From Terricaulis sp. (GTDB lineage Bacteria > Pseudomonadota > Alphaproteobacteria > Caulobacterales > Aquidulcibacteraceae): a stretch of 64,000 nucleotides of DNA. Shown here in pieces: positions 1 through 64,000 of the stretch. Under the pieces are notes generated by a model. That model made no database searches and was not told the DNA's origin. It worked only from the letters and a program-made list of their open reading frames with translations. The DNA is taken from positions 1,364,001 through 1,428,000 of the forward strand of contig JANPZV010000005.1 in NCBI GenBank assembly GCA_024707365.1, read 5' to 3'. The translations under genes were made by a program, and so were the position numbers. The first letter of the stretch is position 1. Each line of letters opens with the position of its first letter.

Positions 1-186
1 GTCGCCCACCTCGCACTGGCCCCAGAAGAAGCGCGCGCCGTAGTCAGGATGGGCGAGCAGCTTATCGATGTTTTCCGAGCGCGTGCGGCTGCAGGTGGAG
101 ACGCGGTAGCCGTCTTCGAGCAGCGCTTCGATCATCGCGGCGCCAAGGCCGCGGCTCCCGCCGGTGACGATAACGTGGCGCGGCAT
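1..186 (-). CDS. Short-chain dehydrogenase/reductase (N-terminus only, runs off window)
   Basis: Only the first 62 residues are present; the gene continues past base 1. The N-terminus carries the Rossmann nucleotide-binding motif TGGSRGLG of classical SDR enzymes, so an NAD(P)-dependent oxidoreductase of the 3-oxoacyl-ACP reductase (FabG-like) type is expected. It starts 3 bases after the stop of the AMP-forming ligase and is the fifth gene of a tight minus-strand operon (MBOAT, SGNH, ACP, ligase, SDR). The context suggests that it reduces or oxidises an acyl group carried by the operon's ACP. That substrate is inference; the catalytic Ser-Tyr-Lys region lies outside the window. Confidence 0.8.
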   Translation of the reverse strand, partial: MPRHVIVTGGSRGLGAAMIEALLEDGYRVSTCSRTRSENIDKLLAHPDYGARFFWGQCEVGD

Positions 187-189
187 TGC

Positions 190-1485
190 TTAGCCTTTCT
201 TGCCTGAGGCGCGGACGGCGATGGCGTCAACCACCTTGAACACGCGCGGCGCTTGGTATGAGGCGAGCGCTTCGCGGCAGGCGGCGAGAATGGCGCTGCG
301 CGTGGCGGCGGGATCGAGGCTGGGCTCAATCACCACCTCGGCGGCGACGAGGAAACCTGAGATCGGGTTTGGCTGGCCAAACACGCGCGCTTCCAGCACG
401 CCGGGCTGTTGCAGCAGAAATTGCTCGATCGCCAGCGGATAGACCTTGGAGCCGCCGACATTGATGGTGGAGTCATCACGGCCGACGATGTAAGCGCGTT
501 CGCCGCGGATTTCGACGCGATCGGCGGTGGCGAGCCAGCCGTCATCCTGGATCGGCTGCGGCGTATCGGAAACGTAATTGCGCATCGCGTTCGGCGTGCG
601 GATGTGCAGGAAGCCATCGCGCACGCGCAGCTCCGCGCCTTGATGGGCGCTCTCGAGCCAGGCGGCGGGAAAGCCCTCAAGCCCATCGTGCACGGAGAAC
701 ACCACGCCCGCTTCGGTGGAGGCGTAGATGTGGGTGACGCGCGCATCGGGGAAGGCTTTGCGCACGCGATCGAGCGTGGATTGATCCGCCGCTTCCCCGC
801 CAAGCGTGATCTGGCGCAGCGCAAGATCGCCGGGGCGCATCGTCATCAGGAAGGAGCGCCAGAAGGTTGGCGTGGCGCTGATCTGGGTGACGCCGCCGGT
901 GCGCGCCGCTTCGAGGAAGCCTGACGGGGTGCGCTCGTTCGGCGTGACGATGACGCCGCCGGTGATGGCGGCGGTGAGCTGCACCTGCAGGCCGGCAAAG
1001 CCTGTGGGCTGGTAGGTGAGCAGCCATTTGGCGCCGGGGCTGGCTTTGCTGGCGCCGGCTTGGGCGCGGCTGAGCAGGGCGCCCAGGCTATGGGCGGCGA
1101 TCTTGGGCGCGCCGGTGGTGCCGGAGGTCATCATAAAGATGCGCCCGGCGGGCGGCTGGCCCTCGGTGCTGATCGCTGTCAGCGCATCGGCTTCGCCGAC
1201 GATCAATTGAATGGCGAATTGCTGTTTGATCGACTCGATCTCTGCTTCGGGCAGATTGGTGTGGGCGATGAAGAGATCAGCGCCGGCGCGGGCGGCGCCA
1301 TCGATCGCGCGCAGGATGTGCAGCGGATCATCGCTCAGCACCATGAGGCGGCTGACGCCTTCGGCCGTGATCAGCGCCGCAAGCGCCGCCCCACGCTCAG
1401 CCAGCGCGCCGCGCGTGATCTGCCGATCCAGATAGGCGATGAGCGGGGCGGTTTCGCTGCTCGCGATGCCGAAGGCGCCGGCCAT
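190..1485 (-). CDS. AMP-forming acyl/amino-acid ligase (ANL superfamily), DltA-like role
   Basis: A 431-residue adenylate-forming enzyme that should activate a carboxylate with ATP and load it on a thiol carrier. The phosphate-binding motif MTSGTTGAPK is near residue 118, YASTEAG (adenine-binding motif) lies in the middle, and the hinge region reads GRDDSTINVGGSKVYP. The C-terminus has ASGKKG, where the catalytic lysine of the family lies. It is shorter than typical acyl-CoA ligases (about 500 residues), mostly at the N-terminus. The gene lies 3 bases downstream of an ACP gene, so that ACP is the likely acceptor, as DltA charges DltC. The substrate cannot be read from the sequence. Confidence 0.85.
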   Translation of the reverse strand: MAGAFGIASSETAPLIAYLDRQITRGALAERGAALAALITAEGVSRLMVLSDDPLHILRAIDGAARAGADLFIAHTNLPEAEIESIKQQFAIQLIVGEADALTAISTEGQPPAGRIFMMTSGTTGAPKIAAHSLGALLSRAQAGASKASPGAKWLLTYQPTGFAGLQVQLTAAITGGVIVTPNERTPSGFLEAARTGGVTQISATPTFWRSFLMTMRPGDLALRQITLGGEAADQSTLDRVRKAFPDARVTHIYASTEAGVVFSVHDGLEGFPAAWLESAHQGAELRVRDGFLHIRTPNAMRNYVSDTPQPIQDDGWLATADRVEIRGERAYIVGRDDSTINVGGSKVYPLAIEQFLLQQPGVLEARVFGQPNPISGFLVAAEVVIEPSLDPAATRSAILAACREALASYQAPRVFKVVDAIAVRASGKKG

Positions 1486-1488
1486 GGC

Positions 1489-1734
1489 TTATTTCGCGTA
1501 GAGCTTGGCGAGTTCGCCCGCGGTGCGGAATTCGATGAAGCCTTCGGCGAACGGATCGTGGCCGATCACATCCTCAAGCTCACGCACCAGCATGGCGAGA
1601 TCGAGCGAGTCGATTTTGAGTTCGCCGCCGAGCAATTCGGTGTCGGGCGTGATCGCCGGGGCGGGCAGGCCTTTATCGTCGAGGATGCGGGTGACGATGG
1701 CGGTGATGTGGGTGAGGGTTTCAGCTTCGGTCAT
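1489..1734 (-). CDS. Acyl carrier protein, 81 aa
   Basis: A small acidic carrier protein with the 4'-phosphopantetheine site KIDSL, the modified serine being about residue 43. Length and motif fit a free-standing ACP or DltC-like peptidyl carrier. Its ATG overlaps the stop of the preceding SGNH gene in an ATGA tetranucleotide, and the AMP-forming ligase follows after 3 bases, so the three genes are probably translationally coupled. It is expected to carry the acyl or aminoacyl group between the cytosolic ligase (plus SDR) and the membrane MBOAT protein. This is not the fatty-acid synthase ACP, judging from context. Confidence 0.9.
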   Translation of the reverse strand: MTEAETLTHITAIVTRILDDKGLPAPAITPDTELLGGELKIDSLDLAMLVRELEDVIGHDPFAEGFIEFRTAGELAKLYAK

Positions 1735-2794
1735 GGGGAGGAACTTTCTTGCGTGGGGGAGCAGGCGCCGCCAGGCGATGCGTTGACGATATCATCGGCC
1801 AGCATGCGCGAGCGGATTGCGCGCCCCTCCCGGTCCAAATGGTAAACCGTGTCAAAGTGCATGGATGCGTCAAACACGTAGTCCGAGGGCGGCCTCGGCA
1901 CGATGAAGGCGGGGTTGGCCCGGAATTGGGCGTCCCAGCTCTCTATAGCGGCTCTATGTTTTTCGTAAAACGCGCGTTCGGCTGCGGAGTAGGAGATCAG
2001 CACGCGCACGCCTCGCGCGTTCATCTCATGCACGAAATTCTCTATGAGGGGGAAGGCCTCTTCCGTCATGACGAAGGCGGGCAGATCGCCTTCTTCTGAA
2101 GGGGGAAGGGCCAATCGACATCGAGGTGGCTTTCCAGATCGCCATTGGCGTTAAAGCCCTCAAGCGATTCAATTTGGCGCAGCCGTATCAGTGTCGCATC
2201 GCTTTCTTGGGCCAGCCCGAGCGCCTGCCCGGCGTCGCGCGTGGCGTCGCCCAGGATGCGCATCAGTTTTTGATGCGCGACATAAGGATAACGCAGCGCC
2301 ACGTTGATGAATTGTTGCTGGGACAGCGCTGAAAGCGTCGCCGGATTGGTTTTTGTGTTCACCAGCAGCGAGTCTGCGGAGCCGTCAGCCGGGCGCGCAT
2401 AGGTTTCATGCTCGAACGCGATCACCACGGTGTCGCCGTTGTGCAGATAGGGCTTCACCTCGGCGAGCATGAAGCGAATGCCAAGAAAGCCGTTGAAGCC
2501 CATATTCACCACCGGGCAATCGGTGATGCGCTCAATCAAGGGGCTGTCTATTCCATAGGCGAGGTTGGAGCCGCCAACCAACACGATCTTATGATCATGC
2601 GCGGCAAGCGCATCGTGCTTGAGGTTGGAGGCGCGCGCGTAATCATTGGCCTCCGGCACCGCCACCACGAAGGCGACCACCGTTCCCAGCGCGGCTGTGA
2701 TCAGCGCGGCCACGCGCGCAAGAAAGCCGTATGGGCCCGGCTGCGGCTTGGCGGGCGTTTCGGCGATCGCTTCGGGGTGTTCGGTTGCGCTCAT
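1731..2794 (-). CDS. Membrane-anchored SGNH-hydrolase-like protein (DltD/AlgX-type partner of MBOAT), frameshifted
   Basis: Two overlapping frames (2794 to about 2100, then about 2114 to 1731) read as one protein of about 350 residues. The break is in a purine run near 2100. There is one N-terminal membrane helix (about residues 25-47), then VGGSNLAYGID, resembling the nucleophile block GGSN/S of SGNH acyltransferases. Near the C-terminus is D..MHFDTVYHL, which fits the Asp/His block. It starts 3 bases after the MBOAT gene and overlaps the ACP start by ATGA. Proteins of this kind act in the periplasm with an MBOAT partner to transfer acyl groups onto a surface polymer. The polymer here is unknown. 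Confidence 0.75.
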
Positions 2795-2797
2795 GGG

Positions 2798-4260
2798 TTA
2801 GAACCGGAAATAGATGAATTGCTGCTGCGCATCGTAGAAGGCGCCGAGCAGAATGATGCTGACGATAACGGCGTAGCACGTGGCCCAGCTGATCGCCGGC
2901 CGCTTGGAAAACAGCGCCTCGCCCTTGAAGCGCCCGTGCAGAAGATCTGCGCCCATCAGCACAATGACGCCGAGCATGGCGAGGGCAAATTGGGCGAGGT
3001 TGCCGTCAATGACGCCTTTGACGCCGTCCACAATTTCGCCCCAGCCGGAGCCGAGCTGGCCGATCATCAGCATCGCGTCGCCCATATCGTTGGCGCGGAA
3101 GAGGATGTAGGCAAAGCACACCAGCAGGAAGGTGACGCCGATCTTGAGGCCCTGATAAAATTTGGGCCGCTCATTGAGCTTCACGGCGCGCGCGAAAGTA
3201 TTCCAGCGCTTCTGCAGCAGCAGCGAGATCACGATATAGGCGCCATGCAGCGCGCCCCAGGCGACGAAATTCCAGTTCGCGCCGTGCCAGAAGCCGCTGA
3301 TCACGAAGGTGATCATCAGGCTCCACAGCATCAGCGTGTAGAATTTGATCTTGAACTTTTTTTGCCGCGTCAGCGGGTGTAGACGTAATCGGTGAGCCAA
3401 GAGGACAGCGAGATGTGCCAGCGCTTCCAGAAATCCTGGATCGACACCGCGAAATAGGGTCGGGCGAAGTTTTGCGTCAGCCGGTAGCCAAACAATAGCG
3501 CTATGCCGAGGGCGATATTGGTATAGCCGGCGAAATCGGCGTAGATCTGGAAGGCGTAAAGCAGCGTGGCGAAGGCGATCTGCACCCCGCTCGCCGCTTC
3601 TGGATTATCGTAAACGCTGTTGACGAAGGGGGCGATGCGATCGGCGATCACCGCCTTCTGGACGAGCCCCCAAAGAATGAGCTGCATCGCCTCGATCGCC
3701 TGGGCGTAGTTGAAGCCGGGGCGGGCGTGCAATTGCGGCAAGAGGTTCTTGGCCCGCTCAATCGGGCCGGCGATCAGTTTGGGAAAAAACGCCACATAAA
3801 GCGCGAATATGCCGAACTGCCGCTCGGCCTTCTGGCCGCGAAAGACATCCACCAGATAGGAAATCAGCTGGAAGGTGTAAAAGGAGATGCCGAGCGGCAG
3901 CAGCCAGCGCAGCTCCGGCACGGGATACTCAACGTGCGCCAGGCCAAACAGGCCGCGCAGCGTCTCGTTGAACATCGGCGTGTATTTAAACAGCACAAGA
4001 TTGCCGACGAGCAGGGCGAGCGCGGGCCAAAGCAGCTTCTGCTTGGCGGGCTTATCGGGGGCGGCCTCGATCTTCTGGGCGAACCAGAATGAGACACCCG
4101 TGGCGGCCAGGATCTGCACGAGAAACAGCGGCTCGGCGTAGCCGTAGAAAAAGAGGCTCGCCGCCAGCAGCCAAATCCAGCGCGCGCGCTGCGGCAATGC
4201 GAAGTGGACAAGCACCACCAGCGCGAAAAACCACGCAAAACTTGGTGTGGTAAACGCCAC
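2798..4260 (-). CDS. MBOAT family O-acyltransferase (DltB/AlgI-like), frameshifted
   Basis: Two frames (4272 to 3370 and 3400 to 2798) join into one polytopic membrane protein of about 487 residues. The break is near 3375, where VYTR is followed by a premature stop while the other frame continues LTRQKKFKIKF. Typical MBOAT blocks are visible: YADFAGYTNIALGIALLFGY, DFWKRWHISLSSWL, and the active-site histidine in SGFWHGANWN. I prefer the GTG at 4260 (MAFTTPSF) because a GGGGAA site lies just upstream; a GTG at 4272 is also in frame. It heads the SGNH/ACP/ligase/SDR operon and presumably moves an acyl group from the ACP across the membrane. Confidence 0.85.
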
Positions 4261-4390
4261 TCTATTCCCCACGGATATGGCGCTCTGCTTGCAGCCCTTG
4301 CGGCCGGAAGCAAGTATGGCGCCTAAAATTATTCAATCAGAGCGGCGCTTTAATCTCATTGCGAGGTTCATTGGCCGTTTCGTAGGCGCT

Positions 4391-5857
4391 TCACCAGCTT
4401 AACGTATCGGGAGGCAGGAGGGCGGCGGCGGCGAAGCTGACGGCGACGACGGCGCCGATCAGCCAGGAGGTCTTATCCCGGAAGGCGTGAACCAGCGGGT
4501 CGTCATGCATTTGCCCGCGCTCCGTGATCAGCCAGATGCGGCAAAGCCAGAACACCACCGCCGCCGGCATCACCCAGAGAATGAAGGGCTCGCCGTAATG
4601 GCTGGCATTGGCCGGCTCCTGCAGGTAGAGCGCGAGCACCAGCGCGGAGACAAAGCCTGCGCCCACGCCCATGGATTTGAGGATGGGCCCATCCGTGTGC
4701 AGGTAGCCGCGCCGGTTGAGCGCGCCGCCGCCCTTCGCGGCGAGGGCGTCCACCTCGGCGACGCGCTTCACCAGCGCAAGGCTGAGGAAGAAGAAGCAAG
4801 AGAACGCCAGCAGCCAGCCGCTGGCGATGTAGCCGGCCGCGACCCCGCCCAGCACAACGCGGAGCGTGTAAACCCCGGCCAGCACGAACACGTCCACCAG
4901 CACGATGCGCTTGAGCCAGAAGGTGTAGAGCGTGGTCGTGACGAGATAAGCGAGGATGTAAAACAGCGCGCCGGCTGCAGCCCCAAGCGCCACGCCCACC
5001 GCCAAAAGCACGAAGGATGCGGCCACCCCGATCAGCGGATTGAGCGCGCCGCTGGCGAACGGGCGGCGCCGCTTGCGCGCATGGCGCCGGTCCGCATCGA
5101 TATCGGCGGCGTCGTTGACGAGATAAACGCTCGATGCAGTGAAGCAGAGCGCAAAGAAGGCGATGACGGCGTTTTGCCAAGCCGCCATATCGGCCCAGCC
5201 CTGGCCGATCAGCATCGGCACGAACGCCAGCACGTTCTTGGCCCATTGCTGCGGGCGGATCGCCTTGATGAAGCCGCGCAGGCGGCTGGAGGCGGGCGGA
5301 AATTCTTTCTCCACCTCAAAATCGCGCGCAGCTTGGCGCGCCAGCGCTTTGGGCGTGTTGACTAGAACCGCGCCTTGCGCCGCAGCCCAGACTTTCAAAT
5401 CCGCGCTTTCATTGCCGGCGTAAACAAAGCCTTGCGGATAGGCGGCGGCGAGCGCCTTGGCCTTGGCGCTGGATTTGAGATTGGTCTGCCCGTCTGAGGC
5501 GAACACTGCGTCAAACAGGCCAAGATGCTCGGCCACAGCTTGCGCGGATTTGGAATCGGCTGCGGTGGCGAGCGCGATGGTGCGCCCGCGCGCTTTTTCG
5601 CTTTTCAGCCACTCAATCAGCGCAGCCTCGTAAGGCAGATCGGCGGGATCAAACGGCGCAGCTTCCGCAAGGCGCATCTTGGCGTAGGCGCGGCCCTTCA
5701 TGAACCAGCCGATCAGCGTGAAGATTTTCCAGGGCGCGGCCACGAGAAAACGCAGGATCGCTTCGCTGAACACGTCCCCGCGCATCAGCGTGCCGTCGAG
5801 ATCGACGGCCAGCGGGAGCGCGGCGCTTGCCTGCTTTGCCAGCCCTTCGGCGCTCAT
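4391..5857 (-). CDS. HAD phosphatase - UbiA prenyltransferase fusion
   Basis: About 488 residues in two parts. Residues 15-190 form a HAD-type domain (AVDLDGTLMRGD nucleophile motif, later YAGNESADLKVW). Residues 205-485 form a UbiA-type membrane domain with about eight helices and the Mg-prenyl-diphosphate motif NDAADIDADRRH, followed by KRRRPFASG. Related fusions are annotated as decaprenyl-phosphate phosphoribosyltransferase-like enzymes making lipid-linked sugars, so a lipid-linked sugar donor for envelope glycans is a reasonable guess. Start taken at ATG 5857 (MSAEG) with GGTGGGA upstream; an in-frame GTG is at 5869. The 130-base gap to the MBOAT gene leaves co-transcription open. Confidence 0.85.
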   Translation of the reverse strand: MSAEGLAKQASAALPLAVDLDGTLMRGDVFSEAILRFLVAAPWKIFTLIGWFMKGRAYAKMRLAEAAPFDPADLPYEAALIEWLKSEKARGRTIALATAADSKSAQAVAEHLGLFDAVFASDGQTNLKSSAKAKALAAAYPQGFVYAGNESADLKVWAAAQGAVLVNTPKALARQAARDFEVEKEFPPASSRLRGFIKAIRPQQWAKNVLAFVPMLIGQGWADMAAWQNAVIAFFALCFTASSVYLVNDAADIDADRRHARKRRRPFASGALNPLIGVAASFVLLAVGVALGAAAGALFYILAYLVTTTLYTFWLKRIVLVDVFVLAGVYTLRVVLGGVAAGYIASGWLLAFSCFFFLSLALVKRVAEVDALAAKGGGALNRRGYLHTDGPILKSMGVGAGFVSALVLALYLQEPANASHYGEPFILWVMPAAVVFWLCRIWLITERGQMHDDPLVHAFRDKTSWLIGAVVAVSFAAAALLPPDTLSW

Positions 5858-6282
5858 ATTCGTTCCCACCCGATATCACCTACGATCAGCGCACAAAGCT
5901 GGCGGCATCGTCTGCAATCAATGTGCCGCTTGGCAAATTGGCCCAAGAGGCGTCTCAGATTTGTGAAGCTGCGTGGGGCTGCGCCGCGCACTTATGCTGA
6001 AGATTGCCTTAATGCGTGGTTTATATGTCTCGACCCCGCTACGCGGGGGGCGTTTCTTAAAGTATTTGTCGCAACGTCCGCCCTTGTTCGGTTGCCGCCC
6101 TCCTCTGCGGCGGAGGGTGCCGACCTCGGTGCGTCCGCCGCGGGAGGGGCGTAATCTGCGTTGGGGAAAGGCCGCTTTGGCGGAGCCGGGGCGGGCGCGC
6201 CGGTATGGCGTAGATGTTGCTTGGCACAATGGGTTACGCGGTCTAGTTTAGGGCGGGACTGCGCGGGCTGGAGTGGTTGCGC
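5858..6282. other. Divergent intergenic region upstream of the NRPS-PKS locus
   Basis: About 425 bases between the divergent UbiA and NRPS genes, with no convincing gene. It holds a short hairpin CCCCGC-TAC-GCGGGG near 6036-6050 and G/C-rich inverted segments near 6100-6160 (CCCTCC...GGAGGG). Promoters for both directions must lie here, but no strong -35/-10 pair is evident. GGAG at 6270 is a fair ribosome site for a GTG start at 6283. Confidence 0.4.
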
Positions 6283-9200
6283 GTGAGTGGGACAAATACG
6301 GCCTTGTCGGCAGTTTCCGCGGTTTTCATCGGCGATGGCCCGCTGGCGATGCGCTGCATGGACGCATTTACTGCGTCCGGCGGCGGCGTTGTAACCCTAA
6401 TTACCAAAGATGGCGCGCTTGCCGCCCAGGCTGCCGAGCGCGGCGTGCGCGTCAGCGGCAAAACCGATGCTGCGCTCGCCGAAGCGGCCGGGTCCGCGTT
6501 TGATTATCTTTTTAGCATCGCCAATCTCGACATGCTGCCGGCGCCGCTCATCGCCGCCGCGCGCAAGATGGCGATCAATTTCCATGACGGGCCGCTGCCG
6601 CGCTATGCGGGCCTGAACGCCACAACCTGGGCGATTCTAAACGGTGAGCAGCAACATGGTGTGACTTGGCACGAAATGACCGCGAAAGCGGATGCCGGCG
6701 GCATCGTCGCCGCCGAAACCGTGCAGGTTGACCCGGATGAAACGGCGCTCAGCCTCAACGCAAAATGCTATGAGGCGGGCTTCACCGGTTTTCAGAAAAT
6801 TCTGGAACAGATCGCTGCGGGCGACCTCCAGGCGCGCGCCCAGCAGGGGAGCGCAGCTATTTCGGGCGCGTGAAGCGCCCGGCCGCCTTGGCGACGCTGG
6901 CGTTTGAGGCGACGGCCGCGCAAGCGCTGGCGCTGGTGCGCGGGCTGAGCTTCGGCCCTTACGCCAATCCGCTGACATCCGCCAAATTGTGGACCGGTGA
7001 GCGCGCTCTGCTCGTTGGCGCCGCAGCCATTTCGGAAGACGCCGCTTCTGCCGCGCCCGGAACGGTGCTCGCGATTGATGCGCAATCGGTCACGATCGCC
7101 ACCGCCGATCAGCCGGTGCGGCTCTCGGATTTGACCGATGAGCACGGCGAGCCGGTTGACCCCTCGCTTGACGCTGGCTTGAAGCTCGGCGCGGCGGCGC
7201 CGCGCGTGACGCAAGATTGCATCGCTTTGATCGATCGCTTCGGCAAGGCGGCCGCGAAATCTGAAGCGTTCTGGCTGGAGCACAGCGCGCGCGCTGAAGC
7301 GCTGGACTCTCCTTATCCGCGCGCGCGTCGTGCGGGCGCGGTTGCGCATGAGGCGCAGCTGGCGTCGCAAACGACCGCGCAAGCGGCTGTCGCCGCGCTG
7401 GCGGCTTGGGCCGCGCGCGTCGCCGGTGTCCGCGCGGTTTCATTGGCTTTGTTCGATGCGGCGCTTGAAGCGGAGATGGGCGATAGTGCGCGCTGGTTCG
7501 CACGCTGGCGTCCGCTGACGCTGGACGCGCCGGCTGAGGCCGATTTGGCTGCGCTTCATGCGGCGGCTGCGGGAGTGCTCGCTGCGGCGCGCGATGCGGG
7601 CCCGATGGCGCGTGATGCATATGTGCGCCGCGCGCGCCAGGATCGTGGCCGCGGCCGCGCCGAAGATTTGAGCTTCGCTGTGGCGATTGGCGCTGGTGCG
7701 CCCGAACATCCGAACGCGGATGTCACGCTGCGTTTTGTGGATGGGGCGCTCTCGATTATCGTGCGCGGCGATGCGTTCGAGCCGGAGACGGCTCAGGTCA
7801 TGGCCAGTCATGTCGGCGCTGCGCTGCGCGCGCTGGCTGAGACCCCGCATGTCAAGCTTGTCGATCTGGATTTGCGCGATGCGCGCGAAACGGCCGCCTT
7901 GGCTGCGTGCGAGGTTGGGCCGTCGGTGGGGGCCTCCGGGCTTTCGATCCATGGCGCGATCGCCCGCCAGGCTGCGGCGACGCCCGACAAGATCGCGGTG
8001 CGGACGCGCTGGGCGGAGTTGACGTATTCGGCGCTCGAGGCGCGCGCTGAAAGCGTTGCGGCGCAACTGGCTGCGCGTGGCGTGAAGCCGGGTGATGTTG
8101 TCGGCGTGCGCATGGAGCGCTCAGTCGATCTTGTGGTGGCGCTGCTTGCGGTGCTGAAAGCAGGGGCGGCCTACACCCCGCTCGATCCGGCGTATCCGTC
8201 TGAGCGGCTGGCCTTCATGCTGGAAGATTGCCGCGCGCGGTTCGTGATCGCCGATAAAGCCGGCAATTTCGCCGCTGGCGTTGAAACGCTTGCGCTTGCC
8301 GATCTGGTCGCCGCCGCGCCTTTGGAATGGCGCGCGCCGGAAGCCAAGGCCGATGACCTGGCGTATTTGATCTACACCTCGGGTTCGACGGGAAAGCCCA
8401 AGGGCGTAAAGGTGCATCATGGCGCCGTCGCCAACTTCTTCGACGGCATGGATCTGCGTATCCCGCACGAAAATCCAGGCACGTGGCTTGCCGTGACGAG
8501 CCCGAATTTTGACATCTCCGTGCTTGAGCTGTTCTGGACGTTGGCGCGCGGCTTCACCGTGGCGTTGCACGTCGCGTCGGTTCATGCCGAGCAGGCCTCA
8601 CGGCCGGATTTCAGCCTGTTTTATTTCGCCGCGTCCTCGCAGGCGGGCGGCAATCCATACAAGCTCCTGCTGGACGGCGCGCGTTTCGCCGACGAAAATG
8701 GCTTTGAGGCGGTGTGGACGCCAGAGCGCCACTTTCACGATTTCGGCGGCGCCTATCCCAATCCAGCGGTCACCAGCGCGGCGGTTGCGGCAATCACAAA
8801 GCGCGTGAAAATCCGCGCTGGCAGCTGCGTGCTGCCGCTGCACCATCCGATCCGCGTTGCTGAAGATTGGTCGGTGATCGATAATATCTCGGGCGGCCGC
8901 GTCGGGCTTGCATTTGCAACCGGCTGGCAGCCGAACGATTTCGTGCTCGCGCCCGATGCGTTCGCCGATCGCAAGCAGATCCTGATGGATCGCATGGAAA
9001 CCGTGCGCCGGCTGTGGCGCGGAGAGAGTGTTGAGTTTGCCGCCCCGGATGGGAAAGTCTCGTCCACGCGCGTGCTGCCGCGTCCGGTGCAAGCCGATCT
9101 GCCGCTCTGGCTGACGGTGGCGCGCAACCCCGAAACATTTGAAGCGGCGGGCCTAACGGCCTTAATGTGCTGACGCACATGTTGGGCATGGGGATCGATG

Positions 9201-10849
9201 AGCTCGCGCGCAATATCGCGCTCTATCGCGCCGCCCGCGCCAAGGCCGGGCATGCCGGTGAGGGGCGCGTCACGCTTATGCTGCACGCGTTTGCCGGTGC
9301 ATGCGATGACAGTGTGCGCGAGATCGTGCGCGCGCCGATGAAATCCTATCTTGGCAGCGCGATTGATCTGGTGCGCGATGCAGCGTGGAGCTTCCCCCAC
9401 CTTCATCCAGAAAAGCCAGCAGACCGGAAAAACGCCAAAGGAAATCTTCGACGCCGAGCCGCTCAAGCCTGAGGAGCTCGACGCGCTGCTCGATCATGCT
9501 TTTGAGCGGTATTTTGTCACGAGCGGGCTGTTCGGCTCTGTCGAAACATGCGTGGAGATGGTCGGCAAAGTGCAGGGCATTGGCGTCGATGAGATTGCCT
9601 GCCTTGTCGATTTCGGCGTCGACGCCGATCGCGCGATCGAGCATCTGCCCTATCTGCGCCAAGTGATGGACGCCGCTGAGCGTTCGCTTGCGCCGATGCA
9701 GCGTTACACTGTGGCCGAAGATATCCGCCATTTCGACGCTACCCACCTGCAATGTACCCCTTCGATGGCGCTCATGCTGGCGGGGATGCAGATGTCGCCG
9801 CGATGCAGCGGCTTAAGGCGATTATGGTGGGCGGGGAGGCGCTGCCGCTGGATTTGGCGCAGGCGCTGCGCGCGCGGGCGCCGGGCGCGAAGCTGCTCAA
9901 CATGTATGGGCCGACTGAAACCACGATCTGGTCAACGGTTGCCGAGCTCAACGAGATCGGCAGTTTCATTCCGCTGGGCGAGGCCATCGCCAACACCACG
10001 CTGCGCATCGTCAACGCCGATGGGCGCCGCCAGCCTGCCCTGGCGGCGGGCGAGTTGTGGATCGGCGGCGCCGGCGTCTCGCAAGGATATTGGGAGCGCG
10101 CGGATCTGAACGCCGATCGCTTCGTTGCGCCGCACGATAGCCAAGGCGAGATCATGTATCGCACCGGCGATCTGGTGCGCCGTCATGCCAATGGCGCGCT
10201 CGAATTTCTCGGTCGGATCGATCATCAGGTCAAAATTCGCGGGCACCGCATCGAGCTTGGCGAGATCGAGGCGGCGCTGGCGGCGGATCCGAGCATCGGG
10301 CAGGTGGTCGTGGTGGCGCGGGGCGCAGCCAGCGATGCGCGTCTCGTGGCCTATTGCATCGCGAAAGCCGGCGCGGCGTTCGATGAAAAAGCGGTGCGTG
10401 AGCGGCTGGCGCGAACCTTGCCGGAGATCATGGTGCCGGCGGCCTTTGTCGCACTCAGCGCAATGCCGCTGACGCCGAACGGCAAGATTGACCGCAAGGC
10501 GCTGCCCGAGCCGAGTGTCGCGGCGGCGGGCGTCAGCGAGGCGCCCTCCGATGAGACTGAAGCCAAAGTGGCGGCGCTTTGGGGCGAGTTGCTGGGCCTT
10601 GATCGCATCGGCGTCACCGATAATTTCTTCGATCTCGGCGGCCATTCCTTGTTGGCGTTCCAAATGTTGCGGCGCATTCAAGCAGAGATGAACAGCGACG
10701 TGACCATCACGGATGTGTTCAGGTTCTCCACCGTGCGCGCGCTGGCGACGCGCATCCGCGGCGATGAAGCCGAAAACACTGTGGATCAGGGCGTGGATCG
10801 CGCGCGGGCGCGTCTCGCGGCGCGCCGCCGCGGCCGGGTTGAGGCATAA
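6283..10849 (+). CDS. NRPS loading module: formyltransferase - C-like remnant - A domain with inserted luciferase-like monooxygenase - T (four frame breaks)
   Basis: Read across breaks near 6860, 9160, 9397 and 9785, this is one protein of about 1,520 residues. Order: formyltransferase catalytic domain (6283-6850; INFHDGPLPRY with Asn and His, Asp in KADAGG), then the YFGR linker and an Fmt-C-like domain (6858-7150). Next is a short condensation-like remnant without an HHxxxD motif (7200-7900), and the A-domain N-half with YTSGSTGKPKG and FDISVLELFW (7930-8600). A MupA/Atu3671-type FMN luciferase-like monooxygenase follows (about 8605-9690). Then come the A-domain C-half (YGPTETT, YRTGDLV, NGKIDRKAL) and a carrier domain (LGGHSL, about 10640). 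It should activate an amino acid, with formylation and flavin oxygenation as likely tailoring. No true condensation domain is present, as expected for a starter module. The PKS begins 5 bases downstream. Confidence 0.85.
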
Positions 10850-10854
10850 ACATC

Positions 10855-13800
10855 ATGGCCGATGAAAACAGCATCGCCATTGTTGGCATGGCTGGGCATT
10901 TCCCTGGCGCGCGAAATGTGAACGAATTCTGGGCCATGCTGGCGGCCGGACGCGACGCCACAAAATGGCTGACCGTGGACGAGTTGATCGCCGCGGGCGA
11001 GCGCATGTCGGCCATCCAGGATCCGAATTATGTGCGGGCGACGATGCAATTGCCCGACATGGAAATGTTCGATGCTGATTTCTTCGGCTTCACGCCGCGC
11101 GAAGCGTCGATCCTTGATCCGCAGCACCGGCATTTTATCGAATGTTGCTGGGAGGCGCTCGAAGATGCCGGGCGCGTGCCTGAGACGTTCGACGGATCAA
11201 TCGGCGTGTTCGGCGGCTGCGGCATGCAGGCGTACATGGCCTATAATCTGCTCAGCAATCCCGATCTGGTTGATCAGATCGGCATGTTTTTGCTGCGCCA
11301 CACCGGCAACGACAAAGACTTCCTCACCACGCGCGTGTCTTACCTGCTGAATCTGCAGGGGCCGTCCGTGGGCGTGCAAACCGCATGCTCGACCTCGCTG
11401 GTGGCGGTGCACGTCGCTTGTCAGAGCCTGCTCTCGCGCGAGTGCGACATGGCGCTGGCGGGCGGGGTCAGCATCGATCTGCCGCACGGACGCGGGTATC
11501 GCTACGCGGAAGGAGAGATTCTATCCTCAACGGGCCGTTGCCGCGCATTTGATGATGAGGCGAACGGCACGCTGTTTGGCAGTGGCGCGGGCGTGGTGGC
11601 GTTGCGCCGCCTCGAAGACGCGCTCGCCGATGGCGATAACATCCACGCCGTCATCCTCGGTTCGGCAATCAATAATGATGGCGCGCGCAAGGCTGGCTAT
11701 CTCGCGCCGAGCGTGGACGGGCAGGCCGTTGCGGCGGCCGAAGCGCTGATGATTTCAGGCGTCGAACCGGCGAGCGTTGATTATATCGAAGCGCACGGCA
11801 CCGGCACGCTTGTGGGCGATCCGATTGAACTTGCCGCTTTGCAGCAGGCTTATAAGGGCGCGGGCGCGGGCACAGTCGGCATCGGCTCGCTGAAGACCAA
11901 TATCGGCCACCTCGACACCGCCGCGGGCGTCGCCTCGATGATGAAGGTGGCGCAGGCGCTGCGTCATGAGCGGCTGCCCGCCTCGCTCAATTTTTCAAAG
12001 CCGAACTCCCGGTTCGATCTGGCGCGCAGCCCGTTTAAGGTTGTCACCGAAGGTCGGCCGTGGTCGCGCCGCGCCACCCCTCGCCGCGCTAGCGTCAATT
12101 CGCTCGGCGTGGGCGGCACCAATGCGCACGTTGTTCTGGAGGAGGCGCCGGTGCGCACGCCATCGCGCGCGACGGGTCCGCAAATTCTGACGTTCTCGGC
12201 GAAAAATGCGGCGTCGCTGGATGGATTGGTCGGCAAGTGGGGCGCATTTCTCGATGCGCCAGGGCCGGATTTCTCGTTGGCTGACGCAGCCTATACCACC
12301 CAAGTTGGGCGCAGAGCGTTTCAACGCCGCCTAGCGGTCGTTGCGCGCGATGCCGGTGATTTGGCGGAAAAGCTGACGCGCCCGGCAGAACTCAAGCGCC
12401 TCATCGGCGTTGCGCCCGATGCTGCGCCGCGCATCGCTTTCATGTTCCCAGGCGGAGGCGCGCAATATCCGAACGCGGCGCGCAAGCTTTACGAAGCAAA
12501 CCCGATCTTCCGCGCGGCGGTCGAAGAATGCTTCGCCAGCATGCCTGCTCAGGCGCCGGCCGATTTGCGCAAGCACATGTTCGAGGCGGCCGATCCTGAA
12601 GCGGCTCGGCTGGTGCTCGAACAGCCGATGTTCTCGCTGCTTTCGGTATTTGTTGTTGAGTATGGCTTGGGCAAGCTCTGGGCCAATTGGGGCGTGGAGC
12701 CAGCGGTCGCTATCGGTCACAGCGCTGGCGAATACGTCGCGGCCGTGCTCGCTGGCGTGATGACGCTGAAGGACGCGCTTGGCGTCGTTGCGCTGCGCGG
12801 GGAGATTTTTGAAAGCGCGCCTGCAGGCGGCATGCTGAGCGTGAAAACCTCAGAGGCGAACGTGCGCGCGCTGATGGGCGATGAGCTTGATCTTGCGGTT
12901 GTGAACGGGCCGGAGCTCACGGTTGTTTCCGGCGCGAAAGCGCCGCTCGCGGCATTTGCGGCGCGTTTGGATGAAGCCGGCATCGAGCACGCCACCATCC
13001 GCATTCGCGTCGCCGCGCACTCGCGCATGCTGGATGACGCCCTGCCGCGCTTCCGTGCGTTCCTCGATACAGTGCGCTTCAGTGAGCCGAAGCTGCCGTT
13101 CATCAGCAACCTTTCGGGCCGCATCGCCGCGCCGGGCGAGGTGACGAACGCCGATTATTGGGTGAGGCACCTGCGTCATGCGGTGCGTTTCGCGGATGGC
13201 CTGCGCGCGGCGCTGGCCGAACCGCACACGATTCTGCTTGAAGTCGGCCCCGGCCAATCTTTGTCTGCGCTCGCCAGCTTGGCCGATGGCGCACACGATC
13301 CGCTCGCGGTGATCGCCTCAACGCCAGCGCCCAAAGAGGCGCAGGACGATGAAGTGTTCGCGTATGAAGCCCTGGGTCAGCTCTGGGCGCATGGCGCGCC
13401 GATCGATTTCTCGCGTGCGCGCGAACCTGGCCGCTATAACCGCATCTCGCTGCCGACCTATGCGTTCGAGCGCAAACGCCACTGGATTGAGCCTGGCCGG
13501 GGTCTCGCCGCCGCCGAGCCGGAGGCTGTGGCGGTGTTGCGCCGCGCCGATATCAAGGATTGGTTTGACGAGCGGGTGTGGGAGCGGGCGCCTTCTGCAG
13601 GGGCCGCCGCCATCGAGGGCCCGCATATTGTCTTCACCGATGGCTCGCCATTGTCGCAGCAAATCGTTGCAGAGCTTGAGGCGCGCCGGATGCGCTGCGT
13701 GCTGGTGGCGCAAGGAGAGCGTTTCGCTTGCACGGGCGAGGATCAATACACCCTCAACCCGGCGTCGGGAGATGATTTCGGCGCGCTGATCGATGCGGTG

Positions 13801-16800
13801 TCTAATGACGCGCTGCCGCCTGTCGCTTTGCTGTATCTGTGGCCGCGTACAGCCGCGCGCGATAACGCCAACGCGGTGTTCGACGCGACGTTCAATCTCG
13901 CCAAAGCCATGCAAGTGCGTGGGTGGGAAGATGGCGTGCGTCTGCTCGCTGTGACTGAAAGCGCGCTGCCGGCAGGGGCGCTGCCGCCGCGCAATCCGTT
14001 GCAGGCGCTGACGATTGGCCCAGTGCGAGCGCTGGCCGCAGAATCGCCGGGCGTGCGCGCGCGCGTGCTTGATCTGGATGACGCGGGCGAAGGCGCTGCG
14101 GCGCGCGTGCTTGCGGAGCTTCAGGCTTGGGAGGACCCGCCGATCGTCGCCTGGCGCGGTGACGAGCGTTTGGTCGAAACGCTGAAGCCGCTGGCGGGCG
14201 CCAAGCCGCGTTTTGCGCCGCGCGAAGAGGGCGTCTACCTGATCAGCGGCGGCATGGGCGGCATTGGCCATCAACTGGCGCGCTATCTTGCATCGTCGGC
14301 GCGCGCGCGGCTTGTGCTGCTTGGGCGCGGCCCGGTGCTGGCGCGCGAGCAATGGGCGCATGCGGCTGAAGGGTATGGTGCGCCAACCGATGTGGCGCGG
14401 GCGCGGGCGTGGCTTGAACTGGAAGCGCTTGGCGCGGAGGTTCTGCCTGTCTCGGCTGACGTGACCGACGCTGGCGCCATGCGCGCCGTGCTGGAACTCG
14501 CGCGGGAGCGCTTTGGCGCGCTCAACGGGTGTTTTCCACGCAGCGGGCGCGATCGATGATGCGCCGATTGCTGCGAAGGATTTGGCGGATGCGCACAACG
14601 TGCTTTCGCCGAAGGTCGATGGCGCGCGCGTGCTCAATGAGCTTATCCCTGATGGCGCAGTGGATGTGTTCGCGGTGTTTTCTTCAACCAGCGTGCTGCT
14701 CGAAGCGCCTGGGCAAAGCGATTACATCGCCGCCAACCGCGCACTCGATCGATCGCTGCGGCGCGCAGCGACGGTTTGAGCATCGCCTGGGGGATGTGGG
14801 CCGATATCGGAATGGCAAAGCGCGTGGTGGACGCCGCAGCCAGTGGCGCGGCCGATCCGCATGCGCATCCGCTGCTCGGCGTGCGCACTGATGATGAAGA
14901 CGGCGTGATCCGCTTCTCGGCCACTTATGCGGCTGAGCGCCTCTGGGTGCTGGCTGAGCACAGGATCGACGGCTTCGCGGTGTTGCCGGGTACGGCCTAT
15001 ATTGAGATCGCCAATGCAGCTGCGTTGCGCGGCGGGCTCGGCGCTTCGGTTGCGCTGCGTCATCTGAATTTCCTTTCGCCGCTGATCGTGAGTGAAGGCC
15101 GCTCACGCCAGGCGCGCGTGACGTTGAGCCCGCTTGCAGATGATGGCTATCGCATCGAGGTCGAGAGCCGCGCCAACGCTGCTGAGGAGTGGCAGCTGCA
15201 CTTCGAGGCGCAGATTGGCGCTTTTACCGCCGCGCCCGCGCCGATTGAGCCGGTGCAGGCCGAGCAAACGATTACAGCTGAACGCCTTTTGATCGCCGAT
15301 CGCGGCGTCGATTTTGGGCCGCGCTGGCGCAACGTGCGCGTTGCTGCGCGGGGTGAAGGTGTGGTCTCGGCTGAGTTCGCCTTGAGCAAAGAATTTGCCG
15401 ATGACGTGCGGACCTTCCGTGCCCACCCGGCCTTGCTCGATACGGCGGCGGCGACAGGGCTCTTCCTGATTGATGCAGACGGCGATGGCGGGGTCTACGC
15501 GCCGGTTTCGATGGAGGCTGTGCGCCTGTTTAGCGCGCTGCCGGCAGAGCTTTACGCGCGCGCGCGCATGGTGTCGGCGCCTGATGCTGTTGATGCGGTG
15601 TTTGACGTTGATATCAGCGACGCCTCAGGCGCTGTGATCGCAAGAAATCCGCGGGGCGGCGTATCGGCGTATCGTGTTTGATGCGGCGGCTGCGGCGTTT
15701 GCCGCGCCCTTGCGCGCCGACGCCAGCGTGGCTGAGCGGATGCTCGCAGCGGGCATCCGTGCGGACGAGGCCGATAAGGTGATGGCGCACTTGTTCGCAA
15801 GCAGCGCGCGCGCGCTGGTTGTCTCGCCTGTTGATATTGCGATCACCCGCGCCGCCTCGGGCGCGACGGCCGTGGCTAAACCGCGCGCCGCAGCCGAAAG
15901 CGCGGTGTCGAGCGCCGATTGGGTGGATGAGGTCGAAAAGCGCGTGGCCGAGATGTGCGCCGATATTCTTGGCGTCGATGACCTTGGCCCGGATGCTGAG
16001 TTCTTGTCCTATGGCGGCGGCTCGCTCGCAGGCGTGCGCCTGTTTGCGCGCATCCGGCGTGAATTGGGCGCCGAGCTTTCGTTGAGCGCGCTGCTGCACG
16101 AGCCGACGATACGCGGGCTGGCGACTTTGGTGCGCGCCAACATGCCTCAGAAGCAGCAAGAGCAAGCGCCAGCGCCGGCGCCGAAGGAGGTCGCGGCGCA
16201 AGCGCCAGCTTCTGCCGCGCAAGCGGCGCCTGCGCCGGCGTCCAATGTGACGCCGCTGCCGCGCCGCTCAAAATGGACGCCGCTTGTGCCTATGGGCGGG
16301 CAGAAGCTTTCCGGCCAGCGCCCCGTGTTCCTGATCCATGGCTGGCTTGGAAACGTGGTGTGGCTCAAGCCGTTGGCGGATGAGTTGCGCACGGACATGC
16401 CGGTATATGGCGTTGAGGCGCAGGGCATAGACGGCACTTTGCCGTTCCTGGAATCCATTGAGGAAATGGCGGCGCTCTATGTGCGCCACATCTTTACGAT
16501 CGATCCGATCGGGCCTTATCGGATCATTGGCTATTCCGGCGGCGGCGTGATCGCGTTTGAAATGGCGCAAATCATTCGCCGCAGCGGGCGCGAGGTCGAG
16601 CTTTTGGGCATGCTTGACACCTTGGCGCCCAGGGCGACCGTGCCGATGAGCTTTGCCGACAAGCTCAAATTCGCCACCAAGATGAGCCCTTCCTATCTCC
16701 TGGGGTGGCCGCTCAAAAGTCTGCGGCCGCTGCGCAGCATGTTGTTGCAGCGCTGGCGTGAGATCACCACGGGTGAGCGCACGACGCACCTTGAGGCGCT

Positions 16801-17092
16801 CTCTGATTTGTGCTCGGCCGCCTACATGCGCGCCCAAAATAAGTACAAGCCGCAACCCTACGATGGCGACATCGTGCTCTATCGCGCGATGCAGGCAGAG
16901 GCGCTTTTCCTCCGTGCAGGGCCGTTGCTCGGATGGGACGATGTGTTCAGCGGCAATGCGGATGTGGTGATGCTCGACGCCGATCACGGGCTGCTGAACA
17001 AAAAGAAATCGCTGGACACGCTGGTCGAGGATTTGCGTCGTCGCCTTGACGTTGCAGAGCAGGCGCCGGCGGCTCAGCGCGAGATGCGATGA
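10855..17092 (+). CDS. Type I polyketide synthase KS-AT-KR-DH-ACP-TE (three frame breaks)
   Basis: Joined across breaks near 14530, 14765 and 15680, this is one protein of about 2,080 residues. KS: TACSTSLVAVH (Cys about residue 178), EAHGTGT and NIGHLDTAAG. AT: GHSAGEYVAA (Ser about 623) and AHSRMLD. KR: LISGGMGGIG plus the Ser-Tyr-Asn set FSSTS...SDYIAANR. DH: HRIDGFAVLPG (HxxxGxxxxP) and HPALLD. ACP: YGGGSLAGV. TE: GYSGGGVIAF and DADHGLL. It should extend the aminoacyl thioester by one ketide unit, reduce and dehydrate it to an enoyl thioester, and release it by the thioesterase. The KR-before-DH order is unusual for modular PKS. It follows the NRPS by 5 bases and overlaps the next gene by ATGA. 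Confidence 0.9.
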
Positions 17093-18033
17093 TCGCGCGT
17101 CTGGCTCCGCTTTTTCCCGTGATTGCGCTCGTTGTTGTGCTGGCGACGATCGCATTGCTTTGTTTGGCCGTTTGGCTCGAGTCGATGGCGCTCACCAATC
17201 CTCCTGGGTATCGCCAGCCCGATCCGCGCACGTTCAGCTATACGCGGACGCCGCGAAGCGAACTTGGGCTGGAATACGAGGATATCTCCTTCGCCGCGCC
17301 AAGCCAGGAGGTCATCCGCGCCTGGCTTGTGCCCGCGCCGGAGGACGCCAAGCGCGTGGCGGCGGTGCTGGTGCATGGCCGCGGCGGCGACCGTGCGGCG
17401 GTGATGGGGTTCATGCCGCTGCTGCACGAGTTGGGCGCGGGCGTCGTGGCGATCGATCTGCGCGAGAACGGTTTGAGCGCGGGCTCGGGCCGCGGCACCA
17501 CGATTGGGATGCGTGAGGCGGAAGATGTGGCGGCCGCAGCGGCGGAGATGCGGCGGCGCGGCTATGAGAGGGTGGTGCTGATCGGCTGCTCGCTTGGGGC
17601 CTCGGCGTCGATCCTCGCCGCAGCGAGAGATACGTCGATCGATGGAGTGTTCGCTGATAGCCCCATTGCCTATTTCGACCGGTTCGTGGCCGAGATCGCC
17701 GACAAACGCTTGGCCAAGTTTGGCGTGTCCGCGCCGTGGGCGACGGCGATCTGGGGGCGAGCCGTCTTAGCGCTCACGCGCGCGCGGCTGGGCCTGCGGG
17801 ACTATGAGGGGTCGGCGGACGCGGTGGGGCGCATTGCCCCTCGTCCTGTCATGCTTGCCTATGGCGACCAGGATGCGTTGACCGCACCGGCCACGCACGG
17901 GCAAGCCCTGGCCGCGCAGGCCGGGGACGGCGCATCCTTGTGGGTGGTTGAGGGCGCTGGCCATTGCGAAGCGCCGTTTGCGGCGCCGGACGCCTTCCGG
18001 GCGCGTATTCTTGCGTTGCTGGACGGCGGCTGA
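17089..18033 (+). CDS. Membrane-anchored alpha/beta hydrolase
   Basis: 314 residues with one N-terminal hydrophobic helix (about 8-32), then an alpha/beta-hydrolase fold: HGRGGD oxyanion region, nucleophile motif GCSLGAS, acid region YGDQDALTAP and the final histidine in GAGHCEAP. It starts inside the PKS stop (ATGA overlap), so it belongs to the NRPS-PKS operon. It may trim, hydrolyse or export-couple the product at the membrane; that is inference. A general esterase or peptidase role cannot be excluded. Confidence 0.75.
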   Translation: MIARLAPLFPVIALVVVLATIALLCLAVWLESMALTNPPGYRQPDPRTFSYTRTPRSELGLEYEDISFAAPSQEVIRAWLVPAPEDAKRVAAVLVHGRGGDRAAVMGFMPLLHELGAGVVAIDLRENGLSAGSGRGTTIGMREAEDVAAAAAEMRRRGYERVVLIGCSLGASASILAAARDTSIDGVFADSPIAYFDRFVAEIADKRLAKFGVSAPWATAIWGRAVLALTRARLGLRDYEGSADAVGRIAPRPVMLAYGDQDALTAPATHGQALAAQAGDGASLWVVEGAGHCEAPFAAPDAFRARILALLDGG

Positions 18034-18047
18034 GCGGCTAGTTGATA

Positions 18048-18065
18048 CCCCGCAATTTGGCGGGG
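18048..18065 (+). terminator. Hairpin after the NRPS-PKS operon
   Basis: CCCCGC - AATTTG - GCGGGG lies 14 bases after the hydrolase stop. The stem is 6 bp and G/C-only, but no clear U tract follows, so termination is plausible rather than certain. Confidence 0.35.
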
Positions 18066-18288
18066 CCCTGCGCGTTAGAGCGGCTGCGGGCCAGGGTCGG
18101 GTTGGCCTACTTTTTGCGTTTTCGCCAAAACCGGGGATGAGGCGCCCAAAGCAGCGCCTCAAGCACGGTGCGCCATGATGATCATAGCGTAAAATTTGAG
18201 CAAGGCGGGCGGAGTTTCCCGGCTGTCTTAACGGCTCTTATGCGCCGATTTGAGATGTCTCTTAGTTAAGTTGGTATCAGGCGCATCA

Positions 18289-20004
18289 ATGACTGAATCT
18301 GCATCAGGCAAGAGGGAGAATGTTTCGGTCAACAAGGCCGTTCGGCAGGGGTTTCTCTGGAATCTGCTGAACTTTCTTATCTCGCAAGGGGCGGGGATCG
18401 CGATTTTCCTGCTTTTGTCGCGGGCTGTGACGCCGACGATCTACGGCGTGTTTGCGATCGCGGCCACCATTGTCGACCTGTTCGGGTTTCAGGGGCGATG
18501 GGCGGCGATGGATGCGTTGATCCAGCGCCGCGATTATTCGCAGCGCGCGCTTTCGACCGCGTTTTTCAGCCTCATGGGCGTGGTTGTCGCGCTGGTTGTT
18601 ATCTCAATTGCGTGCGCAGGGCTGATGGCGGACGCCTTCGGCGAGGCCTCGCTGAGCCACGTTCTGCCCGCGCTGGCGATCACGCTCCTGTTTACGCCGC
18701 CGATCATCATCATGGACGCGCTGATCATGCGGAATTTACAATTCCGCGCTTCAGCGATCCGTTCAATTGTCGGCACATTGTTCGGCGGCGCTGCTGGCTT
18801 GGCGGTCGCCTTCAGTCCTGCAGTGGAGTGGGCGCTTGTCGCGCAACGCCTCGTTACCTCCGTGGTGACGCTGGTGGTCATGTTCGCGTTCACGCGTTGG
18901 ATCCCGCAATGGACATTCGACACCGCAAGTGTCGGCGGCTTCTTACGCCGCAGCCTCCAGCTCTGGGCGACTTCCATCCTCTCGTCGTTGCAAACCTCCG
19001 TTGTGCACGCGGCTGTCGGCTTTCGGGCGGGGGTCGAGGCGCTGGGCCTTGTGATTGTGGCGCGGCGGTTTGAAAACCTTCTGCATGGCCCTGTCACGAC
19101 ACCGATCCAGGCGCTTTGGGTGCCTGTATTGTCGGTGCTGCGCTCGGACATGGGCGAGAGCTGGCGGTTGTTTTTGCGGCTTTCGCAATTGACGGCTTTG
19201 GTGGCGCTGCCTGCATTTGTGGGGCTAAGCCTGGTCGCGCACGAGCTTGTCGTGCTGCTGCTTGATGCGCGTTATCATGATGCTGATGACATCCTTGTCG
19301 TCATCGCATTGCATGGCCTTTTCATTCCGGTGGGGTATTTCGCCAACCTGGTTTTCACCGGTCTCGATCGCAGCGATCTGTCACTAAAGTTCTCGCTGAT
19401 TGGCGTCATTTGCTACATCCCGGCGATCTGGCTGGCGTCTGCCTATGGAGCGGTCGCGGCGCTATGGGTGAGCTTTGTAGCCAGCGGCGCGCTCGGCCTG
19501 GTGGCGACATTCGTTCAAATTCGCATGTTCCAAGGGCGTTATCTTGAGTTCGCTAAGGCGTTGGCGCCGGGGTATTCCGGCATCGCGGCAATGGCGTCGG
19601 CCGTGCTCGCGCTTAAGCATTTTCTGCCAATCGAAAACAGCATATTGACCCTCGTCATCAGCATGGCGGTCGGCGCTGTGGTGTACGGCGCTTGGCTTAT
19701 CCTGTTTCACCGAAGCCAATTGATGGAGGCTTGGCGCTTTTTTTTCAAGTTCGCGGGCCGGCGGCGGACTCAACGCGGCGGTGTCGTAGCCGGGCAAAGG
19801 GTGCGCTTGCGATGCGCCTCAGGGGCGGAGAGATTAATGTGCAGCCGCCTCGCCGAACGGCGCGGCGCGGTGGCTGCAGGCAATAAGGGGCGGACAACAT
19901 GGCGATCTCTCGGCTCAAGGCCGTGGCCAAGACCGTTTACGGCCGGGTCATGGCGCGGTCGCAAATCGCGGCCTATTTGGCGCAATCGGACGCACGCCGG
20001 CTGA
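18289..20004 (+). CDS. Polysaccharide flippase (Wzx-like, MATE/MOP superfamily); C-terminal tail doubtful
   Basis: A polytopic protein with about 12-14 helices, beginning NKAVRQGFLWNLLN and YGVFAIAATIVDLFGFQG, typical of O-antigen or exopolysaccharide flippases that move lipid-linked repeat units to the periplasm. Start ATG 18289; an in-frame ATG at 18250 is further from the domain. The last 85 residues (after a run of nine T near 19736-19745) are arginine-rich, non-membrane, and overlap the next gene by about 100 bases. A frame slip in the T run would end the protein near 19789 or 19886 instead. It heads a block of glycosyltransferase and methyltransferase genes. Confidence 0.85.
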   Translation: MTESASGKRENVSVNKAVRQGFLWNLLNFLISQGAGIAIFLLLSRAVTPTIYGVFAIAATIVDLFGFQGRWAAMDALIQRRDYSQRALSTAFFSLMGVVVALVVISIACAGLMADAFGEASLSHVLPALAITLLFTPPIIIMDALIMRNLQFRASAIRSIVGTLFGGAAGLAVAFSPAVEWALVAQRLVTSVVTLVVMFAFTRWIPQWTFDTASVGGFLRRSLQLWATSILSSLQTSVVHAAVGFRAGVEALGLVIVARRFENLLHGPVTTPIQALWVPVLSVLRSDMGESWRLFLRLSQLTALVALPAFVGLSLVAHELVVLLLDARYHDADDILVVIALHGLFIPVGYFANLVFTGLDRSDLSLKFSLIGVICYIPAIWLASAYGAVAALWVSFVASGALGLVATFVQIRMFQGRYLEFAKALAPGYSGIAAMASAVLALKHFLPIENSILTLVISMAVGAVVYGAWLILFHRSQLMEAWRFFFKFAGRRRTQRGGVVAGQRVRLRCASGAERLMCSRLAERRGAVAAGNKGRTTWRSLGSRPWPRPFTAGSWRGRKSRPIWRNRTHAG

Positions 20005-20576
20005 ATCTGGGGTGCGGGCATAACGTGCTGCCTGGCTGGCTCAATGTCGATCTTGAGGGCGGTCGGCACGGTAAAACCTTCATGAATGCGCTGCGCCCGT
20101 TTCCGCTGCCGGACGCTTCAATTGACGCCATTCTTTGCGAGCATTTGATCGAGCATGTCCCGGCTGAGGGCGGTGTGTTCTTGCTGAAAGAGGCGTTTCG
20201 GGTGCTTAAGCCAGGCGGCGTCATCCGCGTGATCACGCCCGATCTTGAAGGGTTGGCGCGCATGTGCGTGCAGGCCCCCAACGACGCTGAGCGGCGCTAT
20301 CTCGATTTCGTGGCGCAATTGCATAAGCGCCCGTCGATCGAGCCGTCCGATGCGCTGAACTACATTTTCTACGAATACGGGCATCGCCATATTTACAGCG
20401 TGGCGCGCTTGCGTGCCGTGCTTGACGAGGCCGGCTTCAAGGACATCAGCGAAAGCCGCGCGGGGGCGCCTTCAAACCCCGCGTTTATTGGCGCTGAAGG
20501 TCATCCCGCCTTTATGGGCGCCGAAAACGACGCGATCGAGGCTTTCGCGCTCGAAGCGGTCAAGCCAGAGCGCTGA
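19899..20576 (+). CDS. SAM-dependent methyltransferase (type 11)
   Basis: 225 residues. The SAM site LNLGCGHNVLPGWLNVDL is near residue 35. It is followed by the post-I acidic position, CEHLIEHVP, and the FRVLKPGGVIRVITPDLEG strand typical of Methyltransf_11 proteins in polysaccharide loci. A good ribosome site (AAGGGG) precedes the ATG. The substrate may be a sugar of the surface glycan or its lipid carrier; nothing in the sequence fixes this. Confidence 0.85.
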   Translation: MAISRLKAVAKTVYGRVMARSQIAAYLAQSDARRLNLGCGHNVLPGWLNVDLEGGRHGKTFMNALRPFPLPDASIDAILCEHLIEHVPAEGGVFLLKEAFRVLKPGGVIRVITPDLEGLARMCVQAPNDAERRYLDFVAQLHKRPSIEPSDALNYIFYEYGHRHIYSVARLRAVLDEAGFKDISESRAGAPSNPAFIGAEGHPAFMGAENDAIEAFALEAVKPER

Positions 20577-20589
20577 GGCGATCGCGCGC

Positions 20590-21672
20590 TCAGCCGAGTA
20601 GGGTGCGTATCAGCGTGCGGGACAGGAAGGCCGGCGGCGTCAACCCCAGCGCCTCATCGATCCGCCCCTTGCGGATGAGACGGGCGGCGGTGCGCACGAC
20701 GTGCCAGCGGATGTGGCCGCGATTTTCGGGGGTGGCGATGTCCCATTCGCCCAGCGCCGCGCGTATGAAGGCGGCGTCGCTCGCGTCGATCTCATAGGGG
20801 CGATAGTGCGCGAGTTCGAGCAATTTGATCCCAGCAGCAAGGCGCAAGCGCTTGGTTTCCGCATCCGTCAGGCGCGGGGCGATGAGCGCAATCATCGCTG
20901 GCAGGGTTTGGGCGGCCTTTAGCTGCGGCGCGTCGGTTTCGGCGAAATTGAGATCGGTCGCGCCCGCGCGCCGTCGTGACGCCGACAACGCCCCCAATTG
21001 AGAGCCAACCGCCATGACCCGGCCGCTCAGCGCCGAAGCGCTGGAGATGCTGGCCTGATGCACCCGATACTGGCCGAGGCGTTCGGGCAAATTGTGCAGC
21101 CGCCCGCGCTCTTCCAGGCGCCAATAGAGGTCGCTGTCCTCTGAATTGGGAACGTAGCGATAGCCGCCGAGATCAACCATCGCATCGCGACGGATCATCG
21201 CGAACGGATGGATTAGATAGGGCTCGCGCGCGGGAATAGCGTGCGGATCGGCGTCTTCGGCGGGGCCAGGATGGGGCAGGCCTGCGAGTGGGGCGCCATG
21301 CTCATCGATATGATCGACGTCGCAGCCCACGGCCGCATGCTCTGGATGCGCGCGCAGAAATGCGAGTTGACGTGCGAGGCGATGCGGGTAGGCGATGTCG
21401 TCGGCGTCGAAACGGGCGATGAAATCCGCCGTGCACTGGGCGAGCCCGTAATTAAGCGCTGAGACGATGCCGCCATTTTCCTTACGCAGGACCGTCACGC
21501 GCGGATCGCGCGCGACCCAGGCGGCAAGCTTTTCTGGGGTCGAATCCGTGGAGCCGTCATCCACAACCAAGACGCGGATGTCTTCAACGCTCTGCGCGGT
21601 GATGCTCGCAAGCGAGTCATCCAGTGTGCCCGCAGCGTTAAACGCGGGGATGAGGACGTCAATCGCGGTCAT
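20590..21672 (-). CDS. Glycosyltransferase family 2
   Basis: 360 residues with a GT-A fold: IDVLIPAFNAAGTLDDSL at the N-terminus, VVDDGSTDSTPEKL, and a DxD motif in ARFDADDIAYPHRL. It is soluble apart from amphipathic C-terminal segments. It probably adds one sugar to a lipid-linked oligosaccharide exported by the neighbouring flippase. Its ATG overlaps the stop of a small upstream ORF by ATGA. Confidence 0.85.
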   Translation of the reverse strand: MTAIDVLIPAFNAAGTLDDSLASITAQSVEDIRVLVVDDGSTDSTPEKLAAWVARDPRVTVLRKENGGIVSALNYGLAQCTADFIARFDADDIAYPHRLARQLAFLRAHPEHAAVGCDVDHIDEHGAPLAGLPHPGPAEDADPHAIPAREPYLIHPFAMIRRDAMVDLGGYRYVPNSEDSDLYWRLEERGRLHNLPERLGQYRVHQASISSASALSGRVMAVGSQLGALSASRRRAGATDLNFAETDAPQLKAAQTLPAMIALIAPRLTDAETKRLRLAAGIKLLELAHYRPYEIDASDAAFIRAALGEWDIATPENRGHIRWHVVRTAARLIRKGRIDEALGLTPPAFLSRTLIRTLLG

Positions 21673-21869
21673 CGCGCGGCGCTGCTCAGGCCGGCCTGGC
21701 CGCAGACGCCAGAGCGCGACGTTCCTGCCTTGGCAGGCGGGTGAACCCTTTGTGCGTCAGGGCGCGGATGCAGGTAAACGGCTGCGCGCGGCTCATTGAT
21801 CTGCATCTGTGTGAGCTGCCGATCGCTGCCGACGACGAGCGCAAGATAGTCCATCTGCTTGATCATCAT
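21669..21869 (-). CDS. Possible small protein, 66 aa, coupled to the GT2 gene
   Basis: An open frame beginning MMIKQMDYLALVV that ends by overlapping the GT2 start codon (ATGA). No family is recognised and no strong ribosome site is seen. The C-terminal half is rich in Arg, Pro and Ala, as random GC-rich frames are. The stop/start overlap is the only argument in its favour. It may be a leader ORF or a chance frame. Confidence 0.25.
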   Translation of the reverse strand: MMIKQMDYLALVVGSDRQLTQMQINEPRAAVYLHPRPDAQRVHPPAKAGTSRSGVCGQAGLSSAAR

Positions 21870-21881
21870 CGATTTCTTTTA

Positions 21882-21902
21882 AAGCCGCCCCTCGGGCGGC
21901 TT
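21882..21902. other. Perfect 9-bp hairpin between divergent genes
   Basis: AAGCCGCCC - CTC - GGGCGGCTT is a 9-bp perfect stem with a 3-base loop. On the minus strand it is followed by TTTAAAAG. It lies upstream of both the small ORF and the plus-strand GT2, so it may be a regulatory hairpin or a terminator of an unseen transcript. Confidence 0.4.
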
Positions 21903-22028
21903 GCGGGTCATGGCCCGCGCTATAGGAAAATCAATAAATTTCCGGTAATTTGAGCTTCATCGTGTGCGGGGCGTGCCGGCGACGCCCATGTCTCGTTGAA
22001 CAATGCCCAAGCTAAAAGGGGACGGGTT

Positions 22029-22926
22029 TTGCAGTCGGGTTCGGGAGCTGACGTCGACGTCTGCGTCTGCACTTTTCGTCGTCCGTGTCTATGGGAGACG
22101 CTGCTGTCGCTCAAGGGGCAGGAGGGGGCCTTCGTTCCGCGTCATCGTCGCCGATAACGACGATGAACCCAGCGCCCAGGCCATAGCGCACCGCGCCGAG
22201 CACGAACTGGACCTACGCATCACCTATGTGCACGCGCCAGCACGCAATATATCGATTGCGCGGAATGCGTGTCTTGAAACCAGCACGGCCGACCTCGTCG
22301 CATTCATCGACGATGATGAGATCGCGCCGCCGCAATGGCTTGCGTGTCTGGTTGATCATCAGCGCCAATCGAACGCGGATGTGGTTTTTGGGCCTGTGAA
22401 AGCTGTCTATGAACCCAATGCGCCGGCCTGGGTCGTTGAGGGCGACTTCCATTCCTCTCAGCCTGTGGTGCGCGCCAGCGGTGCGATTGAAACCGGCTAT
22501 TCTGGCAACGCGCTCATGCGACGCGCCGTTATTGGCGATCGGCGTTTCGGGCTTGCTCTCGGCAAAACCGGCGGGGAGGACACATTTTTCTTCGCCGAGC
22601 TCTTCAAGGCGGGCGCGCGGCTTGACTATTGTGAAGCCGCGCTTGTGTACGAAACGACGCCGCTTGCGCGCGCCAACCTTGATTGGCTTGTGCGCCGAGC
22701 CTTCCGTTCAGGGCAGACGCACGCGCGCGTGCTGCGCGCCAACGGCGTCTGGCCGCTCGCCATTGCGGCTCCAGCAGCCGCCAAGTCGCTCTATAGCGTG
22801 CTTGTTGCGGCGACGGCTTTTGACGGCGTCAAATGGCGTCGTTCCTGGATTCGCGCCGCGCTACATGCGGGCGTTTTGGCGAAGGCGTTCGGTGTTTCCG
22901 ATCTGCGCATCTATGGCGCGCGTTAA
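22029..22926 (+). CDS. Glycosyltransferase family 2 (ExoM-like), frameshifted near start
   Basis: From about base 22130 one frame reads RVIVADNDDEPSA, RNISIARNACLE, FIDDDEIAPPQWL (DxD) and TGGEDTFFF, as in ExoM-like succinoglycan glycosyltransferases. The N-terminal strand (VDVCVCTFRRP, LLSLKGQEG) is in another frame, so a G/C indel near 22125 is likely. In that frame a TTG at 22029 follows AAAAGGGGACG with good spacing and is my preferred start; an ATG at 22003 opens the other frame. The stop codon is the TAA of a palindromic repeat shared with the converging GT1 gene. Confidence 0.75.
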
Positions 22927-22976
22927 AGCAACAGGCGTCAGATTCGCCATGAGTCCGATGGTGGGCGCTTTAGCGG
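22922..22976. repeat. Palindromic repeat, copy 1 (short form), between convergent genes
   Basis: Begins TTAAAGCAAC and ends GCTTTAGC. The centre (ATTCGCCATGAGTCCGATGG) matches the copy at 39043 with only a few changes. The left TAA is the stop of the plus-strand GT2, and the right end supplies TAA for the minus-strand GT1. Confidence 0.75.
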
Positions 22977-24293
22977 GCGGCTTCTTGGCGCAAGTACTCA
23001 ATAAGGGGCGAGAACGCAGTTTGCGCCGAAAAATGCTGGCTGGCTGATCTCAGCGCGGTTTGGCCCAGCGCAATGCGCTTGGCCTGATCATTTGTGAGCG
23101 CGAGGATGGCTGCGGCGAAATCCTTTGACGTGTCGGCGCGCATGATGGCGTGGGCGAGGAGATCTTCAACCCCCTTGCAGCGTCACGCTGGAGGCGACGA
23201 TCGCCTTGCCCGCGGCAATCGCCTCGACCAGCTTAATCTTGAGCCCCGAGCCAGTAAAAAGCGGCGAGATCACGATGCCTGCTTCGGCATAGAGCTGTGT
23301 TAGGTCATCGACCACGCCGAGCATGCTCACGCCTTCGGGCGCGGCGCCAACCCCGCGTGCGACTGAGCCCGCCACTTTTAGCCGAGCCTGCGGCCGCGCC
23401 GCCCGCACCAGCGGCCAAACGGTCTCAAAAAACCATTTTAGCCCCACGATGTTCGGCGCGGTGTCAGAGCCGACAAACAGCAGCGTGTCATCTTCGCCCG
23501 GCTGCGGCGATGTCACGGCGGATGCGGCATGAGGCGTGGCGAGAATACGCCGGCCAGGCAACGCAGCCGCGACGCGTCGGCCCTCGTCAGCCTGGATCGA
23601 CAGCACCGCGTCGCCCATGCCAAGCAATGCGAACTCCTCATCCGCGCTCATTTGAGTGACCTTCTGCGTGAGCGCTTCCTTTGCGTTTGCCACCCGTGCG
23701 GAGATGAGGTCGTGCATAATGATCGCACATGGCGCCTGGGTGAGCGCATATGGCGCCATGGGCGCGAGATAAGCGTAGTCACACAACACGGCCGCAGCAT
23801 CCGGCGCGGCGTTGCGCGCTGTGAAAATCTGATCAGCTGGCGTTGCGGATGCGCCTTGGGCGTATTCCGCTGTTTTTGACCGTCCCGAGGATAGGCCCAG
23901 CTTGCTCAGGCCTTGTTCGAGCACCGCCAGCCCCGAAGCGAGCCACACGCGCGGATCGCGCGCCAACACAAAATTGCCGAACCTAACCCCGCCATGCACG
24001 ATGTAGCGATCGAACGCCGCCAGTTCGGGCCCTAGCCGCAGCACCGCCCAGCGCCCAAAAATCTTGGGCGAAACGCCGATATAATCGACTTTGTAGCCCG
24101 CTTCTTTCAGTGCGGCGCTCATCGCCAGCACATAAGCGGAGCTGCCATTGGCGGCGCGGACGATGCGCTGGCGCGAAAGCAAGGTAATGCGCGGGCCCTG
24201 CCGCGCGATGCGGCGCGGTTTCGGCAAAAGCCGCGCCTTCACCGCATCACGCAACAGCAGCGTCGCCGCCGGGCGTTTCAACGCAACAGCCAT
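22970..24293 (-). CDS. Glycosyltransferase family 1 (GT4-like), frameshifted near C-terminus
   Basis: The open frame from 24293 encodes RITLLSRQRIV..NGSSAYVL at the N-terminus. The C-terminal donor-binding half follows (LLFVGSDTAPNIVGLKWFF, GVVDDLTQLYAEAGIVISPLFTGSGLKIKLVEAIAAGKAIVA). It then stops in a C run near 23170. The next frame continues QGVEDLLAHAIM... for about 65 residues to TAA at 22970, restoring the usual length. The conserved domain begins about 30 residues in, so the start may be the GTG at 24242 rather than the ATG at 24293, whose region may belong to the upstream GT2. Confidence 0.75.
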
Positions 24294-25125
24294 CGCCGCG
24301 CCGATATTCTTGGCCTTGAGCGCGCCGACGAGATCGACAAATGCGCGCGTCCTTCAACGCCGCGCGCTGCTCGGCGAGTGCGAGGCCAAGCGCGGCGTCT
24401 TTGCCTCCGTCCAATTGGTCGTAGGCCGCGATCAGCGCGTCCAGGGGCGGCGCCGAGAGCCGATGCGAGATCGAAGCGGCGTGCTTGCGGTAGAAATAGC
24501 CGGGGCCAGGATAGACGCGCATGCGCGCGCCCTTGAGCAGAAGCCGCACAATGAGGTGGCTGTCCTCGCCGATGCGCAGGCTCTCATCATAGATCGCGCC
24601 AAGGCTGCGTTTGAACACGGGTTTGAGATAGCCAAGCGAGGGGCCGGCATTGAGCGTGCGATTGCTGCGCTCATAGGCGGCGGCGCTGATCCAGCGCGGG
24701 GCGTCCCAGTTGAGATAAGCGTGCGCGCGCGCTGCGCCATCGTCGTAGAACACTAAGAGATCGTCGGCCACGATGTCGGCGCCGTCGCGCACCGCGCTCT
24801 TGAGCAGTTGCGCCAGCCGATCGGGGTGAATGAGATCGTCATTATCGACGACGGCGATCCATTCCCCCGCGCGCAACGGCCAGCGCCCGGTTCCGCGCCG
24901 CGGCGGGCCCGGTTCTTTGCGCGCTGCTTGTCATCACGACAAGGCGCGCATCGCCGGCGGCCGCTGCTTTCGCGCGCGCCAGGCTGTCGTCGCTGGAGCC
25001 GTCATCGGCGATGATGAGTTCAAGATCGGCGAGGCGTTGGTTCAGCACTGAGCGCACCGCCGCGGCGATGTGGGCCGCGCCGTTGAGGTTGGCCATGATG
25101 ACCGAGACAAGGGGGCAGTGCTCAT
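24247..25125 (-). CDS. Glycosyltransferase family 2, two or more frame breaks
   Basis: Two frames combine: PLVSVIMANLNGAAHIAAAV and IIADDGSSDDSL (before about 24865), then WIAVVDNDDLIHPDRL with its DxD-like NDD, GEDSHLIVRLLL and YFYRKHAASISHR. A start at ATG 25125 (MSTAPLVSV) is best if one C is missing from a C run near 25107; otherwise a TTG at 25189 opens the frame. A further slip near 24350 would carry the C-terminus into the frame of the downstream GT1, so the exact end, or even a GT2-GT1 fusion, is unresolved. Confidence 0.65.
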
Positions 25126-25206
25126 GCTGCTGTGGTGCGCCGTCGCCAGTTCTACCCTGCCGTTCACCATTGCCAGCGCGCAAACGCAAGCCTAAGGCTT
25201 AACGTC

Positions 25207-26017
25207 ATGGATTTGCTGGGGATGTTCGGGCTGAGGCCGCCACCGCCCGCGACTTTTCCGGACGGGCGCGTGCGTTACGCCGTTGGTGATATTCACGGCC
25301 GCGCCGATCTGCTGGAGCTCTTGATCCAGCGCCTGGAGGCGCGTGCGATCGAGGATTTGCGCCCCGCCGGGGAGCCGGTGGTGATTTTCCTGGGCGATTA
25401 TGTGGATCGCGGGCGCGAGCGCGCGGGTGCTGGATTTGCTGACCGAGAGCCGTCCGGCCGGATTTGAGCGCCGCTATCTCAAAGGCAATCATGAGCAGGG
25501 GATGCTGGCGTTTTTGGAGGCGCCCGTCGTCAATCGGGCCTGGATCACCCATGGCGGGGCGGAGACTTTCCTCTCTTACGGCGTGCAGCCGCCCTCGCCG
25601 CTGCAATCCAGCGAAGCAGATTGGCTGGCGGCGGCGGCGGCGCTGCGGGAGAAAATTCCGCCCGCGCACTTCAAATTCCTGGGCGATCTTGAGCGTTATA
25701 TCGCCATCGGCGATTATGTGTTCGCCCATGCCGGGATTGATCCCTCCCGGCCGCTGGCCCGGCAAACGGATCAGGATTTGTTCTGGATCCGCGCCAAGTT
25801 CCTCAAAAGCCGGCGGATGCTGGGGCGGCGGCGCGTGGTGCACGGCCACACCCCGGTCGATGAACCCTATGCGGATCGCCGACGGGTGGGGGTGGATACC
25901 GGCGCCTACGCCTCGGGCGTGCTGACGGCGGCGCGGCTGGAAGCCTCGGAGGTCACCTTCCTGGCGGTGACGGATCGGGACGTCCGCGCCGCCAGCGCGT
26001 CAACCGTCCAATTCTGA
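25207..26017 (+). CDS. Calcineurin-like metallophosphatase (Ser/Thr protein phosphatase type), frameshifted
   Basis: About 270 residues across one break near 25425. All PPP-family metal motifs are present: VGDIHGR, FLGDYVDRG, LKGNHEQ, a histidine in VFAHAGID, and VVHGHTP. It resembles bacterial Ser/Thr protein phosphatase 1-like and diadenosine-tetraphosphatase-like enzymes. Start ATG 25207 (MDLLGMFG). It is transcribed away from the glycosyltransferase block and toward the transhydrogenase genes; a functional link is not evident. Confidence 0.85.
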
Positions 26018-26121
26018 ACCCGCCCCGTTTTGGCCCGGTCTGGGGGCGCGGCGTCGGGCCCGCTTGTTCGCCGGGCCGGCGCGGTCTACACCCCGGCTTC
26101 GGCCAGCAGGGAGAATGAGGC

Positions 26122-26425
26122 ATGGCGCAGAGCGGCGCGCGCGGCGATATGGACATCCGCGACCAGAAGGAAACTTTTGACGGCTTTATCGCCACCTCGG
26201 TCTGGACGAGCGGCCTCATCATCCAAACGGTCGCGCTATTGGTGCTGTCGTTTGCGATCGGCCTCGGCTGGTGGCCGGGCTTTTTTCGCTTTTGTCGCGC
26301 TCGGCGTCGCAGCGGGCCTCATCTTCAAGATGCCGGCCGTGTATTGGGCCGTGCAAGTGGCGACCTGGGTGCTTCTGGGCGTGGGCGGCATGATTGTGCC
26401 CGCACTCGCCGGCATGATGGGCTGA
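26122..26425 (+). CDS. Small membrane protein, aa3-type cytochrome oxidase subunit IV-like, frameshifted
   Basis: About 100 residues: a polar N-terminus with MDIRDQKETFDGFI, then two or three helices. The frame breaks in a T run near 26282, after GLGWWPGFF, and resumes as AFVALGVAAGLIFKMPAVYW. The N-terminal motif and the position just before pntAA match proteins annotated as bacterial aa3-type oxidase subunit IV (COX4_pro_2). A good AGGGAG ribosome site precedes the ATG. A membrane accessory role for transhydrogenase is equally possible. Confidence 0.65.
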
Positions 26426-26429
26426 TCGC

Positions 26430-27566
26430 GTGAAGATCGCGGTCCTGAAGGAGAGCGCGTCCGGGGAAACGCGCGTCGCGGCCACGCCAGAAACGGTCAA
26501 GAAGATCGTCGGCCTTGGCCATTCCGTGACGGTCCAAGCTGGCGCCGGCGAGGCCGCCAGCGCGCCTGATCAGCAATACAAAGACGCAGGCGCCGAGATC
26601 AGCGCCGATGGCGGGATCGGCGCGGCCGATCTTGTCGTCAAAGTGCGCCGGCCCACGGATGCGGAAATCGCCGCGATCAAGCCGGGCGCTGGCTTTGCCG
26701 CGCTGCTTGAGCCGTATGGCGATCGCGGCGTGGTCGAGGCCTTGGCGAAAGCCAAGATCGATGCGCTGGCGATGGAATTCATCCCGCGCATTTCCCGCGC
26801 GCAATCGATGGATGCGCTCTCGAGCCAAGCCAACCTCGCCGGCTATCGCGCCGTGCTGGAAGCAGCCAACCTTTATGGCCGCGCCTTCCCAATGATGATG
26901 ACCGCCGCCGGCACGGTGGCCGCCGCTAAAGTGTTCATCATGGGCGTCGGCGTTGCGGGACTTCAGGCTATCGCCACCGCGCGCCGTTTGGGCGCGGTGG
27001 TCAGCGCGACGGACGTGCGCCCCGCCACCAAAGAACAAGTCGCCTCGCTCGGCGGCAAGTTCGTCGCGGTGGAGGACGAAGAGTTCAAACAGGCCGAAAC
27101 CGCCGCCGGCTACGCGAAAGCGATGAGCGCGGAATATCAAGCCAAACAAGCCGAATTGGTGACGGCCCATATCGCCAAGCAGGATATCGTCATCACCACG
27201 GCTTTGATCCCAGGCCGGCCAGCGCCCGTGCTTGTCACCGAAGCGCAAGCCAAGAGCATGCGCCCTGGTTCGGTGATCATTGATCTTGCCGTGGCCCAAG
27301 GCGGCAATTGCCCGCTCTCCAAGCCGGACGACTTGGTCGAGGTGAATGGCGTGAAGATCATGGGCTTCACCAATCTGCCCGCGCGCCTGGCCGCCGATTC
27401 ATCGTCGCTCTACGCCAAGAACCTGCTCGCGCTGTTGCCGCTGCTGACGGACAAAGAAAGCAAAGCGTTTGCGCCAGCATGGGATGATGAGATCATCAAG
27501 GGCGCCATGCTCTCCAAAGGCGGGGTGTTGATCCACCCCCACTTTGCCCCGGCGAGCGCGGCGTGA
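26430..27566 (+). CDS. pntAA: NAD(P) transhydrogenase subunit alpha part 1
   Basis: 378 residues of the soluble NAD(H)-binding domain I of proton-translocating transhydrogenase. It opens MKIAVLKESASGETRVAATPE and carries the Rossmann region VFIMGVGVAGLQAIATARRLGAVVSATDVR and the mobile-loop area near EYQAKQAELV. It lacks the membrane helices found in E. coli PntA; those are in a separate gene at 28518, the three-subunit arrangement of alphaproteobacteria. GTG start, 4 bases after the upstream stop. The complex uses proton motive force to make NADPH from NADH. Confidence 0.95.
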   Translation: MKIAVLKESASGETRVAATPETVKKIVGLGHSVTVQAGAGEAASAPDQQYKDAGAEISADGGIGAADLVVKVRRPTDAEIAAIKPGAGFAALLEPYGDRGVVEALAKAKIDALAMEFIPRISRAQSMDALSSQANLAGYRAVLEAANLYGRAFPMMMTAAGTVAAAKVFIMGVGVAGLQAIATARRLGAVVSATDVRPATKEQVASLGGKFVAVEDEEFKQAETAAGYAKAMSAEYQAKQAELVTAHIAKQDIVITTALIPGRPAPVLVTEAQAKSMRPGSVIIDLAVAQGGNCPLSKPDDLVEVNGVKIMGFTNLPARLAADSSSLYAKNLLALLPLLTDKESKAFAPAWDDEIIKGAMLSKGGVLIHPHFAPASAA

Positions 27567-27594
27567 ACATCCTGGCGCTCCAAGAGGTTCGCCC

Positions 27595-27945
27595 ATGAAC
27601 GATCATGAATTCGCCGCCCGCTATTACGAAGCCTGGAACAAGCGGGACGTCGAGGCCATCGTCGCGCTCTATGCTGACGATATCGAGTTTTCCTCGCCCT
27701 ACATCATGGCGCTTGGTTTTTCCGCCGATGGGGTGATCCTCGGCAAGCCGATGCTGCGCTCTTATGTGCAGCGCGCGCTTGAGCGGGCGCCGCAACTCAC
27801 CTTTACTCCCGAAGCGCTGTTCGTCGGCGCGCGCGGGCACACGTTGATTTATCGCAATCATCGTGGCGAGCGTTCGGCGGAAGTGCATGAGATCGATGAA
27901 GCGGGCCTCATCGTCCGCGCGGATGCGACCTACGAGTCGAGCTGA
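27595..27945 (+). CDS. SnoaL-like / NTF2-fold protein
   Basis: 116 residues beginning ARYYEAWNKRDVEAIVALYADDIEF, the classic start of SnoaL-like polyketide-cyclase/ketosteroid-isomerase fold proteins. These are small cone-shaped domains with varied or unknown substrates. It lies 28 bases after pntAA inside the transhydrogenase cluster. No catalytic role can be assigned. Confidence 0.75.
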   Translation: MNDHEFAARYYEAWNKRDVEAIVALYADDIEFSSPYIMALGFSADGVILGKPMLRSYVQRALERAPQLTFTPEALFVGARGHTLIYRNHRGERSAEVHEIDEAGLIVRADATYESS

Positions 27946-28010
27946 GCGGAAGAGGATGCGCGCATGATGGATCAGGCTTTGTTGTGCGTTCGCCATCTCT
28001 TTCACCCATC

Positions 28011-28107
28011 CCCGGATTGCGCGCAGCGCAAGTCCGGCGGCCATCATCTCAATCGGTCGCGGATATGGGCCCCGGGCTCGCCGCGTGCGCGCCGCCCCGG
28101 GGATGGG
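28011..28107. repeat. REP-like inverted repeat pair
   Basis: CACCCATCCCCGG on the left and CCGGGGATGGGTGG on the right bracket an inner imperfect palindrome CCGGATTGCGC...GCGCAAGTCCGG. It lies between the SnoaL-like gene and the likely TTG start of the secreted protein, and resembles intergenic REP elements. Confidence 0.55.
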
Positions 28108-28110
28108 TGG

Positions 28111-28455
28111 TTGAAGATCGCGCTGTTTGCGCTTGTGTTGAGCATCGCCGCGCCCGCCCAAGCCCAATATCGCCCCGCCTATGACGACATCACCGAGCAA
28201 GGCGGGGATTTGGCCGAATGCGCCGGCATTGTTTCCGCCCATGCCGGGCTCAATCCGCTCACCCATCCCGAAGGCGCGGGCGGCGATTGGCATGATCTGC
28301 TCACCACGATCCTTACGCGCCTCTCCACCGAGCCGGGCCTCCAGGGCATGACGGGCCGCTACGCCGCCAGCGCCGCGCGCACCTATTGGGCGGGGCGCCC
28401 GCGCGCGCGCCGCGAGGCCGCCGCCCAAACCTGCCGGGATCGTTTCGGAGGCTGA
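28111..28455 (+). CDS. Small secreted protein of unknown function
   Basis: From a TTG at 28111 the product is about 114 residues with a signal peptide MKIALFALVLSIAAPAQAQ, cleavable after AQA. The mature part has two cysteines, in AECAGIV and QTCRDRF. The open frame extends upstream to 27964, but that part translates a REP-like repeat, so I prefer the TTG. No family is recognised. It sits between the transhydrogenase subunits. Confidence 0.6.
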   Translation: MKIALFALVLSIAAPAQAQYRPAYDDITEQGGDLAECAGIVSAHAGLNPLTHPEGAGGDWHDLLTTILTRLSTEPGLQGMTGRYAASAARTYWAGRPRARREAAAQTCRDRFGG

Positions 28456-28517
28456 ACCCGTTACGGTTGACAGTTTCGCCTGTTCGCTTAAGCCCCGTTG
28501 CGAGGGAGCAAGCGTCT

Positions 28518-28820
28518 ATGGTCGATCCATTCGTCTTTTATCTGGCCATCTTCGTGCTGGCGATTTTCGTCGGCTATTACGTCGTGTGGTCGGTGACGCC
28601 GGCGCTGCACACGCCGCTGATGGCTGTCACCAATGCGATTTCATCGGTGATCATCGTGGGCGCTTTGATCGCTGCGGCCGCTTCCGCGCAGGTGGATGGC
28701 GGCTGGGTGGCCAAAGGCGCGGGCGGGCTCGCCGCAGCGTTGGCGGCTGTCAACATATTCGGCGGCTTCCTCGTCACCCAGCGCATGCTGGCGATGTATA
28801 AGAAGAAAGAGAAGAAGTGA
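28518..28820 (+). CDS. pntAB: NAD(P) transhydrogenase subunit alpha part 2
   Basis: 100 residues with three membrane helices, ending in a lysine-rich tail (MYKKKEKK). The sequences HTPLMAVTNAISSVIIVGAL and FGGFLVTQRMLAMY are characteristic of the first membrane part of transhydrogenase domain II. It pairs with pntAA and pntB to form the proton channel. Confidence 0.95.
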   Translation: MVDPFVFYLAIFVLAIFVGYYVVWSVTPALHTPLMAVTNAISSVIIVGALIAAAASAQVDGGWVAKGAGGLAAALAAVNIFGGFLVTQRMLAMYKKKEKK

Positions 28821-28842
28821 GTTTGGGCCTGCGCCCGAACTC

Positions 28843-28872
28843 ATCCCGGACGCGCATGGCGCGATCCGGGAT
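28843..28872. repeat. REP-like palindrome
   Basis: ATCCCGGA-CGCGC-ATG-GCGCG-ATCCGGGAT, an almost perfect stem of 13-14 bp in the gap between pntAB and the next gene. It may attenuate or stabilise the operon mRNA. Confidence 0.6.
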
Positions 28873-28890
28873 CGTCTCCAGGATTGAGCA

Positions 28891-29502
28891 ATGAATGTTG
28901 CTGACTGGCGCGCGCTGATCGAGGCGTATCTCGATGGCCGCCTCTCGCCGGAGGCGTTCGCGCGGCGTTTTCTCGAGGGCGTGCGCAGCAATGCCAGCGG
29001 CCCGCGAGCGATCGCGGATTTTTATCCGACGGTCGAAGCCTTCGACGAAGAAGCCCAGCGCGCCGATGGGCTTTCCACCAATGACGACGACATGCGCGCA
29101 GGCGCGGGGCGCGCTTTGCGCGCGCTGGCGGAGGCGCCCGAGCCGCCCTTGGCGCAAACCTATGATCGCGCCCGCGCGCGCGAGGAAATGCGCCGCTTCC
29201 AAATCCAGATGACAGGCTGCGCCGGCATGGGCTGCGCGCTGGCGCTGATCTGGGTGGGGCTGTGCGTTCTGCAAATCTATTTCGTGGTCGAGTGGGTGCA
29301 GGAGGCGTTCGATTGGGGCGCGTTTCCTTCCGCGGTGCTCGGCTTCTTTCTCGCTTTCGTGCCGGTCGTCGGCAACGTGCTCGCCTTTCTTGGCTGGATC
29401 GAAAAGGATCTGCCGGGCTGGGTGGGCGCCATTCTTTTCTTCGCCGCGCCGTTGGCGACGTTGTTATCGGGCTGGGCGCGCTGGCGCCGCTTTGGCCGCT
29501 AA
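28891..29502 (+). CDS. Membrane protein of unknown function inside the pnt operon
   Basis: 203 residues: a soluble N-terminal half (DWRALIEAYLDGRLSPEAFARRFLEG, acidic DDD segment), then three hydrophobic segments from about residue 107 (GMGCALALIWVGLCVLQIYF onward). The first 60 residues loosely resemble colicin-immunity-like helical domains, but not enough to name it. It ends 9 bases before pntB, so it is very probably co-transcribed with the transhydrogenase. Confidence 0.6.
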   Translation: MNVADWRALIEAYLDGRLSPEAFARRFLEGVRSNASGPRAIADFYPTVEAFDEEAQRADGLSTNDDDMRAGAGRALRALAEAPEPPLAQTYDRARAREEMRRFQIQMTGCAGMGCALALIWVGLCVLQIYFVVEWVQEAFDWGAFPSAVLGFFLAFVPVVGNVLAFLGWIEKDLPGWVGAILFFAAPLATLLSGWARWRRFGR

Positions 29503-29511
29503 GGGGCTGAC

Positions 29512-30918
29512 ATGAACGCTGATCTCGCAGCTTTGCTGTATCTGGTGTCCGGGGTGCTGTTCATCCTGGCGCTGCGCGGGCTTTCGAGCCCCGAGACGAG
29601 CCGGCAAGGCAACACGTTCGGCATGCTGGGCATGGCGCTGGCGATCGGCGTCACGCTGCTCTTGGTTGAGCTCGATGGCGTTACGCTTGGCATCATCATC
29701 GGCGGCGTCGCCATTGGCGGCGGGATTGGCGCGCTGATCGCGCGGCAGATCAAAATGACGGCGATGCCGCAGCTTGTGGCCGCGTTCCACTCGCTCGTCG
29801 GCCTTGCCGCCGTGGCGGTTGCGTGCGCGGCGTTCTATGCGCCAGAGAGCTTCCACATCGCCACGCCCGAAGGCGGGGTGAAGATGAGTTCGCTGATCGA
29901 GCTCGCGCTCGGCACCGCGATCGGCGCGATCACGTTCTCGGGCTCGGTGATCGCCTTCGCCAAGCTCAATGGCAATATGAGCGGCGCGCCGATCATTCTG
30001 CCGGCGCGGCATCTCATCAATATCGGCCTTGCGCTCGCCATCGTCGCGCTCGTGGTGATGACCATTCAGGCGCAAGGCACGGTGGATTGGCATTTCTGGG
30101 CCATCGCCATCCTGGCGCTGATCATTGGCGTGACACTCATCATCCCGATCGGCGGGGCGGATATGCCGGTGGTCGTCTCGATGCTGAATTCGTATTCCGG
30201 CTGGGCCGCCGCCGCGCTTGGCTTCACGCTGGAAAACATCGCGCTGATCATCACCGGCGCGCTCGTCGGCTCATCCGGCGCAATCCTGTCCTACATCATG
30301 TGCAAGGGCATGAACCGCAGCTTCATCTCCGTGATCCTCGGCGGCTTTAGGCGCCGCCGATGGCGGGGGCGCGGCCGGCCATGTGGAAACGCGCCCGGTC
30401 AAGCAAGGCAGCGCCGATGATGCGGCCTTCATCATGAAGAACGCCAGCAAGGTGATCATCGTGCCCGGCTACGGCATGGCGGTCGCTCAAGCCCAGCATA
30501 GCGTGCGCGAAATGGCGGATATGCTGAAGAAAGAAGGCGTGGAGGTGAGGTACGCGATCCACCCGGTCGCTGGCCGCATGCCCGGCCACATGAACGTGCT
30601 GCTGGCCGAAGCCAACGTGCCGTATGATGAAGTGTTCGAGCTTGAGGATATCAACAACGAATTTTCGCAGGCTGATGTGGCTTACGTGATCGGCGCCAAT
30701 GACGTGACCAACCCGGTGGCCAAAACCGATCCGCAAAGCCCGATCTTCGGCATGCCGATTTTGGACGTAGAAAAGGCCAAAACCGTTTTGTTCGTAAAGC
30801 GCGGCATGGGCTCGGGCTATGCCGGCGTGGAAAAAACGAACTCTTCTTCCGCGACAACACCATGATGCTGTTCGGCGATGCGAAGAAGATGACGGATGAG
30901 ATCGTGAAGGGGCTTTGA
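29512..30918 (+). CDS. pntB: NAD(P) transhydrogenase subunit beta, two frame breaks
   Basis: About 467 residues across breaks near 30350 and 30835. The N-terminal two thirds have about eight helices with the channel motifs [14 protein letters not shown] and [28 protein letters not shown]. The C-terminal NADP-binding domain III has [49 protein letters not shown] and the end region [17 protein letters not shown]. All are hallmark motifs, so the breaks are very likely assembly errors. It meets the minus-strand gene ending at 30920 tail to tail. Confidence 0.95.
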
Positions 30919-30919
30919 G

Positions 30920-31429
30920 CTAACGCGACTTGCCTTCAAGCCAGTCTAGAAAGTTGTCGATCCAGGAAAGAGGGTGGGGTCGAGGCAACCTACTGACATC
31001 ATGAAGGGCAAGATAGGGGCGCATCGTCGCCAGTAGACCGCCCTTGATTGCGCGAATGCTCTGAACGCGGTCGCTCATTGTTGGGCTGTCGCCGGGCTCG
31101 TATGTGGCGCGGGCAACTTGCCAATCAATAAGCGCGTCGAGTAGCTCACTGATCCGTCGTCGAACGTCTGGGCCGAACAGGTGTCCCGAGCGCTGTAGTT
31201 GGTCAACGAGGGTGTGCATGTACTCTGGGCGAGGCTCGCCATGTGTAAACATTTCGCTTTCAACAGAGCTGATTAAATCGAAGATGGCGCAGCGAGGTTC
31301 AAATAGCGATATTTGAAGTTGGCGCTCCAGAGCTTCGGACTGTCTGCTTGCTGTACGTTGAGTCAAGAACGCCGCGATGGCAGCCGCAATTGCCGCCATG
31401 GTCGACATCCAAGCGGCGACCTCACTCAC
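30920..31429 (-). CDS. Small single-helix membrane protein, unknown function
   Basis: About 169 residues from a GTG at 31429 that overlaps the stop of the DUF2442 gene (GTGA). An N-terminal helix STMAAIAAAIAAFLTQRTA is followed by a soluble, helical domain (RQSEALERQLQISLFEPRCAIFDLI onward). This resembles bacterial proteins with one membrane anchor and a cytoplasmic tail, but no named family is recognised. Codon use is slightly less GC-rich than its neighbours. Confidence 0.5.
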   Translation of the reverse strand: MSEVAAWMSTMAAIAAAIAAFLTQRTASRQSEALERQLQISLFEPRCAIFDLISSVESEMFTHGEPRPEYMHTLVDQLQRSGHLFGPDVRRRISELLDALIDWQVARATYEPGDSPTMSDRVQSIRAIKGGLLATMRPYLALHDVSRLPRPHPLSWIDNFLDWLEGKSR

Positions 31430-31728
31430 TCCGCGGCCACTCCGCGCGCCGTTGCTAGCACGCCTGCCGCTTCCATCCGCGCGCGCACATTCCATGCGCT
31501 CAGATCAAACCCGTTCGGCCAAGCTAGCGCGCCGTTCTCCAGAAACACGCGTGCGAAGAACGCTTCATCCTGCAGCGGCGCGTTCATCGGCCCCACGCGC
31601 TCGAACACCCAGCCGAAATCGAACGCGCCCGCGGCGCCGTCGGAGAATCCAATCTCCAGCCGGTAGCCGCCCAGCGGCTTCACGCGGATGATTTTCGGCA
31701 GCGACGCAATCTTGTGCTGTTTAGGCAT
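31426..31728 (-). CDS. DUF2442 domain protein
   Basis: 100 residues: IIRVKPLGGYRLEIGFSDGAAGAFDF near the start, then FLENGALAWPNGFDLSAWNVR, the typical pattern of DUF2442 proteins, often found near toxin-antitoxin or regulatory genes. No partner toxin (DUF4160-type) is visible nearby. Its end overlaps the next gene by GTGA, indicating coupling. Confidence 0.8.
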   Translation of the reverse strand: MPKQHKIASLPKIIRVKPLGGYRLEIGFSDGAAGAFDFGWVFERVGPMNAPLQDEAFFARVFLENGALAWPNGFDLSAWNVRARMEAAGVLATARGVAAE

Positions 31729-31862
31729 TTTCTGGTCCTGGCACGCGCTCTAACGGTAGCCCATTTCGGCCCCGCCGCCAATTCTCCAGCAGCGCCACGC
31801 GCCGCAGCGCTTCCCCTCGCAGCCCGAGCGGCGAGGCTAGCCTTCTTGCGCGCCCAGGCCAA

Positions 31863-33479
31863 TCACCCCAAAGCCGCCCGCGCGATGCGCGTTGAATTCG
31901 CCATCAGCGTGAACGTCAAATTCTTCGCCGGGAGCGAAGAGAAGGTCGAGCCGTCGGCGAAGATCAAGTTTTTGAACGGGCGGCAGCGGCCGTCGCTGCT
32001 GGTGGTGAAATCGCCGCCCTCGGTTTGCATCGGCACGGTGCCGGCATAATGCACGCTCGCGCCCATGGGCCGCATGCGCGTCATGTTTGGCGGGGCGACG
32101 CAGCCGAGCGCGGCAAGGAAGCCGCGGAAGCGCTTAATCATGGGCTTCACGCGCGCGGGTTCGTTCGTATCGGGCGTGTAATTGATCAGCATCGCTTTTG
32201 AGCGGCCATCGGCGCCGATCTCGAGCGCGATGCGATTTTCCTCGCGCCGCGTATCGGCGAAATTGATGTTCGCAAGCCCCAGCGCGCCATGAATGTTGCG
32301 GAAGAGGCCCATGGCCGCGCGCATGCCCACGGGCAGGCTTTGCGCCACAGGATGCGCCATCGCGGTGGTGAGTGTTGTGACAAGGCCATGCACGTAGTCG
32401 AACGGATGCGCGCCCGGCGCGCCGATGGCGATCTGGTGATATTGATAGGAGCGATCGTCGAACGCAGCGCCCAGGCGCTTGAAATTCACAAACGGCATCA
32501 GCACCTGGCGGTTATCCATCAGCCCGCCCGCTTCGTGGCGCACGCCCGCGCGCAGCAGCGATTCCAGGAAGATGCGTGTGGACGAAAGCGCGCCGGCGGC
32601 CAGCACCAATTCGCCCACCGCAACGGAAATCTCTTCGCCGCTTTCGATCAATGATCCAGCCACATGCGTCACGCGCCCGCTGGCGTCGCTGGTGAAATGC
32701 GCGATGCGCACGCCGGGGCGATACTCGAAATTTTCGTGGCTCAGGCATTCCTGCAGCGTGACAGATGGGGTGTAGATTGATTGGCTCGGGCAGCCCCAGA
32801 GGCAGCGCCCCGAAAGCGAGCACGCCTTGCGCCCCGCATGATCGCGCGAAAGCGAGGCCGAGCGTGAGCGGCCGAGATAAAGCCCATGCTTGCCGCTGAT
32901 TTTTTCGCGGCGCGACGCATAATCATCGAGCAAAAATTGCGAATGCGCGTCGAGCTGAATTGGCGGCAGCAGCCCGTCATGGGCGGGATAGAATTGGCTG
33001 AGATCGTCGTCGGTCACGCCTGAAACGCCGATGCGCCGCGCCACCTCGCCATAAGCTGGCGCCATCTCGGCCCAGCCGAACGGGAAAGCTTCAAGCTCGC
33101 CTTCGTTGAAGGGATAGGCGCCGGCCGTCCAGGCCTGCGCCAGCCCGCCGGCGGCGAAGGACATCAAGGGCTCAAAGCCCTTGGCCTTCACCGCATAGTC
33201 ATCGAGCGGCTTGAACACGTAATTCTTGCTGGGCGGGAAGCCGTAATATTCGGACGTATCGGTCGGCAGGATCAGCGAGCCGTAATCTTCGCCGAGAAAA
33301 TAGCGCACCGGATCGTCGAGATCGGTTTTGAGGCCGTTGAGCGAAGCGCCCGGCAGCGCGGGCGCGGGCGCGGGCCGGCCCACATCGAGCATCAGCACTT
33401 TGCGGCCAAGCAAAAGCGCGGTGGCGGCGAAATGCACCGCCGTTGCGCCCGCGCCGATGATGACGATGCGATCGCTCAT
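31863..33479 (-). CDS. GMC-type FAD-dependent oxidoreductase
   Basis: 538 residues. The dinucleotide-binding motif IVIIGAGATAVHFAATALLLG is at the N-terminus. SFAAGGLAQAWTAG lies in the GMC substrate-access region, with a cysteine-rich patch CSLSGRCLWGCPSQS in the middle. The C-terminal GMC signature region reads NLIFADGSTFSSLPAKNLTFTLMANSTRIA, with a His-like position in ASVHYAGT. It probably oxidises an alcohol group of a sugar, sterol or polyol. Its ATG overlaps the stop of the epimerase gene (ATGA), so the two act together, perhaps in making or modifying an envelope sugar or lipid. Confidence 0.8.
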   Translation of the reverse strand: MSDRIVIIGAGATAVHFAATALLLGRKVLMLDVGRPAPAPALPGASLNGLKTDLDDPVRYFLGEDYGSLILPTDTSEYYGFPPSKNYVFKPLDDYAVKAKGFEPLMSFAAGGLAQAWTAGAYPFNEGELEAFPFGWAEMAPAYGEVARRIGVSGVTDDDLSQFYPAHDGLLPPIQLDAHSQFLLDDYASRREKISGKHGLYLGRSRSASLSRDHAGRKACSLSGRCLWGCPSQSIYTPSVTLQECLSHENFEYRPGVRIAHFTSDASGRVTHVAGSLIESGEEISVAVGELVLAAGALSSTRIFLESLLRAGVRHEAGGLMDNRQVLMPFVNFKRLGAAFDDRSYQYHQIAIGAPGAHPFDYVHGLVTTLTTAMAHPVAQSLPVGMRAAMGLFRNIHGALGLANINFADTRREENRIALEIGADGRSKAMLINYTPDTNEPARVKPMIKRFRGFLAALGCVAPPNMTRMRPMGASVHYAGTVPMQTEGGDFTTSSDGRCRPFKNLIFADGSTFSSLPAKNLTFTLMANSTRIARAALG

Positions 33480-34797
33480 GCGGGCTTAAGCTTGCCAGTG
33501 AGCCCGAGCACGACATGCGCGGGCAAAAACACCAGCGCCGCGATCAGCGTGGCAACGCCCGCCATCACGCCGCGCAGCGCCATGTTGAAAAACACGAGCC
33601 GCCCCCTTATCGGGCGCGTCGAGCACGGCGAAGCTGGGGGCGGAGGATTCGAGCAGCGCCAGCGCCAGCACCAGTTTCGCGCGCACCACGCTGCGCCGAT
33701 ACAGAAGCCCGCTGTAGGAATCCGCCAGCGCCAGCCCCAATCCGCCAAGGCGCGACACCTTCAGCAAAAGCGCATCAAGCGCATTGGCGGGCTCAAGCGT
33801 GCGCTTGGCGTGGAAATCGCGGTTCTTGGCTTTTTGATACGCGGTCGGCTCAACGCCGGCGACGTAGCGGGCGTGGCGCGTGAATTCTTTATCCAGCGCC
33901 TCGCCGCTTGGCCCGCTGGGCGGGCTGGCGCGGTTGGCGCGGGGCGCGGGGCGCGGGCTGGGCAACAGCGCCGCCGCCGCCGGATGCGGATCGGCCAGGC
34001 CGTCATTGACGAAGGTGGAGAGCTGGCCTGCCGTGAGCGGCAAAAGCGGCAGCAGCGGCTTTTCCGCGAGCGCCAGCGCGTGGCGCGTCAGCGTAAGCGG
34101 CAGATGCGCAAACCGCACCGGCGCGCCGCGCAGGCGCGCGTAAAGCGCACGCAGATCGTATCGATCGGCGCCGCCGAGTTCGATCAGGCCGCCTTCGATC
34201 GCCGCGCCTTGTGCGATGGCCGCAAGCGCGTCCGCGACGTCGTCCACATCGATCGGCTGCACCTGCCGGCGCCCGTCGCCAAAGATCGGCGCGATGGGGA
34301 AGGCTGGCGAGCTTGGCGAGGCTTTCTTCGATGGGTGAGCCCGCGCCCAGGATCATGGTGGGGCGCACGATCACGGTTTCGATCGGCGCGGCGCGCACCA
34401 AAGCTTCGGCGGCGATTTTGGATTCGGCGTAGGGATAAAAGCGCCGGTCGGCGAATTTCGCGGCGATTGAGCTCACCAGCACAAAGCGCTTCACGCCGGC
34501 GCGGACGCTGGCGTCGAGCAGGGCGCGCGTGGCCTCTACATTGCCGCGCTGATACGCGGCGGGCGGCGCTTTGCCGGTGGTGGCGGCCAGGTGGAGCACG
34601 CAATCGGCGCTCCTGAGCGCCGTTTCATAAGCGGCCGCGTCGTTGAGATCGGCGCGCACCCAGCGCGCATCGGCGGGCCAATCGGCAGCGGCGGCGCTGC
34701 GGCCGATGCCGATCACGGTTTCGCCGCGCGCGCGCAGCCGCTCCACCAGCTTGCGGCCAACGAAGCCGCCAGCTCCGGTAACGATGATCACGCTCAT
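33476..34797 (-). CDS. NAD-dependent epimerase/dehydratase with C-terminal membrane segment, two frame breaks
   Basis: About 440 residues joined across breaks near 34290 and 33605. The N-terminal extended-SDR domain has TGAGGFVGRKLVERL, HLAATTG, and the catalytic-type YPYAESKIAAE; VQPIDVDDVADAL is typical of NmrA/epimerase-like proteins. The C-terminal 120 residues hold a helix region (FFNMALRGVMAGVATLIAALVFLPAHVV). A substrate such as a nucleotide sugar or isoprenoid-linked sugar is likely but unproven. It lies between GtrA and the GMC oxidoreductase on the same strand. Confidence 0.75.
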
Positions 34798-34927
34798 GAT
34801 TGTGCTCGGCGCTTGAATGGTGGGTGCAGCTGTTTTCGCTGGAGGTCAAATATTATGCAAAGGGCGGGCCGGGGCTTTTTGGTCATGCGGCTTCGATGGC
34901 TTGCCATTTAAGCGTAAACTTTCAGCG

Positions 34928-35366
34928 TCAGGGACGCTTATGCGCGCCGAACACCAAAATACGGTTGATCGCAAAGCCCACGACCAGCGAGCATCCGAGC
35001 GCAAAGACCAGACGCGCCAACGAGCCAAACGGCAACGCGTCAAGCGGGGCGCTGAGCCAGACCAGGGTGAGGCGTACGGTTAATGTCACCGCGCCGGCGA
35101 TCACGAATTTGCCAAGGCGGTTCGTGGAATAGGCGCTCTCGGCGCGGCGGAAGGTCCAAAACTCGTGGCCGAAATAGCTGAGCGTGTGCGCGATGAGATA
35201 GCCAAGCGCTGCGGCCGCAACCAGCGGCACGCCAAAGATCTCGTGTGTTCCCCACGCCACAGCGAGGTCGATCACCGAGCCGACGCCCACGACCGCGAGG
35301 TAACGCAGAGACTCCCGCGCGCGTTTTTGGGTCAATTTTGTTCAGTAATGCGCCGATATTCGCCAT
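34928..35366 (-). CDS. GtrA family membrane protein, frameshift near start
   Basis: About 145 residues with four helices: RYLAVVGVGSVIDLAVAW, ALGYLIAHTLSYFGHEFWTF, FVIAGAVTLTVRLTLVWL, LGCSLVVGFAINRILVF. This is the typical GtrA pattern, proteins thought to flip or handle lipid-linked sugars. The uninterrupted frame opens with TTG at 35335. An ATG at 35366 (MANIGALLNKID) in another frame joins it if one A is removed from the A run near 35310, which gives the more usual GtrA N-terminus. Confidence 0.8.
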
Positions 35367-35622
35367 GTAGCCAAGCTCCGCCACGGGCCGCATGCAAAGT
35401 CAATGCAAGCTGCGGGCTTCTGACCCCGGCTGCATAGAGCATGGCCGGGCCGATGACGCCTACGGGGCGGCGGCGCCCTTCGTGCATCTCTCGCTCCCAG
35501 AGCGCGAAAATTGTGCGAGATCGGGGCGCGCAAGGCCGCGATGGCGCGCCTTGGCTTGTTCTTGTACGGCCAAAGTTTAAGCAGTAGGAGAGCCAGCTTG
35601 GGGGCGCGGGATATGGGCCAGA

Positions 35623-37457
35623 TTGCGGACAAAGCGCAAAAGCGGCGCCGGCGCGGCCGAGATCGGGCAATTCCGCGCCGCGATCTCCGCCGATATGGAT
35701 TTCACCGCCGCCAACGCCGCCGTGCGCAAGCTGGCCAAGCTGCGCCGCGACGGGGCGGAAAGCGCGGTGAAAACGCGGGTGGCCGTGCTGGGCAACACCA
35801 CCACCACGCAGATTTCCGCGTTCATCAATCTGTTTCTGTTCGCTCAGCAGATCGATGTTGAAATTTACGAAGCGCCCTATGGGCTGCTTCGCCAGGAGAT
35901 CTTGGACCCGACATCCGATCTCTACAGCTTTGCGCCCGACTTTGTCGTGCTGGCCACGACGCGCCGCGATCTTGGCGCAGCGCCCGGCGCCTTTGAATCG
36001 GCGGAGGCCGCGCAGGCGGCCGCCGACGCGGCGGCCGGCGAATGGGAAGCGCTTTGGCGGCGCCTGCATGAGCGCTTGGGCTGCCAGATCATTCAAAACA
36101 ATTTCGACCTTTCGCCGGCTCAAGCGTTCGGCAATCTGGATTCAAGCCATCCAGCGGCGCCTGGCTATTTCATCGGCGCAGTGAACCGCGCCTTGGCGCG
36201 CGCGCGCCGGGCTGGGTTTCGGTGCATGATCTTGATGGCCTTGCCGCATCGGTTGGCCGCTGGAATTGGGGCGATGAGCGCTTTTTCCATCTCGCTAAGC
36301 TGCCCTGCGCGCCCGAACATCTGAGCATCTACGCTCATCGCCTCGCGGCGTTGATCGGCGCGCGCTTGGGGCGCAGCCGCAAATGTCTGGTGCTCGATCT
36401 CGACAACACGCTCTGGGGCGGGGTGATCGGTGATGACGGGCTGGCCGGCATCAATCTTGGCCAAGGCGATGCGATCGGGGAGGCGTATGTCGCCTTTCAG
36501 CGCTACGCCAAATCATTGGCCGCGCGCGGGGTGATCCTCGCCGTTTGCTCCAAGAACGAAGATGCGAACGCGCGCGAGCCGTTTGAGAAGCACCCTGAAA
36601 TGGTGCTCAAGCTCGAAGACATCGCTTGTTTTGTCGCCAATTGGGAAGATAAAGCCGGCAATATGCGGCGCATCGCCCAAGAGCTGAATATCGGGCTCGA
36701 TTCCCTTGTGTTCGTGGACGACAACCCGGCCGAGCGGAAAATCGTGCGCGATCTCGCGCCTGAGGTGGCGGTGCCGGAAATTCCGGTTGATCCCGCCGAT
36801 TATGTGCGCGCGCTTGATCGGCACCGCTATTTTGAAGCCATCGCGGTTTCGAGTGAAGATTTTCAGCGCACGCAAATGTATCGCGCCAATGCCGAGCGCG
36901 CGGCCACGGCCTCGAACGTGGGCGACATCGAAGAATTCTTGCGCTCGCTCGATATGAAGGGCTGGATCGGCCCAGTGGGCGATCTTGAGCTTGACCGCAC
37001 GGTGCAGCTCATCGGCAAGTCCAACCAGTTCAATCTGACCACCCGCCGCCACAGCACGGGCGATATCCAAGCTATGCGCGGCGATCCCGCCTGGGTGACG
37101 CGCGTGGTGAAGCTTGCCGATCGCTTTGGCGATAACGGCCTTATCAGCGTGTGCCTCGCCCGCGCCGAAGCCGATGCGCTGGTGATCGACACTTGGCTGA
37201 TGAGCTGCCGCGTGCTCAAGCGCGGGGTCGAGCATGCGCTGCTCAATAGTCTCGCCGCCGAGGCGCGGTCACGCGGGCTTGCGAAACTGCGCGGCGAATA
37301 TATTCCCACCGCCAAAAACGTGCTGGTCAAAAACCATTATGCCGGCCTTGGCTTTAGCCAGATCGCCGCTGATGAGGGCGGCCGCACGGTTTGGGAGCTG
37401 AATATCGACGGGGGCTGGGCGCCCCTCTCGCATTTTATCGCCGAGGAGGTCTCGTGA
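35623..37457 (+). CDS. FkbH-like HAD-superfamily protein (glyceryl-ACP forming type), one frame break
   Basis: About 610 residues across a break near 36215. The N-terminal half (VAVLGNTTTTQISAFINLFLFAQQIDVEIYEAPYG) is the SGNH-like part of FkbH proteins. The centre is the HAD domain with CLVLDLDNTLWGGVIGDDG and SLVFVDDNPAERKIV. The C-terminus is GNAT-like (QLIGKSNQFNLTTRR, EYIPTAKNVLVKNHY). FkbH proteins take 1,3-bisphosphoglycerate and form glyceryl-S-ACP. The next gene, overlapping by GTGA, is an ACP, which fits exactly. Start uncertain: TTG 35623 is in frame, and an ATG at 35613 is in another frame. Confidence 0.85.
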
Positions 37458-37711
37458 GTTCGCTGCTTGAAGATGTCACCGCCGTCATTCGTGACGTGTT
37501 TGGCGACGATGAGATCACGTTGACGGAAACCAGCACCGCCGATGAGGTGGACGGCTGGGATTCGCTGCAGCATCTCAATGTCATTATCGCGCTTGAAAAG
37601 CGCTTTGGCGTCCGCTTCTCCACCGCGGAGATTTCCGATCTCAAGGAAGAGGGCAAAAATATCGGCAGCTTGATCACGCTGATCGCCGGCAAGCGCGGGG
37701 GCGCGTCCTGA
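37454..37711 (+). CDS. Acyl carrier protein partnered with FkbH
   Basis: 85 residues from a GTG that overlaps the fkbH-like stop (GTGA). The phosphopantetheine site is EVDGWDSLQHL (Ser about 37), typical of FkbJ-like or methoxymalonyl/glyceryl carrier proteins. It should receive a glyceryl unit from the FkbH-like enzyme. No acyl-ACP dehydrogenase (FkbI/FkbD) or AT is adjacent, so the glyceryl-ACP may feed another pathway in the cell. Confidence 0.9.
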   Translation: MSSLLEDVTAVIRDVFGDDEITLTETSTADEVDGWDSLQHLNVIIALEKRFGVRFSTAEISDLKEEGKNIGSLITLIAGKRGGAS

Positions 37712-37825
37712 ACCTCGCCAGCCTAGCGAGCGCGGTGTTCACCTGGAAGCGCTAAGCGGGGCGCGTGCTTGCCAAGCGATCCGGGCGGGCGCAAATTGCG
37801 CTGAGCTTAGCCGCGCGCGGGGCGC

Positions 37826-38623
37826 ATGAAGAAAATTCTGGTCATCGCCCTTGCCGCGTCGGTGGCGCTGCTTGCGCTGCTGTTTGGCGTGCGCCAGTAT
37901 GCATATTCCATTCTCTATAAGCCCTCGCGCGACATGGTGGCGCCGGTTGAGCCGGGCGTCAGCGCTCAGCGCGTGCGCACCAGCGACGGGCAATCGCTCA
38001 TCGCCTGGTACGCCGCCCCGCAAGCGGGGCAGCCGGTGTTTTTGTTCTTCGACGGCAATGGCGGCAGCCCGGAGGGCTCCAGCGGGCGCTGGTTGCAGAT
38101 CATGGCGCGCGGCGCGGGCTTTTTGGCGGTGTATTATCGCGGCTATTCCGGCTCCACCGGCGCGCCCAGCGAAGCTGGCCTCATCAATGATGCGCGCGCC
38201 GGCTATCAATGGCTGATCGATCATGGCTATCGGGCCGAGGATATCGTGATCCATGGCTATTCGCTCGGCTCGGCCGTCGCGGTGCAGCTCGCGGCGGAAA
38301 AGCCCGCCCGCGCCCTCATCCTCGAAGCACCGATGACGGGGATTGACGACATCGCCCGCCAGTACGGCCCCGGCCTTTTTCCCAACATCATGCGCGATAC
38401 GTTTAAGTCACGCGAGTTTATCGGGCGCGTGCATGCGCCCGTGCTTATCGTTCATGGCGAAGAGGATCGCGTGATCCCGTTTGCGATGGGCGAGGCGATG
38501 TTCGCCGCCGCCAATGAGCCCAAGAGCTTCATCGCCATGGCGGGAACAGATCACGCCACGCTGGTGCGCGATGGCGTTTACACGCACGTTTTCGATTTCC
38601 TCGCCGCCCATCCTGCGGAGTGA
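37826..38623 (+). CDS. Membrane-anchored alpha/beta hydrolase (ABHD17/BEM46-like)
   Basis: 265 residues: an N-terminal helix (residues 3-24), then VFLFFDGNGG, YYRGYSGSTGAPSEAG, nucleophile IHGYSLGSAVA, acid HGEEDRVIPF and histidine GTDHATLV. This is a serine-hydrolase fold with complete catalytic triad. It acts at the membrane, probably as an esterase or thioesterase. It is transcribed with the DUF1801 gene downstream. Confidence 0.8.
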   Translation: MKKILVIALAASVALLALLFGVRQYAYSILYKPSRDMVAPVEPGVSAQRVRTSDGQSLIAWYAAPQAGQPVFLFFDGNGGSPEGSSGRWLQIMARGAGFLAVYYRGYSGSTGAPSEAGLINDARAGYQWLIDHGYRAEDIVIHGYSLGSAVAVQLAAEKPARALILEAPMTGIDDIARQYGPGLFPNIMRDTFKSREFIGRVHAPVLIVHGEEDRVIPFAMGEAMFAAANEPKSFIAMAGTDHATLVRDGVYTHVFDFLAAHPAE

Positions 38624-38625
38624 TC

Positions 38626-39137
38626 ATGGCGAAAGCCGCGCCGAAAACCCAGAAAACCAAAGCCTCCGTCACAGAATTCATCGGCGCGGTGGAAAGCGAC
38701 GCGCGCCGCAAGGACGCCAAGGCGGTGGACAAAATGTTGCGCGCGGCCACGGGCGAAAAGCCCGCCATGTGGGGGCCAAGCATTGTCGGCTATGGCCAAT
38801 ATCAAACGCCCACCGGGCCCTGGCCGCGCATCGGCTTTCCCTGCGCAAAGCCAATCTGGTGCTTTATGTGCTGACGGGCGAAAAGCAGCAGGGCGCATTG
38901 CTCAAGCGCTTGGGCAAGCACAAGACCGGCAAATCTTGCCTCTATCTCAACACGCTCGCGGATGTGGACGAAGCCGTGCTGGCCAAGATCATCGCCGGCG
39001 CCTGGGCGCACATGCAAAAAAACCCATCCGTGAGCGCGGGAGCTAAAGCAACGGACTTTAAATTCGCCATCAGTTCGATGGCGGGCGCGGGAGCGAATTT
39101 AAAGCCCAAAAGTTGCTTTAGCCTAAGGCCGCATTGA
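38626..39137 (+). CDS. DUF1801 (YdhG-like) protein, frameshifted
   Basis: Residues 1-70 ([40 protein letters not shown]) and the next frame ([51 protein letters not shown]) together make a standard DUF1801 protein. The break is a missing T near 38838. The open frame ends at 39137 after translating a palindromic repeat. A second slip in the A run near 39017 would instead end the gene at the repeat's TAA (39044), which is more natural. The function of the family is not established. Confidence 0.7.
39043..39121. repeat. Palindromic repeat, copy 2 (full form), between convergent genes
   Basis: Left arm CTAAAGCAACGGACTTTAAA, right arm mirrored as AATTTAAAGCCC...GTTGCTTTAG, with a centre (ATTCGCCATCAGTTCGATGG) shared with copy 1. 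The right end supplies the TAA stop of the minus-strand hydrolase. A 79-base imperfect hairpin of this size would be a strong bidirectional terminator. Confidence 0.8.
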
Positions 39138-40077
39138 TGAAGGCGCATTGCGCCGTCAGTGACGCGAGCGCCTGCGCGTAAGGAAAGGCGATAAAGCCGT
39201 GGCAGGCGCCGGGATAAATTTCCAGCGTCGCTGCATTGCCAGCCGCCGCCCAGCGCCCGTGCATAAACAGGCTGTCGTCCAAAAGCGCATCGCGCGTGCC
39301 GATGGTGAACAGCGCCGGGCAAAGCCCGCCAAGATCGGCGTAAAGCGGGGAGATATGCGGCGCGCGCTTTTGCTCGCGCGTTAGCCCCGGCAGGAACGCT
39401 TCGGAAAATTTCTCAATGTCGATCGTGCGCAGCACGAGGCGTTCTTCATTGCCGAAAGCGCGCGCGCTGGGCGTCATCGATTTGTCGAACACGCCGAACA
39501 CCAGATTGGCGGCATGAAACGGGCAGCGGCCCAATTGATCGCGCACGCGCAGCAGCGTCAGCGCGGAAAGATGCGCCCCGGCGCTTTCGCCGCCGATCGC
39601 CAGCTTATCGCCGCCGAAATCATTGAGATGCTCAATCAGCCAAAGCGCGGCGGCTTCGCAATCATCGGGCGCGGCCGGAAAGGGGTGCTCGGGCGCGAGC
39701 CGATATTCCACGCTCAGCACCGTGAGCTTGCACGCATCGGCGATGAGTTCGAGCAGCCGATCCTGCTGATCGGCCGCGCCGAGCACATGCCCGCCGCCAT
39801 GAATATGCAGATACGCCCCGCGCGAGCCCTCAAGCGGCGCCAATGTGCGCAGCTTCACAACGCCCGCCGGGCCTTCGATCTCGATCCAGCGCGCGCGCTC
39901 CGATTTGGGCGGCAGCGGGAAGGGGCCCTCGCCGCGCGCGCGGATGTCGCGCACGGTTTGCGCGCCGACCTCCCACCATTCGGGCATATCTTTCATCGCC
40001 GCCACGATGGCGGCGTTCGTGGCGCGGGTTTCTTCGCTGATGGCCGCATCGCTGAACAAGGCGGGATCGAGCTTCAC
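39118..40077 (-). CDS. Alpha/beta hydrolase (hormone-sensitive lipase family)
   Basis: About 319 residues from a GTG at 40077 overlapping the EVE gene stop (GTGA). HSL hallmarks: [12 protein letters not shown] oxyanion motif, [12 protein letters not shown], nucleophile GGESAGAH, and the C-terminal GTRDALLDD acid and CHGFIAF histidine. This is an esterase/lipase of broad specificity. The stop codon lies in the palindromic repeat. Confidence 0.85.
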
Positions 40078-40493
40078 GGCTTCACCCCGCCCAGTTTGCA
40101 AAGGTATTTCCATTCCTCGACGCTCACCGGCTGCACCGAGAGACGCGAGTTTTTCGCCAGCACCATGTCTTTCAGCTTCGGATCCAATTTAATATCCGCC
40201 AGCGGCGCGGGTGTCTTGAACGGCTCCACCGCCTTCACATCCACGCAGGTCCATTTGCCGGTCTCGTCGCTTGGATCCTGATAGGCTTCGCGGATAATTT
40301 CCACGATGCCGACAATCTCCTTGCCGATATTGGAATGATAGAAAAACGCGCGCTCGCCTTTCTTCATCGCGTTCATGTTGGCGCGCGCCTGGAAATTGCG
40401 CACCCCGCTCCAGGGCTCGCCCTTGGCGCCGCGCGCGACCTGCTGCTCCCAGGACCAGGCGTCCGGCTCGCTCTTGATCAGCCAATACGCCAT
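40074..40493 (-). CDS. EVE domain protein
   Basis: 139 residues beginning [15 protein letters not shown] and containing [25 protein letters not shown] and the end [10 protein letters not shown], characteristic of EVE (thymocyte nuclear protein 1-like) domains of the PUA superfamily, thought to bind modified bases in DNA or RNA. It starts 1 base after the YceI gene stop and overlaps the hydrolase start. No restriction gene is adjacent, so a housekeeping role is more likely than defence. Confidence 0.9.
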
Positions 40494-40494
40494 C

Positions 40495-41068
40495 TTATTG
40501 CGCCGGAACGATCGCCAGCGCCTCAATCTCGAAGCGCACCGCATCGCCAATCGCGCCCGAGCCGGTGGAGGAGCCCCAAAGGCTGCGGTTGAATGAGCCG
40601 GTCGCGGAAAAGCCCGCCGCCTGGCGCTGATTGTTCGGCAGCGGCCCGATGCGGTTGAGCGTGACATCAAGCGTTACCGGATGGGTTTGGCCCAGCAGCG
40701 TGAGATTGCCCGTCACTTCCGCGCGCGTTTCGCTGATGAGGCGCACGGCGGTGGATTCAAACGTGATGGTGGGAAAGCCCGCGGCGTTCAGCCAGCGCGG
40801 CTCGCGCAGATGCTCATCGCGCGTTGCATTGCCCGATTGCAGGCTGCCGGTATGGATTGTGGCGCGCACTGAGGAATTGGCGGGGCGCGCCTCATCCAGC
40901 ACGAGTTCGCCTTCAACCTGGCCGAACTGGCCCAGCACGCTGTTGAAGCCGAACCGCTTCGATCGAAAACGCTACCTGCGTGTGCGCCGAATCCAGCACA
41001 TAGCGCACCGGCTCCGCATACGCCGCCGGCGCCATGAGCAGCGCCGCGATAAAGGCCAATGCCCGCAT
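40495..41068 (-). CDS. YceI family periplasmic lipid-binding protein, frameshifted
   Basis: About 190 residues: signal peptide MRALAFIAALLMAPAAYA, then YVLDSAHTQVAFSIE. A frame break near 40965 is followed by FNSVLGQFGQVEGELVLDE, FESTAVRLISETRAEVTGNLTLLGQTHPVTLDV and the C-terminal strand. YceI proteins form a lipocalin-like barrel that binds polyisoprenoids. The reading before and after the break aligns without loss to the usual family length. Confidence 0.85.
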
Positions 41069-41240
41069 GTTGTTCTCCCATGGCGCCCTTCTTGGCGCGG
41101 CGCGGCCTTCCCGCCGCCGGGGAAAATTTACCTCATCACCGCCGCGTGAGCCAATCGCTTATTTTGCCCCGTGCGCACGGCCCGCGCCTTGCAGCGCGGC
41201 TGTTTGCAACCCGGCGAAAGCCTCGTACATCTGGTCACGC

Positions 41241-42176
41241 ATGAACGTCGCGCTTGAAGCAGAAGGTCTCGTCAAGCGCTATGGCGCGCGCACGGCGGTT
41301 GAGAATCTGAGTTTTCAGGTTCCTGCCGGCTCGATCTATGGCGTGCTTGGCCCCAACGGTGCGGGAAAAAGCACAACCCTGCGCATGCTGGTGGGCGTAT
41401 TGCGTCCCACATCGGGGCGCATCGCCATTCTGGGCGGGCCCAATACGCGCGAGGCCATGGCGCGGGTGGGCTATTTGCCGGAGGAGCGCGGGCTTTACCG
41501 CTCGATGACGGCGCGTTCGGCCATCACCTATCTTGCCCGTCTCAAAGGGGCGCCGGCCGGCAAGGCGCGCAAGCGCGCTGTGCAATTGTTGAACGATCAC
41601 GGCCTCGGCAAAGTTAAGAACAAGAAGATCAAGACGCTTTCCAAGGGCATGGCCCAGAAGGTCCAGGTGCTCGCCTCCATCGCGCACGATCCCGATCTCA
41701 TCATTTTCGACGAGCCATTCTCGGGCCTCGATCCGGTTAACCAGCGCGTGCTGGAGGAAACCATTCGCGCCGAGGCCGCGCGCGGCAAGACCATCCTGTT
41801 TTCCACCCACGTCATGGAGCACGCCGAGCGGCTGTGCGATCGCATCCTGCTGATCGCGCGCGGCAAGGCGGCGTTTGAGGGCAGTGTGCGCGATGCGCTG
41901 GCGCTCGCGCCTTCGGTGGCCGTGCTGGAAACCGATGGCGATTACGATCTCGCCGCCGTGCTGATCCCGCTCGGCTTCCAAATCAGCGAAGAGCAGGGCG
42001 AGCATGGCAATCGCCGCTGGCGCGTGCGCCTGGAAAACGGCCATGGCGCGCGCCCCTTGCTGCAAGCCTGCGTCGAAGCTGGCGCGCCGCTTTCGCTGTT
42101 TGAGCCCGCGCGCGCCAGCCTGCATGAAGCTTTCGTTGCGCTTGTCGGCGATGATGCGAAGGAGGCGGTGCGGTGA
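41241..42176 (+). CDS. ABC transporter ATP-binding protein (NatA-like)
   Basis: 311 residues. Walker A GPNGAGKST (about residue 37), signature LSKGMAQKVQ, Walker B LIIFDEPFSGLDP and switch FSTHVMEHAER are all intact. The extended C-terminal domain and the partner permease gene, overlapping by GTGA, match NatAB-type Na+/drug exporters. The start ATG 41241 gives MNVALEAEGLVKRYG. Confidence 0.9.
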   Translation: MNVALEAEGLVKRYGARTAVENLSFQVPAGSIYGVLGPNGAGKSTTLRMLVGVLRPTSGRIAILGGPNTREAMARVGYLPEERGLYRSMTARSAITYLARLKGAPAGKARKRAVQLLNDHGLGKVKNKKIKTLSKGMAQKVQVLASIAHDPDLIIFDEPFSGLDPVNQRVLEETIRAEAARGKTILFSTHVMEHAERLCDRILLIARGKAAFEGSVRDALALAPSVAVLETDGDYDLAAVLIPLGFQISEEQGEHGNRRWRVRLENGHGARPLLQACVEAGAPLSLFEPARASLHEAFVALVGDDAKEAVR

Positions 42177-43607
42177 AGCTTTCCTCCGTTTTCCTCGTCG
42201 CGCAGCGTGATTATGGCGCTTATCTTGGCGCCTGGGGCTTTTGGCTCTCGCTGCTGACCGCGCCTGTGCTGATCGGTGCGCTGATCTTTGCGCCCATGCT
42301 GCTTGCGCGGGCTGAGCCGCCGCGCGCGCTCGCCATCCTCGCCGATCGCGCCGAGGATGCGGCGATTGTCACAAACGCATTCACAACCCGCGCCCGCGCT
42401 GATGCGCGCGATGAGATCGCCGGCTATCTCGCCGCCGCCGCGCCGCAAGTGAGCGCAGCGGCGCTCGAAGCGTTCGATCGCGCGCCCGATCGCGCCACCG
42501 CGATTTCCGCCGCGCGCGAAGCTGTGGCGCGGGTCGCCCCGCGCGCGCTGGCGGCGTTTCCCAATCCTTCGCCGCGCTACCGCATCGTTTCCGCGCAAAA
42601 CGCTTCCATTGAAACCTTGCGCCCGCGCCTCACGCGCGCGGATGCGGGCGATGCGCTCTATGGCGCGCTCAATATCCGCCGCGACGCAGCCGGCGCGCCG
42701 ACGATTGAATATTGGAGCGTGAATCTCAGCCATGATGAGCCTTCGCTGATCGCGCGCAACACGATGCGCCTGGCCATGCAGCGCGAAGCGCTGGGCGCGC
42801 AGGGGCTTGATCCGCTCGAGGCCGATCGGCTCGCGGCCTTCAGCCCTGCCATCGCGCAATTTGATCCGCGCCCCAGCGCTGGCGAAGGGGAGGTCACGCT
42901 GCGCCAGCGCGCGCCCTTCTACGCCGCGCTCGCGCTCGCGTTCGTGCTGTGGAGCGTGGTGTTTTCCGTGGCCAACATGCTGCTCAATGGCGTGGTGGAG
43001 GAAAAAATCAAACAAGATCCTCGATACGCTGCTCACCTCCATCACTCCGGTTGAAATGCTCGCCGGCAAATTGCTGGGCGTGGCGTTTGTTTCGCTGACG
43101 CTGTTTGTGTTCTGGGGCGCTTTGGGCGGCGGCTTGCTCGCCGTCGCGGCCGATCGCGCCGCCGAATCCTGGCTCGGCCAGATCGCGAGCGCCTTCCTTG
43201 ATCCGCGCCTCATCACTGCGTTCTTCGTCGGCTTTGTGTTCGGCTACCTGATCTATGGCGCCATCTTCCTCGCGCTCGGGGCGCTGTGTGACTCGCTGCA
43301 GGAAGCGCAAACCCTGCTTGGCCCTGTCGCGCTCGTGCTTGCCGTGCCGATGATGCTGATCACGCCGGCGATCGATAATCCCAACGCGCCGATCATCGAA
43401 AGCGCATCCTGGGTGCCGCTGTTCACGCCCTTCCTGCTGCTGGTGCGCGCGCCTTCGGGCTTGGACTGGAGCGAAATCCTCGGCATGGGCGCGATGATGG
43501 CGGTGACGGCGATGCTCGTCCTCTGGCTCGCCTCGCGCGTGTTCAAGGCGGGCGTGGTGGATCAAGTCTCGATCGCCAGCTGGCGTGGGCGGAAGCAGAA
43601 GGGGTAA
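42173..43607 (+). CDS. ABC-2 type transporter permease (NatB-like), one frame break
   Basis: About 478 residues across a break near 43013 (EEKIKQ followed by ILDTLLTSITPVEML). One helix at the N-terminus, a large extracytoplasmic domain, then five or six helices from VLWSVVFSVANMLLNGVVEEK onward, including LIYGAIFLALGALCDSLQEAQ. This is the architecture of NatB/ABC2_membrane_3 permeases. It forms the exporter with the upstream ATPase. Confidence 0.85.
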
Positions 43608-43727
43608 GCGTTTCGGCTTCCCTAACGCTGTCTGGCGCATGCCGTGTCAAGCGCCGCGCCCCCGCATCGCGTGTAGCGCTTGGCGGCGGTAGCGTGACAT
43701 GTCTGCGTCTGGCTCGGACCGAAAGCT

Positions 43728-44066
43728 TCAATCTCTGATGATGCGCACCACCCCGTCCTCAATCACAGTCCGATAGCTTAGCAAATCAAAGTGAAGGACC
43801 GTCTCACCATTCTCTGTTCGAGTTACGGTGTTCGGTTTGAAGAACCAGATCGTGATGGATCTCTGAGTTGCCGAATATCGCACATAAAAATCTTTAAGCT
43901 GTGCCTCGGGGCGAAATTCCCGCTCCACCGTCGTCCAAGCTGCGAATATATTTGCGAGTTCCTCCCCGTCGAAACGGCGCTCTAGGATGGCTTCGTTCGG
44001 TGTTTGAACCATGCCTGCGGTCGCGAAGCCAAAGCCGAGGACCAAAGCCATAAATTGTGCACGCAT
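43728..44066 (-). CDS. Small secreted protein of unknown function
   Basis: 112 residues with a signal-like N-terminus MRAQFMALVLGFGFATAGMVQT and a beta-rich mature part. Less GC-rich than neighbours, so it may be of recent origin. No family recognised. Confidence 0.5.
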   Translation of the reverse strand: MRAQFMALVLGFGFATAGMVQTPNEAILERRFDGEELANIFAAWTTVEREFRPEAQLKDFYVRYSATQRSITIWFFKPNTVTRTENGETVLHFDLLSYRTVIEDGVVRIIRD

Positions 44067-44106
44067 CTACTAGCCTCTTCCCGCCTACCAGCGAAAGCGA
44101 ACGCGC

Positions 44107-44781
44107 CTAATCCCGCCCGCCAAACATCCCCAAAAACCCGCGCTTTGCTTGCGGCGGTGGTGCGCTTGCGGGCGGCAGGCGGGGCTGGAAGGGAAAGCGC
44201 TTCATCACGTCGTCGCGCGCCTTTTGCGGCGGGCCGCGGAAGCGGATGCGCTGATCTTTTTCGTCTTGCCGCATCGCCCAAGTCGGCCGCGCGCTCACAA
44301 GCTCGGTCACGCCGCGCACGATGTCGGCGGTGTCGCGATGGCTGACGCCATAGGGCAGGCCAAGATCATCGACTTGCGACACGAGCGAAGTTTTCAGCTT
44401 CTGCGCTTTGCTCTCGTTCACGAACAGGATCGGCACGCCATAGCCGATCGCCGCCAATTGCACTTCCCACGTCACCCATTGCGAGCGCCCCGCGCCCACG
44501 CGGCTCGGCGCGATCAGCACGTCGCTGGTGTAAATGCGCGCGGCGATTTCGGCTTGCACCTCAAGCTTCGGCAATGCGCCGCCGCGCGGGCCGGCCATGT
44601 ATTGGCTGGCCGAGAGCGAGATATCCTGAACCGTGAAATTGTAATTCAGCGCGCGGATCACGCCCTCATAGAGCGCCTCATCCTTATCCCGGCCGTAGCG
44701 ATGGCTGATGAAGATGCGCAGGCGGCGCTCTTCCTCGCCCCCCGGCTCCCAATAGGCCAATGGCGCCGAAGCCGAATCCAT
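44107..44781 (-). CDS. Solitary TIR-like domain protein (DUF1863/ThsB-like)
   Basis: 224 residues. Positions 20-150 read as a TIR-like fold: RIFISHRYGRDKD, TVQDISLSASQ, IYTSDVLIAPSRV and QWVTWEVQLAAIGYGVPILFV. Glu106 (WEVQ) is in the place of the TIR catalytic glutamate. The tail is proline-rich. DUF1863/MTH538-type TIR proteins include ThsB of the Thoeris antiphage system, which makes a cyclic ADP-ribose signal from NAD. No ThsA or other effector is adjacent, so a defence role is uncertain. Start at ATG 44781; the frame extends upstream to 44832 without domain content. Confidence 0.7.
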   Translation of the reverse strand: MDSASAPLAYWEPGGEEERRLRIFISHRYGRDKDEALYEGVIRALNYNFTVQDISLSASQYMAGPRGGALPKLEVQAEIAARIYTSDVLIAPSRVGAGRSQWVTWEVQLAAIGYGVPILFVNESKAQKLKTSLVSQVDDLGLPYGVSHRDTADIVRGVTELVSARPTWAMRQDEKDQRIRFRGPPQKARDDVMKRFPFQPRLPPASAPPPQAKRGFLGMFGGRD

Positions 44782-44879
44782 ACCCGCCCCCTTTGTCTCC
44801 ACGCGGACAACCCAGGGTATGGTTAACGCCAATTAATTCATTTCGGTCAAGCGACAATCGGGCGGCGCCGCCCAAACGC

Positions 44880-44917
44880 AAAAGCGCCGCCCGGCGTCAG
44901 CCAGGCGGCGCTTAAAA
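44880..44917 (-). terminator. Rho-independent-type terminator of rpsU
   Basis: AAGCGCCGCC (44882-44891) pairs with GGCGGCGCTT (44904-44913), a 10-bp stem. On the minus strand the stem is followed by a short T-rich stretch (CTTTTGCG), 18 bases after the rpsU stop. Confidence 0.7.
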
Positions 44918-44935
44918 GCTCAAATCGGCCGAAGC

Positions 44936-45169
44936 TTACCGCGGCTTGGCCGGCGGGCGGGGCAGGAGGCCTTCGCGCTGGGCGCGCTTGCGGGCCAGCT
45001 TGCGGGCGCGGCGCACGGCCTCGGCGCGTTCACGGGCGCGCTTTTCCGAGGGCTTCTCGAAATGGTTGCGGCGCTTCATTTCGCGGAAGGTGCCTTCGCG
45101 CTGCATCTTCTTCTTCAGCGCCTTCAACGCCTGGTCGACGTTGTTATCGCGGACAAAAATCTGTACCAG
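44936..45169 (-). CDS. rpsU: 30S ribosomal protein bS21
   Basis: About 77 residues: [54 protein letters not shown] and a basic tail, unmistakably bS21. The codon at the usual Met position is CTG (45169), preceded at good distance by GGGAGAAG. Either this is a rare CTG start or an A is misread or lost. In-frame upstream ATGs exist (about 45223) but add an unusual N-terminal extension. It is divergent from COQ9, a common alphaproteobacterial arrangement. Confidence 0.9.
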
Positions 45170-45391
45170 GGGTCTTCTCCCGAGCGGAAATTCAGCAAAA
45201 TCTTGGAGCCTTCGGCGCCTCATAGCGCTTACGCGCCTCAAGGCCAGCCTCGTGCGAGGGGCGGGAGATAGCAAACCCTTAAGCGGCTGTCCACCGGAAC
45301 CGGGCATCCCCTGGCGGTTGTTTGCAGGGTTTTTATCCCGCGCAGCCGGGCCGCATTGCAACCGGGCGCGCCGGGTTTAGACTCCCCCGCC

Positions 45392-46036
45392 ATGACAGCC
45401 CCCTCCGCCCGTTTCCGCGCCCGCCTGCTGGACGCCTTCGCCCCCTTGCGGCCGAACAGGGCTGGACGGAGGGCGCCTTCAAGCAGGCGGTGAAAGAAGC
45501 GGGCCTCAGCGAAGGGGAGGCGCAGCTGGCCTGCCCCAAGGGCGCGTTCGATTTGTTCGACGCCTTCGCCGCGCGCGCCGATGCGGCGATGCTTGAAGCG
45601 CTGGGCGCGCTTGATCTTGAGAGCATGCGCATCCGCGAAAAGGTGCGCGCCGCCGTGCAGGCGCGGCTTGAAGCGCAAGCGCCCTACAAGGGCCGTCCGC
45701 GCCATGACGCGCGCGCTCGCGCGGCCCGATCGCGCCCCGGAAGCGGCGCGCTTGCTGTGGCGCACCGCCGATCACATCTGGCGCGCGCTCGGCGATACAT
45801 CGACCGATGAGAACTTTTATTCCAAGCGCACGATCCTTTCGGGCGTGCTGGCCAGCACCTATGCGCGCTGGTTTGCAGATGAGAGTGAAGATCACGAAGC
45901 CACCTGGGCGTTTCTCGATGATCGCATCAGCAATGTGATGCAGTTCGAGAAGCTGAAAGCGCGCTTCAAGCCGCTAGGCGCGGCCGCGCAGGCGGCTGTG
46001 GGCGCCGCCGCGCGCTTTCGCTATCGGGGCCGCTAA
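45392..46036 (+). CDS. COQ9 family protein, two frame breaks
   Basis: About 215 residues across breaks near 45445 and 45700: LRPLAAEQGWTEGAFKQAVKEAGLSEGEAQLACPKGAFDLFDAF, then ALARPDRAPEAARLLWRTADHIWRALGDTSTDENFYSKRTILSGVLASTYARWFADES. The last stretch is the diagnostic COQ9 lipid-binding region. COQ9 proteins bind ubiquinone intermediates and present them to hydroxylases. Together with ubiK at 62.9 kb this shows an aerobic ubiquinone-using organism. Confidence 0.9.
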
Positions 46037-46122
46037 CAAATTTAAGCTTGCCGCGCGTGTTTCCAGCGGCATGATCAACGCATGATTGCGCGCACCTTCG
46101 CGGCCGAGGCAATGGCCCGCCG

Positions 46123-47245
46123 ATGACCACGCAGGCGCGGATAGAGCGCGCGCAGCTTCTCATGTTGGAGGCCATGGTCGATCCCGCGCGCTGGGATGCG
46201 GCGCTGCAGAGCTATGCCGAGGCGTGCGGCGGGCATGTCGGCCAATTGCTCTCGCTTGACGGCGATCGGTTGCCCACGGGCCACTGGCTTGTCGGCGCGC
46301 CGGATGATTTCGGCCAGAAAATCATCGATTATGAATTGGGCACGCCGGAAGCGAACCCGCGCTTCCGCATGGGGCTCAAGGCGCCGCTGATGCGGGCCGC
46401 CGCGGATCAGGATTATCTCTCCGCCGAAGAGCGCCGCGCGAGCGCTGTCTATAACGAGGTCTATGATCCTTATGATCTTTCCTATTCGTCGCTGGTGGTT
46501 TTTCAGCGGGATGAGCATGCGCTGATCCGTGCGTCGATTGTGCGATCACGCAAGCAGGGGCCGCTGGATCAAGCGGCCTTCCGCGCGTTCAACAGGCTCA
46601 CGCCGCATCTATACGCGGCGGTGCGTGCGCAATTGGCGCTGCAACGGGCGCAAGGGGCGGCGGCGCTGCAATCGCTTGAAGCGGTGCGGCAGGCGGCGTT
46701 TTTATTGAGCGACGCCGGGCGTGTCGTTGCGATGACGTCAGCGGCCGAGGCGCTGCTTTCGGCGGGCGCGGCGCTGCATGTGGCGGGGCGCATGCTGCGC
46801 TTCCGCGCCGCGCCCGATCAGGCCGCGTTCGATGCGGCGCTGGGCCCGCTGATGCGCGCCATCCGCTTTGGCGCGGTGATCGCGCCGGGGCCGATCCAGC
46901 TTACAAGCGCGCCGATCGTGGTGGAGCTGCAGATGCTGCCGCGCCATCGCCTTGGTCTTGCCGGCGGGCCCGCCATGATCGCCATTTTCCGCGAGGCGCG
47001 CGCAGGCGAGCGGGCAAGCGCCCTGCGCAGCGCGTATGGCCTCACCGCAGCGGGAGGCCGCAATCGCGCTCTCCCTTGCCGATGGCGAGCGGCTTCAGCA
47101 CATCGCCGCACGCCGCGATGTGAAACTTGAAACCGTGCGCTCCCAGTTGCGGGCGATCTTCGGGAAAATGAATGTCCGCCGCCAAGCCGAGCTTGTGGCG
47201 AAGCTGCGGCGGTTCGGCTTCGGAGAAAATAACGCGGGGGCTTGA
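46123..47245 (+). CDS. LuxR-type transcriptional regulator, paralogue 1, one frame break
   Basis: About 374 residues. The long N-terminal region (RIERAQLLMLEAMVDPARWDAAL..., PAS-like AAFLLSDAGRVVAMTSAAEALL) is followed by a LuxR helix-turn-helix (TAAEAAIALSLADGERLQHIAARRDVKLETVRSQLRAIFGKMNVRRQAEL). The frame breaks near 47045, just at the start of the HTH. It is about half identical by eye to the next gene. The N-terminus may sense a ligand. No autoinducer synthase is near. Confidence 0.8.
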
Positions 47246-47306
47246 GGGGAGATCCCTGGCGCGCCCGATGAAGCGGCGGCTTTGCCAAAGCGCGTCCACC
47301 CTCAAG

Positions 47307-47325
47307 CCCCTAGAGGGGGTACAAT
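47307..47325 (+). promoter_or_regulatory. Possible promoter/operator between the LuxR paralogues
   Basis: A near-perfect dyad CCCCTAGAGGGG (47307-47318) abuts TACAAT (47320-47325), a fair sigma-70 -10 box, about 75 bases before the second LuxR gene. The dyad lies in the spacer, where a LuxR-type dimer could bind. No good -35 box is seen. Confidence 0.3.
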
Positions 47326-47398
47326 TTACACTTGCACGCGCGCGCGGGGGCGCATCATGCATTTGAATGATGCCGGCTAAACCCTCGGCGCGCTCTGC

Positions 47399-48502
47399 AT
47401 GAGTGTGCGGGCCCATGTCGCCAACGCGCGCGCGCTTTTGCTTGAAGCCTCGCTCGATCCCTCGCGCTGGGCGGCGGCGCTGGGCGCTTTCGCGCAGGCG
47501 TGCGGCGCGCGCACGGGCCAGCTCATCTCCATGGATCGTGAGCGCCAGCTTGTCGGCCACTGGCTGTCGGATGCGCCCGAAACCTTCATGGAAGACATTG
47601 AAGAGTTCGGCTTCACCGATCCGCGCCGCAATCCGCGTATTCGCATTGGGCTTGCCGCCCCGCTCTGCACGCCCGCCGCCGATCAGGGTTTGCTCGACGC
47701 GGACGCCCGCCGGCGTTTTCCGATCTATGCCGGCCTTTATGAGCGCCACGATCTGCCGTTCAATTGCCAAGTCGTGCTGATGCGCGACGGCGAAAATTTC
47801 GTGCGCGCTTCTGTGACGCGCACGGCCGCGCAAGGCCCGCTTGATGCAGAGGCGTTCCGCGCCTTTGAAAGCCTTATCCCGCATGTTGAATCGGCGGTGC
47901 GGATGCAGGCCAATCTCCACGATGTCGCCCAAGCGGCGACGCTCACCACGCTTGACGCGGTAGGCGCGGCCGCGTTTTTGCTGAATGAGGCGGGGCGCGT
48001 GATCGGCCTCTCCGCGGCGGCCGAGGCTTACCTCGCCGCCGGGGCGGTGGTGCAGCTTTCGGGCGGCCGATTGCGCCTGCGCGCCCCAGCGGATCAAGCC
48101 AAGCTGGATGAAGCGCTCGCGCAGATGCGCGCAAGCCTGCGCAATGGCGATGTGGCGGCGCTCGCGCCGCTTGCTGTTTCGGAGGCGCCGCTGGTGATCG
48201 ATCTGCAGCTGCTGCCGCGCCAGGCGATGGCGTTCGCTGGCGCGCCGGCCGCGCTCGCCGTTATTCGCCCGGTGCGCGCTGAAGAGCGCATGCGCGCCTT
48301 GCGCAACGCCTACAAGCTGACGGAGGCGGAAGCGGCCATCGCGCTCGCCGTGGCCGATGGCGATGAATTGAAAGAGATCGCCGCGCGCCGCGCCGTCGCT
48401 GTTTCAACCGTGCGCTCGCAAGTGCAGGCCATCTACACAAAGCTCGACGTGCACCGCCAAGCCGAACTTGCCGCGCGCGTGCGCCGTTTCAGCGGGCTCT
48501 GA
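47399..48502 (+). CDS. LuxR-type transcriptional regulator, paralogue 2
   Basis: 367 residues, uninterrupted, same architecture as the preceding gene: N-terminal region VANARALLLEASLDPSRWAAAL, PAS-like AAFLLNEAGRVIGLSAAAEAYL, and C-terminal HTH (LTEAEAAIALAVADGDELKEIAARRAVAVSTVRSQVQAIYTKLDVHRQAEL). It is a tandem duplicate with its own likely promoter in the 153-base gap, so the two can be regulated independently or cross-regulate. Intact length supports reading paralogue 1 as a sequencing break rather than a pseudogene. Confidence 0.85.
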   Translation: MSVRAHVANARALLLEASLDPSRWAAALGAFAQACGARTGQLISMDRERQLVGHWLSDAPETFMEDIEEFGFTDPRRNPRIRIGLAAPLCTPAADQGLLDADARRRFPIYAGLYERHDLPFNCQVVLMRDGENFVRASVTRTAAQGPLDAEAFRAFESLIPHVESAVRMQANLHDVAQAATLTTLDAVGAAAFLLNEAGRVIGLSAAAEAYLAAGAVVQLSGGRLRLRAPADQAKLDEALAQMRASLRNGDVAALAPLAVSEAPLVIDLQLLPRQAMAFAGAPAALAVIRPVRAEERMRALRNAYKLTEAEAAIALAVADGDELKEIAARRAVAVSTVRSQVQAIYTKLDVHRQAELAARVRRFSGL

Positions 48503-48518
48503 AATTTTGGCAATGCGC

Positions 48519-48546
48519 TTTGTGCGCGCGTTTTCCGGGCTATAGT
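48519..48546 (+). promoter_or_regulatory. Possible sigma-70 promoter
   Basis: TTTGTG, 16-base spacer, TATAGT, 27 bases before the ATG of the small membrane protein, with GGAGG at 48563. The -10 box is good, the -35 box weak. Confidence 0.3.
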
Positions 48547-48573
48547 CGAAGTGTAACCGCTTGGAGGCGCCTC

Positions 48574-48918
48574 ATGGCCGCTTTGCCATCGCGGTTCCTG
48601 GGTGCGGCAGCCTGGCCGCTGACGATCTGGACCAGCCTGTCCCAATTCAGGGACCACCCCGCCGATGATTATATCGAGCGCACGTTTCCCATTGTCGCCA
48701 CCGCGATCGCGTTTTGGCTTTGCGTGGTTGCGCTGATTTATCTCAATTCTTCCGGCGCTTCTGGCGTTTCGGTGGGCATGGAGGAGGGCGAGGCGGCGGT
48801 CCGCCTCTCCAGGCGCGGGGTGGGCGTGCTCTCAAGCGTGCTCGCGCTTGCCGCGCCCGTGCTTTACGTCACCGGCTTCTGGCTCTTCAACGCCCGCGAA
48901 GAACGCTATCGGCGCTAA
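48574..48918 (+). CDS. Small membrane protein, three helices, unknown function
   Basis: 114 residues with hydrophobic segments near residues 5-20, 40-58 and 85-105 and a basic end REERYRR. Strong ribosome site (GGAGG) before ATG 48574. No family recognised. Its TAA stop is the start of a partial palindromic repeat. Confidence 0.65.
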   Translation: MAALPSRFLGAAAWPLTIWTSLSQFRDHPADDYIERTFPIVATAIAFWLCVVALIYLNSSGASGVSVGMEEGEAAVRLSRRGVGVLSSVLALAAPVLYVTGFWLFNAREERYRR

Positions 48919-48945
48919 AGCGTCGGCGCTTAAATCCGTTGCTTC
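48912..48945. repeat. Palindromic repeat, copy 3 (partial), between convergent genes
   Basis: CGCTAAAGCGTCGGCGCTTAAAT..GTTGCTT carries the TAAAGCGTCGG...TTAAAT arm pattern of the copies at 62.7-62.8 kb. It gives the stop of the plus-strand gene and touches the stop of the minus-strand peptidase. Confidence 0.5.
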
Positions 48946-50473
48946 AGTCGCCCTCGCTTTGATCTTCTTCTTCGCTCGCCTCAACGAATATGGGTGGCTG
49001 CACGCGTTGGCGCGCAGCCTCGAGCATGGCGCGCGCCCGGGTCGCGCCTGCTGGATTGTGCGGCGCATAGAGCAGCGGCTGCAATGCAATGATCGCCGCG
49101 TCAAACTCGCCCGCGCGCATGAGCTCCCGCGAAAGCACGAAGCGGATCGTGCTCGATTGCGGGGCCAGCTCCAGCGCCCGCGCCATCACGTTGAGCTGTT
49201 CTTCGTCCATGGGCCGACTGCCGCCGGCGAAGGTCGAAGCGTAGAGAAAGAGTGTTGGATAATGGGTCGGATTGGCGCGGAAGCCGCGCGCCAGCTCACG
49301 GCGCGCCTCCAGCATTGTCGTGTATGCCTCTTGCCCGGATTGTTCTTTGGCGCTGTCAAGGATCATGGAGGCGCGCAGATACCGCGCTTCGGCGTGGTTC
49401 TCATCGGCGGCGAGCACTGCATCGACATGGCCGCGCGCGGCGGCAAGCTCGTTTTGGCTGATCGCAACGCGCGCCAGCAGCAATCGCGCAAGCGGATCGT
49501 TCGGCGCGCGCTGGCCCAGCCGCGCCAGTGAGGCCGCTTCTTCGGCGCTGAGCTCTTCGCCGCCGCGCCGCAGCCGCGCCAAGGGCAGCACGAGATCATC
49601 CGAGGTGCGGGCCAGCCGCGTTGTGTTGATCTCGGCGAAGGGCGCTCCAAGATCGAACACAGTCACGCGCGCGCCGCGTTGGCCGCGCGCGGCGCGCAAT
49701 TCGCGCTCGAATTCGCGAATGCTGATGCCGAAGCCCTGTTGGAAGGCTTCAATCGGATCGGCCCCTTCGCCCAGCAGCGCGACATAGGCATTGAAGCCGC
49801 GCAGGCGCTCAGGCCGGTTAAACAGGAAATTGGTGGCGTGCCAGGCATTGGCGTAAAACTGGGCCGAAAAATCGCCGCTGCGCCGCTGTACGCGCTCGGG
49901 CGCGAGCAAGTGCTCAACCGGAAACGAGCCGCCATGCAGCAGCCAATCGCTGCGATGACTGGAAGGGCGCCCTACATGGGCGCGGCGTCCCTGAAATTCA
50001 GTGGCGCCGACATATTCGGCAAAGCCCTCCACATACCAACGCGGGTAGGCGGCGGGAAAGTAATGCAGCATGAAATGGTGCGCATATTCGTGCAGCAGGA
50101 TCGAATTATCGGCGAGCCCGCCGACGCTATCTGTGCGCACGAACGCGGCGATCTGCTCGCCGCCCGCGCGATAAAAGCCGCCGACGCTATCGCCCGCGCC
50201 GGGCCACACAACGTCTAAATCCGCTGGCCCGCGCAGCAGGTACACTTCCAGCTTGGTTTCAATCTCGATGCTTTGCTGCGCGCCCGTCACCGCCAGCAGC
50301 ACGGCGTGGAAATCTTCCAGCATCTGCGCGGTCTGGCGCACTTGGCGCTCGGTACGGTCGCCGTAGATGATGAAATGGGCGCTTTCCGCGCGCCACCAGC
50401 GCCCATCCTGCGCCGCCGCCGGCGCAGTCCAAAGCGCGGCAAGCAGCGCCGTCAGCCAAATCCAAGTCCGCAT
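48944..50473 (-). CDS. Secreted HEXXH metallopeptidase-like protein with repeat-rich C-terminus
   Basis: 509 residues. Signal peptide MRTWIWLTALLAALWTAPAAAQ, then WRAESAHFIIYGDRTERQVRQTAQML. The gluzincin motif LLHEYAHHFMLHYFPAAYPRWYVEGFAEYVG gives HEXXH plus a third-ligand Glu about 20 residues on. The C-terminal half (from about 300) is alpha-helical with TPR-like repeats (ARLGQRAPNDPLARLLLARVAIS, AEARYLRASMIL). Similar DUF1570-type proteins are periplasmic. Its substrate is unknown. Confidence 0.7.
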   Translation of the reverse strand: MRTWIWLTALLAALWTAPAAAQDGRWWRAESAHFIIYGDRTERQVRQTAQMLEDFHAVLLAVTGAQQSIEIETKLEVYLLRGPADLDVVWPGAGDSVGGFYRAGGEQIAAFVRTDSVGGLADNSILLHEYAHHFMLHYFPAAYPRWYVEGFAEYVGATEFQGRRAHVGRPSSHRSDWLLHGGSFPVEHLLAPERVQRRSGDFSAQFYANAWHATNFLFNRPERLRGFNAYVALLGEGADPIEAFQQGFGISIREFERELRAARGQRGARVTVFDLGAPFAEINTTRLARTSDDLVLPLARLRRGGEELSAEEAASLARLGQRAPNDPLARLLLARVAISQNELAAARGHVDAVLAADENHAEARYLRASMILDSAKEQSGQEAYTTMLEARRELARGFRANPTHYPTLFLYASTFAGGSRPMDEEQLNVMARALELAPQSSTIRFVLSRELMRAGEFDAAIIALQPLLYAPHNPAGATRARAMLEAARQRVQPPIFVEASEEEDQSEGD

Positions 50474-50535
50474 TGCCGCCCTCCCACCGCAGCAATCTTA
50501 ACGTGTGCGGGCGGAAGGCCAAGCCCTTGCCTGCG

Positions 50536-51606
50536 TCAGCCGCGCTTAAGCCGCGTGACATGCCCCATTTTGCGCCCCAGGCGGGCTTCGCGCTTGCCGT
50601 AAAGATGCAGCCGCGCCTCGCCGTCGGCGGCCAGCGCCGGCCATGCCTCGGCTTCATCGCCCACAAGGTTGAGCATCTCAATATCGGCGAGCCGCGTTGT
50701 CGGCCCCAGCGGCCAGCCGGCTGCGGCGCGGATCTGTTGCTCAAACTGCGAGGTCAGCGCGCCTTCGATGGTCCAATGCCCGGAATTGTGCACGCGCGGC
50801 GCCATTTCATTGGCGATCAGCGTCCCATCGGCCATCACGAAAAATTCGATCGTCAAGACGCCCACATAATCGAGCGCTTCAAGCACCTTCGTCATCGCCG
50901 CGCGCGCCCCCGCTTCGACATCGGCGCCGACGGAAGCGGGCAACAGCGTGCGGGCAAGAATGCCGTTCTTGTGCTGGTTTTCGCAGAGATCGTAGAAGGC
51001 GATGGCGCCATCGGTGCCGCGCGCGGCGATCAGCGAAACCTCGCGCTCGAACGCGCAGAAACCTTCGAGGATGGACGGCGCATCCAGCTTGGCGAAGGCG
51101 CCTTGCGCATCGGCCATGGTTTCAATCCGCACCTGGCCGCGCCCGTCATAGCCAAAGCGCCGTGTTTTCAGGATCGCCGGCGCGCCGATCTTTTCCAGCG
51201 CCAGGCCGAGATCATCCTGGCTCGCCACCGGCGCGAACGGGGCCGTGGTCACGCCCTGGTGCAGAAAGAAGCTCTTTTCGTCGAACCGATCCTGCGCGAT
51301 CGCCAGCGCGCGGGGCGAGGGGCGCACATGGGCGCCGGCGTCGATCAAAATCTCGGCTGTCGCCGCCGGCACGTTTTCAAACTCGAACGTCACCACATCC
51401 GCCGCCTGCGCAAACAGCGTCAGCGCGGCGCGATCCTTGTAGCCCGAAACCACGGTTTCAGCCGCTACGCGCGAAGCGGGGCTGTCGTCCTCATCGGTGT
51501 AGATCACGATGTCGAAGCCAAGCTGCGCGCCTGCCTGCGCCAGCATCCGGCCAAGCTGCCCGCCGCCGAGGACGCCGATCTTGCTTCCCGGCGCCAGCGC
51601 GTTCAT
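50536..51606 (-). CDS. purK: N5-carboxyaminoimidazole ribonucleotide synthase
   Basis: 356 residues of an ATP-grasp enzyme: [55 protein letters not shown] and [24 protein letters not shown]. It converts AIR, ATP and bicarbonate to N5-CAIR in purine synthesis. Its ATG overlaps the purE stop (ATGA). Confidence 0.95.
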
Positions 51607-52095
51607 TGCGGGCTTTCCGCGACGGCCTCGGTTTGCGCCTTGCGGTGCGCTTCAAGCCGCGCCGCCAGCGCTTCGTCCGAAAGCGCCAGGATCGCGGCGG
51701 CCATCAGGGCGGCATTGGCCGCGCCGGCTTCGCCGATCGCCAGCGTGCCCACCGGCACGCCCTTGGGCATCTGCACGATCGAGCAGGCTATCGAGGCCCT
51801 TCAAATCCTTGCTTTTCACCGGCACGCCCAGCACCGGCAGCGGCGTCATGGACGCGGCCATGCCCGGCAGATGCGCGGCCCCGCCGGCGCCGGCGATAAT
51901 CACTTTGAGCCCGCGCCCCTTGGCGGTTTTGGCGTATTCGACCAGCCGATCGGGGGTGCGGTGCGCCGAAACGATCCGCGCCTCAAAGGCCACGCCCAGC
52001 GCCTCAAGCGCCGCGGCGGCGGCTTTCATCGTCTCCCAGTCCGATTGGGAACCCATGATCAGGCCCACAAGCGGGGCCGAAGGGGGCTGCGCCAT
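51603..52095 (-). CDS. purE: N5-carboxyaminoimidazole ribonucleotide mutase, one frame break
   Basis: About 164 residues. [63 protein letters not shown] are diagnostic for PurE. The frame breaks near 51785; the other frame continues [30 protein letters not shown] and ends at the purK start. PurE moves the carboxylate of N5-CAIR to C4. PurE is normally essential for purine prototrophy, so the break is almost surely a sequence error. Confidence 0.95.
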
Positions 52096-52194
52096 AAGCG
52101 GCTGCTCCTAAAAAACGGCCTGCTAAAGCAAGCCGGCGGCCCCGTCCAGCCCCTCCGCGCGAGCGGTTAAGAGGGGCTTAACCAGGGAGGGCGC

Positions 52195-52866
52195 ATGGCT
52201 TGCCCAATCATGGCCCTTGGTCTTGGCAAATCCTCCCGCGCCATCAGCCCGCTGCTCCGGCGGCTGGGCCTCAGCGCGCGCGACGTTTCGCCCGCCGCCG
52301 AAGCCGCCCTGGCGCGCCTGGAGGCCGAGCGCGCGGCGCTCGAAGCGCGGCTGGCGCTGGCCGAAGCCCAGGCCGATCGCGATAGCCTGACGCCCACCTT
52401 CAATCGCCGCGCCTTCCTGCGCGAATTGCACCGCACCATGTCGGAGGTGGAGCGCTATAAAACGCCCGCTGCGGTGCTCTATCTCGATCTCGACGGCTTT
52501 AAGGCGCTCAACGATAATTACGGCCACGCCGCCGGCGATGCGGTGCTGCGCCATGTGGGGCGCCTGCTGAGCGATAGCGTGCGCGAATCCGACATCGTCG
52601 GCCGTTTGGGCGGGGATGAGTTTGGCGTCATCCTCAACCGCGCCAGCGCCGATGAGGCGCGCGCCAAAGCCGCGCTTTTGAGCGAGCGGCTCAACAATAG
52701 CGCCATCCAGCATGCGGGCGTGGCCCATCGCATCCGCGCCTCGTTCGGCGTGCACCCGATCGCCATGGTCGAAGACCCCGAAACCGCGCTCGCCCGCGCG
52801 GATGAGGCGATGTACGCCGAAAAGCACGCCCGCCGCGAAAGCGCCCAGAATTTCGCCGCGTTTTAA
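52195..52866 (+). CDS. Diguanylate cyclase (GGDEF domain)
   Basis: 223 residues. A short coiled-coil N-terminus (AAEAALARLEAERAALEARLALAEAQ) precedes a complete GGDEF domain: DSLTPTFNRRAFLREL, LYLDLDGFKALNDNYGHAAGD, and the active site GRLGGDEFG near residue 138. No RxxD product-inhibition site is obvious five residues before GGDEF. It should make cyclic di-GMP. It is divergent from purEK, and a surface-polysaccharide MBOAT set follows downstream, though a control link is only a suggestion. Confidence 0.9.
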   Translation: MACPIMALGLGKSSRAISPLLRRLGLSARDVSPAAEAALARLEAERAALEARLALAEAQADRDSLTPTFNRRAFLRELHRTMSEVERYKTPAAVLYLDLDGFKALNDNYGHAAGDAVLRHVGRLLSDSVRESDIVGRLGGDEFGVILNRASADEARAKAALLSERLNNSAIQHAGVAHRIRASFGVHPIAMVEDPETALARADEAMYAEKHARRESAQNFAAF

Positions 52867-52936
52867 GGCGTCTGGCAATTCTTCCGGCCGGGGAGGGCCG
52901 TTGCGCCTCGTGCGCCTGCTCAAATAGGAGAAAATC

Positions 52937-53026
52937 GTGACGTCCGCGCGCTTTGGGCTTTCGTGGCGCGCCGTTTGCTGGTGGATGCTGCGGCGCTGGT
53001 TGTTGAAGGGCCGGGCTTGTTTTTAA
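52937..53026 (+). CDS. Possible leader peptide, 29 aa
   Basis: A short frame from GTG 52937 with a good ribosome site TAGGAG, encoding a Trp/Arg-rich peptide (VCWWMLRRWLLKGRACF at its end), upstream of the second MBOAT gene. No family match. It may be a leader peptide or chance. Confidence 0.2.
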   Translation: MTSARFGLSWRAVCWWMLRRWLLKGRACF

Positions 53027-53093
53027 CCAAGAGTGGAAATGGCGCGCTGAAGCTTGACGCGCGGCGCGGCGGTGCGGGATTGGGGATTTTCAC

Positions 53094-54311
53094 CTGAGCG
53101 TCACAACCTTTGAATTTTTAGTCGCGGTGTTTGCGGCGGCGGGGGTGTATCCGCTGCTTAAGCCGCTTTGGCTGCGGCAGGCGTTTATCGTCGTCGCAAC
53201 CGGCGCGTTCGTGTGGCTGCAAGAGCCCGAGCCGGTGCAATTGCTCACCTTGTTCGGCTTTGTGCTGAGCGGCTATGCGGCGGGGCGGCTGTTGGCGTGG
53301 CGGCCCAATAGCGGCCTGCTCGCGCTTTACGTGATTTTGCTGACCATCGCGTTCGTGGTGTTGAAGCGTTATGATTTCCTGCGATTGGTGGCGGGCGATA
53401 CGCTGGTGAGCCACGCGCTCGATCTTGTGGGATTGAGCTTTATATTCTTCCGCCAGATCCATTACGTGGTCGATATCAAGCAGGGCGAGATACGCGATCT
53501 CAATCCGATCTCGTATTTTTGCTATCAGCTGAATCCGTTCACGTTGCTGGCGGGGCCAATTCAGCGCTTTCAGCGGTTTAACGAAGATTGGGCGGCGCTG
53601 CGGCCGCTTCCGGCGGATGCGCACGCCTTGCGCAAGACTTTGCTGCGCTTGCTCTTGGGCGTGATCAAGGTGGTTGTGCTGGCGGAGCTTTGCCTGTGGC
53701 TGGCGTTCGCGCCGCCCGGCGTCGACGGGCTGCCCACGCAGCTGATGACATTTTACCTGTTTCCAGCCTATGTCTATTTCAATTTCGTCGGCTATTGCGA
53801 CATCGTCATTGCGGCGGCTGCGCTGTTTGGGCTGCGCGTGCCGGAAAACTTCGATCGCCCCTACCTAGCGCGCAATATGATCGATTACTGGACGCGTTGG
53901 CACCGGACGCTGAGCTTCTGGATCCGCGATTATATTTTTACGCCCACATACATGGCGCTGGCGCGCCCTTGGCCGCGCTTGGCGCCGCACCTTGTGTTTG
54001 CGTGCTATTTCGTGGCGCTGTTCCTGGCCGGCGTTTGGCACGGGGCGACGTGGAATTTCGTGATCTTTGGCCTGCTCAACGGCGCTGGCGTTTCCGCCGC
54101 GAAGCTTTGGGAGAATGCGATCATCGCGCGCGCTGGCCGCAAGGGGCTCAAAACCTATCTTGAGAACGAGCCGATCAAGTGGGTGGCGCGGATCGCGACA
54201 ATCCATTTTGCTTGCCTGACCATGATCTTTTTGCGCCCAGAGAGCACGGATCAACTCGCTTACTGGGGCAATCGCCTGATCGAGCTCGTTCAATCAGCGG
54301 CGGGGGGCTGA
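53094..54311 (+). CDS. MBOAT family O-acyltransferase, second copy
   Basis: About 400 residues and about ten helices: LNPISYFCYQLNPFTLLAGPIQRFQRF, FNFVGYCDIVIAAAALFGLRVPENFDRPYLARNMIDYWTRWHRTLSFWIRDYIF, and the catalytic histidine in GVWHGATWN. The open frame from GTG 53127 lacks the first helix residues; reading back gives SVTTFEFLVAVFAAAGVYP from a CTG at 53094, the usual MBOAT N-terminus, so I prefer that. It is followed by a one-helix small protein and an SGNH-type protein, an AlgI/AlgJ-like set. The acyl donor and polymer are unknown. Confidence 0.85.
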   Translation: MSVTTFEFLVAVFAAAGVYPLLKPLWLRQAFIVVATGAFVWLQEPEPVQLLTLFGFVLSGYAAGRLLAWRPNSGLLALYVILLTIAFVVLKRYDFLRLVAGDTLVSHALDLVGLSFIFFRQIHYVVDIKQGEIRDLNPISYFCYQLNPFTLLAGPIQRFQRFNEDWAALRPLPADAHALRKTLLRLLLGVIKVVVLAELCLWLAFAPPGVDGLPTQLMTFYLFPAYVYFNFVGYCDIVIAAAALFGLRVPENFDRPYLARNMIDYWTRWHRTLSFWIRDYIFTPTYMALARPWPRLAPHLVFACYFVALFLAGVWHGATWNFVIFGLLNGAGVSAAKLWENAIIARAGRKGLKTYLENEPIKWVARIATIHFACLTMIFLRPESTDQLAYWGNRLIELVQSAAGG

Positions 54312-54316
54312 GGGCC

Positions 54317-54493
54317 ATGTTTGTCGAGAAAAAAAATAGCGAGGCCGCGCAGCCGAACGTAGGACGCCTTGATGCGTTCGGCCAACGCCACCCTGGCGTG
54401 TTTACCGCCGCGCTTGCGGTGCTGGCGGCGGCCACGGCTGTGGCGCTGCTGTATCAGCGCGGTGCGACCTTTGTTTTGTATCAGGGGTTTTGA
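54317..54493 (+). CDS. Small single-pass membrane protein, 58 aa
   Basis: MFVEKKNSEAAQ then one helix (VFTAALAVLAAATAVALLY) and a short tail. It lies 5 bases after the MBOAT gene and 5 bases before the SGNH gene. It is similar in size and position to small helper proteins such as DltX, which bridge MBOAT and SGNH partners; that is an analogy, not homology I can show. Confidence 0.6.
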   Translation: MFVEKKNSEAAQPNVGRLDAFGQRHPGVFTAALAVLAAATAVALLYQRGATFVLYQGF

Positions 54494-54498
54494 TCGCG

Positions 54499-55544
54499 AT
54501 GAACGGGCGCGCGCAAATTTGGCTTTCGTTCTTGATGGTGGCGATGTTCGCCGCCGCCGCCGCCGGCTCGGTATGGCTCGCGCGCGCAACGCCGGTGATC
54601 GCCGACAATCTCGCGCGCGAAACGGCGCTGCACCGTGAGAGCAACGGCGTTCTATTTTACAATGGCGGCTATATCGATGATGGCGACTTTGTTCTGCTGA
54701 GCGAATTGCCGGGCGCGGATTTTTCTAGAGGCGGCGTCGCTTTTGTCGCCGCGTCCGAGATGCGCACGACGATCATGCCATGGACATTGCCGCCGGAGGA
54801 AAGAGCGCTCATCCACAATTTCGCTCTCGGCGACGTGCGCCATCGCGAGGTGCGCCATTTTGTGCGTCTGCTGGTCGAGGAAGAGGGGTTGCTTGAGGCT
54901 GGCGGGGAGCACACGACGGTTATTCTCGGCCTCAGTCACTTGATGGCGCGGCCGAAAAATCTGGATTTCCCTCTCGATCGGTACACCAAGCAATTGTTCG
55001 AACGTCATCGGCTCTATGAGTACGATTGGGACGCGGGCATTCATCGCACCAATATAAGCGCGATTGAGCGCTCCTTACGGTTGGGTCGCGATGAGGCCAA
55101 TCGCTTTTGGCGCGCCTTGATCGAGCGCCCGAGCACCGTGCGCCCTTATGCGGCGACCAGAGAATGGCGCATCAATCATACGCGCGCGATCATGAAGCCG
55201 TATGGCAAGACAATATGGTTGAGGAGATCGCTGATTTGGCGGCCACGATCGACTATTTGCAGGCGCGCAATGTGCGCGTTCTGGCGCTCTATCCGCCCAT
55301 CGGCTCATGGCAGAACGAGATGCCATATGAGGCGGCCTATCGCGCCCTGGTGATGCCGATGCTTGAGGCGCGTGGCGTGCCGCTCGCCGATTTTAGCGGC
55401 TTCCTCGAAGACGACGAGTTCGGCGATGACGTGCACGTCAATTATCAGGCCCAGTTCAAGGTGCACGAGGCCTATCGCGCGCTTGCGCTGCGGCAATTGG
55501 CGGAGATGGGGATTACCCCTTCGCCACCCGCGGCGCGGGAATAA
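54499..55544 (+). CDS. SGNH/AlgX-like protein with membrane anchor, one frame break
   Basis: About 350 residues across a break near 55190. One N-terminal helix (AQIWLSFLMVAMFAAAAAGSVWLA), a periplasmic domain with TTVILGLSHLMARPKNLDFP, and the C-terminal region RVLALYPPIGSWQNEMPYEA...DDVHVNYQAQFKVHEAY, where DxxH fits the Asp/His pair of SGNH acyltransferases. It is the likely periplasmic transferase partner of the upstream MBOAT. ATG 54499 is preferred over a TTG at 54490 by spacing from AGGGG. The 3' end overlaps the convergent gene by 32 bases. Confidence 0.7.
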
Positions 55545-56775
55545 GGTGCTTAAAGGCCTCCAAATCCCATAGCCGGCCGAGCTCGGATTTAAGGCTCAGC
55601 GCGAGATGGGCGATAATGCCCGCATTGATCGCGGCTGCGACCAAAACCGCCCAGGCCCAATCGCCGGGTGCGCCCGGCAAAGCGTAGAGCGAAAATTCCG
55701 GCGCATAAGATAGGCCCGAACTCACTTGTATCGCGATGGCCGCCCACAAGAAGCGGCGGTCGATCCAGGCGAGCGCGAAGATGAAAAGATCCGCCACGAT
55801 AAAATAGCGATCGTGCATTTTTGGAAGCACGAACGGCATGACCGTGACCGAAAGCGCGGCTGCGATAAGCACGGCGCGATCGGAAAACGCACGCCGCCCA
55901 ACGCCAATGGCTGAGATCAGCGCGCCCACGGCGGAAGAGAGGGCGAGCCCGGCGAGCGTGACGTACTTATAAACCTGCCAATTGGAACTCGCCTTGAAGA
56001 CGTGATCGAGCACGAAATACGGATTGGCGGCATTGAACGAAAGCGTGTTGTAGAACTGGCCCTGCACCAAATAGATGCGCAGCAACTCGCCGATTGGGCG
56101 CCCGATCAGCGCCGCCGGCAAAATCGATGCGGCATAGACAACCGGCCCGAGCAACAGCGCGCGCCATGGAATGCGCCCAGCGAACACCATAAGCAGGATG
56201 AACGGGGCCAAGAACATCGATTGCAGCTTGATGCAAAGCGAAGCGGAAAACGCCGCAACCGCCCAATACGGGCGTTTTTTCAGGATGAGTAGGGCCGAAA
56301 TAAGCAAGAGCGACGAGTAGATGGCGTCGGCTTGTCCCCATACGAACGCGTTGACGGCAAGCGTTGGCAGAAGAATTGTGCAGGCGGCGGCGGCCGCGCT
56401 TGTGTTGCGGCCTTTGCCGAAATGCCGACAAATGAAAAACATCGCTATTGCCGCAGCCAGCACGAACGGCGCGTTGATGAGCTTGATCAGCACTTGGTCG
56501 TTGAAGGGGAAGTCGAAATACGAGAGCGCGGCCAGCAGGTAGAGGTAAGGCGGCGCGTATTCGCTGAAATCGCCGGAGAGCGCGGCGAAGCCGCCATTGG
56601 CGCGAATATGATCCAGCCAAGGCTGTAGGTGGCGCAGAAAATCGGAAACCGAAAACGTCAATGCCGGCGCGTACACCAACGCCCAAATCGCCGCGCAGAG
56701 GCCGAGCGAGACAAGCGGCGGGATGCGCTCAAGAGAGAGCGTGCGGCCGGATAAAGCGGGTTGACGATCAGGCAT
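55513..56775 (-). CDS. Polytopic glycosyltransferase (GT87/mannosyltransferase-like)
   Basis: About 420 residues and ten or more helices: LRHLQPWLDHIRANGGFAALSGDFSEYAPPYLYLLAALSYF, FVWGQADAIYSSLLLISALLILKKRPYWAVAAF, VLPKMHDRYFIVADLFIFAL. The WGQ.DA and KMHDRY motifs are typical of GT-C type polyprenyl-phosphate-mannose-dependent transferases (DUF2029/GT87). It probably adds sugar at the outer face of the inner membrane. ATG 56775 is preferred; the frame extends to 56832. Confidence 0.75.
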   Translation of the reverse strand: MPDRQPALSGRTLSLERIPPLVSLGLCAAIWALVYAPALTFSVSDFLRHLQPWLDHIRANGGFAALSGDFSEYAPPYLYLLAALSYFDFPFNDQVLIKLINAPFVLAAAIAMFFICRHFGKGRNTSAAAAACTILLPTLAVNAFVWGQADAIYSSLLLISALLILKKRPYWAVAAFSASLCIKLQSMFLAPFILLMVFAGRIPWRALLLGPVVYAASILPAALIGRPIGELLRIYLVQGQFYNTLSFNAANPYFVLDHVFKASSNWQVYKYVTLAGLALSSAVGALISAIGVGRRAFSDRAVLIAAALSVTVMPFVLPKMHDRYFIVADLFIFALAWIDRRFLWAAIAIQVSSGLSYAPEFSLYALPGAPGDWAWAVLVAAAINAGIIAHLALSLKSELGRLWDLEAFKHLIPAPRVAKG

Positions 56776-56797
56776 GCCGCGTGACTTTCCAGCTAGG

Positions 56798-58492
56798 CTA
56801 ATGCCGCGCTTGGGGCGGCGACTGCAGATCAAAAATCACCCAGCCATCGGTGCGCGCCAGGCGCAGGTAGCGCCGGTCCAGCTCATCGAACAAGGCCTGC
56901 TCACGGGCGATGCCGTATCGATATTGCGTTGCAAAATACCGTGCGCCGCGGGCGGCATAGATGTCGATCGCCTCGGGGGACCAATCTTCATACCAAAGCC
57001 GCCAGCCAGAGCGCGGCGCGAGCGGCGCGCCGAAGGCGTAGGCGCAAGTGTCGGGATCGATCGCGGATATAACGGAATGCGGCGCCGCTGTTTTCGGCGG
57101 GTCGCGCACCATGCCGGCTTCGCCGCTGGCGGTGAGCGTCACGGTTCCGCACAGAATAAGCGCGTCGGGCTGGGTGAGGCGCTCAAAAGCCGCGGTGTAG
57201 GCGCGCTGATGCTCATATTGCTCGGTGATGAGGGCGTTGGCGGTTTGCAAGCGATCATAATTGTTGATCGCAAGCAGGAGCGCCAAAGCCGCCGCCAGCG
57301 GCGTTGCGATCAAACGCGCCGGCGTGAGCGCGCTGAATGCGGCAAGCAGAACCAGCAATGGCGCAAAATGTGCGGAATAGAGGAATGATTCAATTCCAAA
57401 CAAAATGGTGATCAGAAATTGTCCTGCGATGGCCAATCCGAGCACGATGGTCGCCTTTGATCGCGCGAGGCCGTTTTTTAAAGTTCGCGTGACAGCGCCC
57501 CAGAGGCCGGCCGCGAGCAAGGCTGCCCAAAGCACGGCGGCAACAAGGGAATGCACATCGCCTTCGCCGGGGAGCTTTGGTTGCACTGTCAGCCGATACC
57601 CATAGGCGACTGAGATGTCCGGCATGACAATGCCATGGAAGAAGAAGGCGATCAGCTTTGGCAATATCCCGAGCGCTTCTTCATTGAACACATAATCCAC
57701 TTCCGATCCGCGGAAGATGTTTAAGAAGGTGTCTGCTTCGGGGAAAATGGTGTGCTGCACCGTCCACGCGGCGAGCACCAGGATCATGGATTCAGCGGCG
57801 CGCCGCGTCGCGACGATCCACGGTAAAAACACAAAAAGCAGCGCCAGACCGGCAAGCCAGTTGGTGGTTGTCATCGTCATGGAAAACGCTGCAATCGCGA
57901 TGAAGAACCAGGCTGGGGCGCCGCCCCGCTTTTCAATCATTGCGGCGGCGGCGATCACCGCCATGAGCGTCAATGCGCCGAAGCTGAATGTCTCCGGAAC
58001 GGGAAACCAGAACATGGCGGCGGCGCTTGTCGTCATCAGCGCGGTGAAGACGGCCGAGTCGATACGCTTGAGGCCAAGCAGGCGCAGCGTCATGTAAGCC
58101 AGCGCCAGCCAAAGCGCGGCGACCAGGGCGAGCAAAATGCCGGTCGCGGCGGCGCCATCGAGGCCCAGCCCCTCCGTCATCAAAAATATTGGCGGGAAAT
58201 AAAATAGCGAGAACAGCGGATGATGGCTGGTCGAGTGATGGTGGATCGATTTTCGATCGAGGCCGAGATCGTATACCCGGCGCGGATCACTCTCGAACCA
58301 GAAGTCCCAGGTGCTCCAATCATAAACCGCGGGGCCAAGCTGAAAATAAAGCGCCAAGCACAATGCAAAGCCCGCGACAGCGAGCGTCGCGCCGATCACC
58401 AAGTCGCGCGTGATGGATTTCCAGTCGAGTGCGACGCCTGCGCGGATTTGCTCGCGCAACCCGCGCAGCACCGCCATGCTATTTTGCGTCAT
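56798..58492 (-). CDS. Polytopic membrane protein, GT-C-like, unknown function
   Basis: About 564 residues. A soluble N-terminal start is followed by about 11 helices and a C-terminal periplasmic domain (LTQPDALILCGTVTLTASGEA, YEDWSPEAIDIYAARGARYFATQY). The loop DWSTWDFWFESDPRRVYDL and the HHSTSHHPLF cluster resemble the first acidic loop of GT-C glycosyltransferases of the GT39/ArnT kind. Not firmly assignable. Operon with the GT87-like gene (22-base gap). Confidence 0.55.
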   Translation of the reverse strand: MTQNSMAVLRGLREQIRAGVALDWKSITRDLVIGATLAVAGFALCLALYFQLGPAVYDWSTWDFWFESDPRRVYDLGLDRKSIHHHSTSHHPLFSLFYFPPIFLMTEGLGLDGAAATGILLALVAALWLALAYMTLRLLGLKRIDSAVFTALMTTSAAAMFWFPVPETFSFGALTLMAVIAAAAMIEKRGGAPAWFFIAIAAFSMTMTTTNWLAGLALLFVFLPWIVATRRAAESMILVLAAWTVQHTIFPEADTFLNIFRGSEVDYVFNEEALGILPKLIAFFFHGIVMPDISVAYGYRLTVQPKLPGEGDVHSLVAAVLWAALLAAGLWGAVTRTLKNGLARSKATIVLGLAIAGQFLITILFGIESFLYSAHFAPLLVLLAAFSALTPARLIATPLAAALALLLAINNYDRLQTANALITEQYEHQRAYTAAFERLTQPDALILCGTVTLTASGEAGMVRDPPKTAAPHSVISAIDPDTCAYAFGAPLAPRSGWRLWYEDWSPEAIDIYAARGARYFATQYRYGIAREQALFDELDRRYLRLARTDGWVIFDLQSPPQARH

Positions 58493-58620
58493 CAGAGCCC
58501 CAATTGTTGCGCAATTGCCGGAAGGTAACCTAATGCGCACCATGGCGCCAGCCGCAGCGCGGCCGGAGACGCGGTTTCAGGTCGCTGAAGCTAAATTGGC
58601 GTCAAGCGTTTGAACGCGCG

Positions 58621-59553
<933 letters not shown>

Positions 59554-59662
59554 AGGATGCGGGCCCCGTCGCGATCCGGATGGGCGAGGGTCTAGCGCGC
59601 GACTCGGCATGCGGAAAGAGATTCGCTGCGGATTTATGACGACGCACGCTTTTGTGTTGCGC

Positions 59663-60409
59663 TCAAAGTGCAATCGCGGCGCAGTTGCGCCCGTAATCGG
59701 CGTATCCGGCATGGCCCGCACGCCTGGCGGAATGCCAAAGCGCCGGATCGGCATAGGTGTCCACGCCCAGCGCCTCGGCCTCGACGCCCAGCGCGGCGAG
59801 TTTTGCCGCGCAAAAAGCTGTCAGGTCAAAATGCGCCTTGCCGCTGGGGCCAGGGGCGAAGAAGCGTGCGTGGTTTTCGTCCGCTGCGAGAAAATTCGCC
59901 TCAAACTCCGGGCCGACCTCGTAAGACGCTTGCGCAATGGTCGGCCCGATCGCGGCTTTGATGGCGCGCGCGCCATGCGCGCGCATCAGCGCCGCCGTCG
60001 CCTCCAGCACCCCGCCGAGCGCGCCCTTCCAGCCCGCGTGTGCGGCGCCGATCACGCCCGCCTCACGGTCCGCGAACAGAACCGGCGCGCAATCGGCGGT
60101 GAGCACGGAGATCACCAGGCCAGGCGTTGTCGTCACCAGCGCATCCGCGTGCGGGCGCGGCCCGGCCCAGGGCGCGGTCACAAATACCGCATCGGGCGAA
60201 TGCACCTGATGCACGCCGATCAGCTCATCCGCGCCAAACGCCGATGCGATGCGGTGGCGATTCTCCGCGACGGCCGCCGGATCATCCTGCGAGCCTGTAC
60301 CGGCGTTCAGCGTGGAATAGAGCCCAGAGGAAACACCGCCTTCGCGGCCGAAGAAGCCGTGGCGCAGCCCAGCCAGCGATTTCGCAATAAGGTGCGGCGG
60401 ATGCGTCAC
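59663..60409 (-). CDS. pgeF: Peptidoglycan-editing factor / purine nucleoside phosphorylase (YfiH/LACC1 family)
   Basis: 248 residues. [42 protein letters not shown] and [11 protein letters not shown] contain the His-Cys-His zinc set of the YfiH/PgeF family. Members act on purine nucleosides and have been implicated in removing L-Ser-containing muropeptides. Complete with no break. It is followed by prs in the same direction after 110 bases. Confidence 0.9.
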
Positions 60410-60413
60410 CGGC

Positions 60414-60494
60414 CCCCTCCCATCCCTCCCCTTTCAGGGGGAGGGGCGATGCCGATGCAGACCAATCCCTCCCCCTGAAAGGGGGAGGCGAGGA
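60414..60494. repeat. CCCTCCCC...GGGGGAGG palindromic repeat
   Basis: Two G/C-rich dyads, CCCTCCCCTTTCAGGGGGAGGG and CCCTCCCCCTGAAAGGGGGAGG, face each other over about 80 bases in the gap upstream of pgeF. This is the type of dispersed intergenic palindrome common in alphaproteobacteria. Confidence 0.65.
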
Positions 60495-60515
60495 GAGAGT
60501 GTAAACCGCCGTGCA

Positions 60516-61556
60516 TCAAAACCCGGCCGGCGGCGGCAAGCCGGGGCTCGAAAGGCAGATCACTTTGAACAGCGCGCCCATCTGTTCGGGCGCGGTTAGG
60601 CGCTCCACCTCGCGCTCAAGCCGCGCGGCGTGTTGCGGATTGGCGTTGGCCAGCGCCTCGGCGCGCACCTCAAGCCCCAGCGTGCGCAAGAACGCGCCCT
60701 GCGCCATCGGCCCATGCACGGCAAGCCCAGCCTCGCGCGCCAGATGCGCTACGCGCGCAAAATCCACATGCGCGGTGAGATCGGCCTCGCCCGGCGCGGC
60801 CAGCGGATCGACGTGTTTGTGATTGGAAAGCGCCTGCAGCGTATCGGCGCCCTCGGGCTCGGCGTAGCCGTAATCGATCAGCAGCGCGCGGCCGGGGGCT
60901 GCGTGCAGGCGGCGTTCGATCTCATAGATGAAGGCTTCGAGCGACGGCGCGATCTCGCGCACGCTGCCTTCGGCATCCTCGCTCTCGCCCGGCAAGGCTT
61001 GGCTGAGGCCAAAGGTCAGCTGCTCGGTTTCATCGAGGCCCACCAGCTTCTCATGCCAGCCGTCCTCGCCCTTCACGAATTGGCGGATCGGAAAACAATC
61101 GAGGAATTCATTGCCGATAATCAGCGAAGGGCCGGGCGGGGCGTCCTCCAGACGCAGCGCCCATTCCGCGCCTTCAATGCGGCTGGCTTGCTCATCGCGC
61201 AACGGCGCGCTCATTTCGATCAGCACGATATTGGAATTGTCGTGCATGCCGTCGATGCGTTGCGTGGCGCGCTGCGCATCTTGCATCAGCACGCCGCGCC
61301 CAGGGCCAAGCTCGATCCAGTTGAACGCCGGCTTGCCCAGCACGTCCCATTCATGCGCGCACCAGAGCCCGATCAGTTCGCCAAACATCTGGCTCGCTTC
61401 CGGCGCGGTGATGAAATCCGCCGCTTGCCCGCCGATCGCGGGGCGTGTGGCGTAATAGCCGTGCTTTGGATCGTAGAGGCACGCGGCCATGAACTCGGCC
61501 ACCGTCATGGGGCCGTTGTCCTTGATGTGCTCGATCAGTTTATCTTTGAGGCTCAC
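60516..61556 (-). CDS. MidA/NDUFAF7-family SAM-dependent methyltransferase
   Basis: 346 residues. MTVAEFMAACLYDPKHGYYATR, DFITAPEASQMFGELIGLW, WIELGPGRGVLMQDAQRA and GNEFLDCFPIRQFV are the defining blocks of the MidA/NDUFAF7 family. In mitochondria the family methylates an arginine of complex I subunit NDUFS2. The GTG start overlaps the lgt stop (GTGA), so it is translationally coupled to lgt. Confidence 0.9.
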   Translation of the reverse strand: MSLKDKLIEHIKDNGPMTVAEFMAACLYDPKHGYYATRPAIGGQAADFITAPEASQMFGELIGLWCAHEWDVLGKPAFNWIELGPGRGVLMQDAQRATQRIDGMHDNSNIVLIEMSAPLRDEQASRIEGAEWALRLEDAPPGPSLIIGNEFLDCFPIRQFVKGEDGWHEKLVGLDETEQLTFGLSQALPGESEDAEGSVREIAPSLEAFIYEIERRLHAAPGRALLIDYGYAEPEGADTLQALSNHKHVDPLAAPGEADLTAHVDFARVAHLAREAGLAVHGPMAQGAFLRTLGLEVRAEALANANPQHAARLEREVERLTAPEQMGALFKVICLSSPGLPPPAGF

Positions 61557-62614
61557 GCCGCCGCCAGTTTTGGTTGTTTGAGCGCGCGGCGGATCAGCCA
61601 GGCGCCGATGAGGATCATGGGAATGGAAAGCAACATGCCCATGGTGACAATCCCGCGCAGCGCCTCGGGCATGTGCGCGTCAGGCTCGCGCACCGTTTCC
61701 ATCAGCGCGCGGAAAAGGCCGTAAAACACCAGAAACAGTCCCACATTGAGCCCAGGCCGGCGCAAGCTATCGAATTTCAGCGTGGCGAGGTTGATGATCA
61801 CAAACAGCGCGATCCCTTCAAGCGCGGCTTCATAAAGCTGGCTCGGATGGCGCGGCAGCTCATGGCCGAGCCAAATCCACGCCTTCGCCGCTTGGCTATA
61901 GCCGCCTTCGGGGAAGGTGATGGCCCAAGGCGCGTCGGTGTGCCGGCCCCACAATTCGCCGTTGATGAAATTGGCGATGCGCCCAAAAAAGAGCCCGATC
62001 GGCGCCGCCGCGGCGGCGAGATCGCCCAGGCGCAGAAGATCGACGCTCTGCGTCTTGGTTTTCACGCGCAAGCCTTCGGCTTCCTTGCGCGGCAGCCAGC
62101 CGATGCCGGCAAAACGCACGAACGGCCCGCCTTCGCTGGGGCGTTCCGCCTTCGCGTGTTTCTTGGCCAGCGCCGCGAACTGATCCTCGTCCACGTGCGT
62201 GCGCGGCTTGATCCCTCGCTGGATGCGGAACGCGAAGAAGAACGCGGCCACCGCCACGCCGATCAGCCCGCCATGGAAGCTCATGCCGCCTTGCCAGATT
62301 TGCAGCACCTCGGCCGGATTGGTCCACAAAATCTCGGGCTTATAGAAAAACACATAGCCCAGCCGCCCGCCGAGGATGACGCCAAGCGTCGCCCAGAACA
62401 GGAAATCATCGGCCATCGGCACGGAAAGCGCCGGCTTGCCCGGCGCCCACAGCCGATCCCGCCGGATCAGCCACACCATCCAGCGCCAGCCGAGGAAGAG
62501 GCCGGCGATATAGGCCAGCGCATACCAGCGCAGATCGAGCCGCAGCCCGTCCCCGATCGGCAGCGTGCCGAGGCTCAACGCCACCGGGTCGATTTCCGGG
62601 AATTGAAGGGCCAT
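61553..62614 (-). CDS. lgt: Prolipoprotein diacylglyceryl transferase with extra loop
   Basis: About 353 residues, longer than the usual 270-300. WQGGMSFHGGLIGV, the signature GRIANFINGELWG and RHPSQLYEA are intact. Between residues about 140 and 195 lies a charged insert (HVDEDQFAALAKKHAKAERPSEGGP onward) not found in E. coli Lgt. It transfers diacylglycerol from phosphatidylglycerol to the lipobox Cys of prolipoproteins. ATG 62614 (MALQFPEID) fits the family; in-frame GTGs at 62623 and 62632 are alternatives. Confidence 0.93.
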   Translation of the reverse strand: MALQFPEIDPVALSLGTLPIGDGLRLDLRWYALAYIAGLFLGWRWMVWLIRRDRLWAPGKPALSVPMADDFLFWATLGVILGGRLGYVFFYKPEILWTNPAEVLQIWQGGMSFHGGLIGVAVAAFFFAFRIQRGIKPRTHVDEDQFAALAKKHAKAERPSEGGPFVRFAGIGWLPRKEAEGLRVKTKTQSVDLLRLGDLAAAAAPIGLFFGRIANFINGELWGRHTDAPWAITFPEGGYSQAAKAWIWLGHELPRHPSQLYEAALEGIALFVIINLATLKFDSLRRPGLNVGLFLVFYGLFRALMETVREPDAHMPEALRGIVTMGMLLSIPMILIGAWLIRRALKQPKLAAA

Positions 62615-62679
62615 TTCCAGCACGGCGCACACCTCAAGTTTAGCTGATTGGCCGCATTGCCCCGGCGGCCTCCGGGGTT

Positions 62680-62756
62680 CTAAAGCAACGGACTTTAAAT
62701 TCGCCTCAGCGCGATGGCGAGCGCCGTGCGAATTTAAAGTCCATAAGTTGCTTTAG
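62680..62756. repeat. Palindromic repeat, copy 4 (full form)
   Basis: CTAAAGCAACGGACTTTAAA on the left and AATTTAAAGTCC..GTTGCTTTAG on the right, a 25-bp-class imperfect stem closely matching copy 2. It lies between divergent lgt and ubiK. Confidence 0.8.
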
Positions 62757-62770
62757 AAGATATTGAATTT

Positions 62771-62845
62771 AAAGCGTCTTGTGGACCTTAAATGCGACAC
62801 GGCGGATGATCCAAGGCTTGGGCCGCATTTAAGGTCCGACGCTTT
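62771..62845. repeat. Palindromic repeat, copy 5 (variant arms)
   Basis: AAAGCGTCTTGTGGACCTTA on the left pairs with TTAAGGTCCGACGCTTT on the right, followed inward by AATGCG/CGCATT. It has the same design as copy 4 but different arm sequence, in tandem with it and directly upstream of ubiK. Confidence 0.75.
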
Positions 62846-62870
62846 TATGTGGGGGAGAGGTTCGGTCCAC

Positions 62871-63125
62871 ATGCAAACGACAAGCTCGGTGTTCGATGAT
62901 CTGGCCCGTTTGATGACGGGCGCAATGGGCGTGGCCCAAGGCGCGGGCGATGAGGCCAAAAGCTTCATGCGCGCCCAGGCGGACCGCTTCGTCGCCGAAA
63001 TGGACCTCGTGGGCCGCGATGAGTTCGAGGCCGTCAAGCAGCAGGCCGCCGACGCCCGCGCCGAGGCCGATGAATTGCGCGCCCGCGTCGAAGCGCTGGA
63101 AGCGGCGCTGAAAGCCAAGGGCTGA
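62871..63125 (+). CDS. ubiK: Ubiquinone biosynthesis accessory factor UbiK family
   Basis: 84 residues from ATG 62871 with GGGGGAGAGG upstream: SSVFDDLARLMTGAMGVAQGAG, then FVAEMDLVGRDEFEAVKQQA and a C-terminal coiled coil (ADARAEADELRARVEALEAALK). This is the BMFP/UbiK pattern. It helps the Ubi complex assemble. The frame extends upstream through a palindromic repeat to 62763; that part is not conserved. Confidence 0.9.
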   Translation: MQTTSSVFDDLARLMTGAMGVAQGAGDEAKSFMRAQADRFVAEMDLVGRDEFEAVKQQAADARAEADELRARVEALEAALKAKG

Positions 63126-63127
63126 GG

Positions 63128-63526
63128 CTATTTGAGCAAGCGCATGCCGCCATCGGCGGCGGCGCGCTTATCGAACGTCACGATTTCGCGTGCGCCGGCC
63201 AATGTCGCGATTTCCGCGATCAATGCGTCGGCGTAGTCGATGCTGGCGCTGGCGCGAAAGCGGCCAAGCGCGCGATAGGCGGCTTCGGCGTGCTCAACCA
63301 TCAATTCCGACGATCGCAGCAGGCCCTCGATGATGTTCGCGAGCTGTTCGCGCGATTGCTTGTACGCGCGGGCCATCACCCACGTTGCTTCCGCCAGCAC
63401 AATGGCGGCGACATAGCCAGGCGCCTCTGGCCTCAGCCGCTCGATGACGCGTGTTGCGATAGGCGATTGCACCGCATCATCCTGCGCCAGATAGCGGACG
63501 ATCACATTGGTATCGAGCCCGATCAT
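63128..63526 (-). CDS. PIN domain ribonuclease toxin (VapC type)
   Basis: 132 residues. GLDTNVIVRYL, VLAEATWVMARAY, IDYADALIA and VTFDKRAA give the four acidic residues of the PIN active site. It overlaps the antitoxin stop by ATGA. Likely an Mg-dependent RNase toxin held by the upstream AbrB-fold antitoxin. Confidence 0.9.
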   Translation of the reverse strand: MIGLDTNVIVRYLAQDDAVQSPIATRVIERLRPEAPGYVAAIVLAEATWVMARAYKQSREQLANIIEGLLRSSELMVEHAEAAYRALGRFRASASIDYADALIAEIATLAGAREIVTFDKRAAADGGMRLLK

Positions 63527-63762
63527 TCGCCGCGCGCGCCACGCAGCACGGCTTTATCCATCTCCTCAAGCGATACGGGCTTTGCCGGCTTGCCCAGCAC
63601 GCCCTTGAGCGACTTGATCGAGTGCGTGGCCGGCACGATGGCGAATGCGCCGTCCTCAAGCCGCACAAAATCAAGCCGATCCCCCGGCCCGACGCCGAGC
63701 GCGTCGCGCACGGGCTTGGGCAGGGTGAGCTGCCCCTTGGAGGTGAGCGTTGCGGTGGCCAT
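63523..63762 (-). CDS. AbrB/MazE-fold antitoxin (VapB type)
   Basis: 79 residues. TATLTSKGQLTLPKPVRDALGVGPGDRL is the swapped-hairpin DNA-binding motif; the C-terminal part (KSLKGVLGKPAKPVSLEEMDKAVLRG) should bind the toxin. It precedes the PIN toxin with ATGA overlap, and would repress the operon together with it. Confidence 0.9.
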   Translation of the reverse strand: MATATLTSKGQLTLPKPVRDALGVGPGDRLDFVRLEDGAFAIVPATHSIKSLKGVLGKPAKPVSLEEMDKAVLRGARGE

Positions 63763-63824
63763 GGCGCGCCTTCCTTTCGGTAAGGCGAAAAGTAAGGCGC
63801 GCGCTCGGCGGGGTCAAGCGGCGG

Positions 63825-64000
63825 TTAGTCCTGCACGATCCGCAAGGCGCAGCCCTGCACGATCAGCGTGGCGAGGTTCGGGCCTGGGTTGAACTGGCCC
63901 TCGAACGGCGCGCAGCCTTCGATCGCGATCCGCATCGTCAGCGGGCTTTCATCCGCGACGGGGATTGTCTCGCGCCAGTTCTGCCCCGGCGGGAGCAGAT
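63825..64000 (-). CDS. C-terminus of an unidentified protein (runs off window)
   Basis: The last 58 residues of a minus-strand gene whose start lies beyond base 64000. Visible features are two cysteines (EGCAPFEGQF and QGCALRIVQD*). The Cys pair suggests an extracytoplasmic domain, but no family can be named. Confidence 0.5.
   Translation of the reverse strand, partial: LLPPGQNWRETIPVADESPLTMRIAIEGCAPFEGQFNPGPNLATLIVQGCALRIVQD

Follow-up and report, generated by a model that had tools for sequence, protein, structure and literature searches.

What might be made by a nonribosomal peptide synthetase (NRPS) that begins with a formyltransferase and carries a flavin monooxygenase inside its adenylation (A) domain? 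The question is raised by a gene at 6277-10849 of a 64,000-nucleotide stretch of Terricaulis sp. DNA (contig JANPZV010000005.1), the whole of which is called the window here. With a probability of roughly 45%, we favor a two-protein line of NRPS and polyketide synthase (PKS) in which a formylated, alpha-carbon-hydroxylated glycine starter would receive one PKS extension, and the resulting small acyl group would be attached to a polysaccharide.

Domain order and intact relatives

Searched frame by frame as separate pieces, the gene contains Formyl_trans_N and Fmt-C, a remnant of a condensation (C) domain, namely its C-terminal part, an A domain into which a luciferase-like monooxygenase (LLM) is inserted, and a carrier domain (Table 1). 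The order of formyltransferase, C remnant and split A domain had been read from the sequence alone, and the Pfam, TIGR04020 and hhalign searches bear it out, including the C-terminal domain of the formyltransferase (PF00551 and PF02911) and the single PKS module downstream. The Asn, His and Asp of the formyltransferase, which we take to be its catalytic residues, have not been lost, as they are found in INFHDGPLPRYAG and KADAGG of the 6277-6873 frame. The suspected C remnant proved real when 42 relatives were compared with 38 C domains by hhalign: the region aligned to C domains over their C-terminal part (probability 98.1, E 1.3e-13; 0.1-0.2% in two control comparisons), while the window's own remnant piece gave no match to PF00668. 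A complete C domain was not found in the genome with PF00668 at E 1e-30.

Table 1. The synthetase-PKS pair and its neighbors, in window positions
Feature	Position	Strand	Evidence
Acyl-CoA ligase-like protein, probably in pieces	190-1485	-	PF00501 from model position 167 on
MBOAT acyltransferase, DltB-like	3370-4272	-	PF03062; TIGR04091 135 bits, below its cut-off
HAD-UbiA prenyltransferase, related to decaprenyl-phosphate phosphoribosyltransferases	4391-5869	-	NF006088 581 bits, over cut-off
Formyltransferase N-terminal domain	6277-6873	+	PF00551 65.2 bits, at about 6490-6789; Asn/His/Asp motif visible
Formyl_trans_C domain	6894-7163	+	PF02911 30.6 bits, residues 9-98 of 6870-9170 frame
C-domain remnant, C-terminal part, HHxxxDG part missing	7164-7950	+	hhalign of relatives; borders approximate
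A domain, first half, up to motif A4	7962-8570	+	PF00501 176.4 bits, model positions 2-237
LLM insert, three frames	8610-9665	+	TIGR04020 model positions 1-183, 188-264, 268-340 of 341
A domain, second half, with AMP-binding_C	9700-10486, start approximate	+	PF00501 75.2 bits; A5 NMYGPTETT, YRTGDLV
Carrier (T) domain	10565-10756	+	PF00550 (PP-binding) 58 bits
PKS module KS-AT-KR-DH-ACP-TE, four frames	10855-17092	+	profile matches; order shared with intact relatives L048, L028, L010
Alpha/beta hydrolase, overlaps PKS gene end	17089-18033	+	PF00561
Wzx-type polysaccharide flippase	18250-20004	+	PF13440 156 bits, over cut-off; best NCBIfam NF058658, below its cut-off
Methyltransferase	19899-20576	+	PF08241
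Family 2 glycosyltransferase	20590-21672	-	PF00535 111 bits
Family 2 glycosyltransferase	22003-22926	+	PF00535 63.5 bits
Glycosyltransferase, GT1/GT4 type	23166-24293	-	PF13692 62 bits; TIGR03087 62 bits, below cut-off

The first piece of the insert alone reached 298.6 bits with TIGR04020, above the curated cut-off of 244.45. As proposed before, the insert lies inside the A domain, between motifs A4 (FDISVLELFW) and A5 (NMYGPTETT), and the predicted structure of a relative has an A fold that is continuous across it. By this model and by the open frames of relatives, the A domain is of the interrupted type, one domain that holds a catalytic insert and is predicted still to fold as one. Reviews put such inserts between A8 and A9, which by description differs from the position found here.

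The synthetase gene of the window is split over about five frames (about four frame changes) and the PKS gene over four (three frame changes). In relatives a single open frame covers the synthetase, which rules out a separate gene for the monooxygenase: the LLM shares an open frame with both halves of the A domain in 79 of 80 named loci (the exception, L086, ends near a contig edge), and L008 encodes A(LLM)A-T in a single frame of 1006 codons. Chance juxtaposition of the domains is likewise ruled out, as formyltransferase, A domain and monooxygenase occur together in 107 of the 120 protein matches listed. The frame breaks in the window are probably assembly indels. The nearby housekeeping gene pntB is split in the same way and the assembly is only 89.7% complete, which points to sequence errors; the fragments of both genes also retain conserved motifs and coding-type codon use, by a scoring trained partly on them. 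Decay of the window pair to pseudogenes, with only the relatives active, is quite improbable in our opinion. Nevertheless, the number of frame changes fits such a decay, a search of 29 further genomes from the genus gave no match at E 1e-60, and the contig carries an intact rpoC in one frame, so that the window copy could be inactive.

Glycine loading and oxidation

The A-domain code of the window, DILQMGMIWK (final K assumed), is one residue apart from DILQLGMIWK, which four glycine A domains carrying a monooxygenase insert are reported to share; some relatives have F in place of Q. From this code, glycine is predicted to be loaded. For monooxygenase domains inside glycine A domains, two papers report hydroxylation of the alpha-carbon and, in the myxothiazol and melithiazol modules, cleavage of the alpha-hydroxylated glycine (PMC11342130, PMC10204066), while solanimycin B retains both hydroxyl and nitrogen (PMC10204066).

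The near-identical code and the reported hydroxylation make an N-oxygenated hydroxamate unlikely. The sequence-only reading had suggested an N-formyl or N-oxygenated starter, possibly a metal-binding hydroxamate-like group; N-oxygenation would lead to an N-formyl-N-hydroxy or other hydroxamate chelator, a siderophore. N-formyl-N-hydroxy groups are known metal ligands, and the name of TIGR04020 cites Atu3671. A possible further link to chelators is FbnE, the flavin monooxygenase of fabrubactin, which is proposed to produce alpha-hydroxycarboxylate chelators, a C- and not an N-oxygenation (PMC12971057). However, where such monooxygenases have been reported within glycine A domains they oxidize carbon, and besides nine assembly-line pieces the 30 flanking window ORFs given to Pfam include no recognizable siderophore gene, either for an N-hydroxylase or for siderophore uptake. 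We therefore see no support for a siderophore and give the hydroxamate hardly any weight. The N-formylated amino-acid starter of the same reading is retained as a prediction from the domain content.

We propose that the A domain would activate glycine and load it on the carrier, and that the glycyl-carrier thioester would be formylated, as the starter module of linear gramicidin does with the amino acid that it loads. The insert may then hydroxylate the alpha-carbon to N-formyl-alpha-hydroxyglycyl-carrier, as suggested by the myxothiazol-, melithiazol- and solanimycin-type modules. In these modules the C domain N-acylates glycine with the growing chain before oxidation. Since the catalytic C part is gone and a formyltransferase is in its place, formyl is probably the smallest acyl group that would make glycine a substrate of the oxygenase. 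It probably also keeps the hydroxylated carbon from losing nitrogen. Judged by its domains, the PKS would add one malonate-type unit, which would be reduced and dehydrated, before release or transfer by the TE. The gene neighborhood suggests that the TE or another transferase could finally place the acyl group on a sugar of a polysaccharide. The terminal TE is equally compatible with a released acid and with a transferred group. In L009 the second gene carries an additional C-A-T module, and therefore the loci do not all make the same product.

N-formyl-alpha-hydroxyglycine could also lose formamide, so that glyoxylyl stays on the carrier and the PKS produces a 4-oxo-crotonate-type acid. The cleavage described for the myxothiazol and melithiazol modules is a precedent, and the code is one residue from that of the four insert-bearing domains, but solanimycin B keeps its nitrogen and hydroxyl. 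Furthermore, formylation of a nitrogen merely to be discarded looks wasteful, because unacylated alpha-hydroxyglycine should shed ammonia unaided. We consider such a loss rather unlikely and prefer an N-formyl-alpha-hydroxyglycine that stays intact.

MtaG (myxothiazol), MelG (melithiazol) and module 4 of SolF (solanimycin) likewise have a flavin monooxygenase inside a glycine A domain, and it is the code shared by four domains of this type that is so close to the code of the window. These modules act on a growing peptide and possess a C domain, whereas the window line starts with a formyltransferase and has only the C-terminal part of such a complete upstream C domain, with the PKS following. 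A formyltransferase is fused to an A-T starter module also in LgrA of linear gramicidin and in CongA, which starts conglobatin with formylglycine, and the window has the LgrA-type order of Formyl_trans_N with Asn/His/Asp, then A and T. In LgrA-type proteins an uninterrupted A domain follows right after the formyltransferase, whereas the window has a C remnant and an insert; we know of no C remnant in LgrA or CongA. Glycine is the predicted substrate of CongA, too, and a PKS follows there as well; the word monooxygenase is absent from the main text of the conglobatin paper (PMC4504003). By one review's count, a formylation domain occurs for only three nonribosomal peptides (PMC8949500). Corallorazine-type clusters are reported to carry likewise a monooxygenase (MOx) in a glycine A domain, A2 (PMC11342130). 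In the Burkholderia glumae locus L214, with crz-like neighbor genes, a full C domain precedes the second A domain, which holds the insert, and there is neither a formyltransferase nor a polysaccharide gene; the corallorazine-type line makes a lipodipeptide. The Ox domain of PuwE (PDB 6ket) shares its fold with the window-type monooxygenase at 44% identity, but is described as located between PKS and NRPS modules and not within an A domain (PMC4219810).

Polysaccharide genes around the pair

In addition to the flippase and glycosyltransferases of Table 1, matches to the initiating sugar transferase family PF02397 exceed the cut-off about 23 and 30 kb away, a Wzc-type kinase is recognized by TIGR01007 (117.5 bits, over cut-off; TIGR01005 325 bits, under its cut-off), and a Wza-like export protein reaches 94 bits with TIGR03028, under its cut-off of 262.65. 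Judged by flippase, sugar transferase and Wzc-type kinase, the pair is set among exopolysaccharide-type genes, with neighbors like those of Wzx/Wzy-type loci. To our knowledge, no such locus carries NRPS-PKS genes. The sequence-only reading did not mention a polysaccharide setting. The MBOAT protein was rejected as the acyl-transferring enzyme, since just four such ORFs occur across all sets together, and it is hence not constant.

Polysaccharide genes were present around 10 of 11 annotated formyl-type plasmid loci versus none of four with a full condensation domain, but the 11 do not count as independent cases, since two are from Aminobacter, two from Ruegeria and three from Paracoccus. The plasmid set comprised 15 of the 22 records that cover at least 80% of the query, plus two others; the unannotated formyl-type records L010, which has UDP-glucose-dehydrogenase- and glycosyltransferase-like frames, and L202 are excluded from the 10 of 11. 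A first count, for which some of the seeds came from the window itself and from two loci of the formyl type, found polysaccharide genes in 30/80 named loci versus 1/20 NRPS stretches and 1/20 random stretches. A strict count with seeds from plasmid annotations found one within 10 kb in 27 of 65 formyl-type loci and none in 38, but is insensitive: it found nothing downstream in the window, missing the glycosyltransferases there, and thus under-detects. Among the 150 sugar-transferase matches listed, none of PF02397 was within 30 kb on the same contig for 35 of 49 formyl-type loci, a class assigned from the length of the open frame (49 of the 72 LLM places that 50 genomes picked from 80 loci contain, related genomes not being independent and contig ends ignored), with the formyl-type L201 in the comparison group and a few of the 49 contig-cut or with an undetected formyltransferase. 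Sneathiella-type loci have TPP-enzyme and GST genes as neighbors. In Aliiroseovarius the 15 kb on either side contain just an acetylxylan esterase gene and an exosortase gene and no glycosyltransferase.

The polysaccharide genes may also travel with the pair since both traits serve surface life, with the product a free secreted small molecule that is not attached. The TE at the end of the PKS, the 38 loci of the insensitive strict count and the metabolite-type neighborhoods of full-C-domain relatives in Streptomyces, Nostoc and Burkholderia are consistent with this. However, in Ruegeria, Paracoccus and Parasedimentitalea the PKS and the formyl-type gene are separated by a gene for a family 2 glycosyltransferase, and the annotated loci read have no small-molecule exporter in common. 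We therefore regard a free product as unlikely and favor attachment to the polysaccharide.

Distribution and significance

The synthetase-PKS pair was found in several bacterial phyla, with unbroken copies for example in Aminobacter, Shinella, Paracoccus, Ruegeria, Hyphomonas and Ramlibacter. A tree of 75 monooxygenase domains included about half of the loci of the formyl type, as 35 rows. These need 8 changes, of which at least 4 are forced by well-supported branches; as the group without formyltransferase includes contig-cut and possibly undetected cases, the 8 changes do not decide between one origin and several. Viral spread is not supported, as one scan of viral contigs with P0001 gave no relative. 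A PPTase gene adjoins the pair in several relatives; none was found in the window, and the two PF01648 genes of the genome are on other contigs.

The earlier impression that the architecture looks uncharacterised stands as far as publications go: a screen largely without full texts recognized none that deals with the architecture or with exopolysaccharide loci carrying NRPS-PKS genes, and the literature searched gave no characterised product. It does not stand as regards rarity, since the matches listed show the architecture to be not rare but common in sequence databases. Tentatively, we propose that an acyl group derived from N-formyl-alpha-hydroxyglycine is joined to exopolysaccharides across many phyla, that the formyltransferase replaces the catalytic C part, and that these assembly lines serve as glycan decorators.

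A widespread architecture is thus at hand for which the literature searched holds no known product, and its chemistry is testable: does formylation prime glycine for oxidation at the alpha-carbon? The gene setting points to surface polysaccharides rather than to antibiotics or siderophores. If not attached, the product would still be a widespread small molecule; if attached to a polysaccharide, it would be a glycan substituent of a new class, and assembly lines would have gained a new use.

Domain architecture and reading frames

Profile searches of the separate frame pieces of the synthetase gene recovered the domain order proposed in the sequence-only reading, namely a formyltransferase with Fmt-C, followed by adenylation (A) domain halves that flank a luciferase-like monooxygenase. 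In the adjacent PKS gene KR precedes DH, an order also seen in three intact relatives among the four scanned, while the fourth has an extra C-A-T ahead of TE, with KR still before DH.

Features with coordinates (window positions unless stated otherwise)
Feature	Position	Content or domain order	Basis
UbiA gene	4391-5869	HAD-UbiA prenyltransferase, related to decaprenyl-phosphate phosphoribosyltransferases	
Synthetase gene	6277-10849	formyltransferase N-domain, Fmt-C, ~260 residues without Pfam match, A-domain first half, TIGR04020, A-domain second half, AMP-binding_C, carrier domain	profile search of pieces
PKS module	10855-17092	KS-AT-KR-DH-ACP-TE	profile search
pntB	29512-30862	NAD(P) transhydrogenase beta subunit; PF02233 positions 3-270 and 284-430 in two pieces	
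GMC gene	31863-34797	GMC-type oxidoreductase near epimerase/SDR gene	
Conserved family, locus L138	13297-15927 (in L138)	no Pfam match at E 1e-4 (representative)	

The synthetase gene contains about four frame changes and the PKS gene three. The coding sequence of pntB, 12 kb downstream, has the same kind of break and runs over two frames, which suggests assembly (indel) errors as the likelier cause of the breaks; decay of the window copy is less likely. In contrast to the pair and pntB, rpoC is unsplit.

The monooxygenase is not a separate gene. In L008, a relative from the window's own family, the A domain with its insert and the carrier lie within a single frame, and both A halves plus monooxygenase share one open frame in 79 of the best 80 relatives. 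The profile search and the intact relatives confirm the split A domain of the earlier observation. These 80 were the best of at least 566 relatives confirmed among the stretches returned by a one-genome-per-species scan, and belong to Pseudomonadota, Chloroflexota, Cyanobacteriota, Planctomycetota, Myxococcota, Gemmatimonadota and others, although some MAG labels look wrong. The formyltransferase occupies the same frame in 64 and a separate neighbouring frame in one; of the remaining 15 loci, six are truncated by a contig end. A KS-bearing frame was present in 50/80 within the stretch covered. In Deinococcus the formyltransferase is its own gene immediately upstream. The locus layouts of L081 (Comamonas sp. 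KCTC 72670) and L082 (Myxococcus sp. CA023) are almost identical, and the Comamonas name is probably wrong.

In a protein search with the L008 monooxygenase region, 6904 of 7999 scored candidates (chosen by most shared words) passed E 1e-40, and 107 of the 120 matches listed combine formyltransferase, A domain and monooxygenase, mostly in ~1520 residues. Counting the window's genome, TIGR04020 was found at E 1e-70 in 11 of 385 sampled Alphaproteobacteria genomes, and a window piece matched at E 1e-60 in 2 of 60 genomes of the family. Two 1.5-Mb genomes of the same class (G271, G361; loci L099, L100) carry TIGR04020 in a ~1250-residue frame, with no A domain found in the part examined.

A condensation-domain remnant

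The suspected condensation-like remnant was substantiated by hhalign. The segment that separates Fmt-C from the A domain, aligned from 42 relatives, covers columns 185-451 of a 454-column alignment of 38 C domains (probability 98.1, E 1.3e-13), compared with 0.2 for monooxygenase versus C domains and 0.1 for remnant versus monooxygenase. Since the C domains were trimmed to place HHxxxDG at residue 131 and the match begins at column 185, the missing part is the one with the catalytic motif.

A complete C domain precedes the A domain with TIGR04020 in loci L182, L183, L186, L188, L192 and L211-L214, and also in L184, L185 and L189-L191, where the second A half was undetected; some other TIGR04020 loci have no surrounding A domain. 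Among 13 plasmid loci of the formyl type, 12 encode formyltransferase, remnant and split A domain in one frame without a full C domain there; in the thirteenth, from Deinococcus, no remnant was detected. All four other plasmid loci have a full C domain and no formyltransferase. The formyltransferase thus occupies the place where the C domain's catalytic part would be expected.

Predicted substrate and starter chemistry

With positions set by motif after GrsA and an assumed final K, the A-domain code of the window pieces is DILQMGMIW(K). Of 121 proteins, 118 could be parsed, and at least 83 of these show the pattern DILQ[MLC]GM[IV]W. A survey gives DILQLGMIWK as the code of all four glycine A domains carrying an insert of this kind (PMC12283262). 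In the window the insert lies between A4 and A5, whereas this survey and a review (PMC8949500) place such inserts between A8 and A9. In Burkholderia glumae (L214) the insert is within the second A domain, and the neighbouring genes resemble those listed for crz clusters in PMC11342130; both features tie the present family to the monooxygenases of the cited papers.

For myxothiazol and melithiazol, the same paper states that the domain hydroxylates the glycine alpha carbon, after which the N-C bond breaks and the carrier keeps glyoxylate (PMC11342130); a glyoxylyl starter is accordingly the main rival here. In solanimycin B the hydroxyl is reported to be retained (PMC10204066), and in linear gramicidin a fused domain formylates the carrier-bound starter, a step described in PMC4504003 as required for extension. 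From the code, the monooxygenase papers and fused-domain formylation, we infer an N-formyl-alpha-hydroxyglycyl starter. Of the N-formyl or N-oxygenated starter suggested from the sequence alone, formylation would thus stand, while N-oxygenation would give way to the C-alpha hydroxylation of related modules. Glycine as substrate is likewise a prediction, and the product and its attachment to the polysaccharide are putative.

Polysaccharide neighbourhood

Downstream of the pair lie genes for an alpha/beta hydrolase, a flippase, a methyltransferase and glycosyltransferases, and the 20-kb stretch ahead of the window encodes a weakly matching sugar transferase, glycosyltransferases, a Wzc-like tyrosine autokinase and a Wza/EpsE-like protein. 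PF02397 is matched weakly (55.7 bits) at a distance of ~23 kb from the monooxygenase and with 220 bits at ~30 kb. L204 likewise has a UbiA gene close to the pair, as L205 and L207-L209 have GMC and SDR genes; the UbiA and GMC genes perhaps belong to a pathway for lipid-linked sugars of that polysaccharide.

Among seven sampled Alphaproteobacteria with a protein of formyl-type length, PF02397 occurs within 31 kb in five (G000, G081, G213, G342, G390) and not in G311 and G401. Among the matches listed for 50 further genomes, 14/49 formyl-type-length loci have it within 30 kb (1.85 expected), as against 0/23 other monooxygenase loci (0.69 expected). By others' annotation, polysaccharide genes lie no more than 15 kb away in 10 of 11 formyl-type plasmid loci, not all independent (Deinococcus, Parasedimentitalea, Aminobacter (2), Shinella, Ruegeria (2), Paracoccus (3)); Aliiroseovarius has no glycosyltransferase within this distance. 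The four full-C-domain loci have no annotated glycosyltransferase, flippase or sugar transferase, and one has a DegT aminotransferase. One family 2 glycosyltransferase cluster is common to 14 loci, and the two assembly-line genes are separated by a glycosyltransferase gene in Ruegeria, Paracoccus and Parasedimentitalea. The conserved family near the pair in L138 has relatives in L012, L051, L070, L088, L137 and L139 (7 loci).

When the seeds come from plasmid annotations (strict count), one or more polysaccharide genes lie within 10 kb in 27 of the 65 formyl-type loci, versus 0/20 NRPS and 0/20 random stretches; with seeds partly from the window the count is 30/80 versus 1/20 and 1/20. There is thus a genuine association, though it does not hold for every locus: 38 of the 65 showed no such gene within 10 kb in the strict count. 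The polysaccharide setting alters what to search for.
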